DNA of 64,000 nucleotides from Marinimicrobium koreense (GCF_003762925.1 NZ_RJUK01000001.1:248001-312000), one strand, 5' to 3'; numbered from the stretch's first letter, positions 1 through 64,000 are shown. The notes: generated by a model from the sequence alone, not told the origin. Numbers and translations are program-made.

Positions 1-1272
1 ACCCCCGAGGGTGCCCGGGATTACCTGGTGCCCTCTCGCACCCACGAGAACAAATTTTTCGCTCTGCCCCAGTCTCCCCAGCTGTTCAAACAGCTGTTGA
101 TGGTGTCTGGGTTCGATCGCTACTACCAGATCGCCAAGTGCTTCCGCGATGAAGACCTGCGCGCCGATCGCCAGCCGGAATTCACCCAGATCGATATTGA
201 AACCTCCTTTATGGACGAAGAGGGCATCATGTCGGTCACCGAGGGCATGATCCGCACCATCTTCCAGACACTTAAAGAGGTGGACCTGGGCGACTTCCCG
301 CGCATGACCTATGCCGATGCGATGCAGAAGTACGGCTCCGACAAGCCGGACCTGCGTATCCCGCTGGAGCTGGTGGATGTAAAGGATCTGATGGGCGAGG
401 TGGACTTCAAGGTCTTCTCCGGCCCGGCCAAAGACCCCAAAGGCCGCGTCACCGCCCTGAAAGTGCCCGGCGGCAACGAGAAGCTGACCCGCAAGCAGAT
501 CGACGACTACACCAAGTTTGTTGGCATCTACGGTGCCAAGGGCTTGGCCTACATCAAGGTCAATGACAAAAATGATCTGGAAGAGGGCCTGCAGTCGCCG
601 ATCGTGAAGTTCCTGCCCACCGACGTGCGCAAAGCCATTCTGGAGCGGGTAGAAGCCGACAATGGCGACCTGATCTTCTTCGGTGCCGATAAGGCCACCG
701 TGGTAAGCGAAGCCTTGGGCGCGCTGCGCTGCAAGCTGGGTGAAGATCTGGAGCTGTACACCTGCGAGTGGGCTCCCCTGTGGGTGGTCGACTTCCCGAT
801 GTTCGAGGAAGAAGACGACGGTTCTCTGAACAGTCTGCACCACCCGTTCACCGCGCCTTCCTGCTCCCCGGAGGAGCTGGAGAAGAGCCCGGAGACGGCC
901 CTGTCCCGCGCCTACGATATGGTGCTCAACGGCACCGAGCTGGGTGGCGGCTCTATCCGTATTCACAACCAGACCATGCAGCAGGCGGTATTCCGCGCGC
1001 TGGGCATTGGTGAAGAGGAGCAGCGCGAGAAGTTCGGCTTCCTGCTGGATGCCCTCAAATACGGCGCCCCCCCGCACGGTGGCCTGGCCTTCGGTCTGGA
1101 CCGTCTGATCATGCTGATGATCGGCGCCGGTTCGATCCGCGATGTGATCGCCTTCCCGAAAACCCAAAGCGCCGCCTGCGTCATGACCGACGCGCCGGGT
1201 GCGGTAGACGAACAGCAGCTCAAAGACCTGCACATCCGTCTGCGTAAAAAAGAGAAGCCCGCGAGCGAGTAG
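1..1272 (+). CDS. aspS: Aspartyl-tRNA synthetase, 3' part
   Basis: Class II aspartyl-tRNA synthetase, which charges tRNA(Asp) in the cytoplasm. The frame is open from base 1 ([15 protein letters not shown]), so the 5' end lies outside the window. About 423 residues are present, against roughly 590 in the full bacterial enzyme; the N-terminal anticodon-binding OB fold is missing. Class II motif 2 is seen in [18 protein letters not shown] and motif 3 in [13 protein letters not shown] near the C-terminus, with the bacterial GAD insertion between them. The protein ends in a basic tail ([11 protein letters not shown]). yebC and the ruv genes follow, a usual gammaproteobacterial order. Identification is firm; only the truncation is unusual. 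Confidence 0.97.
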
Positions 1273-1300
1273 TTTTTAGAGCGTGAGGCAGTGATTTGAC

Positions 1301-1460
1301 GCCTGGGTTCGGGGCAATACTTCCGGGACACGCCGTGAACCCGGTCCTACGCGCTCCCGGCGCTTACGGACACTTCCCACATCCATGTGGGTCGTCCACG
1401 GGGGCTCGGATCGCGGGTCCCCCGCTCTACGGTCCCGGAAGTATTGCCCCGAACCCAGGC
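1301..1460. repeat. Long inverted-repeat element, copy 1
   Basis: Two 28-bp arms (1301-1328 and 1433-1460) are perfect reverse complements around a loop of about 104 bp. The loop contains ACGCCGTGAA, CGGTCCTACGCGCTCCCGG and the small palindrome CCCACATCCATGTGGG. The loop is nearly identical to that of the copy at 3173-3334, but the arm sequences differ completely. It lies downstream of aspS. No open frame or transposase is associated. Confidence 0.85.
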
Positions 1461-1495
1461 TCGCTTGGTCACTCTGTAAGCAGTCTGAGTAGCGA

Positions 1496-1596
1496 GTAGG
1501 TCGGATTAACGCTCAGCGCGTAATCCGACACGCAAACACACAAGAAAACTCGGTGCCTCAATTGTCGGATTACGGCCAAGGCCTAATCCGACCTAC
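1496..1596. repeat. REP-like palindromic pair
   Basis: The outer arms GTAGGTCGGATTA and TAATCCGACCTAC are reverse complements, and each half holds an inner palindrome around TAATCCGAC / GTCGGATTA. This is the REP type often associated with RAYT transposases in gammaproteobacteria. No RAYT gene is visible here. Confidence 0.75.
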
Positions 1597-1651
1597 GGGG
1601 ACATGGACTCTGTAGCAGAATGGACAAAAGGTGCTACCAGTGTGCTGAGGG

Positions 1652-1755
1652 CCGATTTGGGGTGTATGGTTGCCAGACCGTGGAGCGGGGGACCCGCGAT
1701 GCGAGCCTACAGGGATGTATTTACGGCGTGTCTGGCAACCATACACCCAAAGCGG
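1652..1755. repeat. Long inverted-repeat element, copy 2 (short loop)
   Basis: Arms of about 26 bp (1652-1678 and 1730-1755) share 19 perfectly complementary bases (GTCTGGCAACCATACACCC on the right), then one indel and one mismatch. The loop of about 51 bp contains GAGCCTACAGGGATGTATTT followed by ACGGCGT, which is shared with the copy at 4441-4541. It lies upstream of yebC. Confidence 0.8.
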
Positions 1756-1837
1756 ACCGGACGTGATTTTAGCGACATACTCCGATTAAAAAGCAACTAA
1801 CCCCGACTTATAACAGACCAGTAAGTGGAGAATATTC

Positions 1838-2581
1838 ATGGCTGGCCACAGTAAATGGGCAAACATCAAACACCGCAAAGCCGCCCAGGACGCCAAACGC
1901 GGTAAAGTATTCACCAAAATCATTCGCGAGCTTACCGTCGCCGCCAAAGGCGGCGCCGCGCCTGAAGACAACCCCCGCCTGCGCACCGCCATGGACAAGG
2001 CGCTTGGCGCCAACATGAAAAAGGACACCATCGACAAGGCCATTGCCCGTGGCGCCGGGGCCGGTGAGGGCGACAACTACGAAGAAGTCACCTACGAAGG
2101 CTACGGCGCCAATGGCATCGCCGTGCTGGTCGAATGCATGACCGACAACAAAAACCGCACCGTCTCCGAAGTGCGCCACGCCTTCAGCAAACGCGGCGGC
2201 AACCTTGGCACCGACGGCTCGGTAGCCTACCTGTTCACCCGCATGGGCCAGATCAGCTTCGAGGGCATCACCGAAGAAGACATCATGGAAGCCGCGCTGG
2301 AAGCCGGGGCCGAGGACATCGTCACCAACAGTGACGGCACCATCGACGTGCGCACGCCCTTCGAGGAGTACTTCGCAGTGAAAGAAGCGCTGGTGGCCGC
2401 CGGCTTCGAGCCGACCAACAGCGAAATCATCATGCTCCCGTCCACCACCATTGAAGTGGACAAAGAAGGTGCTGAGAAGCTGTTGGCGCTGATCGACATG
2501 CTCGAAGACCTGGACGATGTCCAGAACGTCTACACCAACGGCGACATCCCCGATGAGGTGATGGAGCAACTGAACGCATAA
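1838..2581 (+). CDS. yebC: YebC/PmpR family protein
   Basis: A 247-residue YebC/TACO1 family protein, the usual length. It opens with the conserved [18 protein letters not shown]. Members bind DNA or act as transcription or translation factors; some bacterial members have been linked to translation of difficult peptide stretches. Which role this copy has cannot be read from the sequence. The start at 1838 follows a purine-rich GTGGAG. It lies upstream of ruvC, the standard yebC-ruvCAB arrangement. A very acidic C-terminal half with [16 protein letters not shown] is typical of the family. Confidence 0.95.
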
Positions 2582-2607
2582 AGGGGCGTCAAGCCCCAGA
2601 GGTGGCC

Positions 2608-3126
2608 ATGACCCGCATACTGGGTATCGACCCGGGTTCGCGCAAGACCGGCTTTGGTGTGATCGAGCGCATCGGCGGCAAAGTGGCCTATATCACCAGC
2701 GGCGTGATTAGGGTGCCCGAAGGCAGTCTGCCGGAGCGTCTCAAGGTGATTTTTGACGCCATCACCCAGATCGTCCAGCAGCAGAGCCCGGATGTGGTGG
2801 CCATTGAGCAGATTTTCATGGCCAAAAATGCCAGCTCGTCCCTCAAACTGGGCCAGGCCCGCGGCGCGGCGATCACCGCCGCCGTGGTGCAGGACCTCTC
2901 GGTCTACGAGTACGAAGCCCGAAAGGTCAAACAGTCGGTGGTCGGTACTGGCGCGGCGGACAAGGCGCAGGTACAACACATGGTCAAGGCCCTTCTGCGC
3001 CTACCGGGCACCCCCCAGGAAGACGCCGCCGACGCCCTGGCCGTAGCCCTCTGCCACGCCAATACCCAAGACCAATTGATCGCCTTGGCGGGCAAACGCA
3101 GTTTCCGGCGGGGTAGGGTGGTGTAG
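2608..3126 (+). CDS. ruvC: Holliday junction endonuclease RuvC
   Basis: RuvC resolves Holliday junctions by symmetric nicking, together with RuvAB. The acidic residues of the RNase H-like active site are visible: Asp in LGIDPGSRK near the N-terminus, Glu in VVAIEQIF, and the aspartates of EDAADALAVALCH. The 172-residue length is normal. The ATG at 2608 is preferred over the GTG at 2602 because AGAGG lies just upstream and the family begins MTRILGIDPG. It starts 26 bp after yebC. A repeat-filled gap of about 660 bp separates it from ruvA. Confidence 0.96.
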   Translation: MTRILGIDPGSRKTGFGVIERIGGKVAYITSGVIRVPEGSLPERLKVIFDAITQIVQQQSPDVVAIEQIFMAKNASSSLKLGQARGAAITAAVVQDLSVYEYEARKVKQSVVGTGAADKAQVQHMVKALLRLPGTPQEDAADALAVALCHANTQDQLIALAGKRSFRRGRVV

Positions 3127-3172
3127 TTTTTCCGAACCTCTCTGAATTACCTGCAGTGGTTGCGGAGAGTCC

Positions 3173-3334
3173 GGTCTGAAGTGGGGTAAGGGGTTCCCAG
3201 ACACGCCGTGAATACGGTCCTACGCGCTCCCGGCGCTTACGGACACTTCCCACATCCATGTGGGTCGTCCACGTAGGCTCGCATCGCCGGTCCCCGGCTC
3301 CACGGTCTGGGAACCCCTTACCCCACACCAGACC
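3173..3334. repeat. Long inverted-repeat element, copy 3 (long loop)
   Basis: Arms of 30 bp (3173-3202 and 3305-3334) are complementary except at two positions; the perfect inner part is GTCTGGGAACCCCTTACCCC plus two more bases. The loop of about 102 bp closely matches that of the element at 1301-1460, while the arms are unrelated to it. It lies just after ruvC. Confidence 0.85.
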
Positions 3335-3375
3335 TCCGAGCGCTGCAGAGAATAATTTGCGCGTTCTGCTCAGTC

Positions 3376-3459
3376 GTAGGTCGGATTAGCGAAGCGTAAT
3401 CCGACATTGGGCACGGAATCCCAGAAAGCGTCGGGTTACGCTTCGCTAACCCGACCTAC
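3376..3459. repeat. REP-like palindromic pair
   Basis: GTAGGTCGGATTAGCGAAGC with its TAATCCGAC continuation faces a near-reverse copy, GCTTCGCTAACCCGACCTAC. It is the same type as the pair at 1496-1596. The two halves are separated by about 20 bp. No RAYT gene is in the window. Confidence 0.78.
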
Positions 3460-3515
3460 GGTTGTAGGTATTTAAGTGTGGGTTGAAAGAGCGTAAGGCC
3501 TGAATTTGGCACTGA

Positions 3516-3627
3516 GGCCCGATGCGGGGTAACCCCTTCGTGAACTCTCTGAGGCATGGATGCCGATGAGAAGCCCCCATGGATGGGTTCACGGCGGGTT
3601 CACGAAGGGGTTACCCCGTAGCGGGCC
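3516..3627. repeat. Long inverted-repeat element, copy 4 (short loop)
   Basis: Arms of about 30 bp (from 3516; right arm 3598-3627) share 21 consecutive complementary bases (GTTCACGAAGGGGTTACCCC on the right) and diverge at two or three outer positions. The loop of about 52 bp contains CATGGATGCC, CCCCCATGGATGGG and TTCACGGCGGG, a variant of the loops in the other copies. Confidence 0.8.
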
Positions 3628-3721
3628 GGACCGGCTGGAGAATCCGACCTTCTGGGCACGGCGGGCTCTGCCCGGTAGCGGACCAGACTTGTTGATTCAG
3701 CAACAGATCAGAATAGACACA

Positions 3722-3760
3722 GGATGGCGGATGCGGGCTTTCGCCCTTATCCGCCCTACG
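3722..3760. repeat. Short REP-like hairpin
   Basis: GGATGGCGGATGCGGGC, TTT, then CGCCCTTATCCGCCCTAC form a hairpin with a few mismatches. It resembles a dispersed REP type seen in many gammaproteobacteria. It lies about 30 bp upstream of ruvA. Confidence 0.65.
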
Positions 3761-3787
3761 AGTTACACGAATGCACCGGGGTAAAGT

Positions 3788-4402
3788 ATGATCGGACGCT
3801 TACGCGGCACATTGCTCGAAAAACAACCGCCTCACCTACTGATAGACGTACAGGGCGTGGGGTACGAAGTTCAGGCGCCCATGACTACCTTCTACCGGCT
3901 GCCCGAACTGGGAGCCGACGTCACGCTCCACACCCACCTGGCCATCAGCGAAAGCGCCCACCAACTGTTCGCCTTCGCCGACCAGCGGGATCGGAGCTTG
4001 TTTCGCACCCTGATCAAAGTCAACGGCGTCGGCCCCAAAATGGCCATCGCCATCCTCTCGGGCATGGAAGCCGACGACATCGCCCGCTGCGTGCGGGAAG
4101 ACAAAGTCTCCGCCCTGACCAAAGTGCCGGGAGTTGGTAAAAAAACCGCCGAGCGGCTGGTCATCGAGCTGCGCGACCGCCTCAAAGGCTGGGAGCTGCC
4201 CCGGGAAGACCTGGCCGGCGACCTGCTGCCTGAACCGGAGGCCTCGAGAGACGATCACCAGGAAGAGGCCGAGAGCGCGCTGATTGCCCTGGGTTACAAG
4301 CCCGCCGAAGCCGCCCGCATGATCAGCGCCGCCGCAAAACAGGACCCGGCCGCCGGCAGCCAGGAACTGATCCGCCTGGCGTTAAGAGCCCTCAGCGTAT
4401 AG
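3788..4402 (+). CDS. ruvA: Holliday junction branch migration subunit RuvA
   Basis: RuvA binds the four-way junction and loads the RuvB motor. It is 204 residues long, the normal size. The N-terminal OB fold (MIGRLRGTLLEK, GVGYEV) is followed by the two helix-hairpin-helix motifs (LIKVNGVGPKMAIAIL and LTKVPGVGKKTAERLVIEL) and a C-terminal RuvB-contact domain (ALIALGYKPAEAARMI). ruvB follows after a 222-bp gap that carries one of the inverted-repeat elements. I did not find a LexA-type operator upstream, so SOS control is not shown. Confidence 0.96.
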   Translation: MIGRLRGTLLEKQPPHLLIDVQGVGYEVQAPMTTFYRLPELGADVTLHTHLAISESAHQLFAFADQRDRSLFRTLIKVNGVGPKMAIAILSGMEADDIARCVREDKVSALTKVPGVGKKTAERLVIELRDRLKGWELPREDLAGDLLPEPEASRDDHQEEAESALIALGYKPAEAARMISAAAKQDPAAGSQELIRLALRALSV

Positions 4403-4440
4403 AAAAATAGCCCTCAGCGTTTAGGACGAACACATAACCG

Positions 4441-4541
4441 AGTGCCGGTGAACCTTTGCGGGACCGTTTGCCGCAGGGATAGCGGCAACCGAGCCTACAG
4501 GGAGGTATTTACGGCGTGTCCCGCAAAGGTTTACCGGCACT
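4441..4541. repeat. Long inverted-repeat element, copy 5 (short loop)
   Basis: Arms of 23 bp (4441-4463 and 4519-4541) are complementary with a single G:T-type mismatch (AGTGCCGGTGAACCTTTGCG on the left). The loop of about 55 bp holds GAGCCTACAGGGAGGTATTT then ACGGCGTG, nearly the same as in the copy at 1652-1755. It lies between ruvA and ruvB. Confidence 0.82.
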
Positions 4542-4624
4542 TGGCCACAAATTAAGCCTCAATAGAGCCCCTCCCGTCCGGTCTGATAGACTGTGCTCCG
4601 GATTGTGACCACTGAGTAGTTCCC

Positions 4625-5647
4625 ATGATTGAAACCGATCGCCTGATTGATGCGGCACCTCGCGAGCGCGAAGACGTGATCGACCGCGCCGTGCGCCCCA
4701 AGGCGCTGGCCGACTACATTGGCCAGCCCGCCGTGCGCGAGCAGATGGAAATATTTATCGGCGCGGCCCAGAAACGGGGTGAAGCGCTGGATCACACCCT
4801 AGTGTTCGGCCCGCCGGGCCTGGGTAAGACCACCCTCGCCAATATCATCGCCACCGAGATGGGGGTCTCCCTGAAAAGCACCTCCGGCCCGGTGTTGGAA
4901 AAGGCCGGTGATCTGGCCGCGCTGATGACCAATCTGGAGCCCGGCGATGTACTCTTTATCGACGAAATTCATCGCCTGAGCCCGGTGGTGGAGGAAATTC
5001 TCTACCCGGCCATGGAGGACTTTCAGCTCGATATCATGATCGGTGAAGGGCCTGCGGCCCGCTCCATCAAACTGGATCTGCCGCCGTTTACCCTGGTGGG
5101 GGCAACCACCCGGGCCGGCCTGTTGACCTCGCCGTTGCGGGACCGATTTGGCATTGTCCAGCGCCTGGAGTTCTACTCCGTAGCGGATCTGACCCGCATT
5201 GTGCTGCGAGCGGCGGAGCTGATCGGGGTCAATATGGAAGAGTCCGGTGCGGTCGAAGTGGCCAAGCGGGCGCGAGGCACCCCTCGGGTGGCCAACCGCC
5301 TGTTACGTCGGGTACGCGATTACGCAGAGATGCGTGGCGACGGTGTGGTGACCTCGGAAATGGCCGATCTGGCCCTGAATATGCTCAAAGTGGACGAGCG
5401 TGGTTTTGATCATATGGACCGCCGCCTGCTGCTGGCGCTGATGGACAACTTTGATGGTGGCCCGGTGGGTATTGAAAGCCTGGCTGCCGCCATCAGTGAA
5501 GAGCGGGGCACCATCGAGGACGTGATTGAGCCCTACCTGATCCAACAGGGGTTCATGGCACGCACGCCTCGCGGCCGTATTCTCACCGCCAATGCCTATC
5601 TGCACTTCGGAGTGGATTTACCAAAGCGCCTCAGGGAGAGTGACTGA
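4625..5647 (+). CDS. ruvB: Holliday junction helicase RuvB
   Basis: AAA+ ATPase that drives branch migration with RuvA. It is 340 residues long, the standard length. Walker A is [11 protein letters not shown] (about residues 60-70), Walker B is [10 protein letters not shown], sensor 1 lies in [11 protein letters not shown] and the arginine finger region in TSPLRDRFG. The C-terminal winged helix ends with [13 protein letters not shown]. ybgC starts five bases after the ruvB stop, so the two genes are probably co-transcribed, linking the repair genes to the Tol-Pal cluster. Confidence 0.97.
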
Positions 5648-5651
5648 CACT

Positions 5652-6110
5652 ATGAGCCTGATTTCAAGCCGGAGTGAGACGGAGGTCTCAGAGTCAGCCT
5701 TGGCGGGTGAATTTTCCTTGCCGGTCAGGGTCTACATCGAAGACACCGATGCCGGAGGGATTGTCTACTACGTGAACTATTTAAAGTTCATGGAGCGTTG
5801 TCGAACCGAATTTCTGCGCCAGTTAGGGTATGATAAGCCGGCCATTCTGGATGACGGTCTGCTGTTGGTCGTACACAAGGCCGAGGTGCAGTACCATCGC
5901 TCCGCCCGACTCGATGACGCGTTGCGCGTGACCGCGCGGATCGAGAAACTGGCGCGCACCAACGTGGTTTTTCACCAGTCCGTCTGGCGAGGGAACGAAC
6001 TGTTGTGTGACGGTCTAATCCGGATTGCCTGCGTGTGCGGTGAGAGTTTCCGCCCGCGTCCGATTCCAACGGAAATGCAGAAAAAAATCGCATCCACTAC
6101 TGAGAGCTGA
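5652..6110 (+). CDS. ybgC: Tol-Pal associated acyl-CoA thioesterase YbgC
   Basis: Hot-dog fold thioesterase of 152 residues, usually the first gene of the tol-pal operon. The family signature VYIEDTDAGGIVYYVNYLKFMERCRTEFL holds the catalytic Asp in DTDAGG. The frame is open upstream to 5592, but the ATG at 5652 is chosen because ruvB ends at 5647 and the family alignment begins about 25 residues later. Family members hydrolyse short- or long-chain acyl-CoA or acyl-ACP in the cytoplasm. tolQ follows after 7 bp. Confidence 0.93.
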   Translation: MSLISSRSETEVSESALAGEFSLPVRVYIEDTDAGGIVYYVNYLKFMERCRTEFLRQLGYDKPAILDDGLLLVVHKAEVQYHRSARLDDALRVTARIEKLARTNVVFHQSVWRGNELLCDGLIRIACVCGESFRPRPIPTEMQKKIASTTES

Positions 6111-6117
6111 TGATCTT

Positions 6118-6807
6118 ATGCCTCAAGAAAATAACATGTCCATCTGGAGCCTGGTGGCTGAAGCCAGTCTGCTGGTTCAGTTTGTCATGCTGCTCCTGTT
6201 TCTCGCCTCTGTCATCTCCTGGGTCATGATCGTCCAGCGGGGGTTGTACCTGCGTAAGGCTCGTGGCCTGTTTCATGGATTTGAACGGCAGTTCTGGTCC
6301 GGCATTGACCTCAACCAGTTGTACCGTCAGGGCAATGGTAAAACCGCTGAGGGGGCCGAGAATATTTTCCGGGCCGGCTTCAAGGAGTTCACTCGCCTGC
6401 GTCAGCAGAGCGGAGCCAGCTCCGAAGCGGTGATGGAAGGCAGCCAGCGGGCCATGCGCGTGGCGCTTTCCCGCGAGGAAGAAAAGCTGGAGCTGCATCT
6501 GCCATTTCTGGCCAGTGTCGCCTCGGTCAGTCCCTATATCGGACTGTTCGGCACTGTGTGGGGCATCATGAATTCATTCCGGGGCCTGGCCAACGTCCAT
6601 CAGGCGACCCTCGCCACGGTCGCACCGGGCATTGCCGAGGCACTGGTGGCTACCGCCATGGGGCTGTTTGCGGCGATTCCCGCGGTACTGGCGTACAACC
6701 GCTATTCGGCTCGCGCCGAGGCCATGCTCAATTATTACCATACCTTCGCGGAAGAGTTTTCGGCCATCCTGCATCGGCAGGTCCACAGCAAACAGGTTTC
6801 ATCCTGA
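6118..6807 (+). CDS. tolQ: Tol-Pal system protein TolQ
   Basis: Inner-membrane stator subunit of the proton-driven Tol motor, related to ExbB and MotA. From the ATG at 6118 it has 229 residues, as in relatives. The first membrane helix is at about residues 17-37 (LLVQFVMLLLFLASVISWVM). A pair of later helices holds SVSPYIGLFGTVWGIMNSF and GIAEALVATAMGLFAAIPAV, the most conserved TolQ segments. The frame is open further upstream, but that would overlap ybgC. tolR follows after 18 bp. Confidence 0.96.
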   Translation: MPQENNMSIWSLVAEASLLVQFVMLLLFLASVISWVMIVQRGLYLRKARGLFHGFERQFWSGIDLNQLYRQGNGKTAEGAENIFRAGFKEFTRLRQQSGASSEAVMEGSQRAMRVALSREEEKLELHLPFLASVASVSPYIGLFGTVWGIMNSFRGLANVHQATLATVAPGIAEALVATAMGLFAAIPAVLAYNRYSARAEAMLNYYHTFAEEFSAILHRQVHSKQVSS

Positions 6808-6825
6808 TCAAGCGAGGTTGCCGAC

Positions 6826-7254
6826 ATGTCTCCGTTTGGGCGTAAACCCAAAAAGAAGCCTCTGGCTGAAATCAACGTGGTGCCCTACATCGATGTGATG
6901 TTGGTGCTGCTCATTGTGTTTATGGTGACCGCGCCGCTGCTGATGCAGGGCGTTCAGGTCGAATTACCTCAGGCGCCCTCCGAGCCGCTGGAAGACGATG
7001 ACGTAGAGCCGTTGATCGTGTCCATCAAAAAGGACGGCACCTACTACATCAACCTGGGCGGGGATCAGGAGCAGGCGCGCCCGCTCGCGGAGATCAAGGA
7101 AACGGTCGGGAAGGTGCTGCGCCAGAAACCCGAAACCCCCGTGCTGGTATGGGGCGATCAGGAAGTGGGCTACGGCTTGGTCGTGCAACTGATGACCGAG
7201 CTGCAAAGTGCCGGGGCTCCCTCGGTGGGGCTTGTCACCGAACCGCCACAGTGA
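6826..7254 (+). CDS. tolR: Tol-Pal system protein TolR
   Basis: Second stator subunit of the Tol motor (ExbD family), 142 residues. A basic N-terminus (KPKKKPLAEINVVPYID) leads into one membrane helix (VMLVLLIVFMVTAPLLM). Asp23 in PYIDVMLVLL is the conserved proton-carrying residue. The periplasmic domain follows, ending SVGLVTEPPQ. It sits between tolQ and tolA, which is its normal place. Confidence 0.96.
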   Translation: MSPFGRKPKKKPLAEINVVPYIDVMLVLLIVFMVTAPLLMQGVQVELPQAPSEPLEDDDVEPLIVSIKKDGTYYINLGGDQEQARPLAEIKETVGKVLRQKPETPVLVWGDQEVGYGLVVQLMTELQSAGAPSVGLVTEPPQ

Positions 7255-7264
7255 TCACAGATTT

Positions 7265-8059
7265 ATGACCCTGAAGGCTTATACACTTCCCCTGTTGATC
7301 AGCCTCTCGCTGCACGCTCTGGTGTTCGCTCTGGTGTTTTCGACCTGGGACGCACGCCCGGAGCCGCGTGATGTACAGCGGCCCCGTGTGGTTCAGGCCA
7401 AGGTGGTTGAGTATACGCCCAAGAGTCAGCGTCAGGCGGAACAGCAAGCGGCGCAACAGAAAGTGATTGATATGCGCCAGCGCCAACAGGAGCGTGAGCG
7501 CCAGGAGGCCGAACGTCGCCGCCAGCAGGAAGAGGCTCGTAGGGCGCAGGCACAGCGAGAAAAGCGCGAGCAAGAACAGCGGGCGCAGGCGGAAAAGGAG
7601 CGCCAGGAGGCTGAACGCCGACGTAAAGAGCGGGAAGCCGCCGAGCAACGGCGCCGGGAGCAGGAGCTACAGGCCGAACGCGAGCAGCTGGAGCGTCAGC
7701 AGCAACTGGACCGCGCCCTGGCGGAAGAAGCCGAATTTTTTGAGGAACAACAGGCCCAGGAAGTGGCTCAGAGCTACGTCGATGTCATGGCGCAGCGCAT
7801 CGAAAACAACTGGAGCCGGCCGCCGTCTGCCCGCATGGGTATGCAGTGTGTACTGGAGATTCAACTGGTGCCCACGGGGCAGGTGGTCAACGTTACGGTC
7901 GTGGAGAGCAGCGGGAACAGTGCTTTTGACCGCTCGGCAGAGCAGGCGGTCAAGCGTATCGATCGCTTCGAGGAGATTCAGGGGATGCCTTCCCACGTGT
8001 TTGAAAGTCAATTTCGCCAGTTGCGGCTGGTGTTTAAACCAGAGGATTTGAGATTGTGA
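7265..8059 (+). CDS. tolA: Cell envelope protein TolA
   Basis: TolA spans the periplasm and couples the TolQR motor to TolB/Pal at the outer membrane. From the ATG at 7265 it has 264 residues: a short cytoplasmic start, one membrane helix ([18 protein letters not shown]), a long charged Gln/Glu/Arg/Ala-rich helix (about residues 55-165), and the C-terminal domain III ([18 protein letters not shown] to FKPEDLRL). The charged region is shorter than in E. coli. Its stop overlaps the GTG start of tolB (GTGA), pointing to translational coupling. Confidence 0.95.
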
Positions 8060-9357
8060 GACAGTGTCTGGCATTGGTCGTTTTGTGGGCGCTGTGTTTG
8101 GGAGCCCAGGCGCAGCTGACGATTGAAATCACCCGCGGGGTGGACAACCCGACCCGGATTGCGGTGGCGCCTCTGGAAATAGTCGGTGGTCCCGGCCTGC
8201 CGGAGGACATCAGCCGTATCATTGAAGATAACCTGCGTCGTAGCGGGCAATTTGCTCCGATAGCCCGTGAAGACATGCTGTCCTTCCCGCACCGGGAGCA
8301 GGATGTGCACTTCCGCGACTGGCGGGTGCTGGACGCCGAATATCTGATTGTCGGGCGGGTTGAGAACGTCTCAGGCCTTTATCAGGTGCATTATGACCTC
8401 TACGACGTGCTCAACCAGCGCAAAATCCTCAGCAAACAGATTGTCGAGGGCTCTGAACGACAGTTGCGGGATATTGCCCATGCGATCAGTGATCGTGTCT
8501 ACGAGTCCTTGACCGGGATTCCCGGGGCGTTTTCCACCGAAGTGATCTACGTCGAGGTACTGCGCAATCGAACCCAGGGAGGAGAGGTCAACGATACCTT
8601 TCGCCTGATGCGCGCCGATGCCGATGGTGCCCGTCCGACCATGTTGCTCGAGTCCGACCAGCCCATTCTGTCGCCGGTATGGTCCCCCGATGGACGCCGG
8701 GTGGCCTATGTGTCGTTTGAAACCACTCGTCCGGCCATCTTTGTGCAAAACCTCGCTACTGGGGAAAGAGAGCAACTGACGGACTTCCAGGGGCTCAATG
8801 GTGCGCCGGCCTGGTCGCCGGACGGCAAGAAGCTGGCTCTGACCCTGTCGAAGGACGGCAACCCGGAAATCTACACTCTGGATATTGACTCGGGAAATTT
8901 CACTCGCATGACCCAACATTTTGCCATCGACACCGAGCCGAGCTGGACTGCCGATGGAAAAGGCATTATTTTTACCTCTAATCGGGGTGGAAAACCCCAG
9001 ATTTACCAGGTAACGCTTGCCAATGGTCGTGTGGAACGCTTAACCTTCGAGGGTGATTACAACGCCAGGGGGCGCATCTCCCAGGACGGTCGCACCATGG
9101 TGATGGTGCACCAGCGCAATGATGTGTTCCACATTGCCGCACAGGATCTTGAGACCGGAACGCTGCGCATCCTGACAGAGACGTACCTGGATGAATCACC
9201 CAGCATTGCGCCAAATGGTGCTATGCTGATTTATGCGACGCGTCGCAACGATAAAGGCGTCTTGGCGGTAGTGTCGCTGGACGCCGGAACACGCTATTTT
9301 CTGCCTTCCGAGCAAGGGGATGTGCGAGAACCCGCCTGGTCGCCCTATTTCGACTAG
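8056..9357 (+). CDS. tolB: Tol-Pal system beta-propeller protein TolB
   Basis: Periplasmic TolB, 433 residues, which binds Pal and TolA. The GTG start gives a Sec signal peptide ([18 protein letters not shown]). Residues about 25-160 form the N-terminal domain, followed by six propeller blades with repeated [25 protein letters not shown] and [13 protein letters not shown] motifs. It ends with the blade motif EPAWSPYFD. The start overlaps tolA by four bases. An 80-bp gap containing a GC-rich hairpin (CGCCC/GGGCG) separates it from pal. Confidence 0.96.
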
Positions 9358-9437
9358 GATGTGGGAGTCGTAAGCTGGTTTGTAAACCGCCCATCGGGCG
9401 GACTTGAGAAGATCAACAACTGATGATGGAGTCACAC

Positions 9438-9959
9438 ATGATGACCAACGTAAAAAAGCAGGGTTTGAGTCTGGCGTTTGTACTGGCGTTTCTGGCCGGT
9501 TGTTCGAGCACCGACACCACCGATGACAGCGATAGTGCCATGGGCGCAGATGGCCAGGCCGGCAGCGGTGTGACCACCGGCACCTCGGACCGTGACGGCG
9601 TCAGCTCACGTTCCGGAGACAGCGACGACATGGAAGAGCTGGACACCATTATTTACTTCGACTTCGACCAGGCGACCCTCAAGCCGGAAGCCCGTGCCTT
9701 GTTGCTGGCCCACGCCGAGCGCCTGAAAGAGTCTCCGGCAGATGTTCGTCTGGAAGGGCATGCCGACGAGCGCGGCTCGCGCGAATACAACATGGCCCTG
9801 GGTGAGCGTCGTGCCAACGCCGTGCGTGACTTCCTGGTGCTGCAGGGTGTGCGTCGCAGCGACCTGGAAGTGGTCAGTTACGGTGAAGAGCGTCCCCTGG
9901 CCATGGGCAGCAATGCCAGCGCCTGGGAGAAGAACCGTCGCGTTGAGATCAAATACTGA
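9438..9959 (+). CDS. pal: Peptidoglycan-associated lipoprotein Pal
   Basis: Outer-membrane lipoprotein that holds the envelope layers together and is recruited to the septum by Tol. The ATG at 9438 has GGAG seven bases upstream and is preferred over the ATGs at 9423/9426. The lipobox is FLAGC. A low-complexity Ser/Asp/Gly linker runs to about residue 65. The OmpA-like peptidoglycan-binding domain follows (YFDFDQATLK; EGHADERGSREYNMALGERRA; NRRVEIKY). About 173 residues, normal for the family. Confidence 0.96.
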   Translation: MMTNVKKQGLSLAFVLAFLAGCSSTDTTDDSDSAMGADGQAGSGVTTGTSDRDGVSSRSGDSDDMEELDTIIYFDFDQATLKPEARALLLAHAERLKESPADVRLEGHADERGSREYNMALGERRANAVRDFLVLQGVRRSDLEVVSYGEERPLAMGSNASAWEKNRRVEIKY

Positions 9960-9964
9960 GAGTC

Positions 9965-10714
9965 ATGATGAAGACCTTGATAACCGCCACAGCGTTCACC
10001 GTGATCGCCGTGGCGGCGCCGGTACTGCAAGCTCAGGTCCGGGTGGTTGAGTCTCAGCCGCTGGGCAACAATCAGTCTGCCAATTCCGGTGATGCCCAAG
10101 GAGCCTCCAACATGCAGGCGGAGCTGTTTTATCAGTTTCAGGCACTGCAGCAGGAAGTACTGGAGTTGCGCGGCCTGGTGGAAGAGCAGGCGCACGAAAT
10201 TCAGCGTTTGAAGCAGCAGCGAATGGACGACTACCTCGACCTGGACCGCCGAATCGGCGAGCTGAGTCGCTCCGGTGGTGGCAACCCGGGGGCCAGCTTG
10301 GGCAGTGGCAGCTCCGGTGAGTCAGGTGAAACCGGTGATCGGGTGTCTGAAACCCAGATGTATCGCGACGCTTACCAGCTGTTGCGCGATCGGGAAATCG
10401 AGCAGTCCATCGAGGCGTTCAACGCTTACCTCGACGCCTATCCCCAAGGTAATTTCGCTGGCAACAGCCATTACTGGCTGGGTGAGATCTACCTGCTGAA
10501 CGAGGATCTGGATGCTGCACAGGAGTGGTTTGAAAAACTGTTGCGCGAGTTTCCGGACGATCGAAAACGTGCCGATGCCCAGTACAAGCTGGGCCGCGTT
10601 TACCATCAGCAAGGTGATGAGCAACGAGCCCAGCAGCTGCTGCAGGATGTTGCCTCGGGTACCAGCGATGCGGCCCGTCTTGCTCGCCAGTACCTGCAGG
10701 ACAATTTTCAGTAG
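9965..10714 (+). CDS. cpoB: Cell division coordinator CpoB (YbgF)
   Basis: Periplasmic protein of 249 residues that links peptidoglycan synthesis to Tol-driven outer-membrane constriction. A signal peptide ending at about VLQA-Q is followed by a trimerising coiled coil (ELFYQFQALQQEVLELRGLV, about residues 50-95), a Gly/Ser-rich linker, and C-terminal TPR repeats (YRDAYQLLRDREIEQSIEAF; YWLGEIYLLNEDLDAAQEWF; YKLGRVYHQQGDEQRAQQLL). It starts six bases after pal and is the last gene of the tol cluster. Confidence 0.94.
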   Translation: MMKTLITATAFTVIAVAAPVLQAQVRVVESQPLGNNQSANSGDAQGASNMQAELFYQFQALQQEVLELRGLVEEQAHEIQRLKQQRMDDYLDLDRRIGELSRSGGGNPGASLGSGSSGESGETGDRVSETQMYRDAYQLLRDREIEQSIEAFNAYLDAYPQGNFAGNSHYWLGEIYLLNEDLDAAQEWFEKLLREFPDDRKRADAQYKLGRVYHQQGDEQRAQQLLQDVASGTSDAARLARQYLQDNFQ

Positions 10715-10760
10715 GCAAAGCAGCGACAGACAGCCGGGTTGATTGTCTTTCGAGGCATCA

Positions 10761-10796
10761 TAAAAACGGGGGTCAGTGCATGGCACTGACCCCCGT
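10761..10796 (-). terminator. Intrinsic terminator, U-tract on the - strand
   Basis: ACGGGGGTCAGTGC and GCACTGACCCCCGT form a perfect 14-bp stem with a 3-base loop. On the - strand the hairpin is followed by TTTTTA, so it is a good terminator for transcripts coming from ppnN, although 290 bp beyond its stop. It could also stop readthrough from cpoB, where no T run follows. Confidence 0.7.
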
Positions 10797-11083
10797 CCGG
10801 CTCGTCCTGAGCAAGCTCCCTTGACGCTCGAAGAGCGCTCCCTGGCCGGCGCTCCGCGCCGATATCCCTGACGTCCTGTCCCGAGCCCTCCCGGCCCGGT
10901 GAAAATAGGCGCTTCCCTTGACCCTTCCTGGTCGACGTCACGTCACTGTGTACCTCCCTGTTGATGAGTATTCTCTCGAATCACCCTCTCTGGCGATAGT
11001 CGCCATCGTCGGCAATGTTTGTGAGACATTGACCATGGTTTGCGGCGGCTCTTTCGGACACGCGACGGCAATCGGCGGCGTAA
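10797..11083. other. Intergenic, no gene seen
   Basis: Between the hairpin and the ppnN stop I find no convincing coding region, RNA gene or repeat. Together with the terminator it forms a gap of about 370 bp between the convergent cpoB and ppnN. Several short GC-rich palindromes (CGGCGCTCCGCGCCG) are present without a clear role. Confidence 0.5.
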
Positions 11084-12502
11084 TCAGATGATCCGGTAAC
11101 AGGGGCGATAGGTCCGTCCCGGCAGTTTCATACGGTTTTGCGCCACGAAGGAGGCCAGCAGTTCGTCCACCGGGAGCATCACCTCCGGGTCGCCGTGAAT
11201 TTCAAAATGCCCGTGTTGCTCAATCGCGCGGATGCCTTCATCCTTCACATTGCCGGCGACGATGCCGGAAAAGACCCGCCGCAAATTGGCCGCCAGTTCG
11301 TGGGGGGCCTGATTTTTATGCAACGCCAGTGAGCGCATGTTCTCGTGGTTGGGCACGAAAGGACGCTGGAAGTCCGGATCAATTTTCAGTTGCCAGTTGA
11401 AATAAAAGGCGTCATCGGTGTGCCGGCGGAACTCGCGCACATGCTTGACGCCCTCAAGCATCTCCCGGGCGACTTTAGGCGGATCATCCACAATAATCTG
11501 GTAGCGTTGCTGGGCCTCTTCTCCCAGGGTGGTGCCAATGAACTCATGGATGCGCTCGAAGTACGCGGCCGAGTCTTCCGGTCCTGTAAATATGACCGGA
11601 AAGGGAATGTCACGATTGTCCGGGTGCAACAGAATCCCCAGCAAATACAGGATTTCCTCGGCCGTACCTGCGCCGCCCGGAAATACCACGATGCCGTGGC
11701 CGGAGCGAACGAAGGCTTCCAGACGCTTTTCGATATCGGGAAGAATGACCAGCTCATTGACCATGGGGTTGGGCGCTTCGGCCGCGATAATGCCCGGCTC
11801 GGTAATACCCAGGTAACGGCCGGCCTTGATGCGCTGCTTGGCATGACCGATATTGGCGCCCTTCATGGGGCCCTTCATCGCACCAGGTCCGCAGCCGGTG
11901 CAGATATCCAACCCGCGCAGGCCCATCTGGTAGCCCACCTCCTTGGTGTAATCATACTCCTCGCGACTGATGGAGTGGCCGCCCCAGCACACGATCAGCT
12001 TGGGTTCCACGCCGGATTGCAGCGCCATGGCGTTGCGTAACATATGGAACACGGCATCGGTGGTGCCCTCCTGGGTGTCCAGGTCGAACTTTGGATTATT
12101 CTGAATCTCCGCGCTGGCGTAGAGTACATCGCGCAATACGGCAAACAGGTGCTCGGTAATCCCGCGAATCATCTTCCCGTCGACAAATGCGCTGGCCGGC
12201 GCCCCTTTGATATCAAGTTTTATGCCCCGCTCTTCCTGCAGCACACGGATGGAAAAATTCTTGTAGCGCTCCAGCAACTCCTTGCCGTCATCCATGTAGT
12301 TGCCGCTGTTCAGTACCGCGAGGGCGCAGCTGCGAAACAGGGAATACAGGCCGCTCTGACTGGCGTCCAGGAGTTTGGCCATTTCCACTTTGGATAGCAC
12401 CTTCAGTGGCCCCACCGGGGACACGACGGCATCAATGGTCTGGTACTTTCTCTGCGAGTGGTCCAATACGGACCCCTGATACGGCTGCTGAGAATGAGTC
12501 AT
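11084..12502 (-). CDS. ppnN: Nucleotide 5'-monophosphate nucleosidase PpnN
   Basis: LOG-family nucleosidase (formerly YgdH) that splits purine and pyrimidine 5'-monophosphates into base and ribose 5-phosphate; the E. coli enzyme responds to (p)ppGpp. It has 472 residues, close to the 454 of E. coli. The Rossmann-like LOG core carries FPGGAGTAEEILYLLGILL, with the GGxGTxxE signature, and an upstream CTGCGPGAMKGPMKGANIGH segment. The N- and C-terminal domains typical of PpnN are present. It is transcribed toward cpoB and is divergent from the esterase gene. Confidence 0.93.
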   Translation of the reverse strand: MTHSQQPYQGSVLDHSQRKYQTIDAVVSPVGPLKVLSKVEMAKLLDASQSGLYSLFRSCALAVLNSGNYMDDGKELLERYKNFSIRVLQEERGIKLDIKGAPASAFVDGKMIRGITEHLFAVLRDVLYASAEIQNNPKFDLDTQEGTTDAVFHMLRNAMALQSGVEPKLIVCWGGHSISREEYDYTKEVGYQMGLRGLDICTGCGPGAMKGPMKGANIGHAKQRIKAGRYLGITEPGIIAAEAPNPMVNELVILPDIEKRLEAFVRSGHGIVVFPGGAGTAEEILYLLGILLHPDNRDIPFPVIFTGPEDSAAYFERIHEFIGTTLGEEAQQRYQIIVDDPPKVAREMLEGVKHVREFRRHTDDAFYFNWQLKIDPDFQRPFVPNHENMRSLALHKNQAPHELAANLRRVFSGIVAGNVKDEGIRAIEQHGHFEIHGDPEVMLPVDELLASFVAQNRMKLPGRTYRPCYRII

Positions 12503-12639
12503 AAAATTGTGTATTCCTTGTTATCCATGGTTACCCTGAGTGTAGCGGGATTTGGCGGCGTGTGGGTAGGGCTTATTCTGTTTTTGCCAGACGCGTATAC
12601 TGGGAAACCCTGCGCCGTCAAAGAATCAGGAACTGTTTT

Positions 12640-13305
12640 ATGAGCTATTTACCCTGTGTGGAAATTGAACCCAACGCACCCGCAAACAGCGCGGTCATCT
12701 GGCTGCATGGACTGGGGGCCGACGGTAATGATTTCGCGCCGCTGGTCCCGCAACTGCAGCTGCCGGATTCGTGTCATACCCGGTTTGTATTTCCCCACGC
12801 GCCGCAGATACCGGTGACCATCAACGGCGGCATGGTCATGCGTGCCTGGTACGATATTCGTGAAATGAGCATCGACCGGAAAGTGGATGTCGAAACGCTG
12901 AAGGCGTCGGCGGGCGACGTCCATCGCCTGATTGAGCGGGAGTTGGAGCGTGGCATTGCGGCCGAGCGCATTGTGCTCGCCGGCTTTTCCCAGGGCGGTG
13001 CGGTGGCCTATGAAGCGGCGCTCAGCTATGAACAACGGCTGGGAGGGCTGTTGGTTCTATCGTCTTATCTGGCCACAGCGGACTCACTGGTGCGGGCGCC
13101 GGCCAACCAGACCCTTCCGGTACTGATTCAGCATGGTGTCCACGATCCGGTGGTGCCTGAGGTGTTGGGGCAGCGCGCGAAGGCGCAGCTTGAAACCTGG
13201 GGCTATCCGGTCCGCTACGAGCGCTACTCGGTGGAGCATGGTGTCTGTGCGGAGCAGATTCCGGTGATCAGCCGCTGGCTGGGCCAGCGGCTGTGTGGGG
13301 AGTGA
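12640..13305 (+). CDS. Alpha/beta hydrolase, carboxylesterase / acyl-protein thioesterase type
   Basis: A 221-residue member of the phospholipase/carboxylesterase family. The start at 12640 (MSYLPCVEIEP) matches family starts; the open frame upstream is ignored. The triad is visible: Ser117 in AGFSQGGAV, Asp169 in HGVHDPVVP and His200 in SVEHGVCAEQI. The oxyanion region is VIWLHGLGADGNDF. Relatives hydrolyse short acyl esters, and some remove acyl groups from proteins; the natural substrate here is unknown. It has no signal peptide, so it is cytoplasmic. It sits between ppnN and a convergent aldo/keto reductase. Confidence 0.9.
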   Translation: MSYLPCVEIEPNAPANSAVIWLHGLGADGNDFAPLVPQLQLPDSCHTRFVFPHAPQIPVTINGGMVMRAWYDIREMSIDRKVDVETLKASAGDVHRLIERELERGIAAERIVLAGFSQGGAVAYEAALSYEQRLGGLLVLSSYLATADSLVRAPANQTLPVLIQHGVHDPVVPEVLGQRAKAQLETWGYPVRYERYSVEHGVCAEQIPVISRWLGQRLCGE

Positions 13306-13318
13306 GGGGTACACTGTC

Positions 13319-14335
13319 TCAGGCGCCCAGAATGCCCTCAATGGTGGTTAGCTCGTCATCGGAGAATTCCAGGTTATCCAGAGCCGCCACCGAGTTTTCA
13401 ATCTGCTCGGGCCGACTGGCGCCAATGATGGCACTGGTCACGGCGTCGTTGTTCAGGACCCAGGCCAATGCCAACTGTGCCAGGGATTGGCCTCGGGCCT
13501 GCGCCACCTCGTTGAGTGCCTGGACCTTACTCAGGTTCTCGGCGCTGATGTCATCCTCACTGAAGTAGATCTGTTCGCTGCGCGAGGCCCGTGAGCCCTC
13601 GGGGATGCCGTTCAGGTATTTGTCGGTAAGCATTCCCTGAGACAGCGGTGAGAACACGATAGAGCCAACGCCCTCGTGTTTGAGCACATCGGTCAGGCCG
13701 TCTTCAATCCAGCGGTCGAGCATGTTGTAACGCGGCTGGTGGATCAGCAGCGGGGTGCCCAGGGATTTCAGGATGGCCACCGCTTCACGGGTCTTCTCCG
13801 GCGAATAGTTGGAGATACCAGCATAGAGGGCTCGACCGGAGCGGACAATGGTGTCCAGGGCGCCCATGGTCTCCTCAAGTGGGGTGTCCGGGTCCATACA
13901 GTGGGAGTAGAAAATATCAAAGTACTCCAGGCCGGTACGCTTCAGGCTCTGATCGCAACTGGCGATCAGGTACTTGCGCGAGCCGCCGATTCCGTAGGGC
14001 CCGGGCCACATGTCATAGCCGGCCTTACTGGAAATGATCAGTTCGTCGCGATAGGGCGCCAGGTCCTGCTTCATGATCTGGCCAAAGGTGGTTTCCGCAG
14101 AGCCGTAGGGCGGGCCATAGTTGTTGGCCAGATCGAAGTGGGTGATGCCCAGGTCGAACGCCCGCTGAACCATGGCTCGGGCATTGCTCAGTGAGTCCAC
14201 GCCGCCAAAATTCTGCCACAGGCCCAGAGACAGGGCCGATAACCGCACGCCACTGCGCCCGCAGCGCGGGTAGGGCATGTTCTGGTAGCGTTCGGGGTTG
14301 GGGCGGTAGACCGGATTGGGTTCTGTTGTCAGCAT
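13319..14335 (-). CDS. Aldo/keto reductase, YghZ / L-glyceraldehyde 3-phosphate reductase type
   Basis: A 338-residue NADPH-dependent aldo/keto reductase of the Kv-beta-like AKR14 group. It opens with the YghZ-like MPYPRCGRSGVRLSALSLGLWQNFG. Catalytic residues lie in FDLANNYGPPYGSAE (Asp, Tyr), ISSKAGYDMWPGPYG (Lys) and DIFYSHCMDPDTPLEE (His). The cofactor segment near the C-terminus (TSAIIGASRPEQIENS) is conserved. E. coli YghZ reduces L-glyceraldehyde 3-phosphate and methylglyoxal. No operon partner is apparent. Confidence 0.9.
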   Translation of the reverse strand: MLTTEPNPVYRPNPERYQNMPYPRCGRSGVRLSALSLGLWQNFGGVDSLSNARAMVQRAFDLGITHFDLANNYGPPYGSAETTFGQIMKQDLAPYRDELIISSKAGYDMWPGPYGIGGSRKYLIASCDQSLKRTGLEYFDIFYSHCMDPDTPLEETMGALDTIVRSGRALYAGISNYSPEKTREAVAILKSLGTPLLIHQPRYNMLDRWIEDGLTDVLKHEGVGSIVFSPLSQGMLTDKYLNGIPEGSRASRSEQIYFSEDDISAENLSKVQALNEVAQARGQSLAQLALAWVLNNDAVTSAIIGASRPEQIENSVAALDNLEFSDDELTTIEGILGA

Positions 14336-14511
14336 AATATCGCTCTTTTTTGGTGTTGACCGAGCGGACTATGGTAACGCAAAAGCAAATTCGTAGGGTA
14401 ACGAGCGGGTGGGCTGGTTATACCCGGTAAGCGAGTTGAAGTGGGGCGAGTTGAAGCAGGAAAGTACAGAGGGACGGCCGGAGCAAGCAGGCTCCGGCCT
14501 TCGGAACGACC

Positions 14512-14790
14512 TCAGCCGCGAGCGGCCCAGACATTACACCAGCCGCTGGCCTTGACCTGTTTGCCCGGGAACAGGTTGCACCCCACCCATTCGGCCTCCA
14601 GATCACCCTTGGCGTGGATGCAGTTATTACAACGTTGGCCTTCGGTTTCGCTGGTCTCCATGTAGTTCAGCGCCTTGGCCTGCGCATCATCCGGAGATAG
14701 CTTTTCGTCCTGAGCCGACACGGTGTGTACCGGGATCAGGGTGGCACCGGCTGTTGCCGCGGACAGCTTCAGAAAGTCTCTGCGCTTCAT
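14512..14790 (-). CDS. High-potential iron-sulfur protein (HiPIP)
   Basis: A 92-residue periplasmic electron carrier with a 4Fe-4S cluster. The N-terminus is a Tat signal (MKRRDFLKLSAATAGATL) ending at about VSA-Q. Four cysteines in the HiPIP pattern, Cys54, Cys57, Cys71 and Cys85 (RCNNCIHA, WVGCNLF, GWCNVW), ligate the cluster. A purine-rich AGGAGA lies just upstream. It is a single-gene unit. HiPIPs usually carry electrons between respiratory or photosynthetic complexes; its partner cannot be told here. Confidence 0.92.
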   Translation of the reverse strand: MKRRDFLKLSAATAGATLIPVHTVSAQDEKLSPDDAQAKALNYMETSETEGQRCNNCIHAKGDLEAEWVGCNLFPGKQVKASGWCNVWAARG

Positions 14791-14989
14791 GGTCTTCTCC
14801 TGTTAGTACGGTTAATCACGGTATTGTTTTGTGTTGTGAGGCAAACTCTAGCACAGTTTTTTACCCGAAAGGTCGGGTTTCTATGCTGACCATCCCATTT
14901 GGGGTAGGTCCCTGTTAGAGGCGTTTAACCTGTTCAAGTTCTACGTGATGCGGATGTCTTTGGATCCGTTGCGCCCCTGAAAAGGCGGC

Positions 14990-16573
14990 TTACCGGGGCT
15001 CTTGCATAAATTTCCGTGCCAACTGCGCAAAGTGATCGCTGGCGAGCCAGGCATCGCCGCCGGGCAGGGTGTAGTCCTGCTTGCCTCGCGCGCTGTAATC
15101 CACACCCACACCGGGCTCCCGACCCATCTGGTAGTAGCCATTTTTGACGATCGCCGGATTGGTAAAGACGCCCTCGTGGACACTGCGCTCCTCCTCGGCC
15201 ACAAACTCCAGAATATCCGGCACCCCGGCCAGGTTGTCGGGCCCGAACCAGGCCTGCTTGATCGCCTGGACGTTGCGCATCCCCTCGCACAGGCCGATAC
15301 CGCCGGTGTGAGGGCAAATGCGCACATCTCGCCCCTCCTCCCGGGCTTTCTGGGCCATCAGCAGAATCGCCAGGTTGTCGCCGATACCGCCCACCCGGGA
15401 GTAGTCCATCTGGATCACGTCGATGGCGTATTTTTCCCGGGTTTTACCGCTCAGATCCGGGGCGTGCAACAGGTCTTTGAAGGTGGTGGGGGAGGCGCCC
15501 TGCTCGCCGGTGGAAATGGGCATTCGCAGGGGCGGGGCGTAGTCCTCGAAGGCGCGGTCCAGCGCCTGTTGGAGCTCCACATGGGCCATGGGGCTGTGCT
15601 GGTTGCAGGGCTCCTCAAACCACTCTACCCGGTAGTCCGGGCTGGCCTGGTAGAGTTTCAGGCCAAGCTGATGTGCGAAAATGAAGGCCGAGCGGGTATC
15701 GAACACCTGATTGCTGTCGATGGCCACTTTCATTTTGTCTGCTCGAGGGTCTTCCCGCTCAATGGTCTGGTACACCAGAATCATCCGCTCGGCATCCTCG
15801 TTGGCCGCTTCCAGGGCCATACGATCGATATCCTCCCGGGTCAGCAGGGTGCGGGCCTCGTCGGCCTTCATCCGCGCGGCGGAATAGCTGGCGCCCACCT
15901 TGATTTTGATCTGGGGCCAGCCCGCCTGCAGCATTTTGCGGGTCTGATCGACCAGGCCTTCCTTGCTGATTCCGCTCCAGCCGGCGGTGTTGTACGCCAG
16001 CAGCCCCTGTTGATAGATCGTGTGAACCCGCTCCTGTTTGCCGCCCTGGGCCCGCTGGAGCAGGTCCAGGGCCTCGGCCGGGCTTAACACATCGCCAATG
16101 GGTTCGAAATCGATGAATTCGAGCAGGTCCCGTGGCTCCATATCCACAATCAGTTGCCAGGCCGGTACCTGCTGGATTTTCGCGCTCAGGTCCCAGAGGG
16201 CGTTGGCAACGGCCCCGATGGCCATGCGTGAGACGCCCACACCGCCCAGCCAGCTGTAGTCGGAGTCCTGCAGCATACGCTTGCAGAAGCGGCCCAGATT
16301 GCCGTTTTTATGCAGCTCGGTGGGCGCCGGTAGCCAGTCTTCCTGGAGCAGGAAGCGGTTGGCCACCATCCGGGTGACTTCGCACATTTCCTTGAGGCCA
16401 TGGCCGTTGGTGAAAATCACGCTGGTACCGCGCAACTCCGGGTGGTCGGTGAGAATCTCCAGTACCGCATTGGCGTAGGTGGGGCCACCCTGGGCAATAT
16501 TGCGGGCGTCACCGCCAAAACCGGTGGGTGGGGCGCCGATGGGCTGAACGTCGATGCCAGTGATAGCAACCAT
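14990..16573 (-). CDS. Enolase-superfamily dehydratase, L-fuconate dehydratase-like
   Basis: A 527-residue sugar-acid dehydratase of the mandelate racemase branch. The ATG at 16573 (MVAITGIDV) is chosen because GGAG lies nine bases upstream; the frame is open further but looks non-coding. FucD-like blocks are present: MAIGAVANALWDLSA, KIKVGAS (KxK), AIDSNQ, WFEEP and STGEQG (metal ligands), RVGGIGDNLAILL and CPHTGGIGLCE (catalytic His region). It is about 90 residues longer than typical FucD, with an insert of roughly 35 residues between KVGAS and AIDSNQ. Likely substrate is L-fuconate or a related 6-deoxy or aldonic acid; this is inferred from similarity only. Confidence 0.8.
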   Translation of the reverse strand: MVAITGIDVQPIGAPPTGFGGDARNIAQGGPTYANAVLEILTDHPELRGTSVIFTNGHGLKEMCEVTRMVANRFLLQEDWLPAPTELHKNGNLGRFCKRMLQDSDYSWLGGVGVSRMAIGAVANALWDLSAKIQQVPAWQLIVDMEPRDLLEFIDFEPIGDVLSPAEALDLLQRAQGGKQERVHTIYQQGLLAYNTAGWSGISKEGLVDQTRKMLQAGWPQIKIKVGASYSAARMKADEARTLLTREDIDRMALEAANEDAERMILVYQTIEREDPRADKMKVAIDSNQVFDTRSAFIFAHQLGLKLYQASPDYRVEWFEEPCNQHSPMAHVELQQALDRAFEDYAPPLRMPISTGEQGASPTTFKDLLHAPDLSGKTREKYAIDVIQMDYSRVGGIGDNLAILLMAQKAREEGRDVRICPHTGGIGLCEGMRNVQAIKQAWFGPDNLAGVPDILEFVAEEERSVHEGVFTNPAIVKNGYYQMGREPGVGVDYSARGKQDYTLPGGDAWLASDHFAQLARKFMQEPR

Positions 16574-16703
16574 GCGATTCATCTCCTGGTTTGGTTGATT
16601 GATGGAAGTATTGTCGTTGTCCGTTTCAGTATAGTCCGGGAGGCGGGTCTTGCGGGTCAGTAGCCGGGTGCTCGGACCCCAGCAGGGGGTAAAGGGAGTG
16701 AAT

Positions 16704-16731
16704 AAAAAAGGCACCGCCGGGGTGCCTTTTT
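16704..16731. terminator. Bidirectional intrinsic terminator
   Basis: Six A, then GGCACC-gccgg-GGTGCC, then a T run. It lies just past the stop of the aldo/keto reductase on the - strand and separates it from the enolase gene. Confidence 0.85.
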
Positions 16732-16755
16732 GAGTGTGGTCACAATACTGTGGGG

Positions 16756-17571
16756 TTACTGGTCCCACTGGGGAGCGAAATCCGGGTTGGCAATCCGCTC
16801 ACCGGCGTCCAGGGCATTGATTTTTTCCATCTCACTGTCACTCAAGCGGACATCCAAGGCGGCCAGATTGGCTTTCTGGTGCGCGGGCTTGGTGGAGGAG
16901 GGGATGACCACGATGTTCTTTTGGGCCACCCATGCCAAAGCGACCTGAGCCGGTGTCACACCGTGGGCCTTGCCGATGTCTTCCAGTACCGGGTCCTTCA
17001 TCACTTTACCTACCGCCAGGGGCATATAGCCGGTGACCTGCAGTCCTTTGTCCTGACAATGTTTGACCAGCTTTTTGTTCTGCAGGTAGGGGTGAACCTC
17101 AATCTGGTTGGTGACGATGTGTGCTCCACCGGGGGCTGCCAGGGCCTCGTCCACCTGGGCGATGGTGAAATTGGATATCCCGATATGCTTGGTCAACCCC
17201 AGTTCCCGTGCTTCGTTCAGCTTGCCGATATAGTGCGCCATGGGGACCGCATTGTCGGGAGAGGGCCAGTGGATCAACGCAAGATCGACATAGTCTGTGC
17301 CCAGTTTCTGCAGGCTTTCCTTGAGGCTTTCGACAGGTTTATCGCTGTCCAGGAAGTCGTGCCATACTTTGGTGGTAATGAACAGTTCGTGCCGGGGAAT
17401 CCCACTCTCGCGAATGGCCTCGCCGACGGCTTCCTCGTTGTCGTAAAACTGGGCGGTATCGATGTGTCGATAGCCCAGATCCAGCGCGGATTTCACCGCG
17501 TCTTTCACTTCCTGATCTTTCAGACGGAATGTGCCCAGACCAATGGCGGGTAACACGGGTGCCTGACTCAT
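16756..17571 (-). CDS. Aldo/keto reductase, DkgA/DkgB type
   Basis: A 271-residue aldo/keto reductase of the 2,5-diketo-D-gluconate reductase group. The ATG at 17571 (MSQAPVLPAIGLGTF) has AGGAG seven bases upstream; the open frame beyond it is not used. The tetrad is visible: Asp and Tyr in RHIDTAQFYDNE, Lys in FITTKVWHDF, His in LALIHWPSPD. Relatives reduce 2,5-diketogluconate, methylglyoxal and small ketones with NADPH. It is divergent from the GH13 gene, with a 322-bp regulatory gap between them. Confidence 0.9.
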   Translation of the reverse strand: MSQAPVLPAIGLGTFRLKDQEVKDAVKSALDLGYRHIDTAQFYDNEEAVGEAIRESGIPRHELFITTKVWHDFLDSDKPVESLKESLQKLGTDYVDLALIHWPSPDNAVPMAHYIGKLNEARELGLTKHIGISNFTIAQVDEALAAPGGAHIVTNQIEVHPYLQNKKLVKHCQDKGLQVTGYMPLAVGKVMKDPVLEDIGKAHGVTPAQVALAWVAQKNIVVIPSSTKPAHQKANLAALDVRLSDSEMEKINALDAGERIANPDFAPQWDQ

Positions 17572-17780
17572 GCAGATCTCCTCTCGATTTGTATCGGATA
17601 TGCTTGTCGCATGTCGCTTAAATGGTTTGAAAGACCTTATCTTGTGTCGTGGCGTCGGGATTTCAACCGGAGTTCGCCAATCATCGCCATAGCGTGAACT
17701 TATCGAGCGGTGGAGCCGTGTCTTCCCAGGCTGGGTCGCTGGGTGAGCAGTATTTGCTCTGTCAGGAAGGACGGATTTGC

Positions 17781-17814
17781 TGCATACGTATTCATCCCTA
17801 TGCATACGTATGCA
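17781..17814. promoter_or_regulatory. Candidate operator pair upstream of the GH13 gene
   Basis: TGCATACGTA occurs at 17781 and again at 17801, exactly 20 bp apart. The second copy extends into the perfect 14-bp palindrome TGCATACGTATGCA (17801-17814). The spacing of two helical turns and the LacI-type central CG step suggest a dimeric repressor or activator site. It ends six bases before the likely -35 box at 17821. Confidence 0.6.
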
Positions 17815-17820
17815 ATGTGT

Positions 17821-17849
17821 TGTTCGCCCCGAGCCGCCCACCTACCATC
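17821..17849 (+). promoter_or_regulatory. Putative sigma-70 promoter of the GH13 gene
   Basis: TTGTTC (17821-17826), a 17-bp spacer, then TACCAT (17844-17849). It is located 45 bp upstream of the ATG and directly downstream of the palindromic operator candidate. Confidence 0.5.
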
Positions 17850-17893
17850 ACTTCGGATAACAGCTCATAACATAAAATCCTGGAGTGACAATA

Positions 17894-20098
17894 ATGAAAA
17901 CCCTATCAAGACAGTGGTACGCCCTGGTGCTCAGCGCCCTGGTGTTATCCTTTTCCGCATTGGTTGGCTGTGGTGGTTCCTCATCGGGGGATTCCGGTCC
18001 CGATGTGGTCAATCCCGATCCTGACGACGACAATGATAACGACAACGACGATGATGATACCGGTGGGGATGATAACGACGGAGATGGTGACCACACCGCC
18101 GAGCCTCTCACCTGTGACAACCCCACCTACGCCGAGGCCATGAACCTGCGCATTTATCAGGTGATGACGGAGTCCTTCATTGATGGCGACCCGGGCATTG
18201 GCCATGGGGTGGGTTATGGAACCAGCCACCACAGCGGTGATATTCGCGGCATCATCGACAGTCTGGAGTACATCAAGGGCCTGGGCTTCAATGCCATCTG
18301 GTTGACGCCGGTTTTTGACAGTGTGCCCCTGTCCGGCCAGGATCTGGCCGCCGACCGATTGGATGCGACCGGCTACTACGCGACTAACTACTTTGCGGTT
18401 GATCCGAACTTCGGCTCCATGGACGACGCCCGGGAGCTTGTCGAAACGGCCCATGAGCTGGGGTTGTATGTGTTCTTCGATGGTGTGTACGGTCACTTCA
18501 AAAATAACGCGGAAGACTATCCCTCCATTGACGGTCAAACCGTCAGTACCGGTGGTGCGAGTGTGGCCGGAACCGGTCGCATTGCCGAGTATCCGGATGA
18601 TCTGGAATTTTTCAAAGAGGTCGCTACCTACTGGGTGGAGGAACTGAAAATCGACGGCTGGCGTCTGGACCAGGCCTATCAGGTGCCCCTGGATGCCTGG
18701 GTCGAGATTCGCCGCGCCGTGGAGGACGCCTCGGCATCGGTCACCTATACCAACGCCGACGGTGAGGCAGTGAATCCACTCGGCTATATGGTCGCGGAAA
18801 TCTGGAAAGGCGAGGCGGACATTGCGGCCGAGGCCTATGGGTCGGATGACAACCCTGCGCTTTGCTCGGCGTTTGATTTCCCTGTGCGGTACGCGCTGGT
18901 TCAGGCCCTGGCGGTGGAGGAGAGCGGGGCAAATAACCCGAGCGCCGCGCGACTTAGAAGCGGCTTCAATTCTTACGACGCCTATCCCGATCACGCCATT
19001 CCCAATGGCTTTATGGGCAATCACGATCTGGTGCGCTTCGGGGATCTGTTGCAGCGCGGCGACATTGCCGATCCGCAAGAGGATCTTTATTGGGCGCGTC
19101 ACAAAGCGGCCTACAGTTTCCTGGCGGCGTATACCGGACCCATCACCCTCTACTACGGGGAAGAGATAGGTGAGGAGGTGCCGGATTACGCCGATCAGGT
19201 TACCGCTAACTGTGCCGACCAGGGGCTGTGCGATGACCACGTTGCCCGCACCAGCGGAAAGGTCGAAGGTCTGCCCAGCGGGACTGAGCGCGAGGTGTTT
19301 GTCGCCAATGAGAAACAAGCGGAGCTGCGCGATTATCTGACGGAGCTGATGGAACTGCGCGCGGCGCAACCGGCACTGTATCGCGGTGAACGCACGGCTA
19401 TTGTTGCGCCCATTGACGTGGCCGGTGCGTTCTATGCGGATTACAAAACCTATGCCGACGATGCGATCCTCTACCTGCTGAATATGAGTGATGAGCCCAT
19501 CGAAACGACGTTTGAAGCCTGCGCGCTGGGAAGCACCGGAACCTTGACCAACCTGCTCACCGACGAAACCATCAACGCTGACGAGGAAGGGCAGTATCAG
19601 ATCCAGATTCCGGCCAGCGCTGCACTGTTTCTGAACGTTGAGTCACCTACTGAGGACGGACCGGGTTGTACCACCAGCGATGGGCCGGTCGGGTCTGGCC
19701 CCCTGGCAGCGTGCGATACGCCCGATGCGGACGGCACCGGCCCACTCGCATCCGACATGTACATTCGCGGTTCTTACGCGGGAGGCGACGGGTTTGGCGC
19801 AACCCCAAGCGATCGTCGCTTTGGCTACAAAGGCGATAACCTGTATCAGGTTGTGGTGAACGAACCCTCGGCAACCAGCTACGGCTTCAAGTTCGCGAAC
19901 GCGGAGTGGACCTATGAATTCGCCGTTGCAGGCAGCGCCGATGTCGTTCTGGGGGCAGAGCAGGCCATGGCGGTTGCGTCCGGGCCCGGAACTGAATCGT
20001 CTATCGACATTCCCGAGTCGGGGGACTATGTGTTCAGTTTTCAGATCAACGACGCACTTGACGGCGGCACCATGATGGTCAGTCAGTGCGCTGAGTGA
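17894..20098 (+). CDS. Alpha-amylase family (GH13) lipoprotein with C-terminal starch-binding-like domain
   Basis: A secreted, lipid-anchored glycoside hydrolase of 734 residues. The ATG at 17894 has TGGAG at 8 bp. A signal with lipobox ALVGC is followed by a linker almost wholly of Asp/Asn/Gly (about residues 40-70). The GH13 barrel spans about 80-500: IYQVMTESFIDGD, GFNAIWLTPVFDS, FFDGVYGHF (region I), DGWRLDQAYQ with the nucleophile Asp, VAEIWKGE with the acid/base Glu, and FMGNHDLVRFGD (region IV). A C-terminal domain (about 620-734: MYIRGSYAGGDGFGA, YGFKFANAEWTYEF) resembles starch-binding beta-sandwiches. Activity on alpha-1,4-glucans is likely; product specificity is unknown. Confidence 0.88.
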   Translation: MKTLSRQWYALVLSALVLSFSALVGCGGSSSGDSGPDVVNPDPDDDNDNDNDDDDTGGDDNDGDGDHTAEPLTCDNPTYAEAMNLRIYQVMTESFIDGDPGIGHGVGYGTSHHSGDIRGIIDSLEYIKGLGFNAIWLTPVFDSVPLSGQDLAADRLDATGYYATNYFAVDPNFGSMDDARELVETAHELGLYVFFDGVYGHFKNNAEDYPSIDGQTVSTGGASVAGTGRIAEYPDDLEFFKEVATYWVEELKIDGWRLDQAYQVPLDAWVEIRRAVEDASASVTYTNADGEAVNPLGYMVAEIWKGEADIAAEAYGSDDNPALCSAFDFPVRYALVQALAVEESGANNPSAARLRSGFNSYDAYPDHAIPNGFMGNHDLVRFGDLLQRGDIADPQEDLYWARHKAAYSFLAAYTGPITLYYGEEIGEEVPDYADQVTANCADQGLCDDHVARTSGKVEGLPSGTEREVFVANEKQAELRDYLTELMELRAAQPALYRGERTAIVAPIDVAGAFYADYKTYADDAILYLLNMSDEPIETTFEACALGSTGTLTNLLTDETINADEEGQYQIQIPASAALFLNVESPTEDGPGCTTSDGPVGSGPLAACDTPDADGTGPLASDMYIRGSYAGGDGFGATPSDRRFGYKGDNLYQVVVNEPSATSYGFKFANAEWTYEFAVAGSADVVLGAEQAMAVASGPGTESSIDIPESGDYVFSFQINDALDGGTMMVSQCAE

Positions 20099-20117
20099 CC
20101 GCCGTTAGAATCATGGC

Positions 20118-20145
20118 AAAAAGGGTGCTTCGGCGCCCTTTTTTT
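20118..20145. terminator. Intrinsic terminator after the GH13 gene
   Basis: AAGGGTGC-ttcg-GCGCCCTT, with a UUCG tetraloop and a T run after it and an A run before it. It can serve both the GH13 gene and the convergent lipoprotein gene. Confidence 0.9.
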
Positions 20146-20154
20146 ATTCCGTTT

Positions 20155-21663
20155 TCAGAGTCCCAGCTCGTCGAGCAATGCCGGGTCGTCAAAGTGGCGT
20201 CGCCCGATGAAGGCAATGGCGTGAGTGCCCAGTATTCGCATCGCACCCGGGCTGCGAATCCCCATGGGCCAGAAGATCCAACGCTCCAGACGTTCAGAGC
20301 CCGGTAACAACCCGTCAGCATCAAACGCCGCCACGATGGGTTCGGCGTTGTCACTCTCCAGAGCCCTCAGTTCATTGTAATTCGCAAGTTCAAATGGTAC
20401 GGCGGACGCGTTCACCGATCCGGTGGAAATGCCCAGCAAATGATGGGTGTTGGACTCCAGCCACAGCGTCAGCCGGGCTCTGGGGTCCAGTGGTTGGCCG
20501 ATATGGAAGGGCTCCTGACCGAAGGCGAGTGAGGGGCGTGTGCGAAACCCCATGGCCGGGAAAAATTGGTACCAACAGCCGCACTGGTGCATTTTGTCGA
20601 ATCCGATCACCGCGCCTGAGGGCAGCAGGTGTACCCGCCAGGCGATACCGTTGTAGCGTCCGGCCAGCAGGTCCAAGGTGCCTTCCGGGCGCCGTTCGCT
20701 GAACCACACGCTGTAGATCAGTTGGACAGTGACCTGATTGCGGTATCGGCCATAGGCAATGTCGGTATACAGTGTCGGTTCCGATAGCAGAGGTTGCAGG
20801 TCTCCGGATTTACTGACGGATAACCGCAATGGACGATCGTTGTCGGCGAGTCCCCCGTCGCTTGCCGGAACGGCAATAGTGGGTTGAAACGCGGTCAGTA
20901 ATTGCTGTCGTGTCGAGGCGTCCATGAGGGGGATACCCAGCGGGTCCACAGACTGTTGGCTTAGTAGCGTCAGGGCGTTGTTGGGAGATGGGGTCGTGTT
21001 TTGTTGGCCGAAGTAATGCCATGGGTCCGCTTCAGGCTCATCGGAACGGGGCGGTGTAAACCCGGCTTGACGCTGATTCAGTGTGCGATGTTCTTCCACC
21101 ACGCCCCGATAAAAGGGCAGTGCCGCCAGGGGGTATAACCCCAGCCACCGCTTCCAGCCCTGGTAGTGATCCGGTACATCGAAAGGCGCCAGCCTCGGTT
21201 GCAATGCCTGCTCCGCCACCATTTGCACACCACAGTGGATCAGTGCTGCCGAAATGTCGTCATGGTGGTCTGGCAATAATGTCAGTAGGGCACGTTGTTG
21301 TGAGTCCGGCAGGCGCAACCATTCCAGAGTCAGCCCTTCAATGGCCAGCGCGTTCTGATGTTCCAACCAGGCGCGGTAGGTGACGGGTGTCATCGACGCC
21401 GGAGAAAAACTCGCCCAGAAGCGGGACGTCCGTAGAAACGGCAATCCCGGAACTCGCGTATGTCGCACATCCAGAGTACGCCGGGTTTCCATTGTCTGAT
21501 CCAGGACCCGATAGAATTTGAGGCAGGTCGTCTCCGGGCTTTCAGCGTCGACCGGTGGCGGGGCAGGGGGCAGCGCTGCGCAGCCGATGAGGCTCAAACA
21601 CAGAATGATCCACCGCCAGGGGTATGCGAACCACCAACACTGTTCAGACAAAATCGGCTCCAT
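20155..21663 (-). CDS. Unrecognised lipoprotein, about 500 residues
   Basis: I do not recognise a family. From the ATG at 21663 the protein has 502 residues. A hydrophobic segment (WRWIILCLSLIGC) ends in a lipobox-like LIGC near residue 28, and a Pro/Ala-rich stretch (AALPPAPPPVDAESPE) follows, so it is probably a membrane-anchored lipoprotein. The rest is rich in Trp, Pro and Arg, with no repeats or clear membrane segments. The C-terminal third has a striking FDKMHQCGCWYQFFPAMGF. It is convergent with the GH13 gene and divergent from the GH43 gene. An enzyme-like or sugar-binding role is possible but not shown. Confidence 0.7.
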   Translation of the reverse strand: MEPILSEQCWWFAYPWRWIILCLSLIGCAALPPAPPPVDAESPETTCLKFYRVLDQTMETRRTLDVRHTRVPGLPFLRTSRFWASFSPASMTPVTYRAWLEHQNALAIEGLTLEWLRLPDSQQRALLTLLPDHHDDISAALIHCGVQMVAEQALQPRLAPFDVPDHYQGWKRWLGLYPLAALPFYRGVVEEHRTLNQRQAGFTPPRSDEPEADPWHYFGQQNTTPSPNNALTLLSQQSVDPLGIPLMDASTRQQLLTAFQPTIAVPASDGGLADNDRPLRLSVSKSGDLQPLLSEPTLYTDIAYGRYRNQVTVQLIYSVWFSERRPEGTLDLLAGRYNGIAWRVHLLPSGAVIGFDKMHQCGCWYQFFPAMGFRTRPSLAFGQEPFHIGQPLDPRARLTLWLESNTHHLLGISTGSVNASAVPFELANYNELRALESDNAEPIVAAFDADGLLPGSERLERWIFWPMGIRSPGAMRILGTHAIAFIGRRHFDDPALLDELGL

Positions 21664-21768
21664 CAATGTGTCCACACTATTGAGTACTATAGTGGAATCC
21701 CGGGGTGATCTCGACGAGCGGATCGTGTAGGATTCAAATGGTATGATAATTACTGAAAAGGACCCGTT

Positions 21769-22728
21769 ATGACCTTCCGGACTTCCATCATTTCTCTCGT
21801 GACTTTAACGATGGCTTTCTTGCTCGGCTGTCAATCGCCGGGCAAACCGAACGACACCGGTGCTTATGTCTTTTCCTCCTTTCGGGGCAACGGAGAGGGC
21901 GGTTTGCACCTGGCATACAGTCACGATGGGCTGACCTGGAAGGCGTTGAAAAACGATACGACGTTCCTCGAGCCCGAGGTCGGTCAGGGGCTGATGCGTG
22001 ACCCCTGTATCATTCAGGGCCCCGAGGGGACTTTCCACATGGTGTGGACCACCGGTTGGTGGGATAAGGGGCTGGGGGTGGCTCACTCCGATGACCTTGT
22101 GAACTGGTCCGAACAACAGTTCGTCCCGGTAATGGCTCACGAACCAACGGCGAGAAATACCTGGGCGCCGGAAATCATCTGGGATGATCAGAATGCTCAG
22201 TATGTGATTTATTGGGCCAGCACCATTCCGGGACAATTTCCTGAAACCGCCGATAGCGGCGACGACGGCCTGAACCACCGGATCTATTACACGACCACCA
22301 AAGATTTTCAGACCTACAGCGACACGGAGTTGTTTTATGAGCCCGGGTTCAATGTGATTGACTCCACCATCATTCCCGATGGGGATGGTTATGTCATGAT
22401 CCTGAAAGATGAGACCCGTCACCCCGCCGAGAAAAATCTGCGGGTGGCTCGCAGTGACAGTCTTTATGGGCCCTGGACGGAGCCGTCCGAGCCGTTCACG
22501 CCCGAGGGCGTATGGGTGGAGGGGCCAACCCTGCTCGATCAGGGGGAGACGGTTACCGTCTATTACGACGAGTACACCAACAAACGCTACGGCGCGATGC
22601 GCACCCGTGATTTCGATACATGGACGGATATTTCAGACGAGATCAGTTTCCCGGAGGGAACCCGACACGGGACGGTACTGCCGATATCAAAAGCGACGTT
22701 GGAAGCGTTGTTGGAAGACGTAGAGTAA
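21769..22728 (+). CDS. Glycoside hydrolase family 43 lipoprotein
   Basis: A 319-residue five-bladed propeller glycosidase. The signal peptide has lipobox AFLLGC (about residue 21). GH43 blocks are visible: MRDPCIIQGPEGTFHMVWTT, LGVAHSDDLVNWS, NTWAPEIIWDDQNAQYVIYW, FNVIDSTIIPDGD (candidate pKa-modulating Asp) and VWVEGPTLL (candidate acid Glu). The usual N-terminal catalytic Asp is not obvious, which fits some GH43 subfamilies. Substrates in the family are arabinan, xylan and galactan; at the edge of an RG-I locus, arabinan or galactan side chains are most likely. It converges on the deoR gene. Confidence 0.82.
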   Translation: MTFRTSIISLVTLTMAFLLGCQSPGKPNDTGAYVFSSFRGNGEGGLHLAYSHDGLTWKALKNDTTFLEPEVGQGLMRDPCIIQGPEGTFHMVWTTGWWDKGLGVAHSDDLVNWSEQQFVPVMAHEPTARNTWAPEIIWDDQNAQYVIYWASTIPGQFPETADSGDDGLNHRIYYTTTKDFQTYSDTELFYEPGFNVIDSTIIPDGDGYVMILKDETRHPAEKNLRVARSDSLYGPWTEPSEPFTPEGVWVEGPTLLDQGETVTVYYDEYTNKRYGAMRTRDFDTWTDISDEISFPEGTRHGTVLPISKATLEALLEDVE

Positions 22729-22732
22729 GGTT

Positions 22733-22755
22733 GGCGGCACCCCTGTGGTGCCGCC
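22733..22755. terminator. Hairpin between convergent GH43 and deoR genes
   Basis: GGCGGCACC-cctgt-GGTGCCGCC, a perfect 9-bp stem starting just after the GH43 stop. No T run follows on either strand, so it may be a weak or factor-assisted terminator. Confidence 0.5.
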
Positions 22756-22771
22756 GCTTGTTGCGAACGTT

Positions 22772-23569
22772 TTATTCCGCCTGACTCACATCAACCAGAA
22801 TCACTTTGATGTTCTGATCTTCAAAAAAGCGCACGGTCTTTGGATCGGCTTCACTGTCCGTGATCAGAATGTCCACATCCGAGAGCGGACACAGAATGAA
22901 GTTGCTGCGTTTGTTGAGCTTGGTACTGTCCGCCAGGATGATCAGCTGATCCGCCTGCTTTTTCAGCTTCTGCTCGGTCTGGATCAACAGCGGGTCTGAT
23001 TCCATGACCCCAAACTCGCCAATCCCCGGCGTTCCCATGAACATTTTGCTGGCGTGGTAATACTGGATGGTGTCGTTCTCAAAGGCGCTCAGGATGATGC
23101 CCTGTTTCCGGTAGAGCTCCCCGCCGGGCAGCGTAATCTGGTTGTCACTGACTTCCGACAGGTCCTGGGCAAGCACAAAGGAGTTCGTCAGCACGTTCAG
23201 GTGACGGTCGGCCAGAAACTCCTTCATCATGTAGGTCGAGCTACCGCCGTTGATGATGATGAATTCACCGTCCTCACACAACTTCACTGCTTCCTGTGCG
23301 ATCAGCCGTTTGACGTCGGCCCGCTGTTCCTTGGCCGCGAGAAACGCCGAGCCTGAAATGTGCGGGCGACGGACTTTCCGGTCCTGGACTTTGAGCACCT
23401 CGGCCCCACCCCGGATTTTGCGCAGCTGGCCCTGATTGGACAGCTTGGTGATGTCCCGCCGGATGGTGGCTTCAGAGGCGTTCAGTTGCGTGGACAGGTC
23501 GTTGACACTGACAAACTGTTGTTCGTCGAGAATGTCCAGCAGCAGTTTGTGGCGTTGTTTTTCCAGCAT
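22772..23569 (-). CDS. DeoR-family transcriptional regulator
   Basis: A 265-residue DeoR-type regulator, the usual length. The N-terminal helix-turn-helix is in QQFVSVNDLSTQLNASEATI (about residues 17-36) followed by RRDITKLSNQGQLRKIRGG. The C-terminal DeoRC sensor domain has the phosphosugar-type blocks IINGGSSTYMMKEFL and NSFVLAQDL. It is the last gene of the rhaEW-rhaI-lutABC-tpiA cluster, so it probably controls rhamnose genes with a rhamnose-pathway sugar phosphate as effector. It has its own promoter and a candidate operator upstream, suggesting autoregulation. Confidence 0.9.
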   Translation of the reverse strand: MLEKQRHKLLLDILDEQQFVSVNDLSTQLNASEATIRRDITKLSNQGQLRKIRGGAEVLKVQDRKVRRPHISGSAFLAAKEQRADVKRLIAQEAVKLCEDGEFIIINGGSSTYMMKEFLADRHLNVLTNSFVLAQDLSEVSDNQITLPGGELYRKQGIILSAFENDTIQYYHASKMFMGTPGIGEFGVMESDPLLIQTEQKLKKQADQLIILADSTKLNKRSNFILCPLSDVDILITDSEADPKTVRFFEDQNIKVILVDVSQAE

Positions 23570-23587
23570 GGAAGTCGAGGCCCCGAG

Positions 23588-23599
23588 ATGAAATGATCA
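23588..23599 (-). promoter_or_regulatory. Candidate DeoR operator, site A
   Basis: On the - strand the site reads TGATCATTTCAT, 19 bp upstream of the deoR start. The octamer TGATCATT recurs in the rhaEW/permease gap and in the receptor/PL11 gap. Confidence 0.4.
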
Positions 23600-23624
23600 T
23601 GTGAAGGAAATTTGACGAAAAACT

Positions 23625-23652
23625 AGCATAAAATTGCCGAAAAAACAAACAA
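23625..23652 (-). promoter_or_regulatory. Putative internal promoter of deoR
   Basis: Read on the - strand: TTGTTT (23652-23647), a 16-bp spacer, TATGCT (23630-23625). It lies in the 102-bp gap between tpiA and deoR, so the regulator can be transcribed apart from the upstream operon. Confidence 0.5.
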
Positions 23653-23671
23653 AATCAGTCATAACCTTTCA

Positions 23672-24481
23672 CTAAAAGTCTTGGTAGCGGACGTTATTCG
23701 TGGATTTCATTTCGGGCTCGGGCGGCCGGGTCTGAGCGGCCCAGCAGATGTCCAGAAAGTCGGCGGCTTTCAGGGAGGCACCGCCAATCAGACCGCCATC
23801 GACATTGGGCAATGAAAAGATCTCCTCACTATTGCCGGGTTTTAGACTGCCGCCATAAAGCAGGGTGACGTCATCAGCGTCCAGGCCGTTGTCGGATAAT
23901 TGCGCTCTGATCACGGCGTGGGTGGACTGAATGTCCGCCAACTCCGCGGATACCCCGGTACCAATCGCCCACACCGGCTCATAGGCGATGACCGCGTTGC
24001 GCAATGCGTGCGCACCACAACGATCAATCACCGTCTGAATCTGGTGGGAAATGACCGATCGGGTCTGACCATGTGCCCGCTCCTGTTCCGTTTCACCGAC
24101 ACACAACACCGGGGTCAGCCCCGCAAGGGAGACCAGCTTGAACTTCTCGGCAATATCCGCGTCTCGCTCTCCCATGCGGGCCCGTCGCTCGGAGTGGCCG
24201 ACGATCACATAGCGGCACTGGAGCTCCTTGAGCATGTTGACACTGATTTCACCCGTGAAAGCGCCAATACACTCGGAGCTTACATCCTGGGCGCCAAGCT
24301 GTACGATATCGGGCAGTATCGAACGAATGGATTGCAGGTAAGGAAAGGGAGGGCAGACGGCGACCTCCACGTCCTGAAGTGTCTGGGATTTCAACCCGTG
24401 GCGAAAGTGGGTCGCCCAGAGAATATTGTCAGCCAGGCTGCCGTTCATCTTCCAGTTGCCAATCACCAGGCGTTGTTTCAC
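23672..24481 (-). CDS. tpiA: Triosephosphate isomerase
   Basis: Interconverts DHAP and glyceraldehyde 3-phosphate. A 269-residue TIM barrel with the substrate Lys in LVIGNWKMNGS, catalytic His in VIVGHSERRA, and Glu in the AYEPVWAIGTG signature. The phosphate loop YGGSLKPGN and a following GGLIGGASL are intact. The tail after about residue 250 (QTRPPEPEMKSTNNV) is longer than usual. It lies between lutC and deoR in the rhamnose operon, where it would process the DHAP made by the rhamnulose-1-phosphate aldolase. Whether it is the only tpiA of the genome is unknown. Confidence 0.95.
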   Translation of the reverse strand: MKQRLVIGNWKMNGSLADNILWATHFRHGLKSQTLQDVEVAVCPPFPYLQSIRSILPDIVQLGAQDVSSECIGAFTGEISVNMLKELQCRYVIVGHSERRARMGERDADIAEKFKLVSLAGLTPVLCVGETEQERAHGQTRSVISHQIQTVIDRCGAHALRNAVIAYEPVWAIGTGVSAELADIQSTHAVIRAQLSDNGLDADDVTLLYGGSLKPGNSEEIFSLPNVDGGLIGGASLKAADFLDICWAAQTRPPEPEMKSTNNVRYQDF

Positions 24482-24532
24482 GGTCTACTCCAAAATAATT
24501 CAACGGATTCGATATCAATCAATAGGGTTTGG

Positions 24533-25189
24533 TCACTGGGGCAGGGACTCAACAATCAGGTAATCGGTCCGGCGCGGTCCATGGGCGCCAATCTGAATCT
24601 GCTGCTCGATATCGGCGGTCCGGGAGGGGCCGGTAATCAGGTTGACCGTTCGCGGCAGTGGCTGACCATCGTGCAGCCTCTCCCAGGCATCTTCCTGAAA
24701 GCGGACAATGTCCCGCTTGTCGATCAACACAATCAGCCGCTCCACCAGAAACAACAACCTGCTCGGGCAGTCACGACTCAGGGACATGATGGTCCCGGTT
24801 TCAGCCATCGCCGAGTGGGCGCGCACCAGCCCCCAACTCTGAACCGGCTGTGGTGTGTCGTCGGAAATGGTCAGTGATCCCCAATCGGATTGGCTCGCGG
24901 CGATTTGGGGGGACAGCGACAGGGTGGGAGGAACGCTCTGACTGTCCGCTTCGCGCTCCAGCCAGTGCTGAACCTGCTCCAGACTTTCCAGCTCGGTCAC
25001 CACAGCGCCGTTGCGCTGGGCTTCGCTGATAAAGCGCGAGACGGTTTCCACATGGCTGAGTGCCGGTTGGACCGGCATGTCGGCCTGCGTCTCACACACT
25101 GTTTTGAAGGCAGTTTCCAGGTCCTTGCCCGCGTGGTCGCTGCCGATGGACTGACGAATGCGCTCGATAATACGGGTGCGACTATCCAT
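24533..25189 (-). CDS. lutC: Lactate utilization protein C (LUD domain)
   Basis: A 218-residue LutC/YkgG-type LUD-domain protein, part of the LutABC L-lactate oxidising complex. Family segments are WGLVRAHSAMAETGTIMSLS, then LIVLIDKRDIV, and the terminal NLITGPSRTADIEQQIQIGAHGPRR. It overlaps lutB by eight bases, indicating coupling. In this operon it would help oxidise the lactate left from rhamnose breakdown to pyruvate. Confidence 0.92.
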   Translation of the reverse strand: MDSRTRIIERIRQSIGSDHAGKDLETAFKTVCETQADMPVQPALSHVETVSRFISEAQRNGAVVTELESLEQVQHWLEREADSQSVPPTLSLSPQIAASQSDWGSLTISDDTPQPVQSWGLVRAHSAMAETGTIMSLSRDCPSRLLFLVERLIVLIDKRDIVRFQEDAWERLHDGQPLPRTVNLITGPSRTADIEQQIQIGAHGPRRTDYLIVESLPQ

Positions 25190-26630
25190 GACGACGGTTC
25201 TCCGGGTGTGATTGACGCTGCTGTTGCCGCCACTGAGTCTGGAAGCTGGACCCCTGCGGCGCAGAGAAATCCCGATACCGGGTCCAGCCGGACATCATCG
25301 GCAGTGAGCGGAAGCGTCCGCGGTTGCCTGCCAGCCAGCGCAACACCTTCACCGCCGGACTGGTCAGACGCCGGTAGAGTCCGGGGCGGCGGCTGAGACG
25401 GCAGAACAGCCTCACGGCCATCGTTGATGCCTTGGAACGGGTTGCTTCACGCTGCTCTTTGTCCCGTAACTTGCGCATCAGGCCGGGCAGGGGAATACGC
25501 ACCGGGCACACCGATTCACAGCGACCGCAGAAGGTACTGGCATTGGGCAGCTGATAGTCATCTTTGCCGTGGCGCAGCAGGGGGGTGAGCACGGCGCCCA
25601 TGGGGCCGGGGTAGACGCTGTTATAGGTGTGCCCGCCCACAGATTGGTAGACCGGGCAGTGATTCATACAGGCACCGCAGCGAATGCAGTGCAGCATGTC
25701 CTGGAATTCCGTGCCCAGAATTTCCGTGCGCCGGTTGTCCATCAGGACGATGTGTAAGTTCTCCGGCCCGTCTTTATCCTGGGTTCCCTTGGGGCCGGTA
25801 AAAAAAGTGGTGTAGGTGGTAATGTCCTGCCCGGTGGCGCTGCGGGCCAGTACCCGGAGGATGGCGCTGGCGTCTTTCCAGGTGGGAATCACCTTGTCGA
25901 TGGACGTGGTCACGATATGGGTTTTGGGCAGCGTCGCCGTCAGATCGCCATTGCCTTCATTGGTCACAATCGCGGCGGTGCCGGTTTCGGCAATCAGCAT
26001 ATTGGCGCCGGTGATACCCACATCCGCCTGCAGGAACCGCTCGCGGATCACGTCCCGGGCTTCGTTGACGATCGACTCGACGGCGTCAAGATCCCGCTCG
26101 CCCAGCGGATGATTGTCCCGGAACAAGGCCTGAACCTGAGCCTTGGTTTTGTGCAGTGCCGGGGCGACGATGTGGCTGGGGCGTTCATGTGCCAGTTGGA
26201 TGACATATTCGCCCAGGTCGGTTTCCTGAGGTTCGATGCCCGCTTCTTCGAGCGCCTCATTCAGCTCGACCTCTTCGCCCACCATGGACTTGCCCTTGGT
26301 GACAGTTTTGGCCTCGTACTGACGACACAGCCCGACGACGGTCTCGCGCATCTGTTCGGGGGTTTCGACCCAATGGACCTTTCCGCCGGCTTCCTGCACT
26401 TTCTTTTCAAAGTGCAGCAGGTAAATGTCCAGATTTTTCAGCGCACGCTGGCGTGCGCGCAGGGCGCGATCGCGCATGGCTTCGAAGTTGGGCACGCGCT
26501 CGATCGCCGCCTGGCGTTTGTGCACAAAGCCTGAGCCGGCCTTTTCCAGGGCCTGCTGCAGGTTGTCATCATCCAGGGCGCCCCGGGAGCGGGCGATGAA
26601 GTCCGGTTCCTGTATCTGGACGCCGCTCAT
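25182..26630 (-). CDS. lutB: Lactate utilization iron-sulfur protein B
   Basis: A 482-residue LutB/YkgF protein: an N-terminal LUD domain (TGANMLIAETGTAAIVTNEG) followed by two 4Fe-4S cluster motifs, CIRCGACMNHCPVY and CGRCESVCPVRIP, and the C-terminal DUF3390 region. It is one of three subunits of the L-lactate dehydrogenase complex that passes electrons to the respiratory chain. Its start overlaps the lutA stop in ATGA form, so translation is coupled. Confidence 0.95.
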   Translation of the reverse strand: MSGVQIQEPDFIARSRGALDDDNLQQALEKAGSGFVHKRQAAIERVPNFEAMRDRALRARQRALKNLDIYLLHFEKKVQEAGGKVHWVETPEQMRETVVGLCRQYEAKTVTKGKSMVGEEVELNEALEEAGIEPQETDLGEYVIQLAHERPSHIVAPALHKTKAQVQALFRDNHPLGERDLDAVESIVNEARDVIRERFLQADVGITGANMLIAETGTAAIVTNEGNGDLTATLPKTHIVTTSIDKVIPTWKDASAILRVLARSATGQDITTYTTFFTGPKGTQDKDGPENLHIVLMDNRRTEILGTEFQDMLHCIRCGACMNHCPVYQSVGGHTYNSVYPGPMGAVLTPLLRHGKDDYQLPNASTFCGRCESVCPVRIPLPGLMRKLRDKEQREATRSKASTMAVRLFCRLSRRPGLYRRLTSPAVKVLRWLAGNRGRFRSLPMMSGWTRYRDFSAPQGSSFQTQWRQQQRQSHPENRRHG

Positions 26631-27445
26631 GATGTTTCCCCGGAGTCGGCGGCGGCTTCGCCGATAGCGGGCGCGGCGAGATCACCCGCCAGCACTTCGG
26701 CAATATGACGCACCTGAACCACAGAATTGCCGGAGGCCGGATCGGTATCCCGTTGCAACTTGCCGGCAATATTCAATAGGCAGGACAGATCCCCGCCCAG
26801 TACCATGGAGGCGCCGGATTGTTGAATGTTTCGGGTTTTGTCGCCGACCATGCGGTTGGAGACATCCGAGTACTTGACGCAGAAGGTGCCGCCAAAGCCG
26901 CAGCAGACATCGGTGTCGGCCATCTCGGTCACCTCGACCCCTGAGCACTGCTTCAACAGACGGCGTGGCTGCTGCTTGATGCCCAGCTCGCGCAGGCCTG
27001 CGCAGCTATCATGGTAGGTCACTTTATGTGAGCTCAAATCGATGTTGGGTGTGTCCGGAGTGTAGTCCAGCACATCCGTGAGAAAACTGGTCAGCTCAAA
27101 CACCTTGCGGCAGAAGGATTCGACCTCGGCACTTCGGGAGTCACCGGCGAACAGTTCGGGGTAGTGCTCCCTGATCATGCCACCACAGGAGCCGGAGGGC
27201 GCAACGACGTAATCAAAGTCTTTGAAACTCTGCACAATGTTCCAGGCCAGTGCGCGGGTCTCGTCGGGAAGTCCGTTGTTGAATGCGACCTGCCCACAGC
27301 AACTCTGTTCCGGCACGCTGACGGTGCAACCGGCCTGCTCCAACAGCTTTACGGTCGCAAAGCCGATGCTGGGCCGTATCAGGTCCACCGGGCAGGTAAT
27401 AAACAGGCCGACATGAGGGCCTTGTGATGACTGGTTATTCGACAT
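26627..27445 (-). CDS. lutA: Lactate utilization protein A (CCG domains)
   Basis: A 272-residue LutA/YkgE protein with two CCG cysteine-rich domains, visible as VPEQSCCGQVAFNNG with GSCGGMIREHYP, and DSCAGLRELG with DVCCGFGGTFCVKY. This type binds non-cubane iron-sulfur clusters in lactate and glycolate oxidoreductases. It begins the lutABC block, 80 bp after rhaI on the - strand. Confidence 0.94.
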   Translation of the reverse strand: MSNNQSSQGPHVGLFITCPVDLIRPSIGFATVKLLEQAGCTVSVPEQSCCGQVAFNNGLPDETRALAWNIVQSFKDFDYVVAPSGSCGGMIREHYPELFAGDSRSAEVESFCRKVFELTSFLTDVLDYTPDTPNIDLSSHKVTYHDSCAGLRELGIKQQPRRLLKQCSGVEVTEMADTDVCCGFGGTFCVKYSDVSNRMVGDKTRNIQQSGASMVLGGDLSCLLNIAGKLQRDTDPASGNSVVQVRHIAEVLAGDLAAPAIGEAAADSGETS

Positions 27446-27525
27446 AATTGTCCGTCTGATTCACAGCGACCGGGAGAGAGATAAAAACGGTGCCGACCGA
27501 CACATTGAAGCCGGCACCCAATGCG

Positions 27526-28818
27526 CTACACAATACCGGAACGGCTGCCACCGGTATCCGGGCGAGCCACCGCCGCCTGCTCGCGGTACTGGGAGGCCCG
27601 GTAGGTGGCGAGCGGATTGATCGCAGCGTTTTTCCGGAAACGGGCCATGGCCAGGATCGGAGACACGTCGACGTTGAACGCTCCTTTCAGTGTGTTGCTC
27701 GCCATCAGGGCATCATTGTCCTGCTGATAACCTTCCAGTGTCGTGCGGTCAACCAGCAGGGCCTTAATGTAAGAGCGCTGCACCTCAATCGCGGAATTGA
27801 TCAGACTTTCGATCGGGTCGGTGACATTGTGCGACTGGTCGAGCATATAGGCCGGTGAAAAACCGGGCTGTTTGCGGTGTTCGGCATCCACCAGCTCGTT
27901 GAATATAAGGAACTGCTGGTAGGGATGAATGGAGCCGCTGTCCAGATCATCATCGCCGTACTTGCTGTCGTTGAAGTGGAAGCCGCCCAGCTTCTTGAAC
28001 TGAATCAGGCGTGAGACGATCATCTCGATGTTGACGTTGGGTGCGTGATGACCCAGGTCCACCAGAGACTTGCACCGCTCGCCGGTTTCCATGGCCGCCA
28101 GGATGTTGCTGCCCCAGTCCTGAATGACTGTAGAGTAGAAGGCCGGTTCAAACATCTTGTGTTCCAGGTGCATTTCCCAGTCACCGGGCAGGGCAGCGTA
28201 AATGGCCTTGGCGCTGTCCAGGTAGCGCTCAAACGCGCGCTGGAAGTGTTGTTGGCCCGGATGGTTTGAGCCATCGCCGACCCAGACCGTCAGGGTGTCG
28301 GAGCCCAGCTTTTTACCCCACTCAATCACCTGGGTGTTGTGGGCGATGGCCTGCTCGCGTACCGCCGCACTGGTGTGGGTGAGGCTGCCGTATTTGTAGG
28401 ACTGCGCCTGGTCCGGCTGATCCTGGAAGGTGTTGGAGTTGACCGAGCTCCAGCTCAGGCCGTAACTGTCGGAGTGGGCTTTCAGTTCACTGAAGTCATC
28501 CACCACGTCCCAGGGAAAGTGGGGCGAAATGGCGCTGGCACAGCCCGAGAGCTGATGGATGACCGCGCAGTCTTCCACTTTCTCGAAAATGTTCCGCGGT
28601 TCACCGACGCCGGGAAAGCGGGCAAAGCGGGTGCCGCCGGTGCCGGTGCCCCAGGAGGGCACGGCGATGTCGAAGGCCTGAGCTTTTTCGGTCAGGGCGT
28701 TGATATCAACTCCCTTGCGGGAGAGCTGCTCGCCCAGAACCTCGAAATCCCGGTTGAGATCGGAGGCCAGTTTGTCGTTGTGCGCCGAGACGACGTCAGG
28801 CTGAATGGCGTATTTCAT
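27526..28818 (-). CDS. rhaI: L-rhamnose isomerase, RhaI type
   Basis: Converts L-rhamnose to L-rhamnulose. At 430 residues it matches the Pseudomonas stutzeri-type isomerase, not E. coli RhaA. Metal-site segments are MHLEHKMFEPAFYST (Glu), LVDLGHHAPNVNIE (Asp/His) and GGFHFNDSKYGDDDLDSG (His/Asp). Signature segments near the start are AVPSWGTGTGGTRFARFPG and HFPWDVVDD. It is encoded directly downstream of the aldolase/dehydrogenase gene (23-bp gap) and upstream of lutABC. Confidence 0.94.
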   Translation of the reverse strand: MKYAIQPDVVSAHNDKLASDLNRDFEVLGEQLSRKGVDINALTEKAQAFDIAVPSWGTGTGGTRFARFPGVGEPRNIFEKVEDCAVIHQLSGCASAISPHFPWDVVDDFSELKAHSDSYGLSWSSVNSNTFQDQPDQAQSYKYGSLTHTSAAVREQAIAHNTQVIEWGKKLGSDTLTVWVGDGSNHPGQQHFQRAFERYLDSAKAIYAALPGDWEMHLEHKMFEPAFYSTVIQDWGSNILAAMETGERCKSLVDLGHHAPNVNIEMIVSRLIQFKKLGGFHFNDSKYGDDDLDSGSIHPYQQFLIFNELVDAEHRKQPGFSPAYMLDQSHNVTDPIESLINSAIEVQRSYIKALLVDRTTLEGYQQDNDALMASNTLKGAFNVDVSPILAMARFRKNAAINPLATYRASQYREQAAVARPDTGGSRSGIV

Positions 28819-28841
28819 GATTATTTTCCTGCTGGCTCGGG

Positions 28842-30941
28842 TTATCGGGTAAAGGACGGCGCGTGACCGGCATCGACGTTGATAATATTGCCGGTGGACT
28901 TGGCCGACAGATCCGCGGCGAAGAAGTAGGCGGCCTCGGCGATGTCTTCCGGCAACACCGAACGCTTGAGCATACTGCGCTGGCGGTAATGCTCTTCCAG
29001 TTCTTCGTTACTGATATCGTACGCTGCGGCACGCTCCTGGCGCCACTCGCCGTCCCAGATTTTGGAACCGCGCAGTACCGCGTCGGGGTTGACCACATTG
29101 CAGCGAATACCCAGCGGGGCTCCCTCCAACGCGATGCAGCGGGCCAACTGGATTTCGGCGGCTTTGGCTGTGCAGTAGGCCGACGCACCGGGCGAGGCCA
29201 CCAGGCCATTCTTGCTTACGATAAAGACCACGGAGCCGCCGGTGTTCTGCCGTTTCATCAGTTTGAAGCCTTCGCGACCGACCAGGAAATAACCGGTGGC
29301 CAGGATGCTGATGTTCTTGTCCCACAGGTCCAGGCTGGTTTCATCCAGCGGGGCGGAGCTGGCAATGCCGGCGTTGGACACCAGAATGTCGATGCCGCCG
29401 AACTCCCGGGCAACGTCGGCCATGGCACCGGCGACCGATTCGGGTTTGGTCACATCGCAGTGCACCTGGCGAATGACGTCCTTCCCGAACGCCTGAGTCA
29501 ATTCGCTCTGTGCGCGGTCGAGACCGGCCTGGTCAATGTCGGCCAACATGATGCAGGCGCCTTGCTCGGCCATACGGATGGCCGTGGACTTGCCGATGCC
29601 ACCGGCGCCACCGGTGATGAAGGCGATGCGACCGGCCAGAGACTTGGGCTTGGGCATGCGCTGCAATTTCGCTTCTTCAAGCAGCCAGTATTCAATATCA
29701 AACGCCTCCTGCTCCGGCAGGCCCACATACTCGCTGACGCCGTTGGCTTCGCGCATCACATTGATGGCGTTGACATAGAACTCACCGGCAATGCGCGCGG
29801 TGGCTTTGTCTTTGGCAAAGGTGATCATGCCGACCCCCGGCACCAGGTAAACCACCGCATTGGGGTCGCGCATGGCCGGGCTGTTGTTCCGCTTGCAACG
29901 ATCGTAATACGCCGCGTAGTCCTCGCGATAGGCTTCAAGTTGCTGATCCAACCCCTTCACGCAGCGTGCCAGTTCAGCATCAAGGTCCTTGGCTGTGGGG
30001 TCGAAATCCAAAACCAGCGGGCGAATTTTGGTGCGCAGGAAGTGATCCGGGCAGGACGTGCCCAGGGCGGCCAGTGGCTCCAGGTCTTTGGAATTCACGA
30101 ACTGCAGCACGGTATCGGAATCGTTGAAGTGGCCGATTTTGCGTTGATCGTTGGTGATTTTGCCGCGAATCAGGGGCATCAGCTCGCTGATGACGTCTTG
30201 GCGTTTGGTTTCATCCAGCGGGTCCTTGAACTTGGAGCCGCCGAAGGCGTCGGTTTTGTTGTTCGCTTCCAGCCAGTCCTGCGCGCGCTGAATGATGTTC
30301 AGCGTGGTCAGGTAACAGTCTTTGGCCGTGGGGCCCCAGGTAAAGATACCGTGACCTTCCAGCATGATGCCCTTCAGGTTGGGATTGTCTTTGGCCACTT
30401 TTTCCAGCTTCAGCCCCAGGTCGTAGCCCGGGCGCTGCCAGGGCAGCCAGCCCATTTCGCCTTCGAAAATCGTTTCGGTCAATTCTTTGCTGTTCTTGGT
30501 GCAGGCAATGGCGATGGCGGCATCCGGGTGCATGTGGTCGACATGCTTGTGGGGGATGTAGGCATGCAGCGGGGTATCGATGCTGGCGGCGCGGGGGTTC
30601 AGATTGAAAGTGCAGTGGGGCAGGTAGCCCACCATCTCGTCTTCGTGCTCCAGGCCCCGGTACAGGTCTTTCAGTTGGTGCAGCTTCTCCATATAAAGGG
30701 TGGAGAAACCATCGAGCTTGATCGAGCCCAGATCACCTCCGGAGCCTTTTACCCAGAGCACCTCGGCATCCTGACCGTTCAGTGGATCCTTCATGGTGAG
30801 TTTGGCCGAGGTGTTGCCTCCGCCGAAGTTGGTGATGCGCAGGTCGGAACCGAGCAGGTTGGAGCGGTACTTCAACAGCTCGGGCTCGCTCATCTTGGCG
30901 GCTTCTTGATCATTCCAGAGGTTATCTAATTTCGAGGCCAT
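28842..30941 (-). CDS. rhaEW: Bifunctional L-rhamnulose-1-phosphate aldolase / L-lactaldehyde dehydrogenase
   Basis: A 699-residue two-domain enzyme. Residues 1 to about 420 are a class II aldolase with zinc ligands His136 and His138 (HVDHMHP) and His197 (LEGHGIFTWG); it splits rhamnulose-1-phosphate to DHAP and L-lactaldehyde. Residues from about 430 are a short-chain dehydrogenase with the NAD site FITGGAGGIGKST and catalytic Tyr589/Lys593 (YCTAKAAE), which oxidises lactaldehyde to lactate. It is the first gene of the - strand operon, behind a near-consensus sigma-70 promoter. Placing lutABC downstream fits lactate as the product. Confidence 0.93.
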   Translation of the reverse strand: MASKLDNLWNDQEAAKMSEPELLKYRSNLLGSDLRITNFGGGNTSAKLTMKDPLNGQDAEVLWVKGSGGDLGSIKLDGFSTLYMEKLHQLKDLYRGLEHEDEMVGYLPHCTFNLNPRAASIDTPLHAYIPHKHVDHMHPDAAIAIACTKNSKELTETIFEGEMGWLPWQRPGYDLGLKLEKVAKDNPNLKGIMLEGHGIFTWGPTAKDCYLTTLNIIQRAQDWLEANNKTDAFGGSKFKDPLDETKRQDVISELMPLIRGKITNDQRKIGHFNDSDTVLQFVNSKDLEPLAALGTSCPDHFLRTKIRPLVLDFDPTAKDLDAELARCVKGLDQQLEAYREDYAAYYDRCKRNNSPAMRDPNAVVYLVPGVGMITFAKDKATARIAGEFYVNAINVMREANGVSEYVGLPEQEAFDIEYWLLEEAKLQRMPKPKSLAGRIAFITGGAGGIGKSTAIRMAEQGACIMLADIDQAGLDRAQSELTQAFGKDVIRQVHCDVTKPESVAGAMADVAREFGGIDILVSNAGIASSAPLDETSLDLWDKNISILATGYFLVGREGFKLMKRQNTGGSVVFIVSKNGLVASPGASAYCTAKAAEIQLARCIALEGAPLGIRCNVVNPDAVLRGSKIWDGEWRQERAAAYDISNEELEEHYRQRSMLKRSVLPEDIAEAAYFFAADLSAKSTGNIINVDAGHAPSFTR

Positions 30942-31002
30942 GGTCGTCGCTCTTATTTCAGGTGAATAATGGATTCATAATCCGAATTTCTGATTGAGAG
31001 TG

Positions 31003-31031
31003 ATTATAAATGAGCAAAAATGGAGGGTCAA
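31003..31031 (-). promoter_or_regulatory. Strong sigma-70 promoter of the rhaEW operon
   Basis: On the - strand TTGACC (31031-31026), a 17-bp spacer, and a perfect TATAAT (31008-31003), about 60 bp upstream of the rhaEW ATG. It is one of the best promoter matches in the window. Confidence 0.75.
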
Positions 31032-31081
31032 GGTGAATCTGATCGAATCTTTATGGGTTTTGAGGTTGTTTAAATGCTATT

Positions 31082-31110
31082 TTGACGTTATTGTTCATAA
31101 CTGATCATTA
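31082..31110 (+). promoter_or_regulatory. Possible promoter of the permease operon
   Basis: TTGACG (31082-31087), a 17-bp spacer, TCATTA (31105-31110). The -10 box is weak and overlaps the candidate operator TGATCATTAATG, as expected if a repressor blocks it. Confidence 0.35.
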
Positions 31111-31113
31111 ATG
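31102..31113 (+). promoter_or_regulatory. Candidate DeoR operator, site B
   Basis: TGATCATTAATG in the divergent gap between rhaEW and the permease gene, flanked by GTTCA on both sides (31093 and 31113). It shares TGATCATT with the sites upstream of deoR and of the large PL11 gene. Confidence 0.4.
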
Positions 31114-31184
31114 TTCAGTTTGAGCCTGCTTGTCGCGGCCCGAACCCTCGAATACCGTCAACAATACAAATAAGTATAGTGAAC

Positions 31185-32852
31185 ATGCCGTCCTACGATG
31201 AGTTTGAGCAGGCGCCCTTGCGGCCCGATCAGTTGAAGCCCGCCCGCCATTTTGCCGCCAGCTACGCCGGCGAGCATGTGGCGGGCACGGAATTTGTTAT
31301 TGGCGCCAGCTTTGTGGCCTGGGGCGTTGGCGTTGCCGATGTGCTCTGGGGGCTGCTGTGGGGCAATCTGGCCGCGGTGCTGACCTGGGGCCTGGTGTGT
31401 GCACCCATCGCGGTGGACACGCGTCTGACGCTCTACGCCTACCTGAAGAAAATTGGCGGAAAGGGGTTGATCAACCTTTATAGCGTCGTGAACGGCCTCC
31501 TTTTTTGTGTGCTGGCGGGCGCCATGATCACGGTATCGGCTTCGGCGGCCCGAATTCTGTTCGGTATCGGCCCGCAGGTTGAGTGGTACCCGACCGATCC
31601 CGCCTTCGTGGCCGTGGCCCTGCTGGTGGGTGCTGTGGTGACCATTGTCTCTACCAAGGGGTTTCGCCGTCTGGCGGTGTTTGCGCAAGTCTGCGCACCC
31701 TGGATGATCATGATGTTTGTGGTGGGCGGCTTGACCATGCTCACCGTTCTGCGTGACGCGACTCCGCTCGCGCCCGAGTCCTCTTTTTTTCAGCGTCTGC
31801 TATTGATCGCCGACTCTCACATATGGCGCGGTGACGAAGACGGGCTCGGGCTCTGGCATGTGGCGGCTTTTGCCTGGGTGGCCAACCTGGCCATGCATGG
31901 CGGCCTGTCAGATATGACCATACTGCGCTATGCCAGAAAGTCGTCCTACGGGTTTCTGTCTGTGTTGGGGATGTTTATTGGCCACTATCTGGCCTGGGTG
32001 TGCGCGGGCGTGATGGGCGCCGGGGCGGCGCTCGTTCTCAACACCTCCATTGAGAAACTGGATGCCGGCTCGGTTGCCTATCAGGCCCTTGGCGCGACCG
32101 GGATATTGGTCGTCATCATCGCGGGTTGGACAACGTCCAATCCGACCATTTATCGGGCCGGGTTGGCGTTTCAGTCATTGCACCCCCGGTGGCGTCGCAC
32201 CACGGTCACCGCCATTACCGGCGCGGTGACTACCGTCATCGCCTGTTTCCCGTTTGTGTTTACCCAACTGATGAGTTTTGTGGGCCTGATGGGGCTGATC
32301 CTGGCGCCGATTGGTGCGGTCATTGTGACCGAACACTGGATTTTTCCCCGGATCGGCCTGACCCGATACTGGAATCATTATCGAAAGGCCTATCTCAATT
32401 GGCCCGCCGGCCTGGCCTGGCTTCTGTCGCTGTGCGCAGCATGGGGTTTTCACCGGTTGGGCATTCATCTGTTTTTCCTGCTCATTCCGACCTGGATGAC
32501 CGCTACGGCTGTGTATACCGCCCTGGCGGCCTGGAGTGGGGCGGCCGGCTCCTATGCGCAATCCTCGGTGCACGAAGCGGAGGAGGCGCAGCGCAAGCAG
32601 GCCGAACAGCAGTATCTGCATGCGCCACAGACGCGAGCCGGCGCCGACGGAGGCCGCTTCGGTTCGCCCGCCATGGCCGCATCCGCTGTGGTGGCGATCG
32701 GCTCGTTGTTGGTTTGCTTGGGGCTCGGGCTGTATAGCGTCGATTCGGGTAACATTGACCTGGTCAAACACTGGGTCTTTCTTCCAACGGCGACTTATCT
32801 GCTATCGGCGTCCCTTTGGTCCCACTTGAAAGAGAAGCACGCCCAACGTTAA
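31185..32852 (+). CDS. NCS1-family (purine/cytosine permease-like) transporter, possible L-rhamnose permease
   Basis: A 555-residue inner-membrane protein with about twelve hydrophobic helices, including IGASFVAWGVGVADVLWGLL and AAFAWVANLAMHGGLSDMTI. The N-terminal FAASYAGEHVAGTEF and the overall layout match the NCS1 nucleobase:cation symporter superfamily. The ATG at 31185 is chosen over the GTG six bases upstream. It is the first gene of the permease-rhaB-PL11-BNR operon and divergent from rhaEW, so by context it probably imports L-rhamnose or an RG-derived sugar, not a nucleobase. A hydrophilic loop (about residues 455-495) precedes the last two helices. Confidence 0.8.
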   Translation: MPSYDEFEQAPLRPDQLKPARHFAASYAGEHVAGTEFVIGASFVAWGVGVADVLWGLLWGNLAAVLTWGLVCAPIAVDTRLTLYAYLKKIGGKGLINLYSVVNGLLFCVLAGAMITVSASAARILFGIGPQVEWYPTDPAFVAVALLVGAVVTIVSTKGFRRLAVFAQVCAPWMIMMFVVGGLTMLTVLRDATPLAPESSFFQRLLLIADSHIWRGDEDGLGLWHVAAFAWVANLAMHGGLSDMTILRYARKSSYGFLSVLGMFIGHYLAWVCAGVMGAGAALVLNTSIEKLDAGSVAYQALGATGILVVIIAGWTTSNPTIYRAGLAFQSLHPRWRRTTVTAITGAVTTVIACFPFVFTQLMSFVGLMGLILAPIGAVIVTEHWIFPRIGLTRYWNHYRKAYLNWPAGLAWLLSLCAAWGFHRLGIHLFFLLIPTWMTATAVYTALAAWSGAAGSYAQSSVHEAEEAQRKQAEQQYLHAPQTRAGADGGRFGSPAMAASAVVAIGSLLVCLGLGLYSVDSGNIDLVKHWVFLPTATYLLSASLWSHLKEKHAQR

Positions 32853-32927
32853 CCGGAACACTTGACTTGAACCGGGGTGAATCATGCAGCTATCCCGGCG
32901 ACAACACGACATGGTGAATTTGTCTCA

Positions 32928-34337
32928 ATGAGTAATATTCTGATTCTGGATATTGGTAAAACCAACATTAAAGTGCATGTTCTCGATGAGCATCTCGAGA
33001 GCCGGTTCGAGAAAACCAAACGCAATGCCGTGGTTGAGAATCCGCTTTATCCCCACTTCGATGTGGATGCCATATGGGACTGGTTCTGCGAGGCGGTTCG
33101 CGAGGTGTCGGACGCGTTTTCCATCACCGCAATCAGTGTCACCACCCACGGCGCTACGGCGGCCCTCGTTGATAGGCAAGGCTCCGGTAATGGGCTGGTG
33201 CTTCCGATTCTGGATTATGAATACGCGGGCCCTGGCGCAATAACTGGGGACTACACCGGCGTTCGACCGGATTTCTCCGAAACCCGCTCTCCCGATCTGT
33301 CGGCGGGCCTGAACCTGGGGCGGCAATTGTACTGGTTGCAGCAACGGTTTCCCCAGGCGTTCGGGCAAGCCACCGATATTCTGTTGTACCCCCAATACTG
33401 GGTGTGGCGGATGACCGGTGAGCGCTGCGCCGAAAGAACCTCGCTCGGTTGTCATACCGACCTTTGGGCTCCGGAGCGAAACGATTACTCATCGCTGGTT
33501 GACCGGATGGGGTGGCGAGCACTGTTTCCCGAGCTGAAAACCGCCGACAGTCTGGTGGGCCCGGTGTGTTCCGATTTCATCGCCCGAACCGGTTTGCCCG
33601 CTTCCTGTCAGGTTGCGGTGGGCATCCATGACAGCAACGCCAGTTACTTGCGGTATCTGCTCCAGAATGATGGCCAGCCTTTCTCTGTGATTTCTACCGG
33701 GACCTGGGCGATCACCATGACAAACAGCGGAGGTAACGCCGAACTCGACGAATCCCGGGACATGCTGATGAATGTCGATTGCCGGGGGACTCCGGTGCCC
33801 TGTGCCCGCTTTATGGGCGGGCGGGAGTACGAAGCCATCTGTTACCGCCTGGGATCCTATCCGGAGGAGCCCTTCAGTGTTGAGGATATCGACACCGTCC
33901 TGGCGGACGCCGTCTACGCGCTGCCTCAGTTCTGTGATACCTCGGGCCCGTTTTCCGGAACGCCGGGGCGAATTGAGGGAAGTATCGATCGAATAAACGG
34001 GGCCGCTCTGGCGTCGGTTTACAGTGCATTGATGCTGGATCTTGAGCTAGATCTTCTCAAGGCTCGGGGCGCGGTGTTTGTTGAGGGGGCCTTCCTGAAG
34101 AACAGCCTGCTGTGCCGAATGCTTGCAACGCTGCGCGGTGATAATCCGGTGTATCTGTCCAATGACTCGACGGGAACCGTCAAGGGCGCGGCGTCTCTGG
34201 CGCTTTCCGACCCGCAAAGTCCCGAAGGCGGACTCCTTTGTGAGCCATTGTCGATCGACGGCCTGGATCACTACAGGGCGCAATGGCGGAACTATTGTCA
34301 GGCGTTGGCAGTGGAGTCGTCGGCTGCATCGCTCTGA
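32928..34337 (+). CDS. rhaB: L-rhamnulokinase, FGGY family
   Basis: A 469-residue FGGY sugar kinase that phosphorylates L-rhamnulose. The ATG at 32928 gives the family start MSNILILDIGKTNIKVHVLD (phosphate-1 loop). Further blocks are VGIHDSNASYLRYL and FSVISTGTWAITM (phosphate-2 loop) and FVEGAFLKNSLLCRML (adenosine region). It lies 75 bp after the permease gene and 58 bp before PL11 in a + strand operon. Rhamnulokinase is preferred over fuculokinase because rhaI, rhaEW and rhaM are in the locus; the sequence alone leaves some doubt. Confidence 0.85.
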   Translation: MSNILILDIGKTNIKVHVLDEHLESRFEKTKRNAVVENPLYPHFDVDAIWDWFCEAVREVSDAFSITAISVTTHGATAALVDRQGSGNGLVLPILDYEYAGPGAITGDYTGVRPDFSETRSPDLSAGLNLGRQLYWLQQRFPQAFGQATDILLYPQYWVWRMTGERCAERTSLGCHTDLWAPERNDYSSLVDRMGWRALFPELKTADSLVGPVCSDFIARTGLPASCQVAVGIHDSNASYLRYLLQNDGQPFSVISTGTWAITMTNSGGNAELDESRDMLMNVDCRGTPVPCARFMGGREYEAICYRLGSYPEEPFSVEDIDTVLADAVYALPQFCDTSGPFSGTPGRIEGSIDRINGAALASVYSALMLDLELDLLKARGAVFVEGAFLKNSLLCRMLATLRGDNPVYLSNDSTGTVKGAASLALSDPQSPEGGLLCEPLSIDGLDHYRAQWRNYCQALAVESSAASL

Positions 34338-34395
34338 GAAAACTCACATCGTTTCTATAGCCAATAAACCTTATCGACCAAATGCAGGTTCAATC

Positions 34396-36396
34396 ATGAA
34401 AATATCGTTGCATAACACCAAGCTTTCATTCCGCCGGGCCCCGCTGGGACTGCTGTTGCTCGCCACACTGCCCGGTTGTGGTACCGCATTGAATGACAGT
34501 GATCCATCGGTGGCGAAGGGAGCGGATCAGAAGGTAATAAAACTGGCCGACGTAAAATCCGGAAGCCAGGACGGCCGGTTCCTGGAGCACCTGAATCGCG
34601 GATTGGTGGCGATACCTTCTGATAAGGGTGTGCTTGTTTCCTGGCGACAGTTGTATCAGGACCCTGACGGTCTGTCATTTTCAGTGTATCGGAACGGCGA
34701 ATTGATTTCGGAGCAGCCCATTAACGGGCGTTCCAACTTTATGGACCCGGAAGGAAAAGCCGGTGACGAGTATCAACTGAAAACCGATGGCCAGATCGTT
34801 GATGTGGCAACCACCTGGAGCGCCCCTTATCTTGAAATTCCGTTGGATGTGCCGGAAGACGGTGTGACGCCCGATGGTGATCGCTATCACTACACCGCCA
34901 ACGATGCCAGCGTTGGCGACCTGGATGGCGATGGCCAGTATGAAATCATTCTCAAGTGGGATCCCTCAAACGCAAAAGATAACTCCCAGGGTGGCTATAC
35001 GGGTAACGCCCTGATCGATGCCTATACTCTGGACGGTGAGCGGCTCTGGCGGATCGATCTGGGCCGGAATATCCGCTCCGGTGCCCACTACACCCAGTTC
35101 ATGGTGTATGACTTTGATGGCGATGGCCGCGCGGAGATCGCCATGAAAACCGCTGATGGAACCGTGGATGGAGAAGGCAATGTGATCGGGTCGGCGGACG
35201 CCGATTGGGTCTCTCACAGCGGGAATCCTGAGGTGAGAGACCGCACGGGATCAAAGGTTACCGAAGACGGGCGCTATCTGGGTGAACTCAAAGGACGAAT
35301 TCTCCAGGGCCCGGAGTACTTTTCCGTGTTCGATGGTGAAACCGGTCGGGTTATGGATACCAAGCCCTATATTCCCCAGAGGGCTCCGGGCAACGATAAC
35401 CCGACGATGGATGAGATGAAGTCCCTGTGGGGGGATGGCTATGGCAACCGGTCCGAGCGCTATCTTGCCGGTGTTGCCTTTCTGGACGGCGAGATGCCCA
35501 GTATCGTTATGGCCCGTGGCTACTACGAGCGCACCGTCATTGCCGCTTACGATTTCCGGGATGGCGAAATTTCTACCCGGTGGACCTTTGATACCCTGTC
35601 AGAGGAGATACCTGACGAGTACGCCGGGCAAGGCAATCATCAGCTGTCCGTAGCGGATATCGATGGCGACCGAAAAGATGAAATCATTTACGGTGCCATG
35701 GCCGTCGATCACGATGGTTCCCCGAAATGGAGCACTGGGTTCGGTCATGGCGATGCTCTGCACGTATCGGATCTGGACCCGGAAAACCCCGGCCTTGAAG
35801 TGTTTGGTGTTTATGAGGACATTCGCGGAAACGGTGGCATTGGCTCCGCGCTGATTGATGCGCAGAGCGGCCGGGTCCTCTGGACGAAAAGCGCCCGGAA
35901 AGACAATGGCCGGGGGCTGGCCGCCAATATTGATCCGCGCTTCCCCGGGGCTGAGGTCTGGGCACTGAATGCGCCGGAGTTGTTCGATATCAACGGAAAA
36001 TCCGCCGGCGCCCAGCGTCCTGGTCCGGTCAATTTTGCCGTCTGGTGGGATGGTGACCTGCAGCGAGAGCTGCTCAATCACAATACCGTCTACAAGTGGA
36101 ATTGGGAAACCGAGCAGGTCGATACTCTGATGAAGGTCAGTGGTATGACCTCCAATAACGGAACCAAAGCCACTCCGGCGCTATCGGGTGATATCTTTGG
36201 TGATTGGCGCGAGGAGATTATATTGCGCTCGGAGGATAATCAGTTTCTCCGGGTCTACTCCACCCCTATTCCCAGCGAGCACGGATTCACCACACTGATG
36301 CATGACCTGCAATACCGGCTCGCCATTGCCTGGCAGAACACGTCCTATAATCAGCCTCCCCATCCCAGCTTCTATATTGGAAGTGATCACGAATGA
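34396..36396 (+). CDS. Rhamnogalacturonan lyase, family PL11 (lipoprotein)
   Basis: A 666-residue PL11 lyase that cleaves the rhamnose-galacturonate backbone of RG-I by beta-elimination. The ATG at 34396 leads a signal peptide with lipobox TLPGC, so it is probably surface- or periplasm-anchored. The domain begins with LEHLNRGLVAIPSDKGVLVSW. Calcium-binding propeller motifs are plentiful (GDLDGDGQYEI, YDFDGDGRAEIAMKTADGT, DIDGDRKDEIIYGAM). The C-terminus has the typical TTLMHDLQYRLAIAWQ and YNQPPHPSFYIGSD. It shares the operon with rhaB and overlaps the BNR gene by four bases. Confidence 0.93.
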   Translation: MKISLHNTKLSFRRAPLGLLLLATLPGCGTALNDSDPSVAKGADQKVIKLADVKSGSQDGRFLEHLNRGLVAIPSDKGVLVSWRQLYQDPDGLSFSVYRNGELISEQPINGRSNFMDPEGKAGDEYQLKTDGQIVDVATTWSAPYLEIPLDVPEDGVTPDGDRYHYTANDASVGDLDGDGQYEIILKWDPSNAKDNSQGGYTGNALIDAYTLDGERLWRIDLGRNIRSGAHYTQFMVYDFDGDGRAEIAMKTADGTVDGEGNVIGSADADWVSHSGNPEVRDRTGSKVTEDGRYLGELKGRILQGPEYFSVFDGETGRVMDTKPYIPQRAPGNDNPTMDEMKSLWGDGYGNRSERYLAGVAFLDGEMPSIVMARGYYERTVIAAYDFRDGEISTRWTFDTLSEEIPDEYAGQGNHQLSVADIDGDRKDEIIYGAMAVDHDGSPKWSTGFGHGDALHVSDLDPENPGLEVFGVYEDIRGNGGIGSALIDAQSGRVLWTKSARKDNGRGLAANIDPRFPGAEVWALNAPELFDINGKSAGAQRPGPVNFAVWWDGDLQRELLNHNTVYKWNWETEQVDTLMKVSGMTSNNGTKATPALSGDIFGDWREEIILRSEDNQFLRVYSTPIPSEHGFTTLMHDLQYRLAIAWQNTSYNQPPHPSFYIGSDHE

Positions 36397-37754
36397 GGAC
36401 CATCCCTGGGGGGCATAGAGTGGTCGGTGCCGCGATGCTGGTCGCGGTCGCACTGGGTGCCTGTAGTATGCATTCGCTCGAGGGCGACTGGCCGAGGTCT
36501 CAGGCCGCAGGGGTCGATCAGATTCCGCTGGGGCCTGAGGCCTTCTCGGGAAGTTCGGTCAATGTGGTGGCCGGAACCCGCCAGATGCTCTTTACTCACG
36601 GCGGGCACCAGTACGCCGGGTACTACGACCCCGAAGGCCGGGTGATCCTGGCCAAGCGCCCACTGGGCTCGTCGCAATGGCAAAGGAGGGAGACCCCGTT
36701 TTTTGCCAATACGCGGGATGCGCACAACTCCATCAGTCTGATCGTGGACGGAAAGGGCTACCTTCATCTGGCGTGGGGACATCACGACTCGCCGTTGAGT
36801 TACAGCGTATCCGACGCCCCTGGCAGTCTGGACATGACAGAGCCAGTCGAGATGGTTGGCCCTGATGAGGATAAAGTCACCTATCCGCAATTCTTCCGAC
36901 TCAGCAACGGCAACCTGTTGTTTGTTTACCGGGATGGCGCGTCGGGCAGAGGCAAGGTGGTTCTGAATCACTACGATGCACAGCGCCAACGCTGGACCCG
37001 CAGACAGGATAACCTCATCGACGGAGAAGGGGAGCGAAGCGCTTACTGGGATATGGTGGTTGGCCCCGACGATACACTGCATCTGGCGTGGGTGTGGCGG
37101 GAGTCGCCCGACGTCGCCACCAATCACGATCTGCTGTATGCAGAATCAGTGGATGGCGGGGATACCTGGCGACGTCGCGACGGTACGCCGTACAGGCTCC
37201 CGATCACCCAACGTAGAGCGGAGGTCGCCCACGTCATCGAGCAGGACAGCAACCTGATGAACCCTCCCGCCGTTGCGGTTTCGGCAAACGGCGTTCCTTT
37301 TGTGACCTCCTACTGGTCTGAAAACCCGGGTGATAATCCGGGGTTCAACATTGTGTACCCCTCGTCAGAGGGCTGGAATTTTATTGCCGGACCCAAGGCG
37401 GCGCAGCCGTTCACTCTGGCGGGAGGCGGTACCAAGAAACCGCCGATCTCCCGGGCGGCGTTGCTGGTGGAGGAGAACGCGGATCGAATTCACCTTGTGT
37501 ATCGCAGTGACCACCACGGTGGACGCGTTGTCGGCGCCTCGTTAGCGAATCTGTCCGGGGCTGAATGGCGTTACCGGTACCTGACTGAGAGTTCGGTTGG
37601 CGCCTGGGAGCCCTCCATCGATCCGGCGCAATGGTCTGGCAATCAGCAAGCTCATATGTTGTTACAGCGTGTGGCGCAGGTTGACGGTGATGACGCCGTT
37701 GGAAAACAGCAGGAAGCAACCGCCATTCATGTGTTGGAGTGGCGCCCTCGCTAA
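36393..37754 (+). CDS. BNR_4-family beta-propeller protein, possible polysaccharide lyase
   Basis: A 453-residue secreted protein with a signal peptide/lipobox near residue 27 (VALGACSM). It belongs to the BNR_4 repeat family, which includes the PL24 and PL25 ulvan lyases. It keeps a His/His/Tyr/Arg set: His111 (DAHNSISL), His131 (LAWGHHDSPL), Tyr164 (VTYPQFF) and Arg180 (FVYRDGASG), with spacings of 20 and 16 residues that fit those lyases as I recall them. It overlaps PL11 by ATGA. No sulfatase gene is present, so an RG-I or other rhamnose-uronate substrate is more likely than ulvan. Catalysis is inferred. Confidence 0.75.
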   Translation: MRTIPGGHRVVGAAMLVAVALGACSMHSLEGDWPRSQAAGVDQIPLGPEAFSGSSVNVVAGTRQMLFTHGGHQYAGYYDPEGRVILAKRPLGSSQWQRRETPFFANTRDAHNSISLIVDGKGYLHLAWGHHDSPLSYSVSDAPGSLDMTEPVEMVGPDEDKVTYPQFFRLSNGNLLFVYRDGASGRGKVVLNHYDAQRQRWTRRQDNLIDGEGERSAYWDMVVGPDDTLHLAWVWRESPDVATNHDLLYAESVDGGDTWRRRDGTPYRLPITQRRAEVAHVIEQDSNLMNPPAVAVSANGVPFVTSYWSENPGDNPGFNIVYPSSEGWNFIAGPKAAQPFTLAGGGTKKPPISRAALLVEENADRIHLVYRSDHHGGRVVGASLANLSGAEWRYRYLTESSVGAWEPSIDPAQWSGNQQAHMLLQRVAQVDGDDAVGKQQEATAIHVLEWRPR

Positions 37755-37808
37755 GAACTGACTCGCGGAAGTCCTGCCCGGCGAAACGAGACAGATAACG
37801 ACCTTAAA

Positions 37809-37841
37809 TGATTTATAAAGATTGTTAGTGATTTAAAATGA
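37809..37841. promoter_or_regulatory. AT-rich tandem direct repeats upstream of the sRNA promoter
   Basis: TGATTTATAAAGA (37809-37821) and TGATTTAAAATGA (37829-37841) are near-identical 13-mers exactly 20 bp apart, ending directly at the -35 box at 37842. The position is typical of an activator site. No binding protein can be named. Confidence 0.4.
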
Positions 37842-37870
37842 TTGACGAGTTGGCTGAAAAAACCTACCAT
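37842..37870 (+). promoter_or_regulatory. Putative sigma-70 promoter of an intergenic transcript
   Basis: TTGACG (37842-37847), a 17-bp spacer, TACCAT (37865-37870). It lies 88 bp after the BNR gene stop and points toward the strong terminator at 38057-38088. Confidence 0.55.
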
Positions 37871-37876
37871 AGTGTG

Positions 37877-38088
37877 GAAGTTGGGATTCAGGTTGCTCCG
37901 TTGATAGTACACCCGGTGTCGCACAGAGAGCATTCTCTCACCCGGCCCTTCGAGTCCGCTCAACAGCTTTCCTCTGGTCCGGTGTTCTCCTGTCTCCTGG
38001 TTTACCAGCGCCGACTACCACCGAGCAATCACGACTTCTGATCTCCTCCTCGGCTTGCTGCTGATTCTCCAATCAGCAGCTTTTTTTT
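37877..38088 (+). ncRNA. Candidate small RNA of about 210 nt
   Basis: The segment lies between a promoter-like sequence (37842-37870) and a perfect intrinsic terminator (38057-38088), in a 415-bp gap between the BNR gene and the convergent TonB receptor gene. A short open frame covers part of it, but its ATG (37838) is upstream of the predicted transcript start, so coding is unlikely. A small hairpin (GAGA-gcat-TCTC) is near 37927. I do not recognise a known sRNA family. It could instead be a long 3' UTR of the BNR operon. Confidence 0.45.
38057..38088 (+). terminator. Strong intrinsic terminator
   Basis: GCTGCTGATT-ctcc-AATCAGCAGC, a perfect 10-bp stem, followed by eight T. It terminates + strand transcription, 300 bp past the BNR gene stop. 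Confidence 0.92.
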
Positions 38089-38116
38089 GCCTGACGTTTC
38101 CCCCTCAGTCGAGCAC

Positions 38117-38142
38117 AAAAAAAGGCACCCAAAGGGTGCCTT
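38117..38142 (-). terminator. Intrinsic terminator of the TonB receptor gene
   Basis: On the - strand AAGGCACCC-ttt-GGGTGCCTT is followed by a run of T (38123-38117), 28 bp past the receptor stop codon. Confidence 0.9.
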
Positions 38143-38169
38143 AAAGGGGGTGTTGCTTGAGGAGAGCAC

Positions 38170-41100
38170 TTACATCCGGTAAGTGAAACCAGCGGAGAAC
38201 ATGCGGCCAGACCACTGAAGGTCATTGGTCCGTCCGACACCGGAGGTTTCCAGCTTCACTTCTTTACCCAGGTTCCGCGCATCGACGTAGAACTTCAGGT
38301 TTTCATCATAGGTATAGGTGATCTTACCGTCGATGTAACCGCTGGCATCCACGAATACCGGCAGGCCGTCAAACACGCGCGAATAGTATTCATCGCGGTA
38401 GTTGTAGGCCAGCTTGAGGCTCCAGGTGTCGTCCTCGTAGAAGGCTTCGAGGTTGTAGGAGTTCTCTGACTGGCCACGCAACGGCATCTGCTCGCCGGTC
38501 AGCGGATTGAAGTCATCCACGTTGTCGGCGGTGATATAGGTGTAGTTGGCTTTCGCACCGGTGTTGTTGAAAGGCTCGGGCAGGAAGTCAAAGAAAGTAG
38601 AGGCCTGAAACTCAAAGCCCTTGGTAGTGATACCCTCTTTGTTCACCTGCTGGCGAACATCCCACAGGGTGCCGTCGTTGAAGAAGTCCACGTCCTGCTG
38701 GGTTTCTGCACCGAAGATGTAGCTGGTGATGTCCTTAACGAAATAGGCACCGGACAGAATGGAGCTTTCATTCGGATACCAGGTCAAAGCCACTTCACCC
38801 TGAGTCGCGCGGTAGGGATCCAGGTCCGGGTTACCTGCGGTACAGGTGTTCGGGATCATCTGATCACGTGCGAGCGGATAATCGCGCAGAGTACAATCGG
38901 CGTTGATGTTCAGGTCGTTGATCTGCGGGCGAGCCATCACTTTCGCCACGCCCAGATAGGCTTCCAGCCCTTCGATCATTTCCAGAGTCAGGTTCAGGCT
39001 GGGCAGCACATCCACGAAGTCTTCCTCGACGGTCTGGCGACCTTCGAATGCGCGCGGATCATCCGGATCTTCGACACCGGCCAGGTCTTCACCGTTGGGG
39101 CCGTAAATCGGGTTGCCATCTTCGTCGGTCTGCTCCACGAGTACCCGAATGCGGGAGAAACCCTCTGAAGCGGTTTCGGTGCGAGCGACCCGGACACCAA
39201 AGTTACCACGCAGTACCATGCTACCGACATCGGTCTCGAAATCAGCCTGCACGTAGGCGGACTGGGTCTGGACATTGATGTCGTAACGGCTGTCGATGGG
39301 TTGCAGGTTGCCGCGCGCCGCTTCGGCGGAACTGAAGCCGCTGCGTTCAAGCAGGGCCGCCAGGTAGGGCTCGGTATCAACGGCCATGTAACTCTCGATG
39401 ATATCCACGCCCGGGTTGTAATCCCGGAAGAACTTGTCCGTTGCAAAACGGTTTCCAAGCAGCACCGCCTCGTGATCGTCCTGGGTCCAGATGCGGGTTT
39501 CACCATCGACGGTATAGGGGTTGCCCACGGTCTGCATCAGGTTGTAGCCCCAGGCGTTGTTGGCGAAGTCCTGGTCGGTGGCGATAAAACCGGTGCGGTA
39601 GGCGGTGAAAAAGCTCTGCTCGGGACTGTAGGTCACATCAAATTTGGCAATATTCTCAGATGCTTCGCTCTGGGAAGGCGCGTACTTGAAGCGGTCCAGA
39701 GAGGTGTACTGAGTGCCGTCATTGTAGTTGAAAGTATTGAAGGTATCTTCAACGTCGTCCTGATTGATGATGTAGGCGTCGGTAAAGTCGATTTCCGGAA
39801 GGTCATTGACCTGGGTGACGACAATGCCCCCCACGTTGTTCTGTGCGGTCTGGGTATCCCGGGAATCAATATCCTCAAACGTGGTGGAGCGTGCGATATA
39901 GCCATCGATCGCCAGATTGTCGTTGACATAGTCGAACCCGGCGCGCATCACTTTGCGTTCCTGGTTCCAGTCAAAGTTCAGAGTCCGGTTTCTGATGGTG
40001 GCACCAATAGGTGTGCCCGCCGCGTTCACGCCGTTGGTTACAAACTGGGTAACGTTCTTGTTGGCATCGACCACCGCGCTGTCGATATCAAAGGCGGAAC
40101 CGACTTCTACCTGAAAGTTGCGGTCGGTCGCCAGTTTTTCCCGCTCACCGTCGGTGTAGGAGAGATCAAAAGACAGGTTGTCGGTAACGGCGTACTGCAC
40201 TTCGACGTTGGCTGATAGGCGGTTCTCTTCACGGCCCCAGATACTGTAGCGGGGAGTGCTCGGGCTGTATTCGTGCCACTGCTCCAGGCACGCTGTTTCG
40301 CTTGCTGAATCGAGCCCCGCATCCATACACTCCTGTTGGGTGGAGTAGTCTGCATAAAGCTGATCGACTGAGGTCTTGCTGGCTACTCCGTCAACATCGT
40401 GGTATTTCTGCCAGTTGGTGTTACGCAGGCCATGCAACATGGTATGCACATCGGAGCCGGTAATATTCACCAGGAAGCCAAGGCGGTCGGATGCCTTGTA
40501 GACGCCGGTCAGGTTGTACTTGGGCATTACCTCATCAATCATGGAGTTGTACTGGGCTTCACCATTGATTGACAGGAAGTTTTCTTCAAACTCGTTGGGT
40601 TTGCGCGTGTTGACCTGAATGGTGCCGCCCACGCCACCTTCGGTGAGTCGTGCCTCGGAGCCTTTATAGACGTCAATCGACTTGACCAGTTCGGAGGCCA
40701 TGTCCCGGAAGTCCACACTGCGGCTGCCGCCCATACCCATGGCGGTCACGCCGTTCAGCTCAACCCGCACCAGGCCTGACTCAACGCCCCGAACACTGAC
40801 GGAGGTACCTTCACCCATATCGCGGTTAAGCTGAATACCGGAGATCCGCTGTAGCGCTTCACCGATATTCTTGTCGGGGAATTCACTGATGTCTTCGGCC
40901 ACCAGGGAGTCCATCATGGTACCGGCTTCCCGCTTCCGGTCCAGAGCACTGGTGTAGCTCTGACGGATGCCGGTGACCAATACCTCTTCAAGTACGGTAT
41001 CTTCGGACGACGCGCTGTCGTTCTGAGATTGGCTTTGCTGTTCCTCGTCCTGCTGCTCCTGCGCGTAGGCGTTGGTCACCATAAAGGTGCTGCATGCGGC

Positions 41101-41205
41101 GCCGGCCAGAACAATGGAAGCAATACGACTGGCTAGTGAATTCTTTCTGAAGAGTGGTGTTGTCTTGGTGCAATCAAGCTTTTCAGACTGATTGTAGTTA
41201 TTCAT
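38170..41205 (-). CDS. TonB-dependent outer-membrane receptor
   Basis: A 1011-residue receptor, presumably importing RG-I oligosaccharides. The signal peptide ends near VTNAYAQ. A Gln/Glu/Ser-rich stretch is followed by the TonB-box region (EEVLVTGIRQSYTSALDRKR), the plug domain (EDISEFPDKNIGEALQRISG, TSVSVRGVESGLVRVELNG) and a long beta barrel ending in the aromatic C-terminal strand SGRMFSAGFTYRM. It resembles the Xanthomonadales/Caulobacter type of carbohydrate receptors. No SusD homolog is present. It is divergent from the large PL11 gene across a 665-bp gap, which links it to RG-I uptake. Confidence 0.93.
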   Translation of the reverse strand: MNNYNQSEKLDCTKTTPLFRKNSLASRIASIVLAGAACSTFMVTNAYAQEQQDEEQQSQSQNDSASSEDTVLEEVLVTGIRQSYTSALDRKREAGTMMDSLVAEDISEFPDKNIGEALQRISGIQLNRDMGEGTSVSVRGVESGLVRVELNGVTAMGMGGSRSVDFRDMASELVKSIDVYKGSEARLTEGGVGGTIQVNTRKPNEFEENFLSINGEAQYNSMIDEVMPKYNLTGVYKASDRLGFLVNITGSDVHTMLHGLRNTNWQKYHDVDGVASKTSVDQLYADYSTQQECMDAGLDSASETACLEQWHEYSPSTPRYSIWGREENRLSANVEVQYAVTDNLSFDLSYTDGEREKLATDRNFQVEVGSAFDIDSAVVDANKNVTQFVTNGVNAAGTPIGATIRNRTLNFDWNQERKVMRAGFDYVNDNLAIDGYIARSTTFEDIDSRDTQTAQNNVGGIVVTQVNDLPEIDFTDAYIINQDDVEDTFNTFNYNDGTQYTSLDRFKYAPSQSEASENIAKFDVTYSPEQSFFTAYRTGFIATDQDFANNAWGYNLMQTVGNPYTVDGETRIWTQDDHEAVLLGNRFATDKFFRDYNPGVDIIESYMAVDTEPYLAALLERSGFSSAEAARGNLQPIDSRYDINVQTQSAYVQADFETDVGSMVLRGNFGVRVARTETASEGFSRIRVLVEQTDEDGNPIYGPNGEDLAGVEDPDDPRAFEGRQTVEEDFVDVLPSLNLTLEMIEGLEAYLGVAKVMARPQINDLNINADCTLRDYPLARDQMIPNTCTAGNPDLDPYRATQGEVALTWYPNESSILSGAYFVKDITSYIFGAETQQDVDFFNDGTLWDVRQQVNKEGITTKGFEFQASTFFDFLPEPFNNTGAKANYTYITADNVDDFNPLTGEQMPLRGQSENSYNLEAFYEDDTWSLKLAYNYRDEYYSRVFDGLPVFVDASGYIDGKITYTYDENLKFYVDARNLGKEVKLETSGVGRTNDLQWSGRMFSAGFTYRM

Positions 41206-41250
41206 TATTAAATCCCGCCTTAAATGTTAGTAAGTGGAAATTTTATGTAA

Positions 41251-41267
41251 TGGTTACTTTGCTAACA
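41251..41267. promoter_or_regulatory. Candidate operator downstream of the receptor -10 box
   Basis: On the - strand TGTTAGCAAAGTAACCA. The octamer TGTTAGCA recurs at 41735-41742 before PL11, next to GTTACATAA. A further TGGTTACATTTT lies at 41315-41304 on the - strand. These may be sites of one regulator. Confidence 0.35.
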
Positions 41268-41275
41268 GGCCCCAT

Positions 41276-41305
41276 AGTATAACCAAAAAAAATCAAATTC
41301 AACAA
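41276..41305 (-). promoter_or_regulatory. Putative promoter of the TonB receptor gene
   Basis: On the - strand TTGTTG (41305-41300), an 18-bp spacer, TATACT (41281-41276), about 70 bp upstream of the start codon. Confidence 0.5.
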
Positions 41306-41716
41306 AATGTAACCACAATGACCACGCATTGCAGTCACTAGCAGTCATTTCAATCTCCAATAGATTTAAAAATACATTTTAATATTTCTAATACGAATAT
41401 AGAGCGGTTTCTCTGTGTCTATAAGGAGGTGCTTGGGTGGCAAGGCAGGGTGGCTTTGGGGTGGAGCGTCGCCAGTGCAGTGGCGGGCGGCGTGGTCGGG
41501 GCCTTCCGGGGGCTCGTTACCCATGGTGCGGGTCTGCATGAGTGCATACATGCAGGGCATATGGTCGATAGAACCTTTTTGGCGCGGGCAGGGTAGCCCC
41601 CCTGTTTATGCTCGGCGATCCCTGACATAAAAGGTAGTTGTGGCTTCCAGGAGTTTGAAAACTATTGGAAAACAACGACGAAAAGCACTAGAATCGTGAT
41701 TGAAGCTGATGTAATA

Positions 41717-41728
41717 TGATCATTGATG
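41717..41728 (+). promoter_or_regulatory. Candidate DeoR operator, site C
   Basis: TGATCATTGATG, 143 bp upstream of the large PL11 gene and 511 bp upstream of the receptor start. It shares TGATCATT with sites A and B of the rhamnose genes. Confidence 0.35.
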
Positions 41729-41734
41729 GTTTTT

Positions 41735-41751
41735 TGTTAGCAGTTACATAA
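41735..41751 (+). promoter_or_regulatory. Second TGTTAGCA / GTTAC site
   Basis: TGTTAGCAGTTACATAA, close to the sequence TGTTAGCAAAGTAACCA at 41267-41251 (- strand) in front of the receptor gene. Its placement in the same divergent gap suggests coordinated control. Confidence 0.35.
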
Positions 41752-41870
41752 TGATAAATGACTAATTCCGTTGGTCTTTTCATCCTAAATAAGAATTCAG
41801 TTTCATCGCCATGTAGTTTTAACCGCTAATTCTACATCTCTTTCGTAAGATCACTTTCGGAGATTGCATA

Positions 41871-44800
41871 ATGAGAAAAGACGGAAGTTACTCCAAAGGC
41901 AAAATACGGGCACTGGCGGTACCGCTTGTGCCAGTGTTGTTATCCACGATGCTGGTGGGCTGTGATGACGAGTACACACCGGCCGAGCCCTTCAACGCTC
42001 CACCACTGACCGATGCTGAGCGCGACACCAGCGGCAGCTCCAATGTCGAATACCTCGATCGCGGATTGGTAGTAATGCCCGGCGAGGAAGAGGGCAATGT
42101 CTTGAGTTGGCGCTGGTCTGGTCTGGACGAGCAACGCATTATCTTCGCCGTCTATAAGAATGATGAGTTCTTCCGGACGGTTCGCCCCGGAGAGCCCACT
42201 TTCCTGGAAGACCCCAACGGGATGCCCGGGGACACCTATCAGATCGAGGCCCTGGTTGACGACGAACAGAAAGATGTCTCGGCCGTGGTTGCCGCACCGG
42301 AGACGTCTTATCTGAGTATTCCCCTGAACAAACCGGCCAATGGCTTTGTCGATGGAGAAGAGTACAGCTACTCAGCCAACGACGCCTCTGCCGCTGATTT
42401 GACCGGCGATGGCCAGTATGAACTGATCGTCAAGTGGAACCCCGACAACGCCAAAGACAATGCGCAGTCCGGCAAAACCGGTGATGTGCTCATTGATGCC
42501 TATACGATGGAAGGCGACTTCCTTTGGCGCATTAACCTGGGGCCGAATATTCGTGCCGGCGCTCACTACACCCAGTTTATTGCCTACGACTTTAATCAGG
42601 ACGGCCGCGCCGAAGTGGCTATGAAGACCGCCGATGGCACTGTTGACGGTCGCGGTACCGTGATTGGCGACGCCGAAGCCGTCTATCGCAACGATGGTGG
42701 TTATATTCTGGATGGTCCCGAGTATCTGACCATGTTCGATGGCATTTCCGGTGAAGCCATCAGTACCGTTGATTATATTCCACCTCGCGGAGAAGATATC
42801 AACGCAATCTGGGGGGACGACTACGGCAACCGGGTCGACCGTTTCCTGGCCGGTGTTGCTTACCTGGATGGTCAGACGCCGAGTCTGGTGATGTCTCGCG
42901 GCTATTACACCCGTGCCGTGGTGGCGACCTTCAACTTCGATGGAAGCACCCTGACTCAGAATTGGGTCTATGACTCGGCTGAGGATGAGTCTGGGCCAAG
43001 TCTGGCAGGACAGGGCGCGCACAGCCTGAGTGTGGCCGATGTCGACAGCGACGGCAAAGATGAAATCATCTTCGGCGCGGCTACCCTGGATGACAATGGT
43101 ACTCCGCTGTACAGCACTGGACTCGGACACGGTGACGCACTTCACGTCACAGATATCATTCCGGATAATCCCGGTCTGGAAATTTTCATGGTTCACGAAA
43201 GTTCCAGCGCCTACATTACCGAGGATGGCAATTTTGGTGTGGAGGTCCATGATGCCGAAACCGGTGAAATCCTGATTTCACAGCCAAGCAATGGCGAGGG
43301 CGATGATGTCGGTCGCGGCGTGACCGGGGATATCGATCCGAATTATCCAGGTCTGGAGAGCTGGGGTTCTCGCGGTGGTCTGATGGCGTCCGATGGTACC
43401 GTCATTTCCGAGAATAAGCCGGCCATGAACTTTATGGTCTGGTGGGACGGCGACCTCAGCCGCGAAATGCTGGATGGTACCGAAATCACCAAGTGGAACC
43501 CTGAGTCCATGCTGGTGGAAGAGCCTCTGCTGAATGCCGGTACCTTCGCCAATGGTCTGGCGGTGTCCAACAATGGCACCAAGGCGACCCCCGCCCTGTC
43601 CGCCGACCTGCTGGGCGACTGGCGTGAAGAGGTGGTGTTTGCCAATGAGGCCAGCACCCGGTTGATGGTCTACTCAAGCAATATTCCCACCGATGTCCGC
43701 TTGCCCACTCTGATGCATGATCGTCAGTATCGTACTGCCATTGCGTGGCAGAACGTTGGTTACAATCAGCCTCCGCACCCCAGCTTCTATATGGGTTCGG
43801 ATATGAAGCTGTACGATCATATTGTGAAGGAACTTCCGCAGTTCAAAACCCAGGCGGTCCCGGCCGAGCCTGTCAGTGCCGCTGTCGTCCAGGGCAATAA
43901 TGACAATGTTCTGGTCAAGGTGATTCCCGGTGACGCGGAGCTCGACTCCTTTGAAGTGTTCCGGAGTGAATCCGATGCGCGCGATTCCGCGACCAGTGTG
44001 GGTGTGGCCGAAGGTGGTGAGACATCGTTCGTTGACGATTCAGCCAGCCCGGATGTGACCTACTATTACTGGGTTGAAGCCACCGATCTGGATGGCAATG
44101 CAATCGCCGGTATTGATGGTCCCTATCAGACACGACTGACATCCACGCAGATTCCCCGTGTCGAGGCGGCCAGTTCCAACAACTACGTCGACCTCACTTG
44201 GGTGACCGACCTCGTGTTGAGCGATATTTATATTTATCGCGCTGAGACCGATGATGTCGAGGATGTGCCAGAAAAACCTTCTATGGCTTACGCAGAGGTT
44301 AACCCGGACGCAAAAACCTGGACCGATGGCGACACAGAAGAAGGTGGTAAGTACTACTACTGGGTGGAGCTGACCACGGTAGAGGGTAATATCATTGACG
44401 CGGCTCCAGCCTTTGGGGAAAACCTGGTGGTAGAAGCCTCCAACCTGAGCGCTACCTATGCCGATGGTGTCATGACAGTATGTTGGGACCTTGAGAACGT
44501 TGCGCCCGGTGCGACTTATAATGAGCTGTACCGCAACGATCAGAACCAGGCCAGTGGCCGCTCGCGGATCTACCCGATCAGCGATCCAGCGGTGATCTAC
44601 GAGGGCTGCTTTGAAGATGCTGGGCCTGAGGGTGGCTTTATCGAAGGCCAGGGGTACTGGTATATGTTCAAGCAGGTCGCCAGTGCGGAGATCGTTGGTC
44701 CCTTCGGTTTTGGTCTGGAGAGCAATGTCACCAACCTGTCAGCCGAGCTTGACCCGGCGCTGGGCACCATCAATCTGACTTGGAAGCTGTGGAACTTTGG

Positions 44801-45764
44801 TCAGGACATTGCCAGTGTTGATCTGTACCGTAACACCAGTGATTCGCTGACCGGAAAAACGCTGGTGCGTGCAGATGTCAGAGCGTTTGACGGTCGCTTG
44901 CGCGACACCGGTGGCGACAACGGTTTTACTCAGAATGAAACCTATTGGTACTCCTTCGAGGTAACTCTGCAGGATGGCACAGTGGTCAATACTGATCCGG
45001 AAGGTGAAGTTTTGTTCGAGCTGCCTGAGCCGGAAACCAATATCCTCACGCGTCTGGAAGATGGTGGTATTCGCATCGACTGGAACCTGGAAAACTTCCA
45101 GGGCGAGATCAGCCAGATCGAAATCCTGCGCAACACCCAGGCGTCCGCTGAAGGTGCCACCGTGGTGGTGTCCGAAGGTCTGGAGCTGCGCGGTGTGTAC
45201 GCCGAGTACGAGGGTCTGGTGGAACTGCAGTCCTACTGGTACTTCATGCGGGTCACCATGGCCAATGGCGATGTCATTGTCGGCGAGCCCTCCACGGAGC
45301 TGGTCTATGAGGAAAACCCGAGTACAACCAGTCTGACCATCAACGAGAACGAAGATGGTTATTGCGAGATGTCCAATGGGTTGATCGAGAGCAACTGGGC
45401 CGGCTTTGAGGGCGATGGTTTCTCCAATACCGATAACGCCGAAGGTGAGTACATCACCTACAAGGTCAACATTCGGGATGCGGGCACCTACCGTCTGCTG
45501 GTTCGCTACGCCAACGGTGCGGGGGATAACCGTTTCGCCCGTGTGGATATCAACAGCCAGATTGGCGTGGCCCAGATCGATATGGAGTCCACCTCGGCCT
45601 GGGATACCTGGATGGAGTCCAGTGTTGATCTCGAGCTTGAGTCAGGCGAGACCGATATTACCCTGTACGCCGGCTCCGGCGGCGGTCTGGGCAATGTCGA
45701 CTACCTGTACATCAATGCGCTGACCACGGAAAACGCTCCGCAAGCGATTGCTTGCACACCGTAA
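41871..45764 (+). CDS. Modular rhamnogalacturonan lyase: PL11, Fn3-like repeats, CBM
   Basis: A 1297-residue lipoprotein (lipobox TMLVGC, about residue 30). Residues about 60-660 form a PL11 domain paralogous to the shorter lyase upstream (YLDRGLVVMPGEEEGNVLSW, ADLTGDGQYELIVKWNPDNAKDN, DVDSDGKDEIIFGAA, GYNQPPHPSFYMGSD). About 665-1160 holds several fibronectin-like repeats with recurring YYYWVE/TYWYSFE strands. The C-terminal about 130 residues (EYITYKVNIRDAGTYRLLVR, GLGNVDYLYINAL) look like a CBM6/CBM35-type sugar-binding module. It probably attacks RG-I at the cell surface. It is a single gene, divergent from the receptor. Confidence 0.93.
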   Translation: MRKDGSYSKGKIRALAVPLVPVLLSTMLVGCDDEYTPAEPFNAPPLTDAERDTSGSSNVEYLDRGLVVMPGEEEGNVLSWRWSGLDEQRIIFAVYKNDEFFRTVRPGEPTFLEDPNGMPGDTYQIEALVDDEQKDVSAVVAAPETSYLSIPLNKPANGFVDGEEYSYSANDASAADLTGDGQYELIVKWNPDNAKDNAQSGKTGDVLIDAYTMEGDFLWRINLGPNIRAGAHYTQFIAYDFNQDGRAEVAMKTADGTVDGRGTVIGDAEAVYRNDGGYILDGPEYLTMFDGISGEAISTVDYIPPRGEDINAIWGDDYGNRVDRFLAGVAYLDGQTPSLVMSRGYYTRAVVATFNFDGSTLTQNWVYDSAEDESGPSLAGQGAHSLSVADVDSDGKDEIIFGAATLDDNGTPLYSTGLGHGDALHVTDIIPDNPGLEIFMVHESSSAYITEDGNFGVEVHDAETGEILISQPSNGEGDDVGRGVTGDIDPNYPGLESWGSRGGLMASDGTVISENKPAMNFMVWWDGDLSREMLDGTEITKWNPESMLVEEPLLNAGTFANGLAVSNNGTKATPALSADLLGDWREEVVFANEASTRLMVYSSNIPTDVRLPTLMHDRQYRTAIAWQNVGYNQPPHPSFYMGSDMKLYDHIVKELPQFKTQAVPAEPVSAAVVQGNNDNVLVKVIPGDAELDSFEVFRSESDARDSATSVGVAEGGETSFVDDSASPDVTYYYWVEATDLDGNAIAGIDGPYQTRLTSTQIPRVEAASSNNYVDLTWVTDLVLSDIYIYRAETDDVEDVPEKPSMAYAEVNPDAKTWTDGDTEEGGKYYYWVELTTVEGNIIDAAPAFGENLVVEASNLSATYADGVMTVCWDLENVAPGATYNELYRNDQNQASGRSRIYPISDPAVIYEGCFEDAGPEGGFIEGQGYWYMFKQVASAEIVGPFGFGLESNVTNLSAELDPALGTINLTWKLWNFGQDIASVDLYRNTSDSLTGKTLVRADVRAFDGRLRDTGGDNGFTQNETYWYSFEVTLQDGTVVNTDPEGEVLFELPEPETNILTRLEDGGIRIDWNLENFQGEISQIEILRNTQASAEGATVVVSEGLELRGVYAEYEGLVELQSYWYFMRVTMANGDVIVGEPSTELVYEENPSTTSLTINENEDGYCEMSNGLIESNWAGFEGDGFSNTDNAEGEYITYKVNIRDAGTYRLLVRYANGAGDNRFARVDINSQIGVAQIDMESTSAWDTWMESSVDLELESGETDITLYAGSGGGLGNVDYLYINALTTENAPQAIACTP

Positions 45765-45805
45765 TCGCGGAGCTCTGGGGCGTTTTCGCCCCAGTTCGTC
45801 AACAC

Positions 45806-45843
45806 AAAAAAAAGGGCCGGACGTCAGTCTGGCCCTTTTTTTT
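45806..45843. terminator. Bidirectional intrinsic terminator
   Basis: AAGGGCCGGAC-gtca-GTCTGGCCCTT with A and T runs on the two sides. It is shared by the large PL11 gene and the convergent aldolase gene. Confidence 0.92.
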
Positions 45844-45890
45844 GTGTTGCATTAGTTTCGTGCTCAAGCGGATCGATGAGCCGTGTCGCT

Positions 45891-47144
45891 TCAGAGGCTG
45901 TCCAGAAGTTGGGCTTCCTGCGCTGATAAGCCCACATAGGCGTCGATAGCCTCGGCACAGCGCATGACTTCAATGGCATTTTGATAGGCTTCCGCCGTCA
46001 GGCGAGAGCCCTTTTTGCTTTGACCCAAGGCAATCAATCCGACACCGGGTATCAGGCAGACCGCAGGCACTTCGCCTTGGGTGCTGGAACCGGCCCGGCC
46101 GCGACGCGTGTCCCGGTAGCGGGCAACGCCCTGTTCGAGCTTCTGCTTGAGTGTCTCCAGGGTATCGCCTTCAGGGTTCCAGGGAATGTACAGCGGTTTC
46201 AGCTTGGTGTGTCTGAGGTGATGCAGGCAGGCGACGCCTTTGGCTGCCAGGCGGGGAGCATCGACTGAGTTGACGAAGCGCATCACCTCTGGCACTGATT
46301 CCACAGTCCCGACCACCGGGTTTCCATCGGATATCAGATCGGTCAGAAACGGCAGAATTCGCTTCAGGACATTCTGTCGCGTCGGGGCGCTCAGGTCGCT
46401 ATGGCGCGGACCGCCGAAGGTTTTATCGCCCTTGTCCCGTGCGGCGATGTAGCGGGATGCCGCCTCAATGATGTCCAACGTCTGTCGGTAGCAGAGTCTG
46501 TTGTCATCGGACCAGGTGGCGATGCCGTTACCGGCCAATAGCGCACCTTTCGCGTCGGGGTTACGATTCCAGGCCGCTTGCAAAGGGATGCCCTGCTCAA
46601 AGCCCGGGCGTGCCCGGGGTACCCAGAGCATAGTGTGGCCCCAGATGCGTTGCGTCAGCGCCCTGGAGTTTTTACAGGCCCCCACGGCAATCGCCGCACA
46701 CGGATGAATGTGGTTGACGTGGGCGTAGGGCATCAATGCGTGTAGCGGCGTGTCCACGGAAGGGGCCGGCGCGGCCCGGTTGAATGTGGCGGCCTTGAAG
46801 GGCTCGCTGGCCGTGGGCCGAGTGTTTGCGCGGCGTAACCGTTGATAGTGGTGCCTCAAAGCCATCAGCCTCTCTTGGTACAGAGGAGAGAACTGACTTC
46901 TGCGGGAGGTTTTCAGATCCGTCCCGGCACTTTTGATCCATATGACCTCCACGGGCTGACCGCTGACCGGGTCTTTTTCAATAACCTTCAGTGAGGTGCT
47001 GCCGCCGCCGGTCGGGGTGATCCGGTGATCCTCGCCAAGCCGGTTTGAGCGATACACCAGTGCCTCCAGCGGCGAGAGCCGGTTGGCAAGCGCGTCGTCC
47101 CAGGTGTCATGAATGTGGGTGTAATGATTGTTGCGGTAGGACAT
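45891..47144 (-). CDS. Stand-alone class II aldolase, RhaEW aldolase-domain paralog
   Basis: A 417-residue homolog of the aldolase half of the bifunctional enzyme, lacking the dehydrogenase. Matching segments are YRSNRLGEDHRITPTGGGST, SVDTPLHALMPYAHVNHIHP and CLIPGVGLIALGQSKKGSRL. The zinc-ligand pair His145/His147 is kept, but the third-ligand motif GHG is GNG here, with Asn206 in place of His. It may be inactive, use another metal geometry, or have a different substrate. It is divergent from the PL26 operon. I cannot assign a reaction. Confidence 0.82.
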   Translation of the reverse strand: MSYRNNHYTHIHDTWDDALANRLSPLEALVYRSNRLGEDHRITPTGGGSTSLKVIEKDPVSGQPVEVIWIKSAGTDLKTSRRSQFSPLYQERLMALRHHYQRLRRANTRPTASEPFKAATFNRAAPAPSVDTPLHALMPYAHVNHIHPCAAIAVGACKNSRALTQRIWGHTMLWVPRARPGFEQGIPLQAAWNRNPDAKGALLAGNGIATWSDDNRLCYRQTLDIIEAASRYIAARDKGDKTFGGPRHSDLSAPTRQNVLKRILPFLTDLISDGNPVVGTVESVPEVMRFVNSVDAPRLAAKGVACLHHLRHTKLKPLYIPWNPEGDTLETLKQKLEQGVARYRDTRRGRAGSSTQGEVPAVCLIPGVGLIALGQSKKGSRLTAEAYQNAIEVMRCAEAIDAYVGLSAQEAQLLDSL

Positions 47145-47226
47145 GGTTAAACCCTGAATCTGGCATCATCATTGGGGGGGCAAAAGGGTAGCCCAGGAAT
47201 CACAAAAAGTCATTATAAATCAAATA

Positions 47227-47255
47227 TTGTCAATAATCGTCGGTTGTGATAACGT
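47227..47255 (+). promoter_or_regulatory. Putative promoter of the PL26-GH105 operon
   Basis: TTGTCA (47227-47232), a 17-bp spacer, TAACGT (47250-47255), about 80 bp upstream of the first PL26 ATG. A TATAAT for the divergent aldolase is at 47217-47212 on the - strand. Confidence 0.45.
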
Positions 47256-47333
47256 TTCGTGGATGAGAGGGTGGGGCCTGTGCGGCCTGACAACGATAAG
47301 ACGAACGCAGATCAACGTTAGAGTGCTCCTGCA

Positions 47334-50039
47334 ATGAATCGACGAGAGTTTCTTAAGAGAGGTGGTGTGGCCGCCTCTCTCCCCCTGACTTTGCAAGCCC
47401 TGTCCAGCGGTTGTGCCACCTCCGGATCCTCCCTGGTGCCGACGCGCCAGGCGGGTCATTTAAGTTGGCTTGAAGGAGACGAACCGGCGGCCAAAGCCGG
47501 TACCACCTGGGGTCAGCCCTGGGCCGAGGGTGAACTCTCCGTCAATGACTCACTCTGTCTGAACACAGAAGATGGACGCCAGGTGCCCCTGCAGAGTTGG
47601 CCTACCGCTTACTGGCCGGATGGCAGTATCAAGTGGACGGCCCACGCCGTGCCGGCGGGCGTCGCGCTCGGAAAGCAGTTCCAGGTCACCAAAGGTCGTA
47701 ACGCTGCGCCGGAGTGGCCCGTTCGTGTGACCTCCGGAGCGGACGCCATTGAGGTCGACACCGGTCGGCTCAAGGTATCGGTACCCACCTCGGGGGATTA
47801 CCTGATTGGCTCAATGACTCGCGGTTATGCGATGGTCGCCCGGAACGCTAGATTGGTGGGTCTCGTGCAGGATCAGGTAGACCCGAGTGAGCCGGTCTCC
47901 CGGGTGGAGACCTTCCAGTCCCGAACGGATCGGGTCACGATCGAGCAGGAGGGTCCGGTGCGTGCCGTTGTCAAAATCGAAGGCAAACACAAGGCGGAGT
48001 CCGGAAAAGAGTGGTTGCCCTTCACGGTCCGACTCTACTTTTACAGCGGCGCCGAGTCCCTTCGAATCAGTCATACCTTCATCTATGACCTGGATGACCA
48101 GAAAGATTTTATCCGCGGTCTGGGTTTACGCTTTGACGTGCTCCAGCGCGACGAGCTGTATGATCGCCATGTGCGCTTTGTGGGTGAGAATGACGGCCTC
48201 TGGGCCGAGTCACCCAAAGGCATTACCGGGCTTCGTCAGGACCCGGGCAAAGCCGTGCGGGACGCACAGCTTGCCGGGCGCAAAACGCCGCCCTTGAGTG
48301 AATGGAACCCGAGGGTAAGTGGCCTGCTGCACTATGTGCCGGTGTGGAATGATTTCACGCTGTCGCAACTGAATGCCAACGGCTTCACCATCAAAAAGCG
48401 CACCCAGAGCGGCCACGCCTGGATCAATGCCGATCAGGGCCGGCGCGCCAGCGGCGTGGCCTATGTGGGTGGAGCCTCCGGGGGCGTACTGTTCGGGATG
48501 CGGGATTTCTGGCAACTGCACCCGGTTCAGGTGGATATCCGCAACGCCGGGCGCGACGTATCGCAAGCCACGCTCTGGTTCTGGTCGCCCGAGGCGCCAC
48601 CGATGGATGTGCGCTTCTATCACGATGGCATGGGGCAAGAGACCTACGAGCAGCAGTTGGATGCGCTGAAAATCACTTACGAAGATTATGAACCCGGCTT
48701 CGATACCGCCTACGGTGTGGCGCGGACCACGGACTTTGTCCTGTGTGTGCTGTCCTCGACGCCCTCGCGCACGGAGACGGTGAACTGGGCGAAGGAAATC
48801 AGCAAACCCGCGCAGGTGGTTGCCGCCCCTGAGGACTATTTGAAATCCGGTGTCTTTGGTGCTCTCTGGAGCCTGCCGGATCGTTCCTCGACCCGCAAAA
48901 AACAGATCGAAGACCGCCTGGCCTGGCAGGTCGAGCATTACTGTCGACAGGTGGATCAGCACCACTGGTACGGATTCTGGGATTACGGCGATGTGATGCA
49001 CACCTACGATGTGGACCGCCATGTCTGGCGCTACGACATTGGCGGGTACGCCTGGGACAACTCCGAGCTCTCGCCGGACCTGTGGCTCTGGTACTCCTTC
49101 CTGCGTAGCGGCGATCCCGACACCTTCCGGCTGGCCGAAGCGATGACCCGGCATACCCGGGATGTCGACATCTATCACCTCGGTCGATTCCGAGGGTTGG
49201 GCACTCGACACAACGTTCAGCACTGGGGTTGTAGCGCCAAGCAATTGCGGATCAGTACCGCCGCCTATCGACGGTTCTACTATTTCCTTACCGGGGATGA
49301 CCGGACGGCGGATGTGCTTGATGAAGTGATTGATGCCGGTGAAGCTTTGCGCCGTGTCGATCCCACCCGAAAGCTTCCAAACCGCGAGCCGGTCCCCGGC
49401 CCGGATCGATTGCAGGTGGGCACCGACTGGGGTTCGGTCGCGGCCAACTGGCTCACCGCCTGGGAAAGGACCGGGGATGACCAGTATCGGGATCGACTGG
49501 TAAGCGCCATGCGCACCATCGGTCGTCATCCCGACGGCTTCTTTGCGGGTACCTATGGCTTTGATGCCGACACGAAAAAGCTCCTGGCGCCCCCGGAGGG
49601 TGACATTGAGGTTTCGCATCTGAGCTCGGTGTTCGGGCTGGTGGAAATCAATGCCGAGCTGATTCAACTGCTTGATGTGCCCGAATACAAAGCGGCGTGG
49701 TTGCGCTACTGCCGCCTGTACAATGCCAGTGATGAACAGAAAGTGGCGGCGGTAGGGCGTGCCTTTGGCACGCATCTGGAAGCACCGCATTCGCGCTTGA
49801 CCGCCTACGCGGCCGCTCAGGAAGGTGACGCCACACTGGCGAAACGCGCCTGGCAGGAGTTTCAGCTACCCCAGGAATTTGCTCGCCAGTGGACCGGTGA
49901 TTTTCAGGCGATTCTGGAGGTGAAACCACCTCAAGTGCTCAACCCGGTGGTGGAAGCGCCCTGGTTATCGACCAATGACGCGTCGCAATGGGGATTGGCG
50001 GCCATCCAGAACCTGGCGCTGATCGCCGACGAGCTATAA
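47334..50039 (+). CDS. PL26-type exo-rhamnogalacturonan lyase, Tat-exported
   Basis: A 901-residue protein of the PcRGLX/YetA family; characterised relatives release unsaturated galacturonosyl-rhamnose from RG-I ends. The N-terminus is a twin-arginine signal (MNRREFLKRGGVAASLPL) ending near a Cys (LSSGCATSG), so it may also be lipid-anchored. Family blocks are LQSWPTAYWPDGSIKWTAHA, LRISHTFIYDLDDQKDFIRG, HHWYGFWDYGDVMHTYDVDR, YDIGGYAWDNSELSPDLWLW and LGTRHNVQHWGCSAKQLRI. It has a close paralog of equal length at 54985. It is the first gene of the second RG-I operon. Confidence 0.88.
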   Translation: MNRREFLKRGGVAASLPLTLQALSSGCATSGSSLVPTRQAGHLSWLEGDEPAAKAGTTWGQPWAEGELSVNDSLCLNTEDGRQVPLQSWPTAYWPDGSIKWTAHAVPAGVALGKQFQVTKGRNAAPEWPVRVTSGADAIEVDTGRLKVSVPTSGDYLIGSMTRGYAMVARNARLVGLVQDQVDPSEPVSRVETFQSRTDRVTIEQEGPVRAVVKIEGKHKAESGKEWLPFTVRLYFYSGAESLRISHTFIYDLDDQKDFIRGLGLRFDVLQRDELYDRHVRFVGENDGLWAESPKGITGLRQDPGKAVRDAQLAGRKTPPLSEWNPRVSGLLHYVPVWNDFTLSQLNANGFTIKKRTQSGHAWINADQGRRASGVAYVGGASGGVLFGMRDFWQLHPVQVDIRNAGRDVSQATLWFWSPEAPPMDVRFYHDGMGQETYEQQLDALKITYEDYEPGFDTAYGVARTTDFVLCVLSSTPSRTETVNWAKEISKPAQVVAAPEDYLKSGVFGALWSLPDRSSTRKKQIEDRLAWQVEHYCRQVDQHHWYGFWDYGDVMHTYDVDRHVWRYDIGGYAWDNSELSPDLWLWYSFLRSGDPDTFRLAEAMTRHTRDVDIYHLGRFRGLGTRHNVQHWGCSAKQLRISTAAYRRFYYFLTGDDRTADVLDEVIDAGEALRRVDPTRKLPNREPVPGPDRLQVGTDWGSVAANWLTAWERTGDDQYRDRLVSAMRTIGRHPDGFFAGTYGFDADTKKLLAPPEGDIEVSHLSSVFGLVEINAELIQLLDVPEYKAAWLRYCRLYNASDEQKVAAVGRAFGTHLEAPHSRLTAYAAAQEGDATLAKRAWQEFQLPQEFARQWTGDFQAILEVKPPQVLNPVVEAPWLSTNDASQWGLAAIQNLALIADEL

Positions 50040-50087
50040 TACCGAAAACGTTTTTTATTGATTCATACGCTAGAGGTTTTAAGAAGT

Positions 50088-51194
50088 ATGCCAACTGTTG
50101 CACATAACATCGAATACGCCCAGGTCCGGAACACCATCGATAAGTTGATCGATAATCTGGTCAACATCAAAGATGAAACCGGTGAGTTCCTGCTCAAGCT
50201 AGACGATGGTCGGGTGATTGATACCAAAGGCTGGGCCGGCTGGGAGTGGACTCACGGCATTGGCCTCTATGGCTTGATGAAATACTGGGACATTACCGGC
50301 GACGAAAAGCCCAGGAAGATCATTGAAGACTGGTTCAGTGACCGGCTTAAGGAAGGTACGCCCACCAAGAACGTGAACACCATGTCCCCGTTCCTGACCC
50401 TCGCCTATATGCATGAGCGTACCGGAGAGCGCAGCCACCTCCCGTACCTGGATGTCTGGGCGGAGTGGGTCATGCGGGATATGCCCCGGACCACGGAAAA
50501 TGGTCTTCAGCATATTGTCTACAACTCAGTGAACTATCAGCAGTTGTGGGACGATACGCTGATGATGAGCGTCATGCCGTTGGCCAAAATCGGATTATTG
50601 TTGGACCGTCCTCACTATGTGGAAGAGGCCAAGCGGCAATTCATGTTGCACATCAAATATCTGGCGGATCGGAAGACCGGCCTCTGGTTCCACGGCTGGA
50701 CCTTTGATGGCAACCACAACTTTGCCGATGCCCTGTGGGCGCGAGGCAACAGTTGGGTCACCATCTCCATCCCCGAGTTTATTGAATTGCTCGACCTTCC
50801 AAAGACCGACGGTCTGCGTATGTTCCTGGAGGAAACCCTGGAAGCCCAGGTCAAAGCGCTGGAGGAAACCCAGCACCAAGACGGCCTGTGGCACACCCTG
50901 TTGGATGACCCCGACTCTTACCTCGAGGCCTCGGCCGCCGCCGGCTTTGCTTACGGTATTCTGAAGGGCATTCGCAAAGGCTATCTCGACAAAAAGTACG
51001 AAGAAGTTGGCCTTAAGGCAGTCAAAGCCGTGCTGGATAATATCAGTGCGGACGGCGAGCTCCAGCAGGTGTCGTTCGGCACGCCGGTCTTTGATGACTT
51101 GCAGGGTTACCGGGACATCCCCCTCACCTCCATGCCCTACGGTCAGTCCATGGCCATTCTGCTGTTGGTCGAATACATGAACTATTACATCTGA
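50088..51194 (+). CDS. Unsaturated rhamnogalacturonyl hydrolase, GH105
   Basis: A 368-residue (alpha/alpha)6-barrel enzyme of the YteR/YesR type that hydrates the double bond of unsaturated GalA-Rha and releases rhamnose plus a keto-deoxyuronate. The ATG at 50088 is chosen because family members start near here. Key segments are [36 protein letters not shown] with Asp156 as the likely catalytic acid, [24 protein letters not shown] and [15 protein letters not shown]. No signal peptide is seen, so disaccharides must enter the cell. It lies 48 bp after PL26. Confidence 0.93.
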
Positions 51195-51202
51195 TCGTCC
51201 TT

Positions 51203-51237
51203 CACTCGGGCTGCTTCCGTCGGAGGCAGCCCGAGTG
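51203..51237. repeat. Intra-operon hairpin between GH105 and rhaM
   Basis: CACTCGGGCTGC (51203-51214) and GCAGCCCGAGTG (51226-51237) form a perfect 12-bp stem with an 11-base loop and no T run. Inside an operon it may stabilise or process mRNA, or partly attenuate downstream genes. Confidence 0.6.
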
Positions 51238-51258
51238 CCATTCTGGAGTCACTGGACA

Positions 51259-51573
51259 ATGGAAAAAATAGCTTTCGTCATGCAGCTCAAACCGGGCTGC
51301 GAGCAGGAGTATGAGAAGCGTCACGACGAAATCTGGCCGGAGCTGGTGGCCCAGCTCAAGGCCGCCGGTGTTTCGGACTACTCCATCTTTCTACACCCGC
51401 AGACGCTGCAGTTGTTTGGGGTACTCAAACGCACGGATGATCATGGTATGAACGAGTTACCCCAGACCGAGATCATGCAGAAGTGGTGGGCTTACATGGC
51501 GGATATCATGGATACCGAGGCCGACAACAGCCCGGTGTCTACGCCACTCAAGAACGTCTTCTACCTGGAATAG
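51259..51573 (+). CDS. rhaM: L-rhamnose mutarotase
   Basis: A 104-residue cytoplasmic mutarotase that interconverts alpha- and beta-L-rhamnose. Its length and sequence match E. coli RhaM closely: [36 protein letters not shown], and the ending [16 protein letters not shown]. The catalytic-site His lies in [11 protein letters not shown]. The ATG at 51259 has CTGGAG about 11 bp upstream. It follows GH105, which releases free rhamnose, and precedes DUF1961. Confidence 0.95.
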
Positions 51574-51583
51574 TGAGGCCTCT

Positions 51584-52363
51584 ATGAGCAATAGATCATG
51601 GTCTTTATGGGTGACCCTGCTGCTGGTGTGCCTGGTGGCAGGCTGTTCCATGGTATCGCCGGAGCGCAAGGCGAGTTCTGCGGCGGACTCTCTGCCCGAG
51701 CCGGGTCAATTGCTCCACCAGGCCAGCTTCGACGATCCCGAATCGGTGGCCGGTTGGGTGATGGAAGGCCCGGGTGAAATCGCTTTCGTAGACGGGTGGA
51801 TGGAAATGCACAGCCCGGGCGAGCAGGGCCATCACGTGTTCTGGTGCCCCGAGGATTTCCCGGAAAGCTTTATCGCCCGCTGGGAGGCGCAGAATCTGGA
51901 TGACGAAGCGGGGCTGGTGATCGTTTTTTTTGCCGCAATCGGGGTTGATGGCCAGGACATATTTTCGCCCGAGCTGCCGGAACGGGATGGCACCTTTACC
52001 CAGTACACCGAAGGCGAGATCAAGAGCTACCACATCTCCTACTATGCCAACGCCGCCCATAACCCGGGCCGGGGCCATGCCAACTTACGCAAGAACAATA
52101 CCTTCAGTCTGTTGCAGAAAGGCGAGGTCGGCATTCCGACCGAATCCATGCAAGAGCATGAAATCACCCTGGTGAAACAGGGCGAGCGAATTCGACTGTA
52201 TATCGATGATCGAAAGGTGATCGACTATACGGACAATGCCCCGATGGTTGACGGTGTCGATACGGGCGATGCCCTGGGAAGCGGAAAAATCGGCTTCCGG
52301 CAGATGAAGTGGACCCAGTTTCGCTACAAAAACTTCCGCGTTTACGAATTGCCCCAGCAATAA
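51584..52363 (+). CDS. DUF1961 (YesU-like) lipoprotein
   Basis: A 259-residue protein with a lipobox (CLVAGCSM, about residue 22) and a concanavalin-like DUF1961 domain as in B. subtilis YesU, which also lies in a rhamnogalacturonan locus. Segments include WMEMHSPGEQGHHVFWCPED, YHISYYANAAHNPGRGHANL and IGFRQMKWTQFRYKNFRVYE. The function is not established in the family; a carbohydrate-binding or hydrolase role is suggested by the fold and neighbours. It begins ten bases after rhaM, with GAGG just before the ATG. Confidence 0.85.
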   Translation: MSNRSWSLWVTLLLVCLVAGCSMVSPERKASSAADSLPEPGQLLHQASFDDPESVAGWVMEGPGEIAFVDGWMEMHSPGEQGHHVFWCPEDFPESFIARWEAQNLDDEAGLVIVFFAAIGVDGQDIFSPELPERDGTFTQYTEGEIKSYHISYYANAAHNPGRGHANLRKNNTFSLLQKGEVGIPTESMQEHEITLVKQGERIRLYIDDRKVIDYTDNAPMVDGVDTGDALGSGKIGFRQMKWTQFRYKNFRVYELPQQ

Positions 52364-52415
52364 CGGGCAAAGCCCATCCCTCGATATAACCAGCGATAAC
52401 GGACGAGGAAACCCC

Positions 52416-54923
52416 ATGAAATACTGCTTACTGGCACTCCTGTGTCTGGCAGCCTTTGCTCAGGCGACTGACAGACAAGCTACTGAGTTGCCTGAATCCT
52501 CAAAAGCTCGGGACGCGCTCGGCCCGGGCACGGTTCAATTGTCGCCCGTCAGGGAGGGCAACAGAGTGCTCATCTCCGCCGAGCATGCGGATGTTCAGAT
52601 CGAGTTCTGTACCGCCTCCATGGTGCGTGTGCGCAGCAGTTGGGATCGGGAGTTTGACGAGAACGCGGCGCTCGGACTTATGGTCACCAAGCGGGATTGG
52701 CCGCCGGTCGTAATCAATACCGCGGAGGAGGCTGATTTCTACGAACTGGAATCAAAGCAGTTGCTCGTCCGTGTGTATAAATCGCCATTGCGATTGGAGT
52801 TCTATGCCTCTGATGGAACCCTGCTGTCTACCGAGCGGATTGAAGTAGGGGGTATGGCTCAGGAAGTGGCGGGTGTCTCGGTCCACAAAAAGCTGCAGGA
52901 CAGTGAGCAAGTTTTTGGTTTTGGTCAGCGTATGGACTTTATCAACCAGCGGGGAAAACAACTGGAGCTGACCGTCGGACGTGGCATGGGTCGGCCCCAC
53001 ATCATCGGGGCCTACAATATTCTGGAAGCCAACTACAGCCCGGTGCCGTTTTTCATGAGCACGCGCGGCTACGGTATTTTTCTCCATACACCCTATACCT
53101 CCCGCTGGGATATGGGGCACGCCACACCGGGTGTGTACTCATTTGAGGCGGAAGGCGGGGAGCTGGATTACTACTTCATGGCGGGCGCTGATTTTCCTGC
53201 GCTTCTGGACCAATATACCGCTGTGACCGGCAAGTCACCACTCTTACCCAAACCGGCTCATGGTCTGCACGTCGGGACTTACAGTGGCGGCACCTGGGGC
53301 TATGAGAAGCATACCTCCACCGATTACGTGGTCAATCTGGGGCGGACATTCCGTGAAAAGGAAATCCCGGTGGATATCATTCATCTGGATTCCACCTGGC
53401 GGATGTTCGGTGAGCAGGGCGGCAGTGGCGCTACGACGTTTGAATGGCGTGAAACCTTCGATGACCCGGAAGCCATGTTCGATCAGCTCTACGACATGGG
53501 TTACAGCATGGTGGGCGTGCACGTCCGGCCACGCTATGACAATGGCAGGCAGTACAAGCTGTTGGATCAGGCACGGGATGCGGGGATGGTCTATCCCGAG
53601 CCCAATAATACCGGCGAGTTCGTCAACTTTTTTGACCCGGACGCGGTGGACTGGTGGTGGGAGCACGGCGCCATGAAGGTGGCCTCCCAGGGCGCCATGT
53701 TCTTCAAGACCGATGAAGGTAGTGCCTTTGGACGCAAGGCGAATGAGAGTGACAAGACCGGACCGACCGGGCCGGAAGCCGAGCGCCTGCACAACCTATT
53801 TCCATTGGCCTACGCCAAGGCGCCGTTTGAGAAATTCAGTGAACACAATCAGATGCGCGGTTTCAACCTGACGCGGGAAGGCTACGCCGGTATTCAACGC
53901 TACCCTTATCTCTGGGCGGGCGACTGGCCGAGCGAGTGGCAGTACTTCAAGCCGGTCATTCGTGCCGGGCTCAATATGGGCCTGTCGGGGGTGGGCTACT
54001 GGTCGCACAATATGGGCGGGTTCGAGCACGACCCGGATCCCGAGCTCTATATCCGCTGGACCCAGTTTGGGCTCTTCAGCCCCATCGCGCATTTGTTCGG
54101 AATGGATCACCCCGGTTACAAGGAGCCTTGGCGTTATGGAGAAGAGGCCGAGCGGATTTTCAAGCAGTACGATCGCATGCGTTACCGGTTTATTCCCTAT
54201 ATCTACAGCGAAGCCTATCAGATGCACCGGACCGGTATGCCCATGATGCGGGCGTTGGTGCTGGAGTATCAGGAGGATGAGAATACCCACGACATTGATG
54301 ATCAGTATCTGTTTGGCCGCAATCTGTTGATTGCCCCGGTGACTACCAAGGGCGCGCAAACGCGAGTCGTCTATCTACCTGAGGGCACCTGGTATGACTA
54401 CTGGAGTGGTGAGACCTATGAGGGCCAGCGTTATCACAACATTGTCACCCCGCTGGACCAGTTGCCCATCTTCGTCAAGGCCGGTGGCATTCTTCCTCAA
54501 CAGAGAGTGATGAACGTGGGCCAGGAAACAGCGGAAAACCTCACCCTGGAAATATTTCCCGGAGGCGAGTCCTCGTACCCGATCTACGATGATGATGGTA
54601 AGAGCAAGGCGTACCTGTCCGGTGTTTACGCCATCACCGATATCAGCGTCAAGGCTGAGTCGAATCGAACCCTGATCCGCATTGAGGCCCCCCGTGGTGA
54701 TTACGAGCTGCCGGAACGTACCTACACACTGAAAGTTCGCCGCGACGGTCCCCCGGAGTCTGTTGTGGAAGGGGCCAATCCTCTTCGCGTCTTTGGCTCC
54801 CCCGTTGAGTACGAGAAAAACCAGTCACAAGCCGGTTGGTACTTCGATGATGAAGCGGGCGAACTGTACGTGAGGTTGGCCGGAACCAGTCTGAGCGATA
54901 TTTCCGTGGCAATCAATCAGTAG
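52416..54923 (+). CDS. Glycoside hydrolase family 31 (alpha-xylosidase / alpha-glucosidase type)
   Basis: An 835-residue secreted enzyme (signal MKYCLLALLCLAAFAQA). The GH31 N-terminal beta-sandwich leads into the barrel, with Asp433 (FFKTDEGSAFG) as the likely nucleophile and Asp503 (YLWAGDWPSEW) as the likely acid/base; GYWSHNMGGF and RWTQFGLFSPIAHLF are conserved. C-terminal sandwich domains end in VRLAGTSLSDISVAINQ. The family covers alpha-xylosidases, glucosidases and galactosidases. In this operon it probably removes an alpha-linked side sugar from RG-I or an attached glycan; the exact sugar cannot be told. Confidence 0.88.
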   Translation: MKYCLLALLCLAAFAQATDRQATELPESSKARDALGPGTVQLSPVREGNRVLISAEHADVQIEFCTASMVRVRSSWDREFDENAALGLMVTKRDWPPVVINTAEEADFYELESKQLLVRVYKSPLRLEFYASDGTLLSTERIEVGGMAQEVAGVSVHKKLQDSEQVFGFGQRMDFINQRGKQLELTVGRGMGRPHIIGAYNILEANYSPVPFFMSTRGYGIFLHTPYTSRWDMGHATPGVYSFEAEGGELDYYFMAGADFPALLDQYTAVTGKSPLLPKPAHGLHVGTYSGGTWGYEKHTSTDYVVNLGRTFREKEIPVDIIHLDSTWRMFGEQGGSGATTFEWRETFDDPEAMFDQLYDMGYSMVGVHVRPRYDNGRQYKLLDQARDAGMVYPEPNNTGEFVNFFDPDAVDWWWEHGAMKVASQGAMFFKTDEGSAFGRKANESDKTGPTGPEAERLHNLFPLAYAKAPFEKFSEHNQMRGFNLTREGYAGIQRYPYLWAGDWPSEWQYFKPVIRAGLNMGLSGVGYWSHNMGGFEHDPDPELYIRWTQFGLFSPIAHLFGMDHPGYKEPWRYGEEAERIFKQYDRMRYRFIPYIYSEAYQMHRTGMPMMRALVLEYQEDENTHDIDDQYLFGRNLLIAPVTTKGAQTRVVYLPEGTWYDYWSGETYEGQRYHNIVTPLDQLPIFVKAGGILPQQRVMNVGQETAENLTLEIFPGGESSYPIYDDDGKSKAYLSGVYAITDISVKAESNRTLIRIEAPRGDYELPERTYTLKVRRDGPPESVVEGANPLRVFGSPVEYEKNQSQAGWYFDDEAGELYVRLAGTSLSDISVAINQ

Positions 54924-54984
54924 CGTTGTTTGCGAATGCACTAAAAACATGTGAGAGAACACCAATAACAGGATCCCCGAGACC

Positions 54985-57690
54985 ATGAAACACTCCAGAC
55001 TCATTTCCCTATTTGCCGTCGCCTTATTGTCGTCGTCCTGTTCCGTTCAGGCCGAGCCGGAGGTGCAGGTGCAGTGGCTGAACGACAGCACGGACCGCGA
55101 CGCGGTAGGTGCGACCTGGGGTACGCCCTGGCCGCAGGGCGAGGTGGACGCCGCCAGCGAATTCACTCTTGAATCCGAATCCGGAACATCGTTGCCCGTA
55201 CAGAGTTGGCCGCTGGCCTATTGGCCCGATGGCTCCGTGAAATGGACCGGACATGCGATTGCCCCGCTTGAGTTGAATGTCGGTGCACTGACGTTGACGC
55301 CCGGCGACGCGGTGAGGTCCGAACAGTCCTTACTGATTGTAGAGAACAACGGTTCCATCCGTGTGGACACCGGCGTGATTCAGGCGGTGATTGCCAGGTC
55401 CGGTGATCGTCTGATTCAGTCCATTACCCGCGATAACCGGCAGACATTGAACGATGGTCGTCTCGTTATTCTGTCTCAGAATCAGGCCGAACCTGAAGTA
55501 GGGCAGCCGTTAACGGTAGAGTCCTTCACCGGACAGCTCGACCAGGTGACCCTTGAGCAGAGTGGACCGGTGCGCGCGGTGGTCAAGCTGGAAGGTAAGC
55601 ATGTCGGAGAGAACGGCCGTGCCTGGATTCCCTTTGTGGTGCGTCTTTACTTCTACGCCGGCGATGACTCGGTGCGCATGGTGCACACCATGATTTACGA
55701 CGGTGACCAGAAGACCGATTTTATACGGGGTGTGGGCGTCCGCTTTGATGCGCCGCTGGACGGCCCGCTGCATGATCGGCACGTGCGCTTTTCCGGTGAA
55801 GGCGATGGCCTTTTCGGTGAAGCGGTTCGCGGTATCACCGGCTTGCGTCGCGACCCGGGCAAGGCGGTTCGCGAGGCACAGATTGAAGGGCGCGCAACTC
55901 CGCCCTTGAGTGAATGGGCGACCAGTGTGTCGGATCGTCTCGAGATGATTCCCGCCTTTGGTGATTACACCCTCTCTCAGTTGAGCGCCGATGCGTTTGA
56001 AATCCGCAAACGTACCCAGCCCGGCCTGTCCTGGTTGGATTCCGCCGAGGGCACCCGATCCAGCGGGTTGGGTTATATTGGTAGCCCGAAGGGCGGCGTG
56101 GCGTTTGGTATCCGGGATTTCTGGCAGAGTCATTCGTCTCAGCTCGATATTCGCAACGCGCGTTCGGACGAGGCCGAAGTCACCCTATGGTTATGGGCTC
56201 CCGAAGGTCGGGCCATGGATATGCGCTTCTATCACGATGGTATGGGGCTGGATACGCACGAGAAGCAGCTCGATGCTCTGAACGTGACCTACGAGGATTA
56301 CGAACCGGGCTTTGACCATGCCACCGGCGTGGCCCGCACCAGCGAGCTGCGCCTTTGGGCCTTACCGGCCACGCCGGACCGCCAGACCACGGTTGAGCTG
56401 GCCCGAACGCTGGCCCAGCCACCGCAGATGGTTGCCCGTCCCCAGGACTATGAAGCGGCCGGCGTGTTCGGTGCCGCCCTCTGGGATCTGCCGGATCGCT
56501 CCACCCCCGCCAAAGCCGCGATTGAAGATCAGGTGGATTTTTATCTGGATCATTATCTGACCCAGGTGGAAGAACATAACTGGTACGGCTTCTGGGACTA
56601 CGGCGATGTGATGCATACCTATGATCACGACCGGCATACCTGGCGTTACGACGTGGGTGGCTATGCCTGGGCCAACTCCGAGCTCTCCCCCGACATCTGG
56701 CTATGGTATTCCTTTCTGCGCACCGGCCGTGCCGACGTCTTCCAGATGGCCGAGGCGATGACCCGCCACACCGGAGAGGTCGACGTGTACCATCTGGGAC
56801 GGTTTGAGGGGCTCGGCTCCCGCCACAACGTCAAGCACTGGGGCGACAGCGCCAAACAACTGCGCATCAGTACGCCCGCCAACCGTCGCTTCTATTACTT
56901 CCTGACGGCGGATGAGCGCACCGGTGACCTGATGCGTTCTCTGCTCGGGGCTGAACGGCGCCTGTTGGACGTGCCTCCGCTGCGCAAACTGAATCGTCCG
57001 ACGCCCGACTTCTCCGGCAAACCCTATTCCATGATGATGGGCCTGGGGACCGACTGGAGTTCGGTGGCCGCCGCCTGGCTGACCGAGTGGGAGCGCACCG
57101 GTGAGCCGGCCTATCGAGACAAACTGGTCACCGCGATGCGCAGCGTTGGCAACTTTGACCATGGAATGCTGGTCGGCAGTGCGGCACTGGATCCGGAGAC
57201 CGGGCAGTTTTACCGGATCGGGGAGGGCGTGTCCGTCTCCCATTTGTCCATGGTGTTCGGCGGTGTCGAAATCAACGCAGAACTGATCCAACTGCTCGAT
57301 GTGCCGGAGTATGAGCAGGCGTTTATTCAATATGGACGCTTTTATAATGCCCCTCGGGACGAGAAGGCCGAGATCATCGGCCAGCCTTATGAACGAAACC
57401 TGAACCTGGGGCAGGCGCATTCGCGAATGACCGCCTACTCAGCCTGGAAGCTCAATGATGAGGCGCTGGCCGAACGTGCCTGGGAGGAATTCTTCAGCGG
57501 CCGGGCCGGTATCCCGGTGTTCGGATCACCCTATCCGACCAAAACGGTCATGCCCCCCGAGGTGCTATCCCCGGTGACCGAAGCGCGCGGGGTCTCCACC
57601 AACGCGGTGTCCCAGTTCGGTCTTGCCGCGATTCAGGTGATGGCATTGGTCGGAGAGGAGGCGCCGGAGCAGGTTCCGGAGCGGGATTAA
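54985..57690 (+). CDS. PL26-type exo-rhamnogalacturonan lyase, second copy
   Basis: A 901-residue paralog of the first PL26, alignable over its whole length (LPVQSWPLAYWPDGSVKWTG, WYGFWDYGDVMHTYDHDR, SRHNVKHWGDSAKQLRIST). Unlike that copy it has a Sec signal with no twin arginine (MKHSRLISLFAVALLSSSCS), probably cut after SVQA. The two copies therefore appear to use different export routes and may differ in location or folding needs. It lies between the GH31 and GH115-CE12 genes. Confidence 0.88.
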   Translation: MKHSRLISLFAVALLSSSCSVQAEPEVQVQWLNDSTDRDAVGATWGTPWPQGEVDAASEFTLESESGTSLPVQSWPLAYWPDGSVKWTGHAIAPLELNVGALTLTPGDAVRSEQSLLIVENNGSIRVDTGVIQAVIARSGDRLIQSITRDNRQTLNDGRLVILSQNQAEPEVGQPLTVESFTGQLDQVTLEQSGPVRAVVKLEGKHVGENGRAWIPFVVRLYFYAGDDSVRMVHTMIYDGDQKTDFIRGVGVRFDAPLDGPLHDRHVRFSGEGDGLFGEAVRGITGLRRDPGKAVREAQIEGRATPPLSEWATSVSDRLEMIPAFGDYTLSQLSADAFEIRKRTQPGLSWLDSAEGTRSSGLGYIGSPKGGVAFGIRDFWQSHSSQLDIRNARSDEAEVTLWLWAPEGRAMDMRFYHDGMGLDTHEKQLDALNVTYEDYEPGFDHATGVARTSELRLWALPATPDRQTTVELARTLAQPPQMVARPQDYEAAGVFGAALWDLPDRSTPAKAAIEDQVDFYLDHYLTQVEEHNWYGFWDYGDVMHTYDHDRHTWRYDVGGYAWANSELSPDIWLWYSFLRTGRADVFQMAEAMTRHTGEVDVYHLGRFEGLGSRHNVKHWGDSAKQLRISTPANRRFYYFLTADERTGDLMRSLLGAERRLLDVPPLRKLNRPTPDFSGKPYSMMMGLGTDWSSVAAAWLTEWERTGEPAYRDKLVTAMRSVGNFDHGMLVGSAALDPETGQFYRIGEGVSVSHLSMVFGGVEINAELIQLLDVPEYEQAFIQYGRFYNAPRDEKAEIIGQPYERNLNLGQAHSRMTAYSAWKLNDEALAERAWEEFFSGRAGIPVFGSPYPTKTVMPPEVLSPVTEARGVSTNAVSQFGLAAIQVMALVGEEAPEQVPERD

Positions 57691-57691
57691 T

Positions 57692-60600
57692 ATGGATGAT
57701 CGAAAGATGACTACGCGTTCAACGGGTACGACCAAGGGGCTGCGACTCATACTGTTGTCTCTACTGTTTCCTTTGATCGTGCAGGCGGCCGAGATTCGGC
57801 CGCTTCCTCCGGAGGGGGCCGAAACGTTGCAATCCACCGCGTTTCCGCTGGTGGTGGATGATCATGCCGCGCCATTGGTGGTGGCCAGTGACGCGCCCGA
57901 AGTGATCCGGATTGCGGTTCAGGATTTCGCCGACGATGTTGAGCGTGTGACTGGGCATCGCCCGGCCATTCGCCACCGGCCGCCGGGTGGCGGTGCGCCC
58001 TATGTCCGGGTGGGTATTCATCCGGCGTTGGAGAATCGATGGGAAGCGTTCCGGCTGTCCTCCAGTGCCCAGGTGTTGGCCGTAGAGGGGGCGGACCCAC
58101 GCGGTGTGGCCTATGGCGTGTATGAGCTGTCCCGTCGTATCGGCGTTTCGCCCTGGTACTGGTGGGCGGATGTGCCGGTTCAACCTCTGGACGAACTGTA
58201 TCTGAGCGCCGCTCGCGAACCGATCGATGAGCCGGCGGTGCGCTATCGCGGAATATTCATCAATGATGAATGTTGGGGCCTCGGTGCCTGGGCCCGCAAG
58301 ACCTTTGATCCGGATACCGGCACTCTCGGCCCGAAAATCTATGAGCGGGTGTTCGAGTTGCTGCTGCGCCTGCGGGCCAACGCTCTCTGGCCCGGCATGC
58401 ACCCCTGTACCACGCCGTTCCATCAAGTGGAAGGGAACAGCGAACTGGCCGACGACTACGCAATTGTGGTCGGCTCGAGTCACGCCGAGCCCATGTTGCG
58501 CAACAACGTTGGTGAGTGGGATCAACCCAAAAATCATTACAACTTCCTGACGCACCGTGACACCGTCATGAATTACTGGGAAGAGCGGGTGAAGGAGCGC
58601 CGTTCGGGCGAAAGCCTCTGGACCCTGGGCATGCGCGGCATTCACGACAGCGGCATTATGGGCCCGGAATCCCAGGAAGAACGTCTGGACGTGTTGGAAA
58701 CGCTGTTTGACGCGCAGCGCGGTCTTCTGGCCAAACATCTTGGCGATGGTGATCCCACCAAGGCGGCACAGATTTTTGTGCCCTATAAAGAAGTGCTCAA
58801 GGATTACAACGCAGGCCTGGACGTGCCGGACGATGTGATTATCGTCTGGCCGGACGACAACTTTGGTTATGTGCGTCGTTATGCCACACCCGAAGAGCGG
58901 GCACGGCCCGGCGGTCTGGGCGTCTATTACCATCAGTCTTACCTGGGCTCACCCTTGTCCTGGCTCTGGTTCGATTCCCAATCGGTATCGTTGGTCTGGT
59001 CGGAGATGACCCGCGCTTACGAACAGGGGGCCGAGTCCTTCTGGGTGACCAACGTGGGCGACCTCAAAGCGCACGAACTGAGTGCGGAATTTTTTCTCGA
59101 CCTCGCCTGGAACGCGGATCGGACCAGCCCCGAGGCACCCATGCAATTTCTGCAGGATATGGCCGCCCGGGACTTCGGGCCCGAATACGCTCATGCGATT
59201 GCCGGCATCTGGAAGCGCCACCAGCACCTGGCCTTTGCGCGCAAACCGGAACATCTGCAGTGGCATTTGTCCCTGGAGCCCTACCAACCCACCGAGCTGA
59301 CCGACGCTGAGATTTATCATCGCCTGAAAGCCTATCAGGATCTGGTGGCGGAGACGGCGCGGGTCGCGAACGACCTGCCGGGCACCGCCCGGGATGCCTT
59401 TTACCAACTGGTGGAGTATCCGGTCCGGGCGGCGGCTGCGGCCAACGAGCGCTACTTTCTGATGGAGTTGGCGCGTCGCCAGAATGTCCGGGGCGCGGAG
59501 ATCGCGGAAACGACCTTTGCCAAAGCCGAAGAGGCCGCGCAGCGGATCGAGGCACTGACGCAGCGATACAATGACGCGATGGCCAATGGCAAGTGGCGGC
59601 ATATTCTCACCGCCGGTGGGGTATCCCCGGACGATTGGCCACGCTTCCAACCCGAGCCCATTCCACCCCTGGGCTCGCAAAAGGATGCAGTGTGGGAGTC
59701 CCTGTCGGAGTCGGACGACAACCGGTTTGAAGCCAATGACGTACCGTCGGGTGCGCAAGCGGGCGATTTCTTTGAATCGCAAGGCGTAGTGTCCATCAAC
59801 GCCGGACACTTTACCGGCCGCGAAGATCAGGCCGACGGTGGCTGGCGTTCGGTGGAAGGGCTGGGCCGTACCGGTTCAGCCGTCACCCTGTTGCCCTCCA
59901 CTCTGAATATCGAATCCGGCAGTGCGCCCCGACTGAGCTACCGTTTCCACGTTGCAACCGGCGGCAAAGCGACCGTTCATGTACGACTGCTGCCCACGCA
60001 TCCGATTGATCCCGGCAATGATCTGCGCCTAGCGCTGGCTGTGGATGATGGTGAACCCCTGCCGCTCGCGGTGACCGAGGGCTTCGATACCTATAGCGAA
60101 GAGTGGAAAATGCGAGTCCTGTCCAACGCCACCGAAGCGACGCTTGAGCTGCCGGAGGCACTGGAGCCTGGCTGGCATACGCTGCACCTGGTGGCGGTGG
60201 ACGCGGGTGTCGTAGTGGATAAAATCGTGATCGATTTCGGAGGGCTCCAACCTTCCTATGACGGTCCTCCCGAAACACGGGTAACGAAACCCGCCGCATC
60301 TTCTTACAAATTCGATTTTGGCTCCGGCGCTGTGGCTGAAGATTACGTCGGCATTGGCCCGGATACGCGCTACTCCCCCGAACGGGGCTACGGCTTTGCC
60401 AGCGCCAAGACGTCCGAGTGTACAGTGACAGAGCCAGCGGACGAGGCGCTGCGAGGAGATTCCTGTGTGTCTGACGAGGCATTTATGTTTGCGGTCGACG
60501 TGCCCGAAGGGAACTATGAGGTAACCCTCCTACTAGGCTCGCCCGATTCCGCTGCGCAGACGACCGTAAAAGCCGAGGCACGCCGCTTGATGTTGCGTTC

Positions 60601-61564
60601 GGTTTCGACCAATGCGGGAGAGCAGGCGAGGGCGACCTTCACCGTCAATCGAAGGAGCCCGACACTGGGAGATGATCGCCGTGTTGCATTGAACTCGCGC
60701 GAACAAGGCCCACCAATAATCGCGCACTGGGATGAGCATTTGACCATCGAATTTCTGGGTAGACCGGCGGCGGTGTCGGCAATGACGATTGAACCGGCGC
60801 CGGAGGCGACTACCGTCTTTGTGGCGGGGGACTCGACCGTAACGGATCAACGTAACGAGCCCTGGGCCGGCTGGGGGCAGATGTTGCCCGCTTTTTTCAA
60901 GCCGGGTATCGCCATTGCCAACCACGCTGAGTCGGGGCGAGCTCTGTTCAGCTTCGAAGCGGAAAACCGTCTCGAGAAAATCTTTCGCACCATGGAGCGC
61001 GGGGATTACCTGTTGATTCAGTTTGGCCACAATGATCAGAAAGACCAGAGCGAGGGCGCAGGCCCCTTTACCACCTACGCCGATGATTTGCGCGAGTACA
61101 TTCAGGCGGTACGTGCCAAGGGCGGTATTCCCGTGCTGGTCACACCCATGGAGCGTCGCCGCTGGAGTGAAGGAAAGCCCGCTGAAACTCTCACCGATTT
61201 CGCCATCGCGGTGCGTCAGGTCGGAGAAGAGCAGGGCGTACCGGTTATCGATCTGCACGAGATGAGCCTGGCGCTTTACGCCGCTCTGGGAGAGTCAGGT
61301 TCCAGAAAGGCCTTTGTGCATTATCCGGCCAATACCTTTCCCGGTCAGGAGCAGGCGCTGAAAGACGATACACATCACAATCCCTACGGCGCTTACCAGT
61401 TGGCTCGCGCTGTCGTAGAAGAGATTCGGAAAAAGGTGCCGGGACTGGCCGATCACTTGCGTGACGATGTGCTCTCGTTTGATCCCGCGGAGCCGGACTC
61501 CTCGAGTGCGGTCAGCATACCGGCCAGTCCGGTGTTTCAGTTCGAAAAGCCGGAAGGCAATTGA
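57692..61564 (+). CDS. GH115 alpha-glucuronidase fused to a CE12/SGNH acetylesterase
   Basis: A 1290-residue secreted fusion (signal ending near LIVQAAE). Residues about 40-640 are GH115, which in known members removes alpha-1,2-linked (methyl)glucuronate: FINDECWGLGAWARKTFD, LRANALWPGMHPCTTPFHQ, VIIVWPDDNFGYVRRY. About 690-860 is the GH115 C-terminal domain (INAGHFTGREDQADGGW). About 870-1030 is a beta-sandwich like those before rhamnogalacturonan acetylesterases (YKFDFGSG). From about 1040 a SGNH esterase follows, with FVAGDSTVTD, QFGHNDQKD and DDTHHNPYGA holding Ser, Asn and Asp/His. The start is one base after the PL26 stop. Confidence 0.88.
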   Translation: MDDRKMTTRSTGTTKGLRLILLSLLFPLIVQAAEIRPLPPEGAETLQSTAFPLVVDDHAAPLVVASDAPEVIRIAVQDFADDVERVTGHRPAIRHRPPGGGAPYVRVGIHPALENRWEAFRLSSSAQVLAVEGADPRGVAYGVYELSRRIGVSPWYWWADVPVQPLDELYLSAAREPIDEPAVRYRGIFINDECWGLGAWARKTFDPDTGTLGPKIYERVFELLLRLRANALWPGMHPCTTPFHQVEGNSELADDYAIVVGSSHAEPMLRNNVGEWDQPKNHYNFLTHRDTVMNYWEERVKERRSGESLWTLGMRGIHDSGIMGPESQEERLDVLETLFDAQRGLLAKHLGDGDPTKAAQIFVPYKEVLKDYNAGLDVPDDVIIVWPDDNFGYVRRYATPEERARPGGLGVYYHQSYLGSPLSWLWFDSQSVSLVWSEMTRAYEQGAESFWVTNVGDLKAHELSAEFFLDLAWNADRTSPEAPMQFLQDMAARDFGPEYAHAIAGIWKRHQHLAFARKPEHLQWHLSLEPYQPTELTDAEIYHRLKAYQDLVAETARVANDLPGTARDAFYQLVEYPVRAAAAANERYFLMELARRQNVRGAEIAETTFAKAEEAAQRIEALTQRYNDAMANGKWRHILTAGGVSPDDWPRFQPEPIPPLGSQKDAVWESLSESDDNRFEANDVPSGAQAGDFFESQGVVSINAGHFTGREDQADGGWRSVEGLGRTGSAVTLLPSTLNIESGSAPRLSYRFHVATGGKATVHVRLLPTHPIDPGNDLRLALAVDDGEPLPLAVTEGFDTYSEEWKMRVLSNATEATLELPEALEPGWHTLHLVAVDAGVVVDKIVIDFGGLQPSYDGPPETRVTKPAASSYKFDFGSGAVAEDYVGIGPDTRYSPERGYGFASAKTSECTVTEPADEALRGDSCVSDEAFMFAVDVPEGNYEVTLLLGSPDSAAQTTVKAEARRLMLRSVSTNAGEQARATFTVNRRSPTLGDDRRVALNSREQGPPIIAHWDEHLTIEFLGRPAAVSAMTIEPAPEATTVFVAGDSTVTDQRNEPWAGWGQMLPAFFKPGIAIANHAESGRALFSFEAENRLEKIFRTMERGDYLLIQFGHNDQKDQSEGAGPFTTYADDLREYIQAVRAKGGIPVLVTPMERRRWSEGKPAETLTDFAIAVRQVGEEQGVPVIDLHEMSLALYAALGESGSRKAFVHYPANTFPGQEQALKDDTHHNPYGAYQLARAVVEEIRKKVPGLADHLRDDVLSFDPAEPDSSSAVSIPASPVFQFEKPEGN

Positions 61565-61582
61565 CGGCTCACAATCGGTTGG

Positions 61583-61617
61583 CCACTCCCAGGGGCGTCA
61601 CGCTCTCCGGGGAGTGG
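61583..61617. terminator. Weak hairpin between convergent genes
   Basis: CCACTCCC and GGGAGTGG form an 8-bp stem with a loop of about 19 bases, followed by only three T. It separates the GH115-CE12 gene from the convergent sugar isomerase gene. Confidence 0.35.
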
Positions 61618-61618
61618 T

Positions 61619-62458
61619 TTAACGTGCGCACTCTCGCAGGTGCTCAAGAATACCCTGAGCATTCTCAGGGTTGGTGCTCTCGAGAATGGTATGAATGCCG
61701 GGCTTGAGTTTCTTAATCAATGACATCAGATAACGGTGATCCATTTCGCCGGTGCCGGAGGGCAGGTCTCCCTCCTTCATTCCATCCTTGATCACGAAGT
61801 CTTTACTGTGTATCGCGACGATACGGTCTCCGAACAGCCTGAAGGCTTCGTCCATCAGCTCCTGTTGTCGATGGCACTGGTCCAGCGGGAAAAAGTTCAC
61901 CGGGTCGTAAATGACCTGGACATTGGGTGAGTCCACCAGCTCCAGCATGCGTACCATCTTCTCGTAGCTGTGTACCGTATGGTGGTGTGCCACGCCTTCA
62001 ATACCCACAATGGTGCCGTATTTCTCGGCGGTATCGGCCAAGCGTCGGACGGAATCGACCAACTCCAGAAACGAGGTTTCTTTCTGGCTGTCGGGGTGAT
62101 AGCTACAATCGCCGTTCTTGGAGCCGGTCTCGGTACCGACAATAGCGCAGCCGAAGTCACGGGCGAAGCGCAGGTGCTCTTCAAAGCGCTGCAGCGCCTG
62201 TTCTTTGGTGTCCGGGTCCGGGTGGATCGGATTGATATAGCAGCCCAGCACGGCGATGTTGATCCCCTGTGCGGCAAAGACATCGCGCACATGGTTGGCG
62301 AACCCCGGGGTCAGCTGTCCGGGTTGTTCTGCCAGGACCGGAAACGACTTGGCGGGTGCGAGCTGCACGCAGGATACATCGTATTGCCCGAGCTTTGCCG
62401 CAATCTCCGCGGGTGTACCCTGACCATAGTCGTGTGCTCTCAGGCCCAAATTCAGCAT
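61619..62458 (-). CDS. Sugar phosphate isomerase/epimerase-like TIM barrel protein
   Basis: A 279-residue member of the AP-endonuclease-2-like (xylose isomerase-like) superfamily. The ATG at 62458 (MLNLGLRAHDYG) has AGGAAG upstream; the open frame beyond it is not used. Metal-site candidates are Glu in IVGTETGSKNG, His/Glu in VGIEGVAHHHTVHS, Asp in VIYDPVNFFPLDQ and His in IVAIHSKDFV. Relatives isomerise or epimerise sugars or keto acids. The substrate is unknown; a place in the RG-I locus suggests a sugar or sugar acid from pectin. It lies 47 bp downstream of the acetylesterase gene. Confidence 0.8.
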   Translation of the reverse strand: MLNLGLRAHDYGQGTPAEIAAKLGQYDVSCVQLAPAKSFPVLAEQPGQLTPGFANHVRDVFAAQGINIAVLGCYINPIHPDPDTKEQALQRFEEHLRFARDFGCAIVGTETGSKNGDCSYHPDSQKETSFLELVDSVRRLADTAEKYGTIVGIEGVAHHHTVHSYEKMVRMLELVDSPNVQVIYDPVNFFPLDQCHRQQELMDEAFRLFGDRIVAIHSKDFVIKDGMKEGDLPSGTGEMDHRYLMSLIKKLKPGIHTILESTNPENAQGILEHLRECAR

Positions 62459-62504
62459 AAAACGTCTTCCTGTGGTTGATCCGTTCGGTGTCTTGGTGAT
62501 GCCG

Positions 62505-64000
62505 TTACAGAATGCCTTCGATCCCCTGGGCGACAATTTTGGCATTCAGCTCGGCACCGTCGCGGGACGTGTGGGTGTGTTTGTCGGCAAAAAAGGCTTC
62601 GACCTTTTCCGGCCCCAGCTCGTCATAACGGTCGGCGACCAGCTCGTGCAGATCGATCAGCGCGACGCCGCTTTCCGCCGCGACCTGTCGAGCCCACTGG
62701 GGATAACTGTCGTCCGGGCGGGCAATCTGCTCTCCGCTGTCGTCCCAGATTTTCCGGGGCACCGGGGTGGCGAGAATGGGGGTCACACCTCGGGCATAGG
62801 CATCGCCAATCATTTTGCGCAGATACCAACCGTATGTGTGAACCGTTTCCGGCTGGCCGGTCAGAAGGTTGTCGATGTCCTGCTCGGCGGCGCCGACCCC
62901 CTTGATGGTGCCCCGGGCACGCTCTTCATCATTGAGGGGAGCGGAGTCATTGTGACCAAACTGGATCACCACATAATCGCCCGGGCGCGCCATATTAAGG
63001 GCTCGCTCCCAGTGGCCGCCGGTCACAAAGGTCCGGCTACTGAAACCGCCGATGGCGCGATTGACAAAGTTGTAGTCCTCGGCGCTCAGGTAATCGTCAA
63101 TGAAATCACCCCAACCCCACTGACCACCGGCGCCATCGCCCCAGCCGTTGCGCACGGTGGAGTCGCCGACCATAAAAATGCTGGTCTTCTCGGGGTGGGC
63201 GATCACGGGCAGGCGCAGAAACGTCCAATCGTAGGCATTCACTTCGCGGCCTTTAGCGGAGTACAGGTCTGAAGCGAGGGTGGGGCGTAGCCCCTTCAGC
63301 GCCGATACGATGGTCTCGGCATGAAGCTCGGCGCCGGCATCGTTAAAGTGGGTATGGTCTTTCGGGTAAAGCTCGGCCACTTTCTCAGCACCGAGGCGGT
63401 CCAGTTTGTCCGCCACCGGGTTGGTGACATCGATAAACGGGGTGTCCAGCTCCCAGGCGAGCTGGTGCATCCAGTAACCGTAACGACCGTGGCGACGCTC
63501 AACACGGTCATGTTCCCACCGGTTACGGACCGTCATCGACAAAAGGATCGGCGTGGCGTCCTTGGCTTTCACGTCCGCCACCATCTGACGAATATAGTGC
63601 CCAAAGGTATACACCGTTTCGTCCTTACCGGTCACCTGGTTGGCGATGTCGGTCTGCTCATCACCCAGACCGGGCAGAGAGCCCCGCGCCCGGCTGTCGT
63701 CATTGATCGCCCCGGCATCGTTGTGCCCGAATTGGATCAACACCAGATCGCCGGCCTCGACGTCCTCGATCAGAGACTGCCACAACCCCTCGGTAATGAA
63801 CGTCCGGCTACTCCGACCGCCCCGCGCCCGGTTATCCACGACCACTTTGTCCTCATCCAGAAAGCTCTGCAGGGTGGCGCCCCAGCCCTGGTGGTCCTTG
63901 TTCTGGTAGGACGCCGCCGTGGAGTCCCCGGCAATAAAGAGGGTCTGGGGGCGCAGCTCTTCGGCGAAGCAGGAAAATGACAGGAGCAGCAGTGCAATCT
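62505..64000 (-). CDS. Tandem rhamnogalacturonan acetylesterase (two CE12/SGNH domains), 5' end missing
   Basis: A secreted esterase that would remove acetyl groups from RG-I. The frame is open to the window edge, where a signal peptide core is visible (IALLLLSFSCFA), so only the first few codons lie outside. The first SGNH domain has LFIAGDSTAAS, QFGHNDAGAIND and PKDHTHFNDAGAEL. The second has FMVGDSTVRNG, QFGHNDSAPLND and FADKHTHTSRDGAEL. The domain order GDS-GHND-DxxH is normal in the first copy; in the second the residue before HTH is Lys, with an Asp one place earlier. It is transcribed toward the sugar isomerase gene. Confidence 0.88.
   Translation of the reverse strand, partial: IALLLLSFSCFAEELRPQTLFIAGDSTAASYQNKDHQGWGATLQSFLDEDKVVVDNRARGGRSSRTFITEGLWQSLIEDVEAGDLVLIQFGHNDAGAINDDSRARGSLPGLGDEQTDIANQVTGKDETVYTFGHYIRQMVADVKAKDATPILLSMTVRNRWEHDRVERRHGRYGYWMHQLAWELDTPFIDVTNPVADKLDRLGAEKVAELYPKDHTHFNDAGAELHAETIVSALKGLRPTLASDLYSAKGREVNAYDWTFLRLPVIAHPEKTSIFMVGDSTVRNGWGDGAGGQWGWGDFIDDYLSAEDYNFVNRAIGGFSSRTFVTGGHWERALNMARPGDYVVIQFGHNDSAPLNDEERARGTIKGVGAAEQDIDNLLTGQPETVHTYGWYLRKMIGDAYARGVTPILATPVPRKIWDDSGEQIARPDDSYPQWARQVAAESGVALIDLHELVADRYDELGPEKVEAFFADKHTHTSRDGAELNAKIVAQGIEGIL

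Follow-up and report, generated by a model that had tools for sequence, protein, structure and literature searches.

PL42, the name under which CAZy was to reclassify GH145 (PMC8377490), has been characterised as a family of Rha-alpha-1,4-GlcA lyases (PMC8377490, PMC10951650). FoRham1 of Fusarium oxysporum acts by beta-elimination on Rha-alpha-1,4-GlcA, with trace activity on ulvan and undetectable activity on RG-I oligosaccharides. Its Asp83 is part of a His-His-Asp triad (PMC10951650), its Tyr26 and Gln276 bind O2/O3 of the rhamnose, and mutants of its base/acid (H85A and H85F), like BT3686 H90A, are dead or nearly so. BT3686 has two sites, i.e., a posterior hydrolase site with His48 and an anterior lyase site, and mutants have proven a PL25-like triad in the latter, with H90A, Y143F and R333A all inactive on wine AGP (PMC8406133). 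The anterior site of the Bacteroides homologues is used on wine AGP and not on gum arabic, so fine specificity varies within the family, and BT3686 is reported to be inactive on RG-I and RG-II. The next closest described enzymes are the ulvan lyases of PL25 (PLSV_3936) and PL24 (LOR_107 and Uly1), which share the seven-bladed propeller and a His/His/Tyr/Arg arrangement and are endo-acting on sulfated ulvan, unlike the exo action predicted for the protein described here.

This protein is encoded in a 64,000-nucleotide stretch of the Marinimicrobium koreense genome (the window, meaning the whole stretch that was analysed; Table 1), and it belongs to PL42. The first-pass annotation had called it a BNR_4 propeller, and both its match to Pfam PF15892 (E 2.8e-82) and its seven-bladed fold, which superposes on PL42 structures, agree. 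A phmmer search against solved structures gave BT3686 (5muk, E 2.8e-108), BACOVA_03493 (4irt, E 2.9e-107), BACCELL_00856 (E 1e-102), BACINT_00347 (E 5.8e-101) and FoRham1 (7esk, E 2.2e-26), then PL24 proteins with partial coverage (from E 1.4e-5), and no PL25 chain appeared among the matches at E up to 10. For comparison with solved structures by VIA-align, an AlphaFold model was built from 33 sequences (the window protein and relatives; mean pLDDT 91.4, pTM 0.92), and it too placed PL42 structures (4irt, Z 60.9, rmsd 1.4; 5muk, Z 52.6, rmsd 1.5; 7esk, Z 45.9, rmsd 2.1) ahead of PL25 (Z 36.4) and PL24 (Z about 30). Sequence and fold ranking thus rule out membership of the ulvan-lyase families.

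The four Bacteroides proteins share the fold (Z 52.6–60.9, rmsd 1.4–1.6), the anterior lyase residues and 40–42% identity with the window protein. However, the latter scores 457.8 bits against the NCBIfam equivalog for BT3686 (NF052497), under its 700-bit cut-off, and it sits in an RG-I/rhamnose operon. Identity falls to 22% with FoRham1, which still has the Asp-His-His triad, Tyr, Arg and uronate-subsite residues in common, and to about 14–17% over the fold (Z 28–36) with PLSV_3936 and LOR_107/Uly1. A lipobox-like VALGAC-S, found by eye at the N-terminus, suggests a lipoprotein. The gene is single-copy in its genome, where the other BNR_4 protein is a different one.

The anterior site was assessed in 91 relatives, 80 from genome contigs and 11 from the same bacterial family, with some species present twice. 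His111, His131, Tyr164 and Arg180 had been singled out in the first-pass annotation as lying in conserved-looking motifs, with a His-His spacing of 20 and a Tyr-Arg spacing of 16 that match those of the PL24/PL25 ulvan lyases. The translated ORF confirms the positions and spacings, and the match to PL25 holds, because the spacings are identical in PLSV_3936 (His123/His143, Tyr188/Arg204) and FoRham1 (His85/His105, Tyr150/Arg166) (PMC8377490). The residue set is near-invariant in the relatives and is therefore not a product of chance. BT3686 His90, Tyr143 and Arg333 correspond to His111, Tyr164 and Arg354 here, and superposition on 5muk and 7esk suggests that the anterior-site side chains cluster in three dimensions. 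On the uronate side, FoRham1 Arg166, Ser170, Tyr202 and Arg220 correspond to Arg180, Ser184, Tyr218 and Arg236, each present in all 91 relatives. A search of this set for a uronate-subsite change specific to the window found none; the differences unique to the window fall elsewhere.

Table 1. Features of the window, with positions counted from its first nucleotide; residue rows give the codon.
Position	Strand	Feature	Basis
27526..28818	-	L-rhamnose catabolism isomerase	TIGR02629, 679.8 bits, over cut-off
28842..30941	-	Bifunctional rhamnulose-1-phosphate aldolase/dehydrogenase	TIGR02632, 1029 bits, over cut-off
31179..32852	+	Multi-spanning permease-like protein, first operon gene	No family match
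32877..34337	+	FGGY sugar kinase, rhamnulokinase-like by context	Domain match
34390..36396	+	PL11 rhamnogalacturonan lyase	RGL11_C E 2.5e-224
36393..37754	+	PL42 (former GH145) seven-bladed propeller, putative lipoprotein, 453 aa	BNR_4, fold, PL42 structure matches
36597..36599	+	His69 = BT3686 His48, catalytic His of posterior hydrolytic site	Alignment
36717..36719	+	Asp109 = FoRham1 Asp83, third of His-His-Asp triad	Alignment, 90/91 relatives
36723..36725	+	His111 = FoRham1 His85 (base/acid), BT3686 His90	91/91 relatives
36783..36785	+	His131 = FoRham1 His105, BT3686 His110	89/91 relatives
36882..36884	+	Tyr164 = FoRham1 Tyr150, BT3686 Tyr143	91/91 relatives
36930..36932	+	Arg180 = FoRham1 Arg166, BT3686 Arg159, carboxylate neutraliser	91/91 relatives
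38057..38080	+	Terminator-like hairpin, T8 tail, after operon	Pattern match: 10 found, 7.6 expected
38170..41205	-	TonB-dependent receptor, convergent to operon	TIGR01782 E 3.4e-148
41871..45764	+	Second PL11 lyase, CBM6-like tail	Domain match
47334..50039	+	PcRGLX-like (PL26-type) exo-RG lyase	Domain match
50058..51194	+	GH88/GH105 unsaturated glycuronyl hydrolase	PF07470 E 3.8e-100
54985..57690	+	Second PcRGLX-like lyase	Domain match

PL42 ends a tightly packed series of genes (permease-like, FGGY kinase, PL11, PL42), to which the isomerase and aldolase/dehydrogenase genes are divergent. The permease-like gene is also the conserved first gene in three syntenic loci (L138–L140). Translational coupling to PL11, as first proposed, is borne out by a 4-base overlap, i.e., the PL11 gene ends in ..GAATGA.. 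and the PL42 ATG lies within it, and in the sister genome, which is 92% identical, these two genes overlap by GTGA. RG-I degradation together with rhamnose catabolism accounts well for the cluster as a whole. In line with the earlier statement that there are no sulfatases nearby, a scan of window proteins from about 17 kb onward picked up no sulfatase domain. The window also encodes a second, shorter protein with the rhamnulose-1-phosphate aldolase half only and no dehydrogenase domain (45891–47144, - strand), and a 1290-aa protein with GH115 (alpha-glucuronidase-like) and GDSL esterase domains (57692–61564, + strand).

The pairing of PL42 with PL11 is specific to this lineage: in 80 relatives' loci (flanks up to 10 kb), none had a PL11 match near PL42, which rules out the pairing as conserved evidence for RG-I. 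The gene order permease-kinase-PL11-(slot)-TonB receptor is kept in three other genomes. In two of them, G088 and G037, a 3-keto-disaccharide-hydrolase-like gene occupies the slot, and in G002, which was placed in the window's own genus, the slot is empty. Among the syntenic operons compared, PL42 fills the slot in the window and in G001 only, so it looks as though the only PL42 copy was relocated into the permease-kinase-PL11 operon in this lineage. At the genome level, PL11 is commoner in PL42-bearing members of the bacterial family (10/14 versus 29/181, Fisher 2e-5, kinship ignored). The link of PL42 to RG-I is purely positional, and this position is lineage-specific; the RG-I target implied by the first-pass annotation is not supported by the biochemistry of the family, in which FoRham1 and BT3686 fail to act on RG-I substrates.

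Across the family, the context of PL42 is arabinogalactan, not RG-I. GH88 and GH105 enzymes act on 4,5-unsaturated uronates, as made by lyases, and a GH88/105 gene or domain is fused to or adjoins PL42 in at least 32 of the 80 relatives' loci and lies within 10 kb in 47. Several relatives (e.g., L007, L011, L014 and L015, with others, from Cellvibrionaceae) are single chains of about 815–835 aa in which BNR_4 is followed by GH88. These fusions from Gilvimarinus and other Cellvibrionaceae belong to the same sequence clade as the window protein (about 47–55% identity), but they carry the unsaturated-uronyl hydrolase domain on their own chain and have no adjoining PL11. No paper devoted to a fusion enzyme of this kind came up in a full-text literature search combining PL42 and GH105. 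Other fusions are GH43-PL42 (L072:8879-11203, its GH43 half matching the exo-beta-1,3-galactanase structures 3vsf and 7bys), PL42-GH16 (L101:9842-12055) and GH2-PL42 (L053:8096-11263), and in further relatives the neighbourhood of PL42 includes genes of GH35, GH30_2, GH127 and GH43. The PL42-GH88/105 and GH43-PL42 fusions together fit a lyase function and an arabinogalactan substrate.

The window also has a BT_3657-like GH43 gene (21769–22728, + strand); about 13 of the 80 relatives have a homologue of it no more than 10 kb from PL42, with 52% identity in Hymenobacter (L106). In one relative, the PL42 gene (L016/L023, G060:C1:3708827-3710082) is interrupted by a stop codon or frameshift and is likely a pseudogene. 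Outside the window, the same genome encodes a GH88/105-BNR_4 fusion with the opposite domain order (L115:3602-6043; G000:C1, about 2308601–2311042). Among solved structures, its GH105 half comes nearest to the unsaturated 3S-rhamnoglycuronyl hydrolase 4ce7 (E 5e-74), and for its propeller half sequence comparison at E 0.01 gave none. Even so, all 12 aligned rows of the propeller keep an Asp-x-His / His (+20) / Tyr / Arg set. This propeller may represent an undescribed lyase family.

The rhamnose side of the site differs from that of the characterised enzymes. By sequence alignment, Gly61 corresponds to Phe40 of BT3686 and Tyr26 of FoRham1, and Pro291 corresponds to Gln270 and Gln276, respectively, a putative swap of two rhamnose-subsite residues. 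The pair has switched together (60 Phe/Gln, 28 Gly/Pro), with 2 changes on a tree made by a quick method. The Gly/Pro clade that includes the window is mostly Gammaproteobacteria with some Verrucomicrobiota.

Taken together, we consider it fairly probable that the protein is an exo-acting Rha-alpha-1,4-GlcA lyase that has been drawn into a regulon for rhamnose and RG-I. On its front face, His111, held by Asp109 and His131 and with Tyr164 alongside, would take the C5 proton of the uronic acid, while Arg180 and Tyr218 would neutralise the carboxylate and the L-rhamnose on O4 would be expelled. Terminal L-Rha-alpha-1,4-D-GlcA caps would thereby be removed from arabinogalactan-type side chains, leaving a 4,5-unsaturated uronate which the cell's GH88/GH105 enzymes could remove, and the freed rhamnose would enter the rhamnose pathway of the same operon and its divergent neighbours, into which this lineage's single PL42 gene appears to have moved. 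The unchanged Arg180, Ser184, Tyr218 and Arg236 favour Rha-GlcA; the differences at Gly61 and Pro291 from both FoRham1 and BT3686 count against it, as do the score under the BT3686 equivalog cut-off and the variable fine specificity of the Bacteroides homologues. An AGP substrate is unsupported by the organism's own gene content, because no GH30_2 was detected in its genome and no convincing GH43 exo-beta-1,3-galactanase was found there (best match E 3.9e-4 over 89 aa). The first proposal, a propeller lyase acting on a non-sulfated rhamnose-uronate polymer, was sound as to the kind of enzyme and expected substrate class, but the enzyme is PL42 rather than PL24/PL25-like. Nor is the substrate class new, as had been suggested, because PL42 is already characterised (PMC8377490, PMC10951650) and a PL25-like triad is known in BT3686 (PMC8406133).

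Compatible with an exo Rha-GlcA lyase is a tentative extension of it, in which the protein would be bifunctional, combining the lyase site with a posterior retaining rhamnosidase on Rha-GlcA that uses His69. This residue aligns with BT3686 His48, and in Bacteroides homologues a Q-to-H or D-to-H change at this position restored hydrolase activity (PMC8377490). The window protein and that of the sister genome have a natural His nested in a mostly-Asp group, their nearest relatives having Asp, so the His was probably regained. However, the position is very labile, as expected if it is often unused: 34 of 91 relatives have His, the others have Asp, Glu, Phe, Tyr or Gln, and the tree (quick method) requires 21 changes. 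FoRham1 has Tyr34 rather than a posterior His. Nor does His track the presence or absence of GH88/105 (13/33 versus 22/47, p 0.65), which argues against it as a stand-in for a GH88/105 partner.

Activity on RG-I (Rha-GalA) is possible but, in our judgement, improbable. In this case, PL42 would have been re-specialised for the beta-elimination of monomeric rhamnose from the non-reducing ends of RG-I oligosaccharides (Rha-alpha-1,4-GalA), and it would be a monosaccharide-releasing RG lyase working on oligosaccharides made by PL11 and trimmed by GH105. Its appeal is that the genome's only PL42 copy overlaps PL11 within a rhamnose operon, as in a second species, that neither GH78 nor GH106 rhamnosidases nor the AGP-backbone enzymes were detected in the genome, and that PL42 and PL11 co-occur at the genome level in the kinship-blind comparison above. 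The clade's altered rhamnose-subsite residues also fit, as does the long stem branch (0.79, quick method) of the window pair, but the Gly/Pro change is common to relatives without a nearby PL11. All uronate-subsite residues are conserved, neither FoRham1 nor BT3686 acts on RG-I, and the release of rhamnose from RG-I could already be achieved by the PL26-type lyases together with GH105. In GalA the O4 is axial, which calls for anti-elimination, whereas syn-elimination has been proposed for FoRham1 on GlcA.

An ulvan-type endo-lyase (PL24/PL25-like) on rhamnose-uronate polymers is very improbable. The residue set and spacing are shared, and PL25 and PL24 come directly after PL42 in the structural ranking (Z 36 and 30), but the protein lies much nearer to PL42/GH145 by both sequence and fold. 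In addition, FoRham1 shows no more than trace activity on ulvan, and no sulfatase turned up where the window was scanned.

PL42 has been known from gut Bacteroides and a Fusarium. This survey adds a marine-leaning gammaproteobacterial clade with its own putative rhamnose-subsite residues and natural PL42-GH88/105 fusions, and in one lineage PL42 appears to have left its usual setting for an RG-I/rhamnose operon. According to PMC8406133, sulfated AGPs aside, the substrates that such lyases meet in nature have yet to be found, and this clade offers a concrete, easily assayed case for that question.
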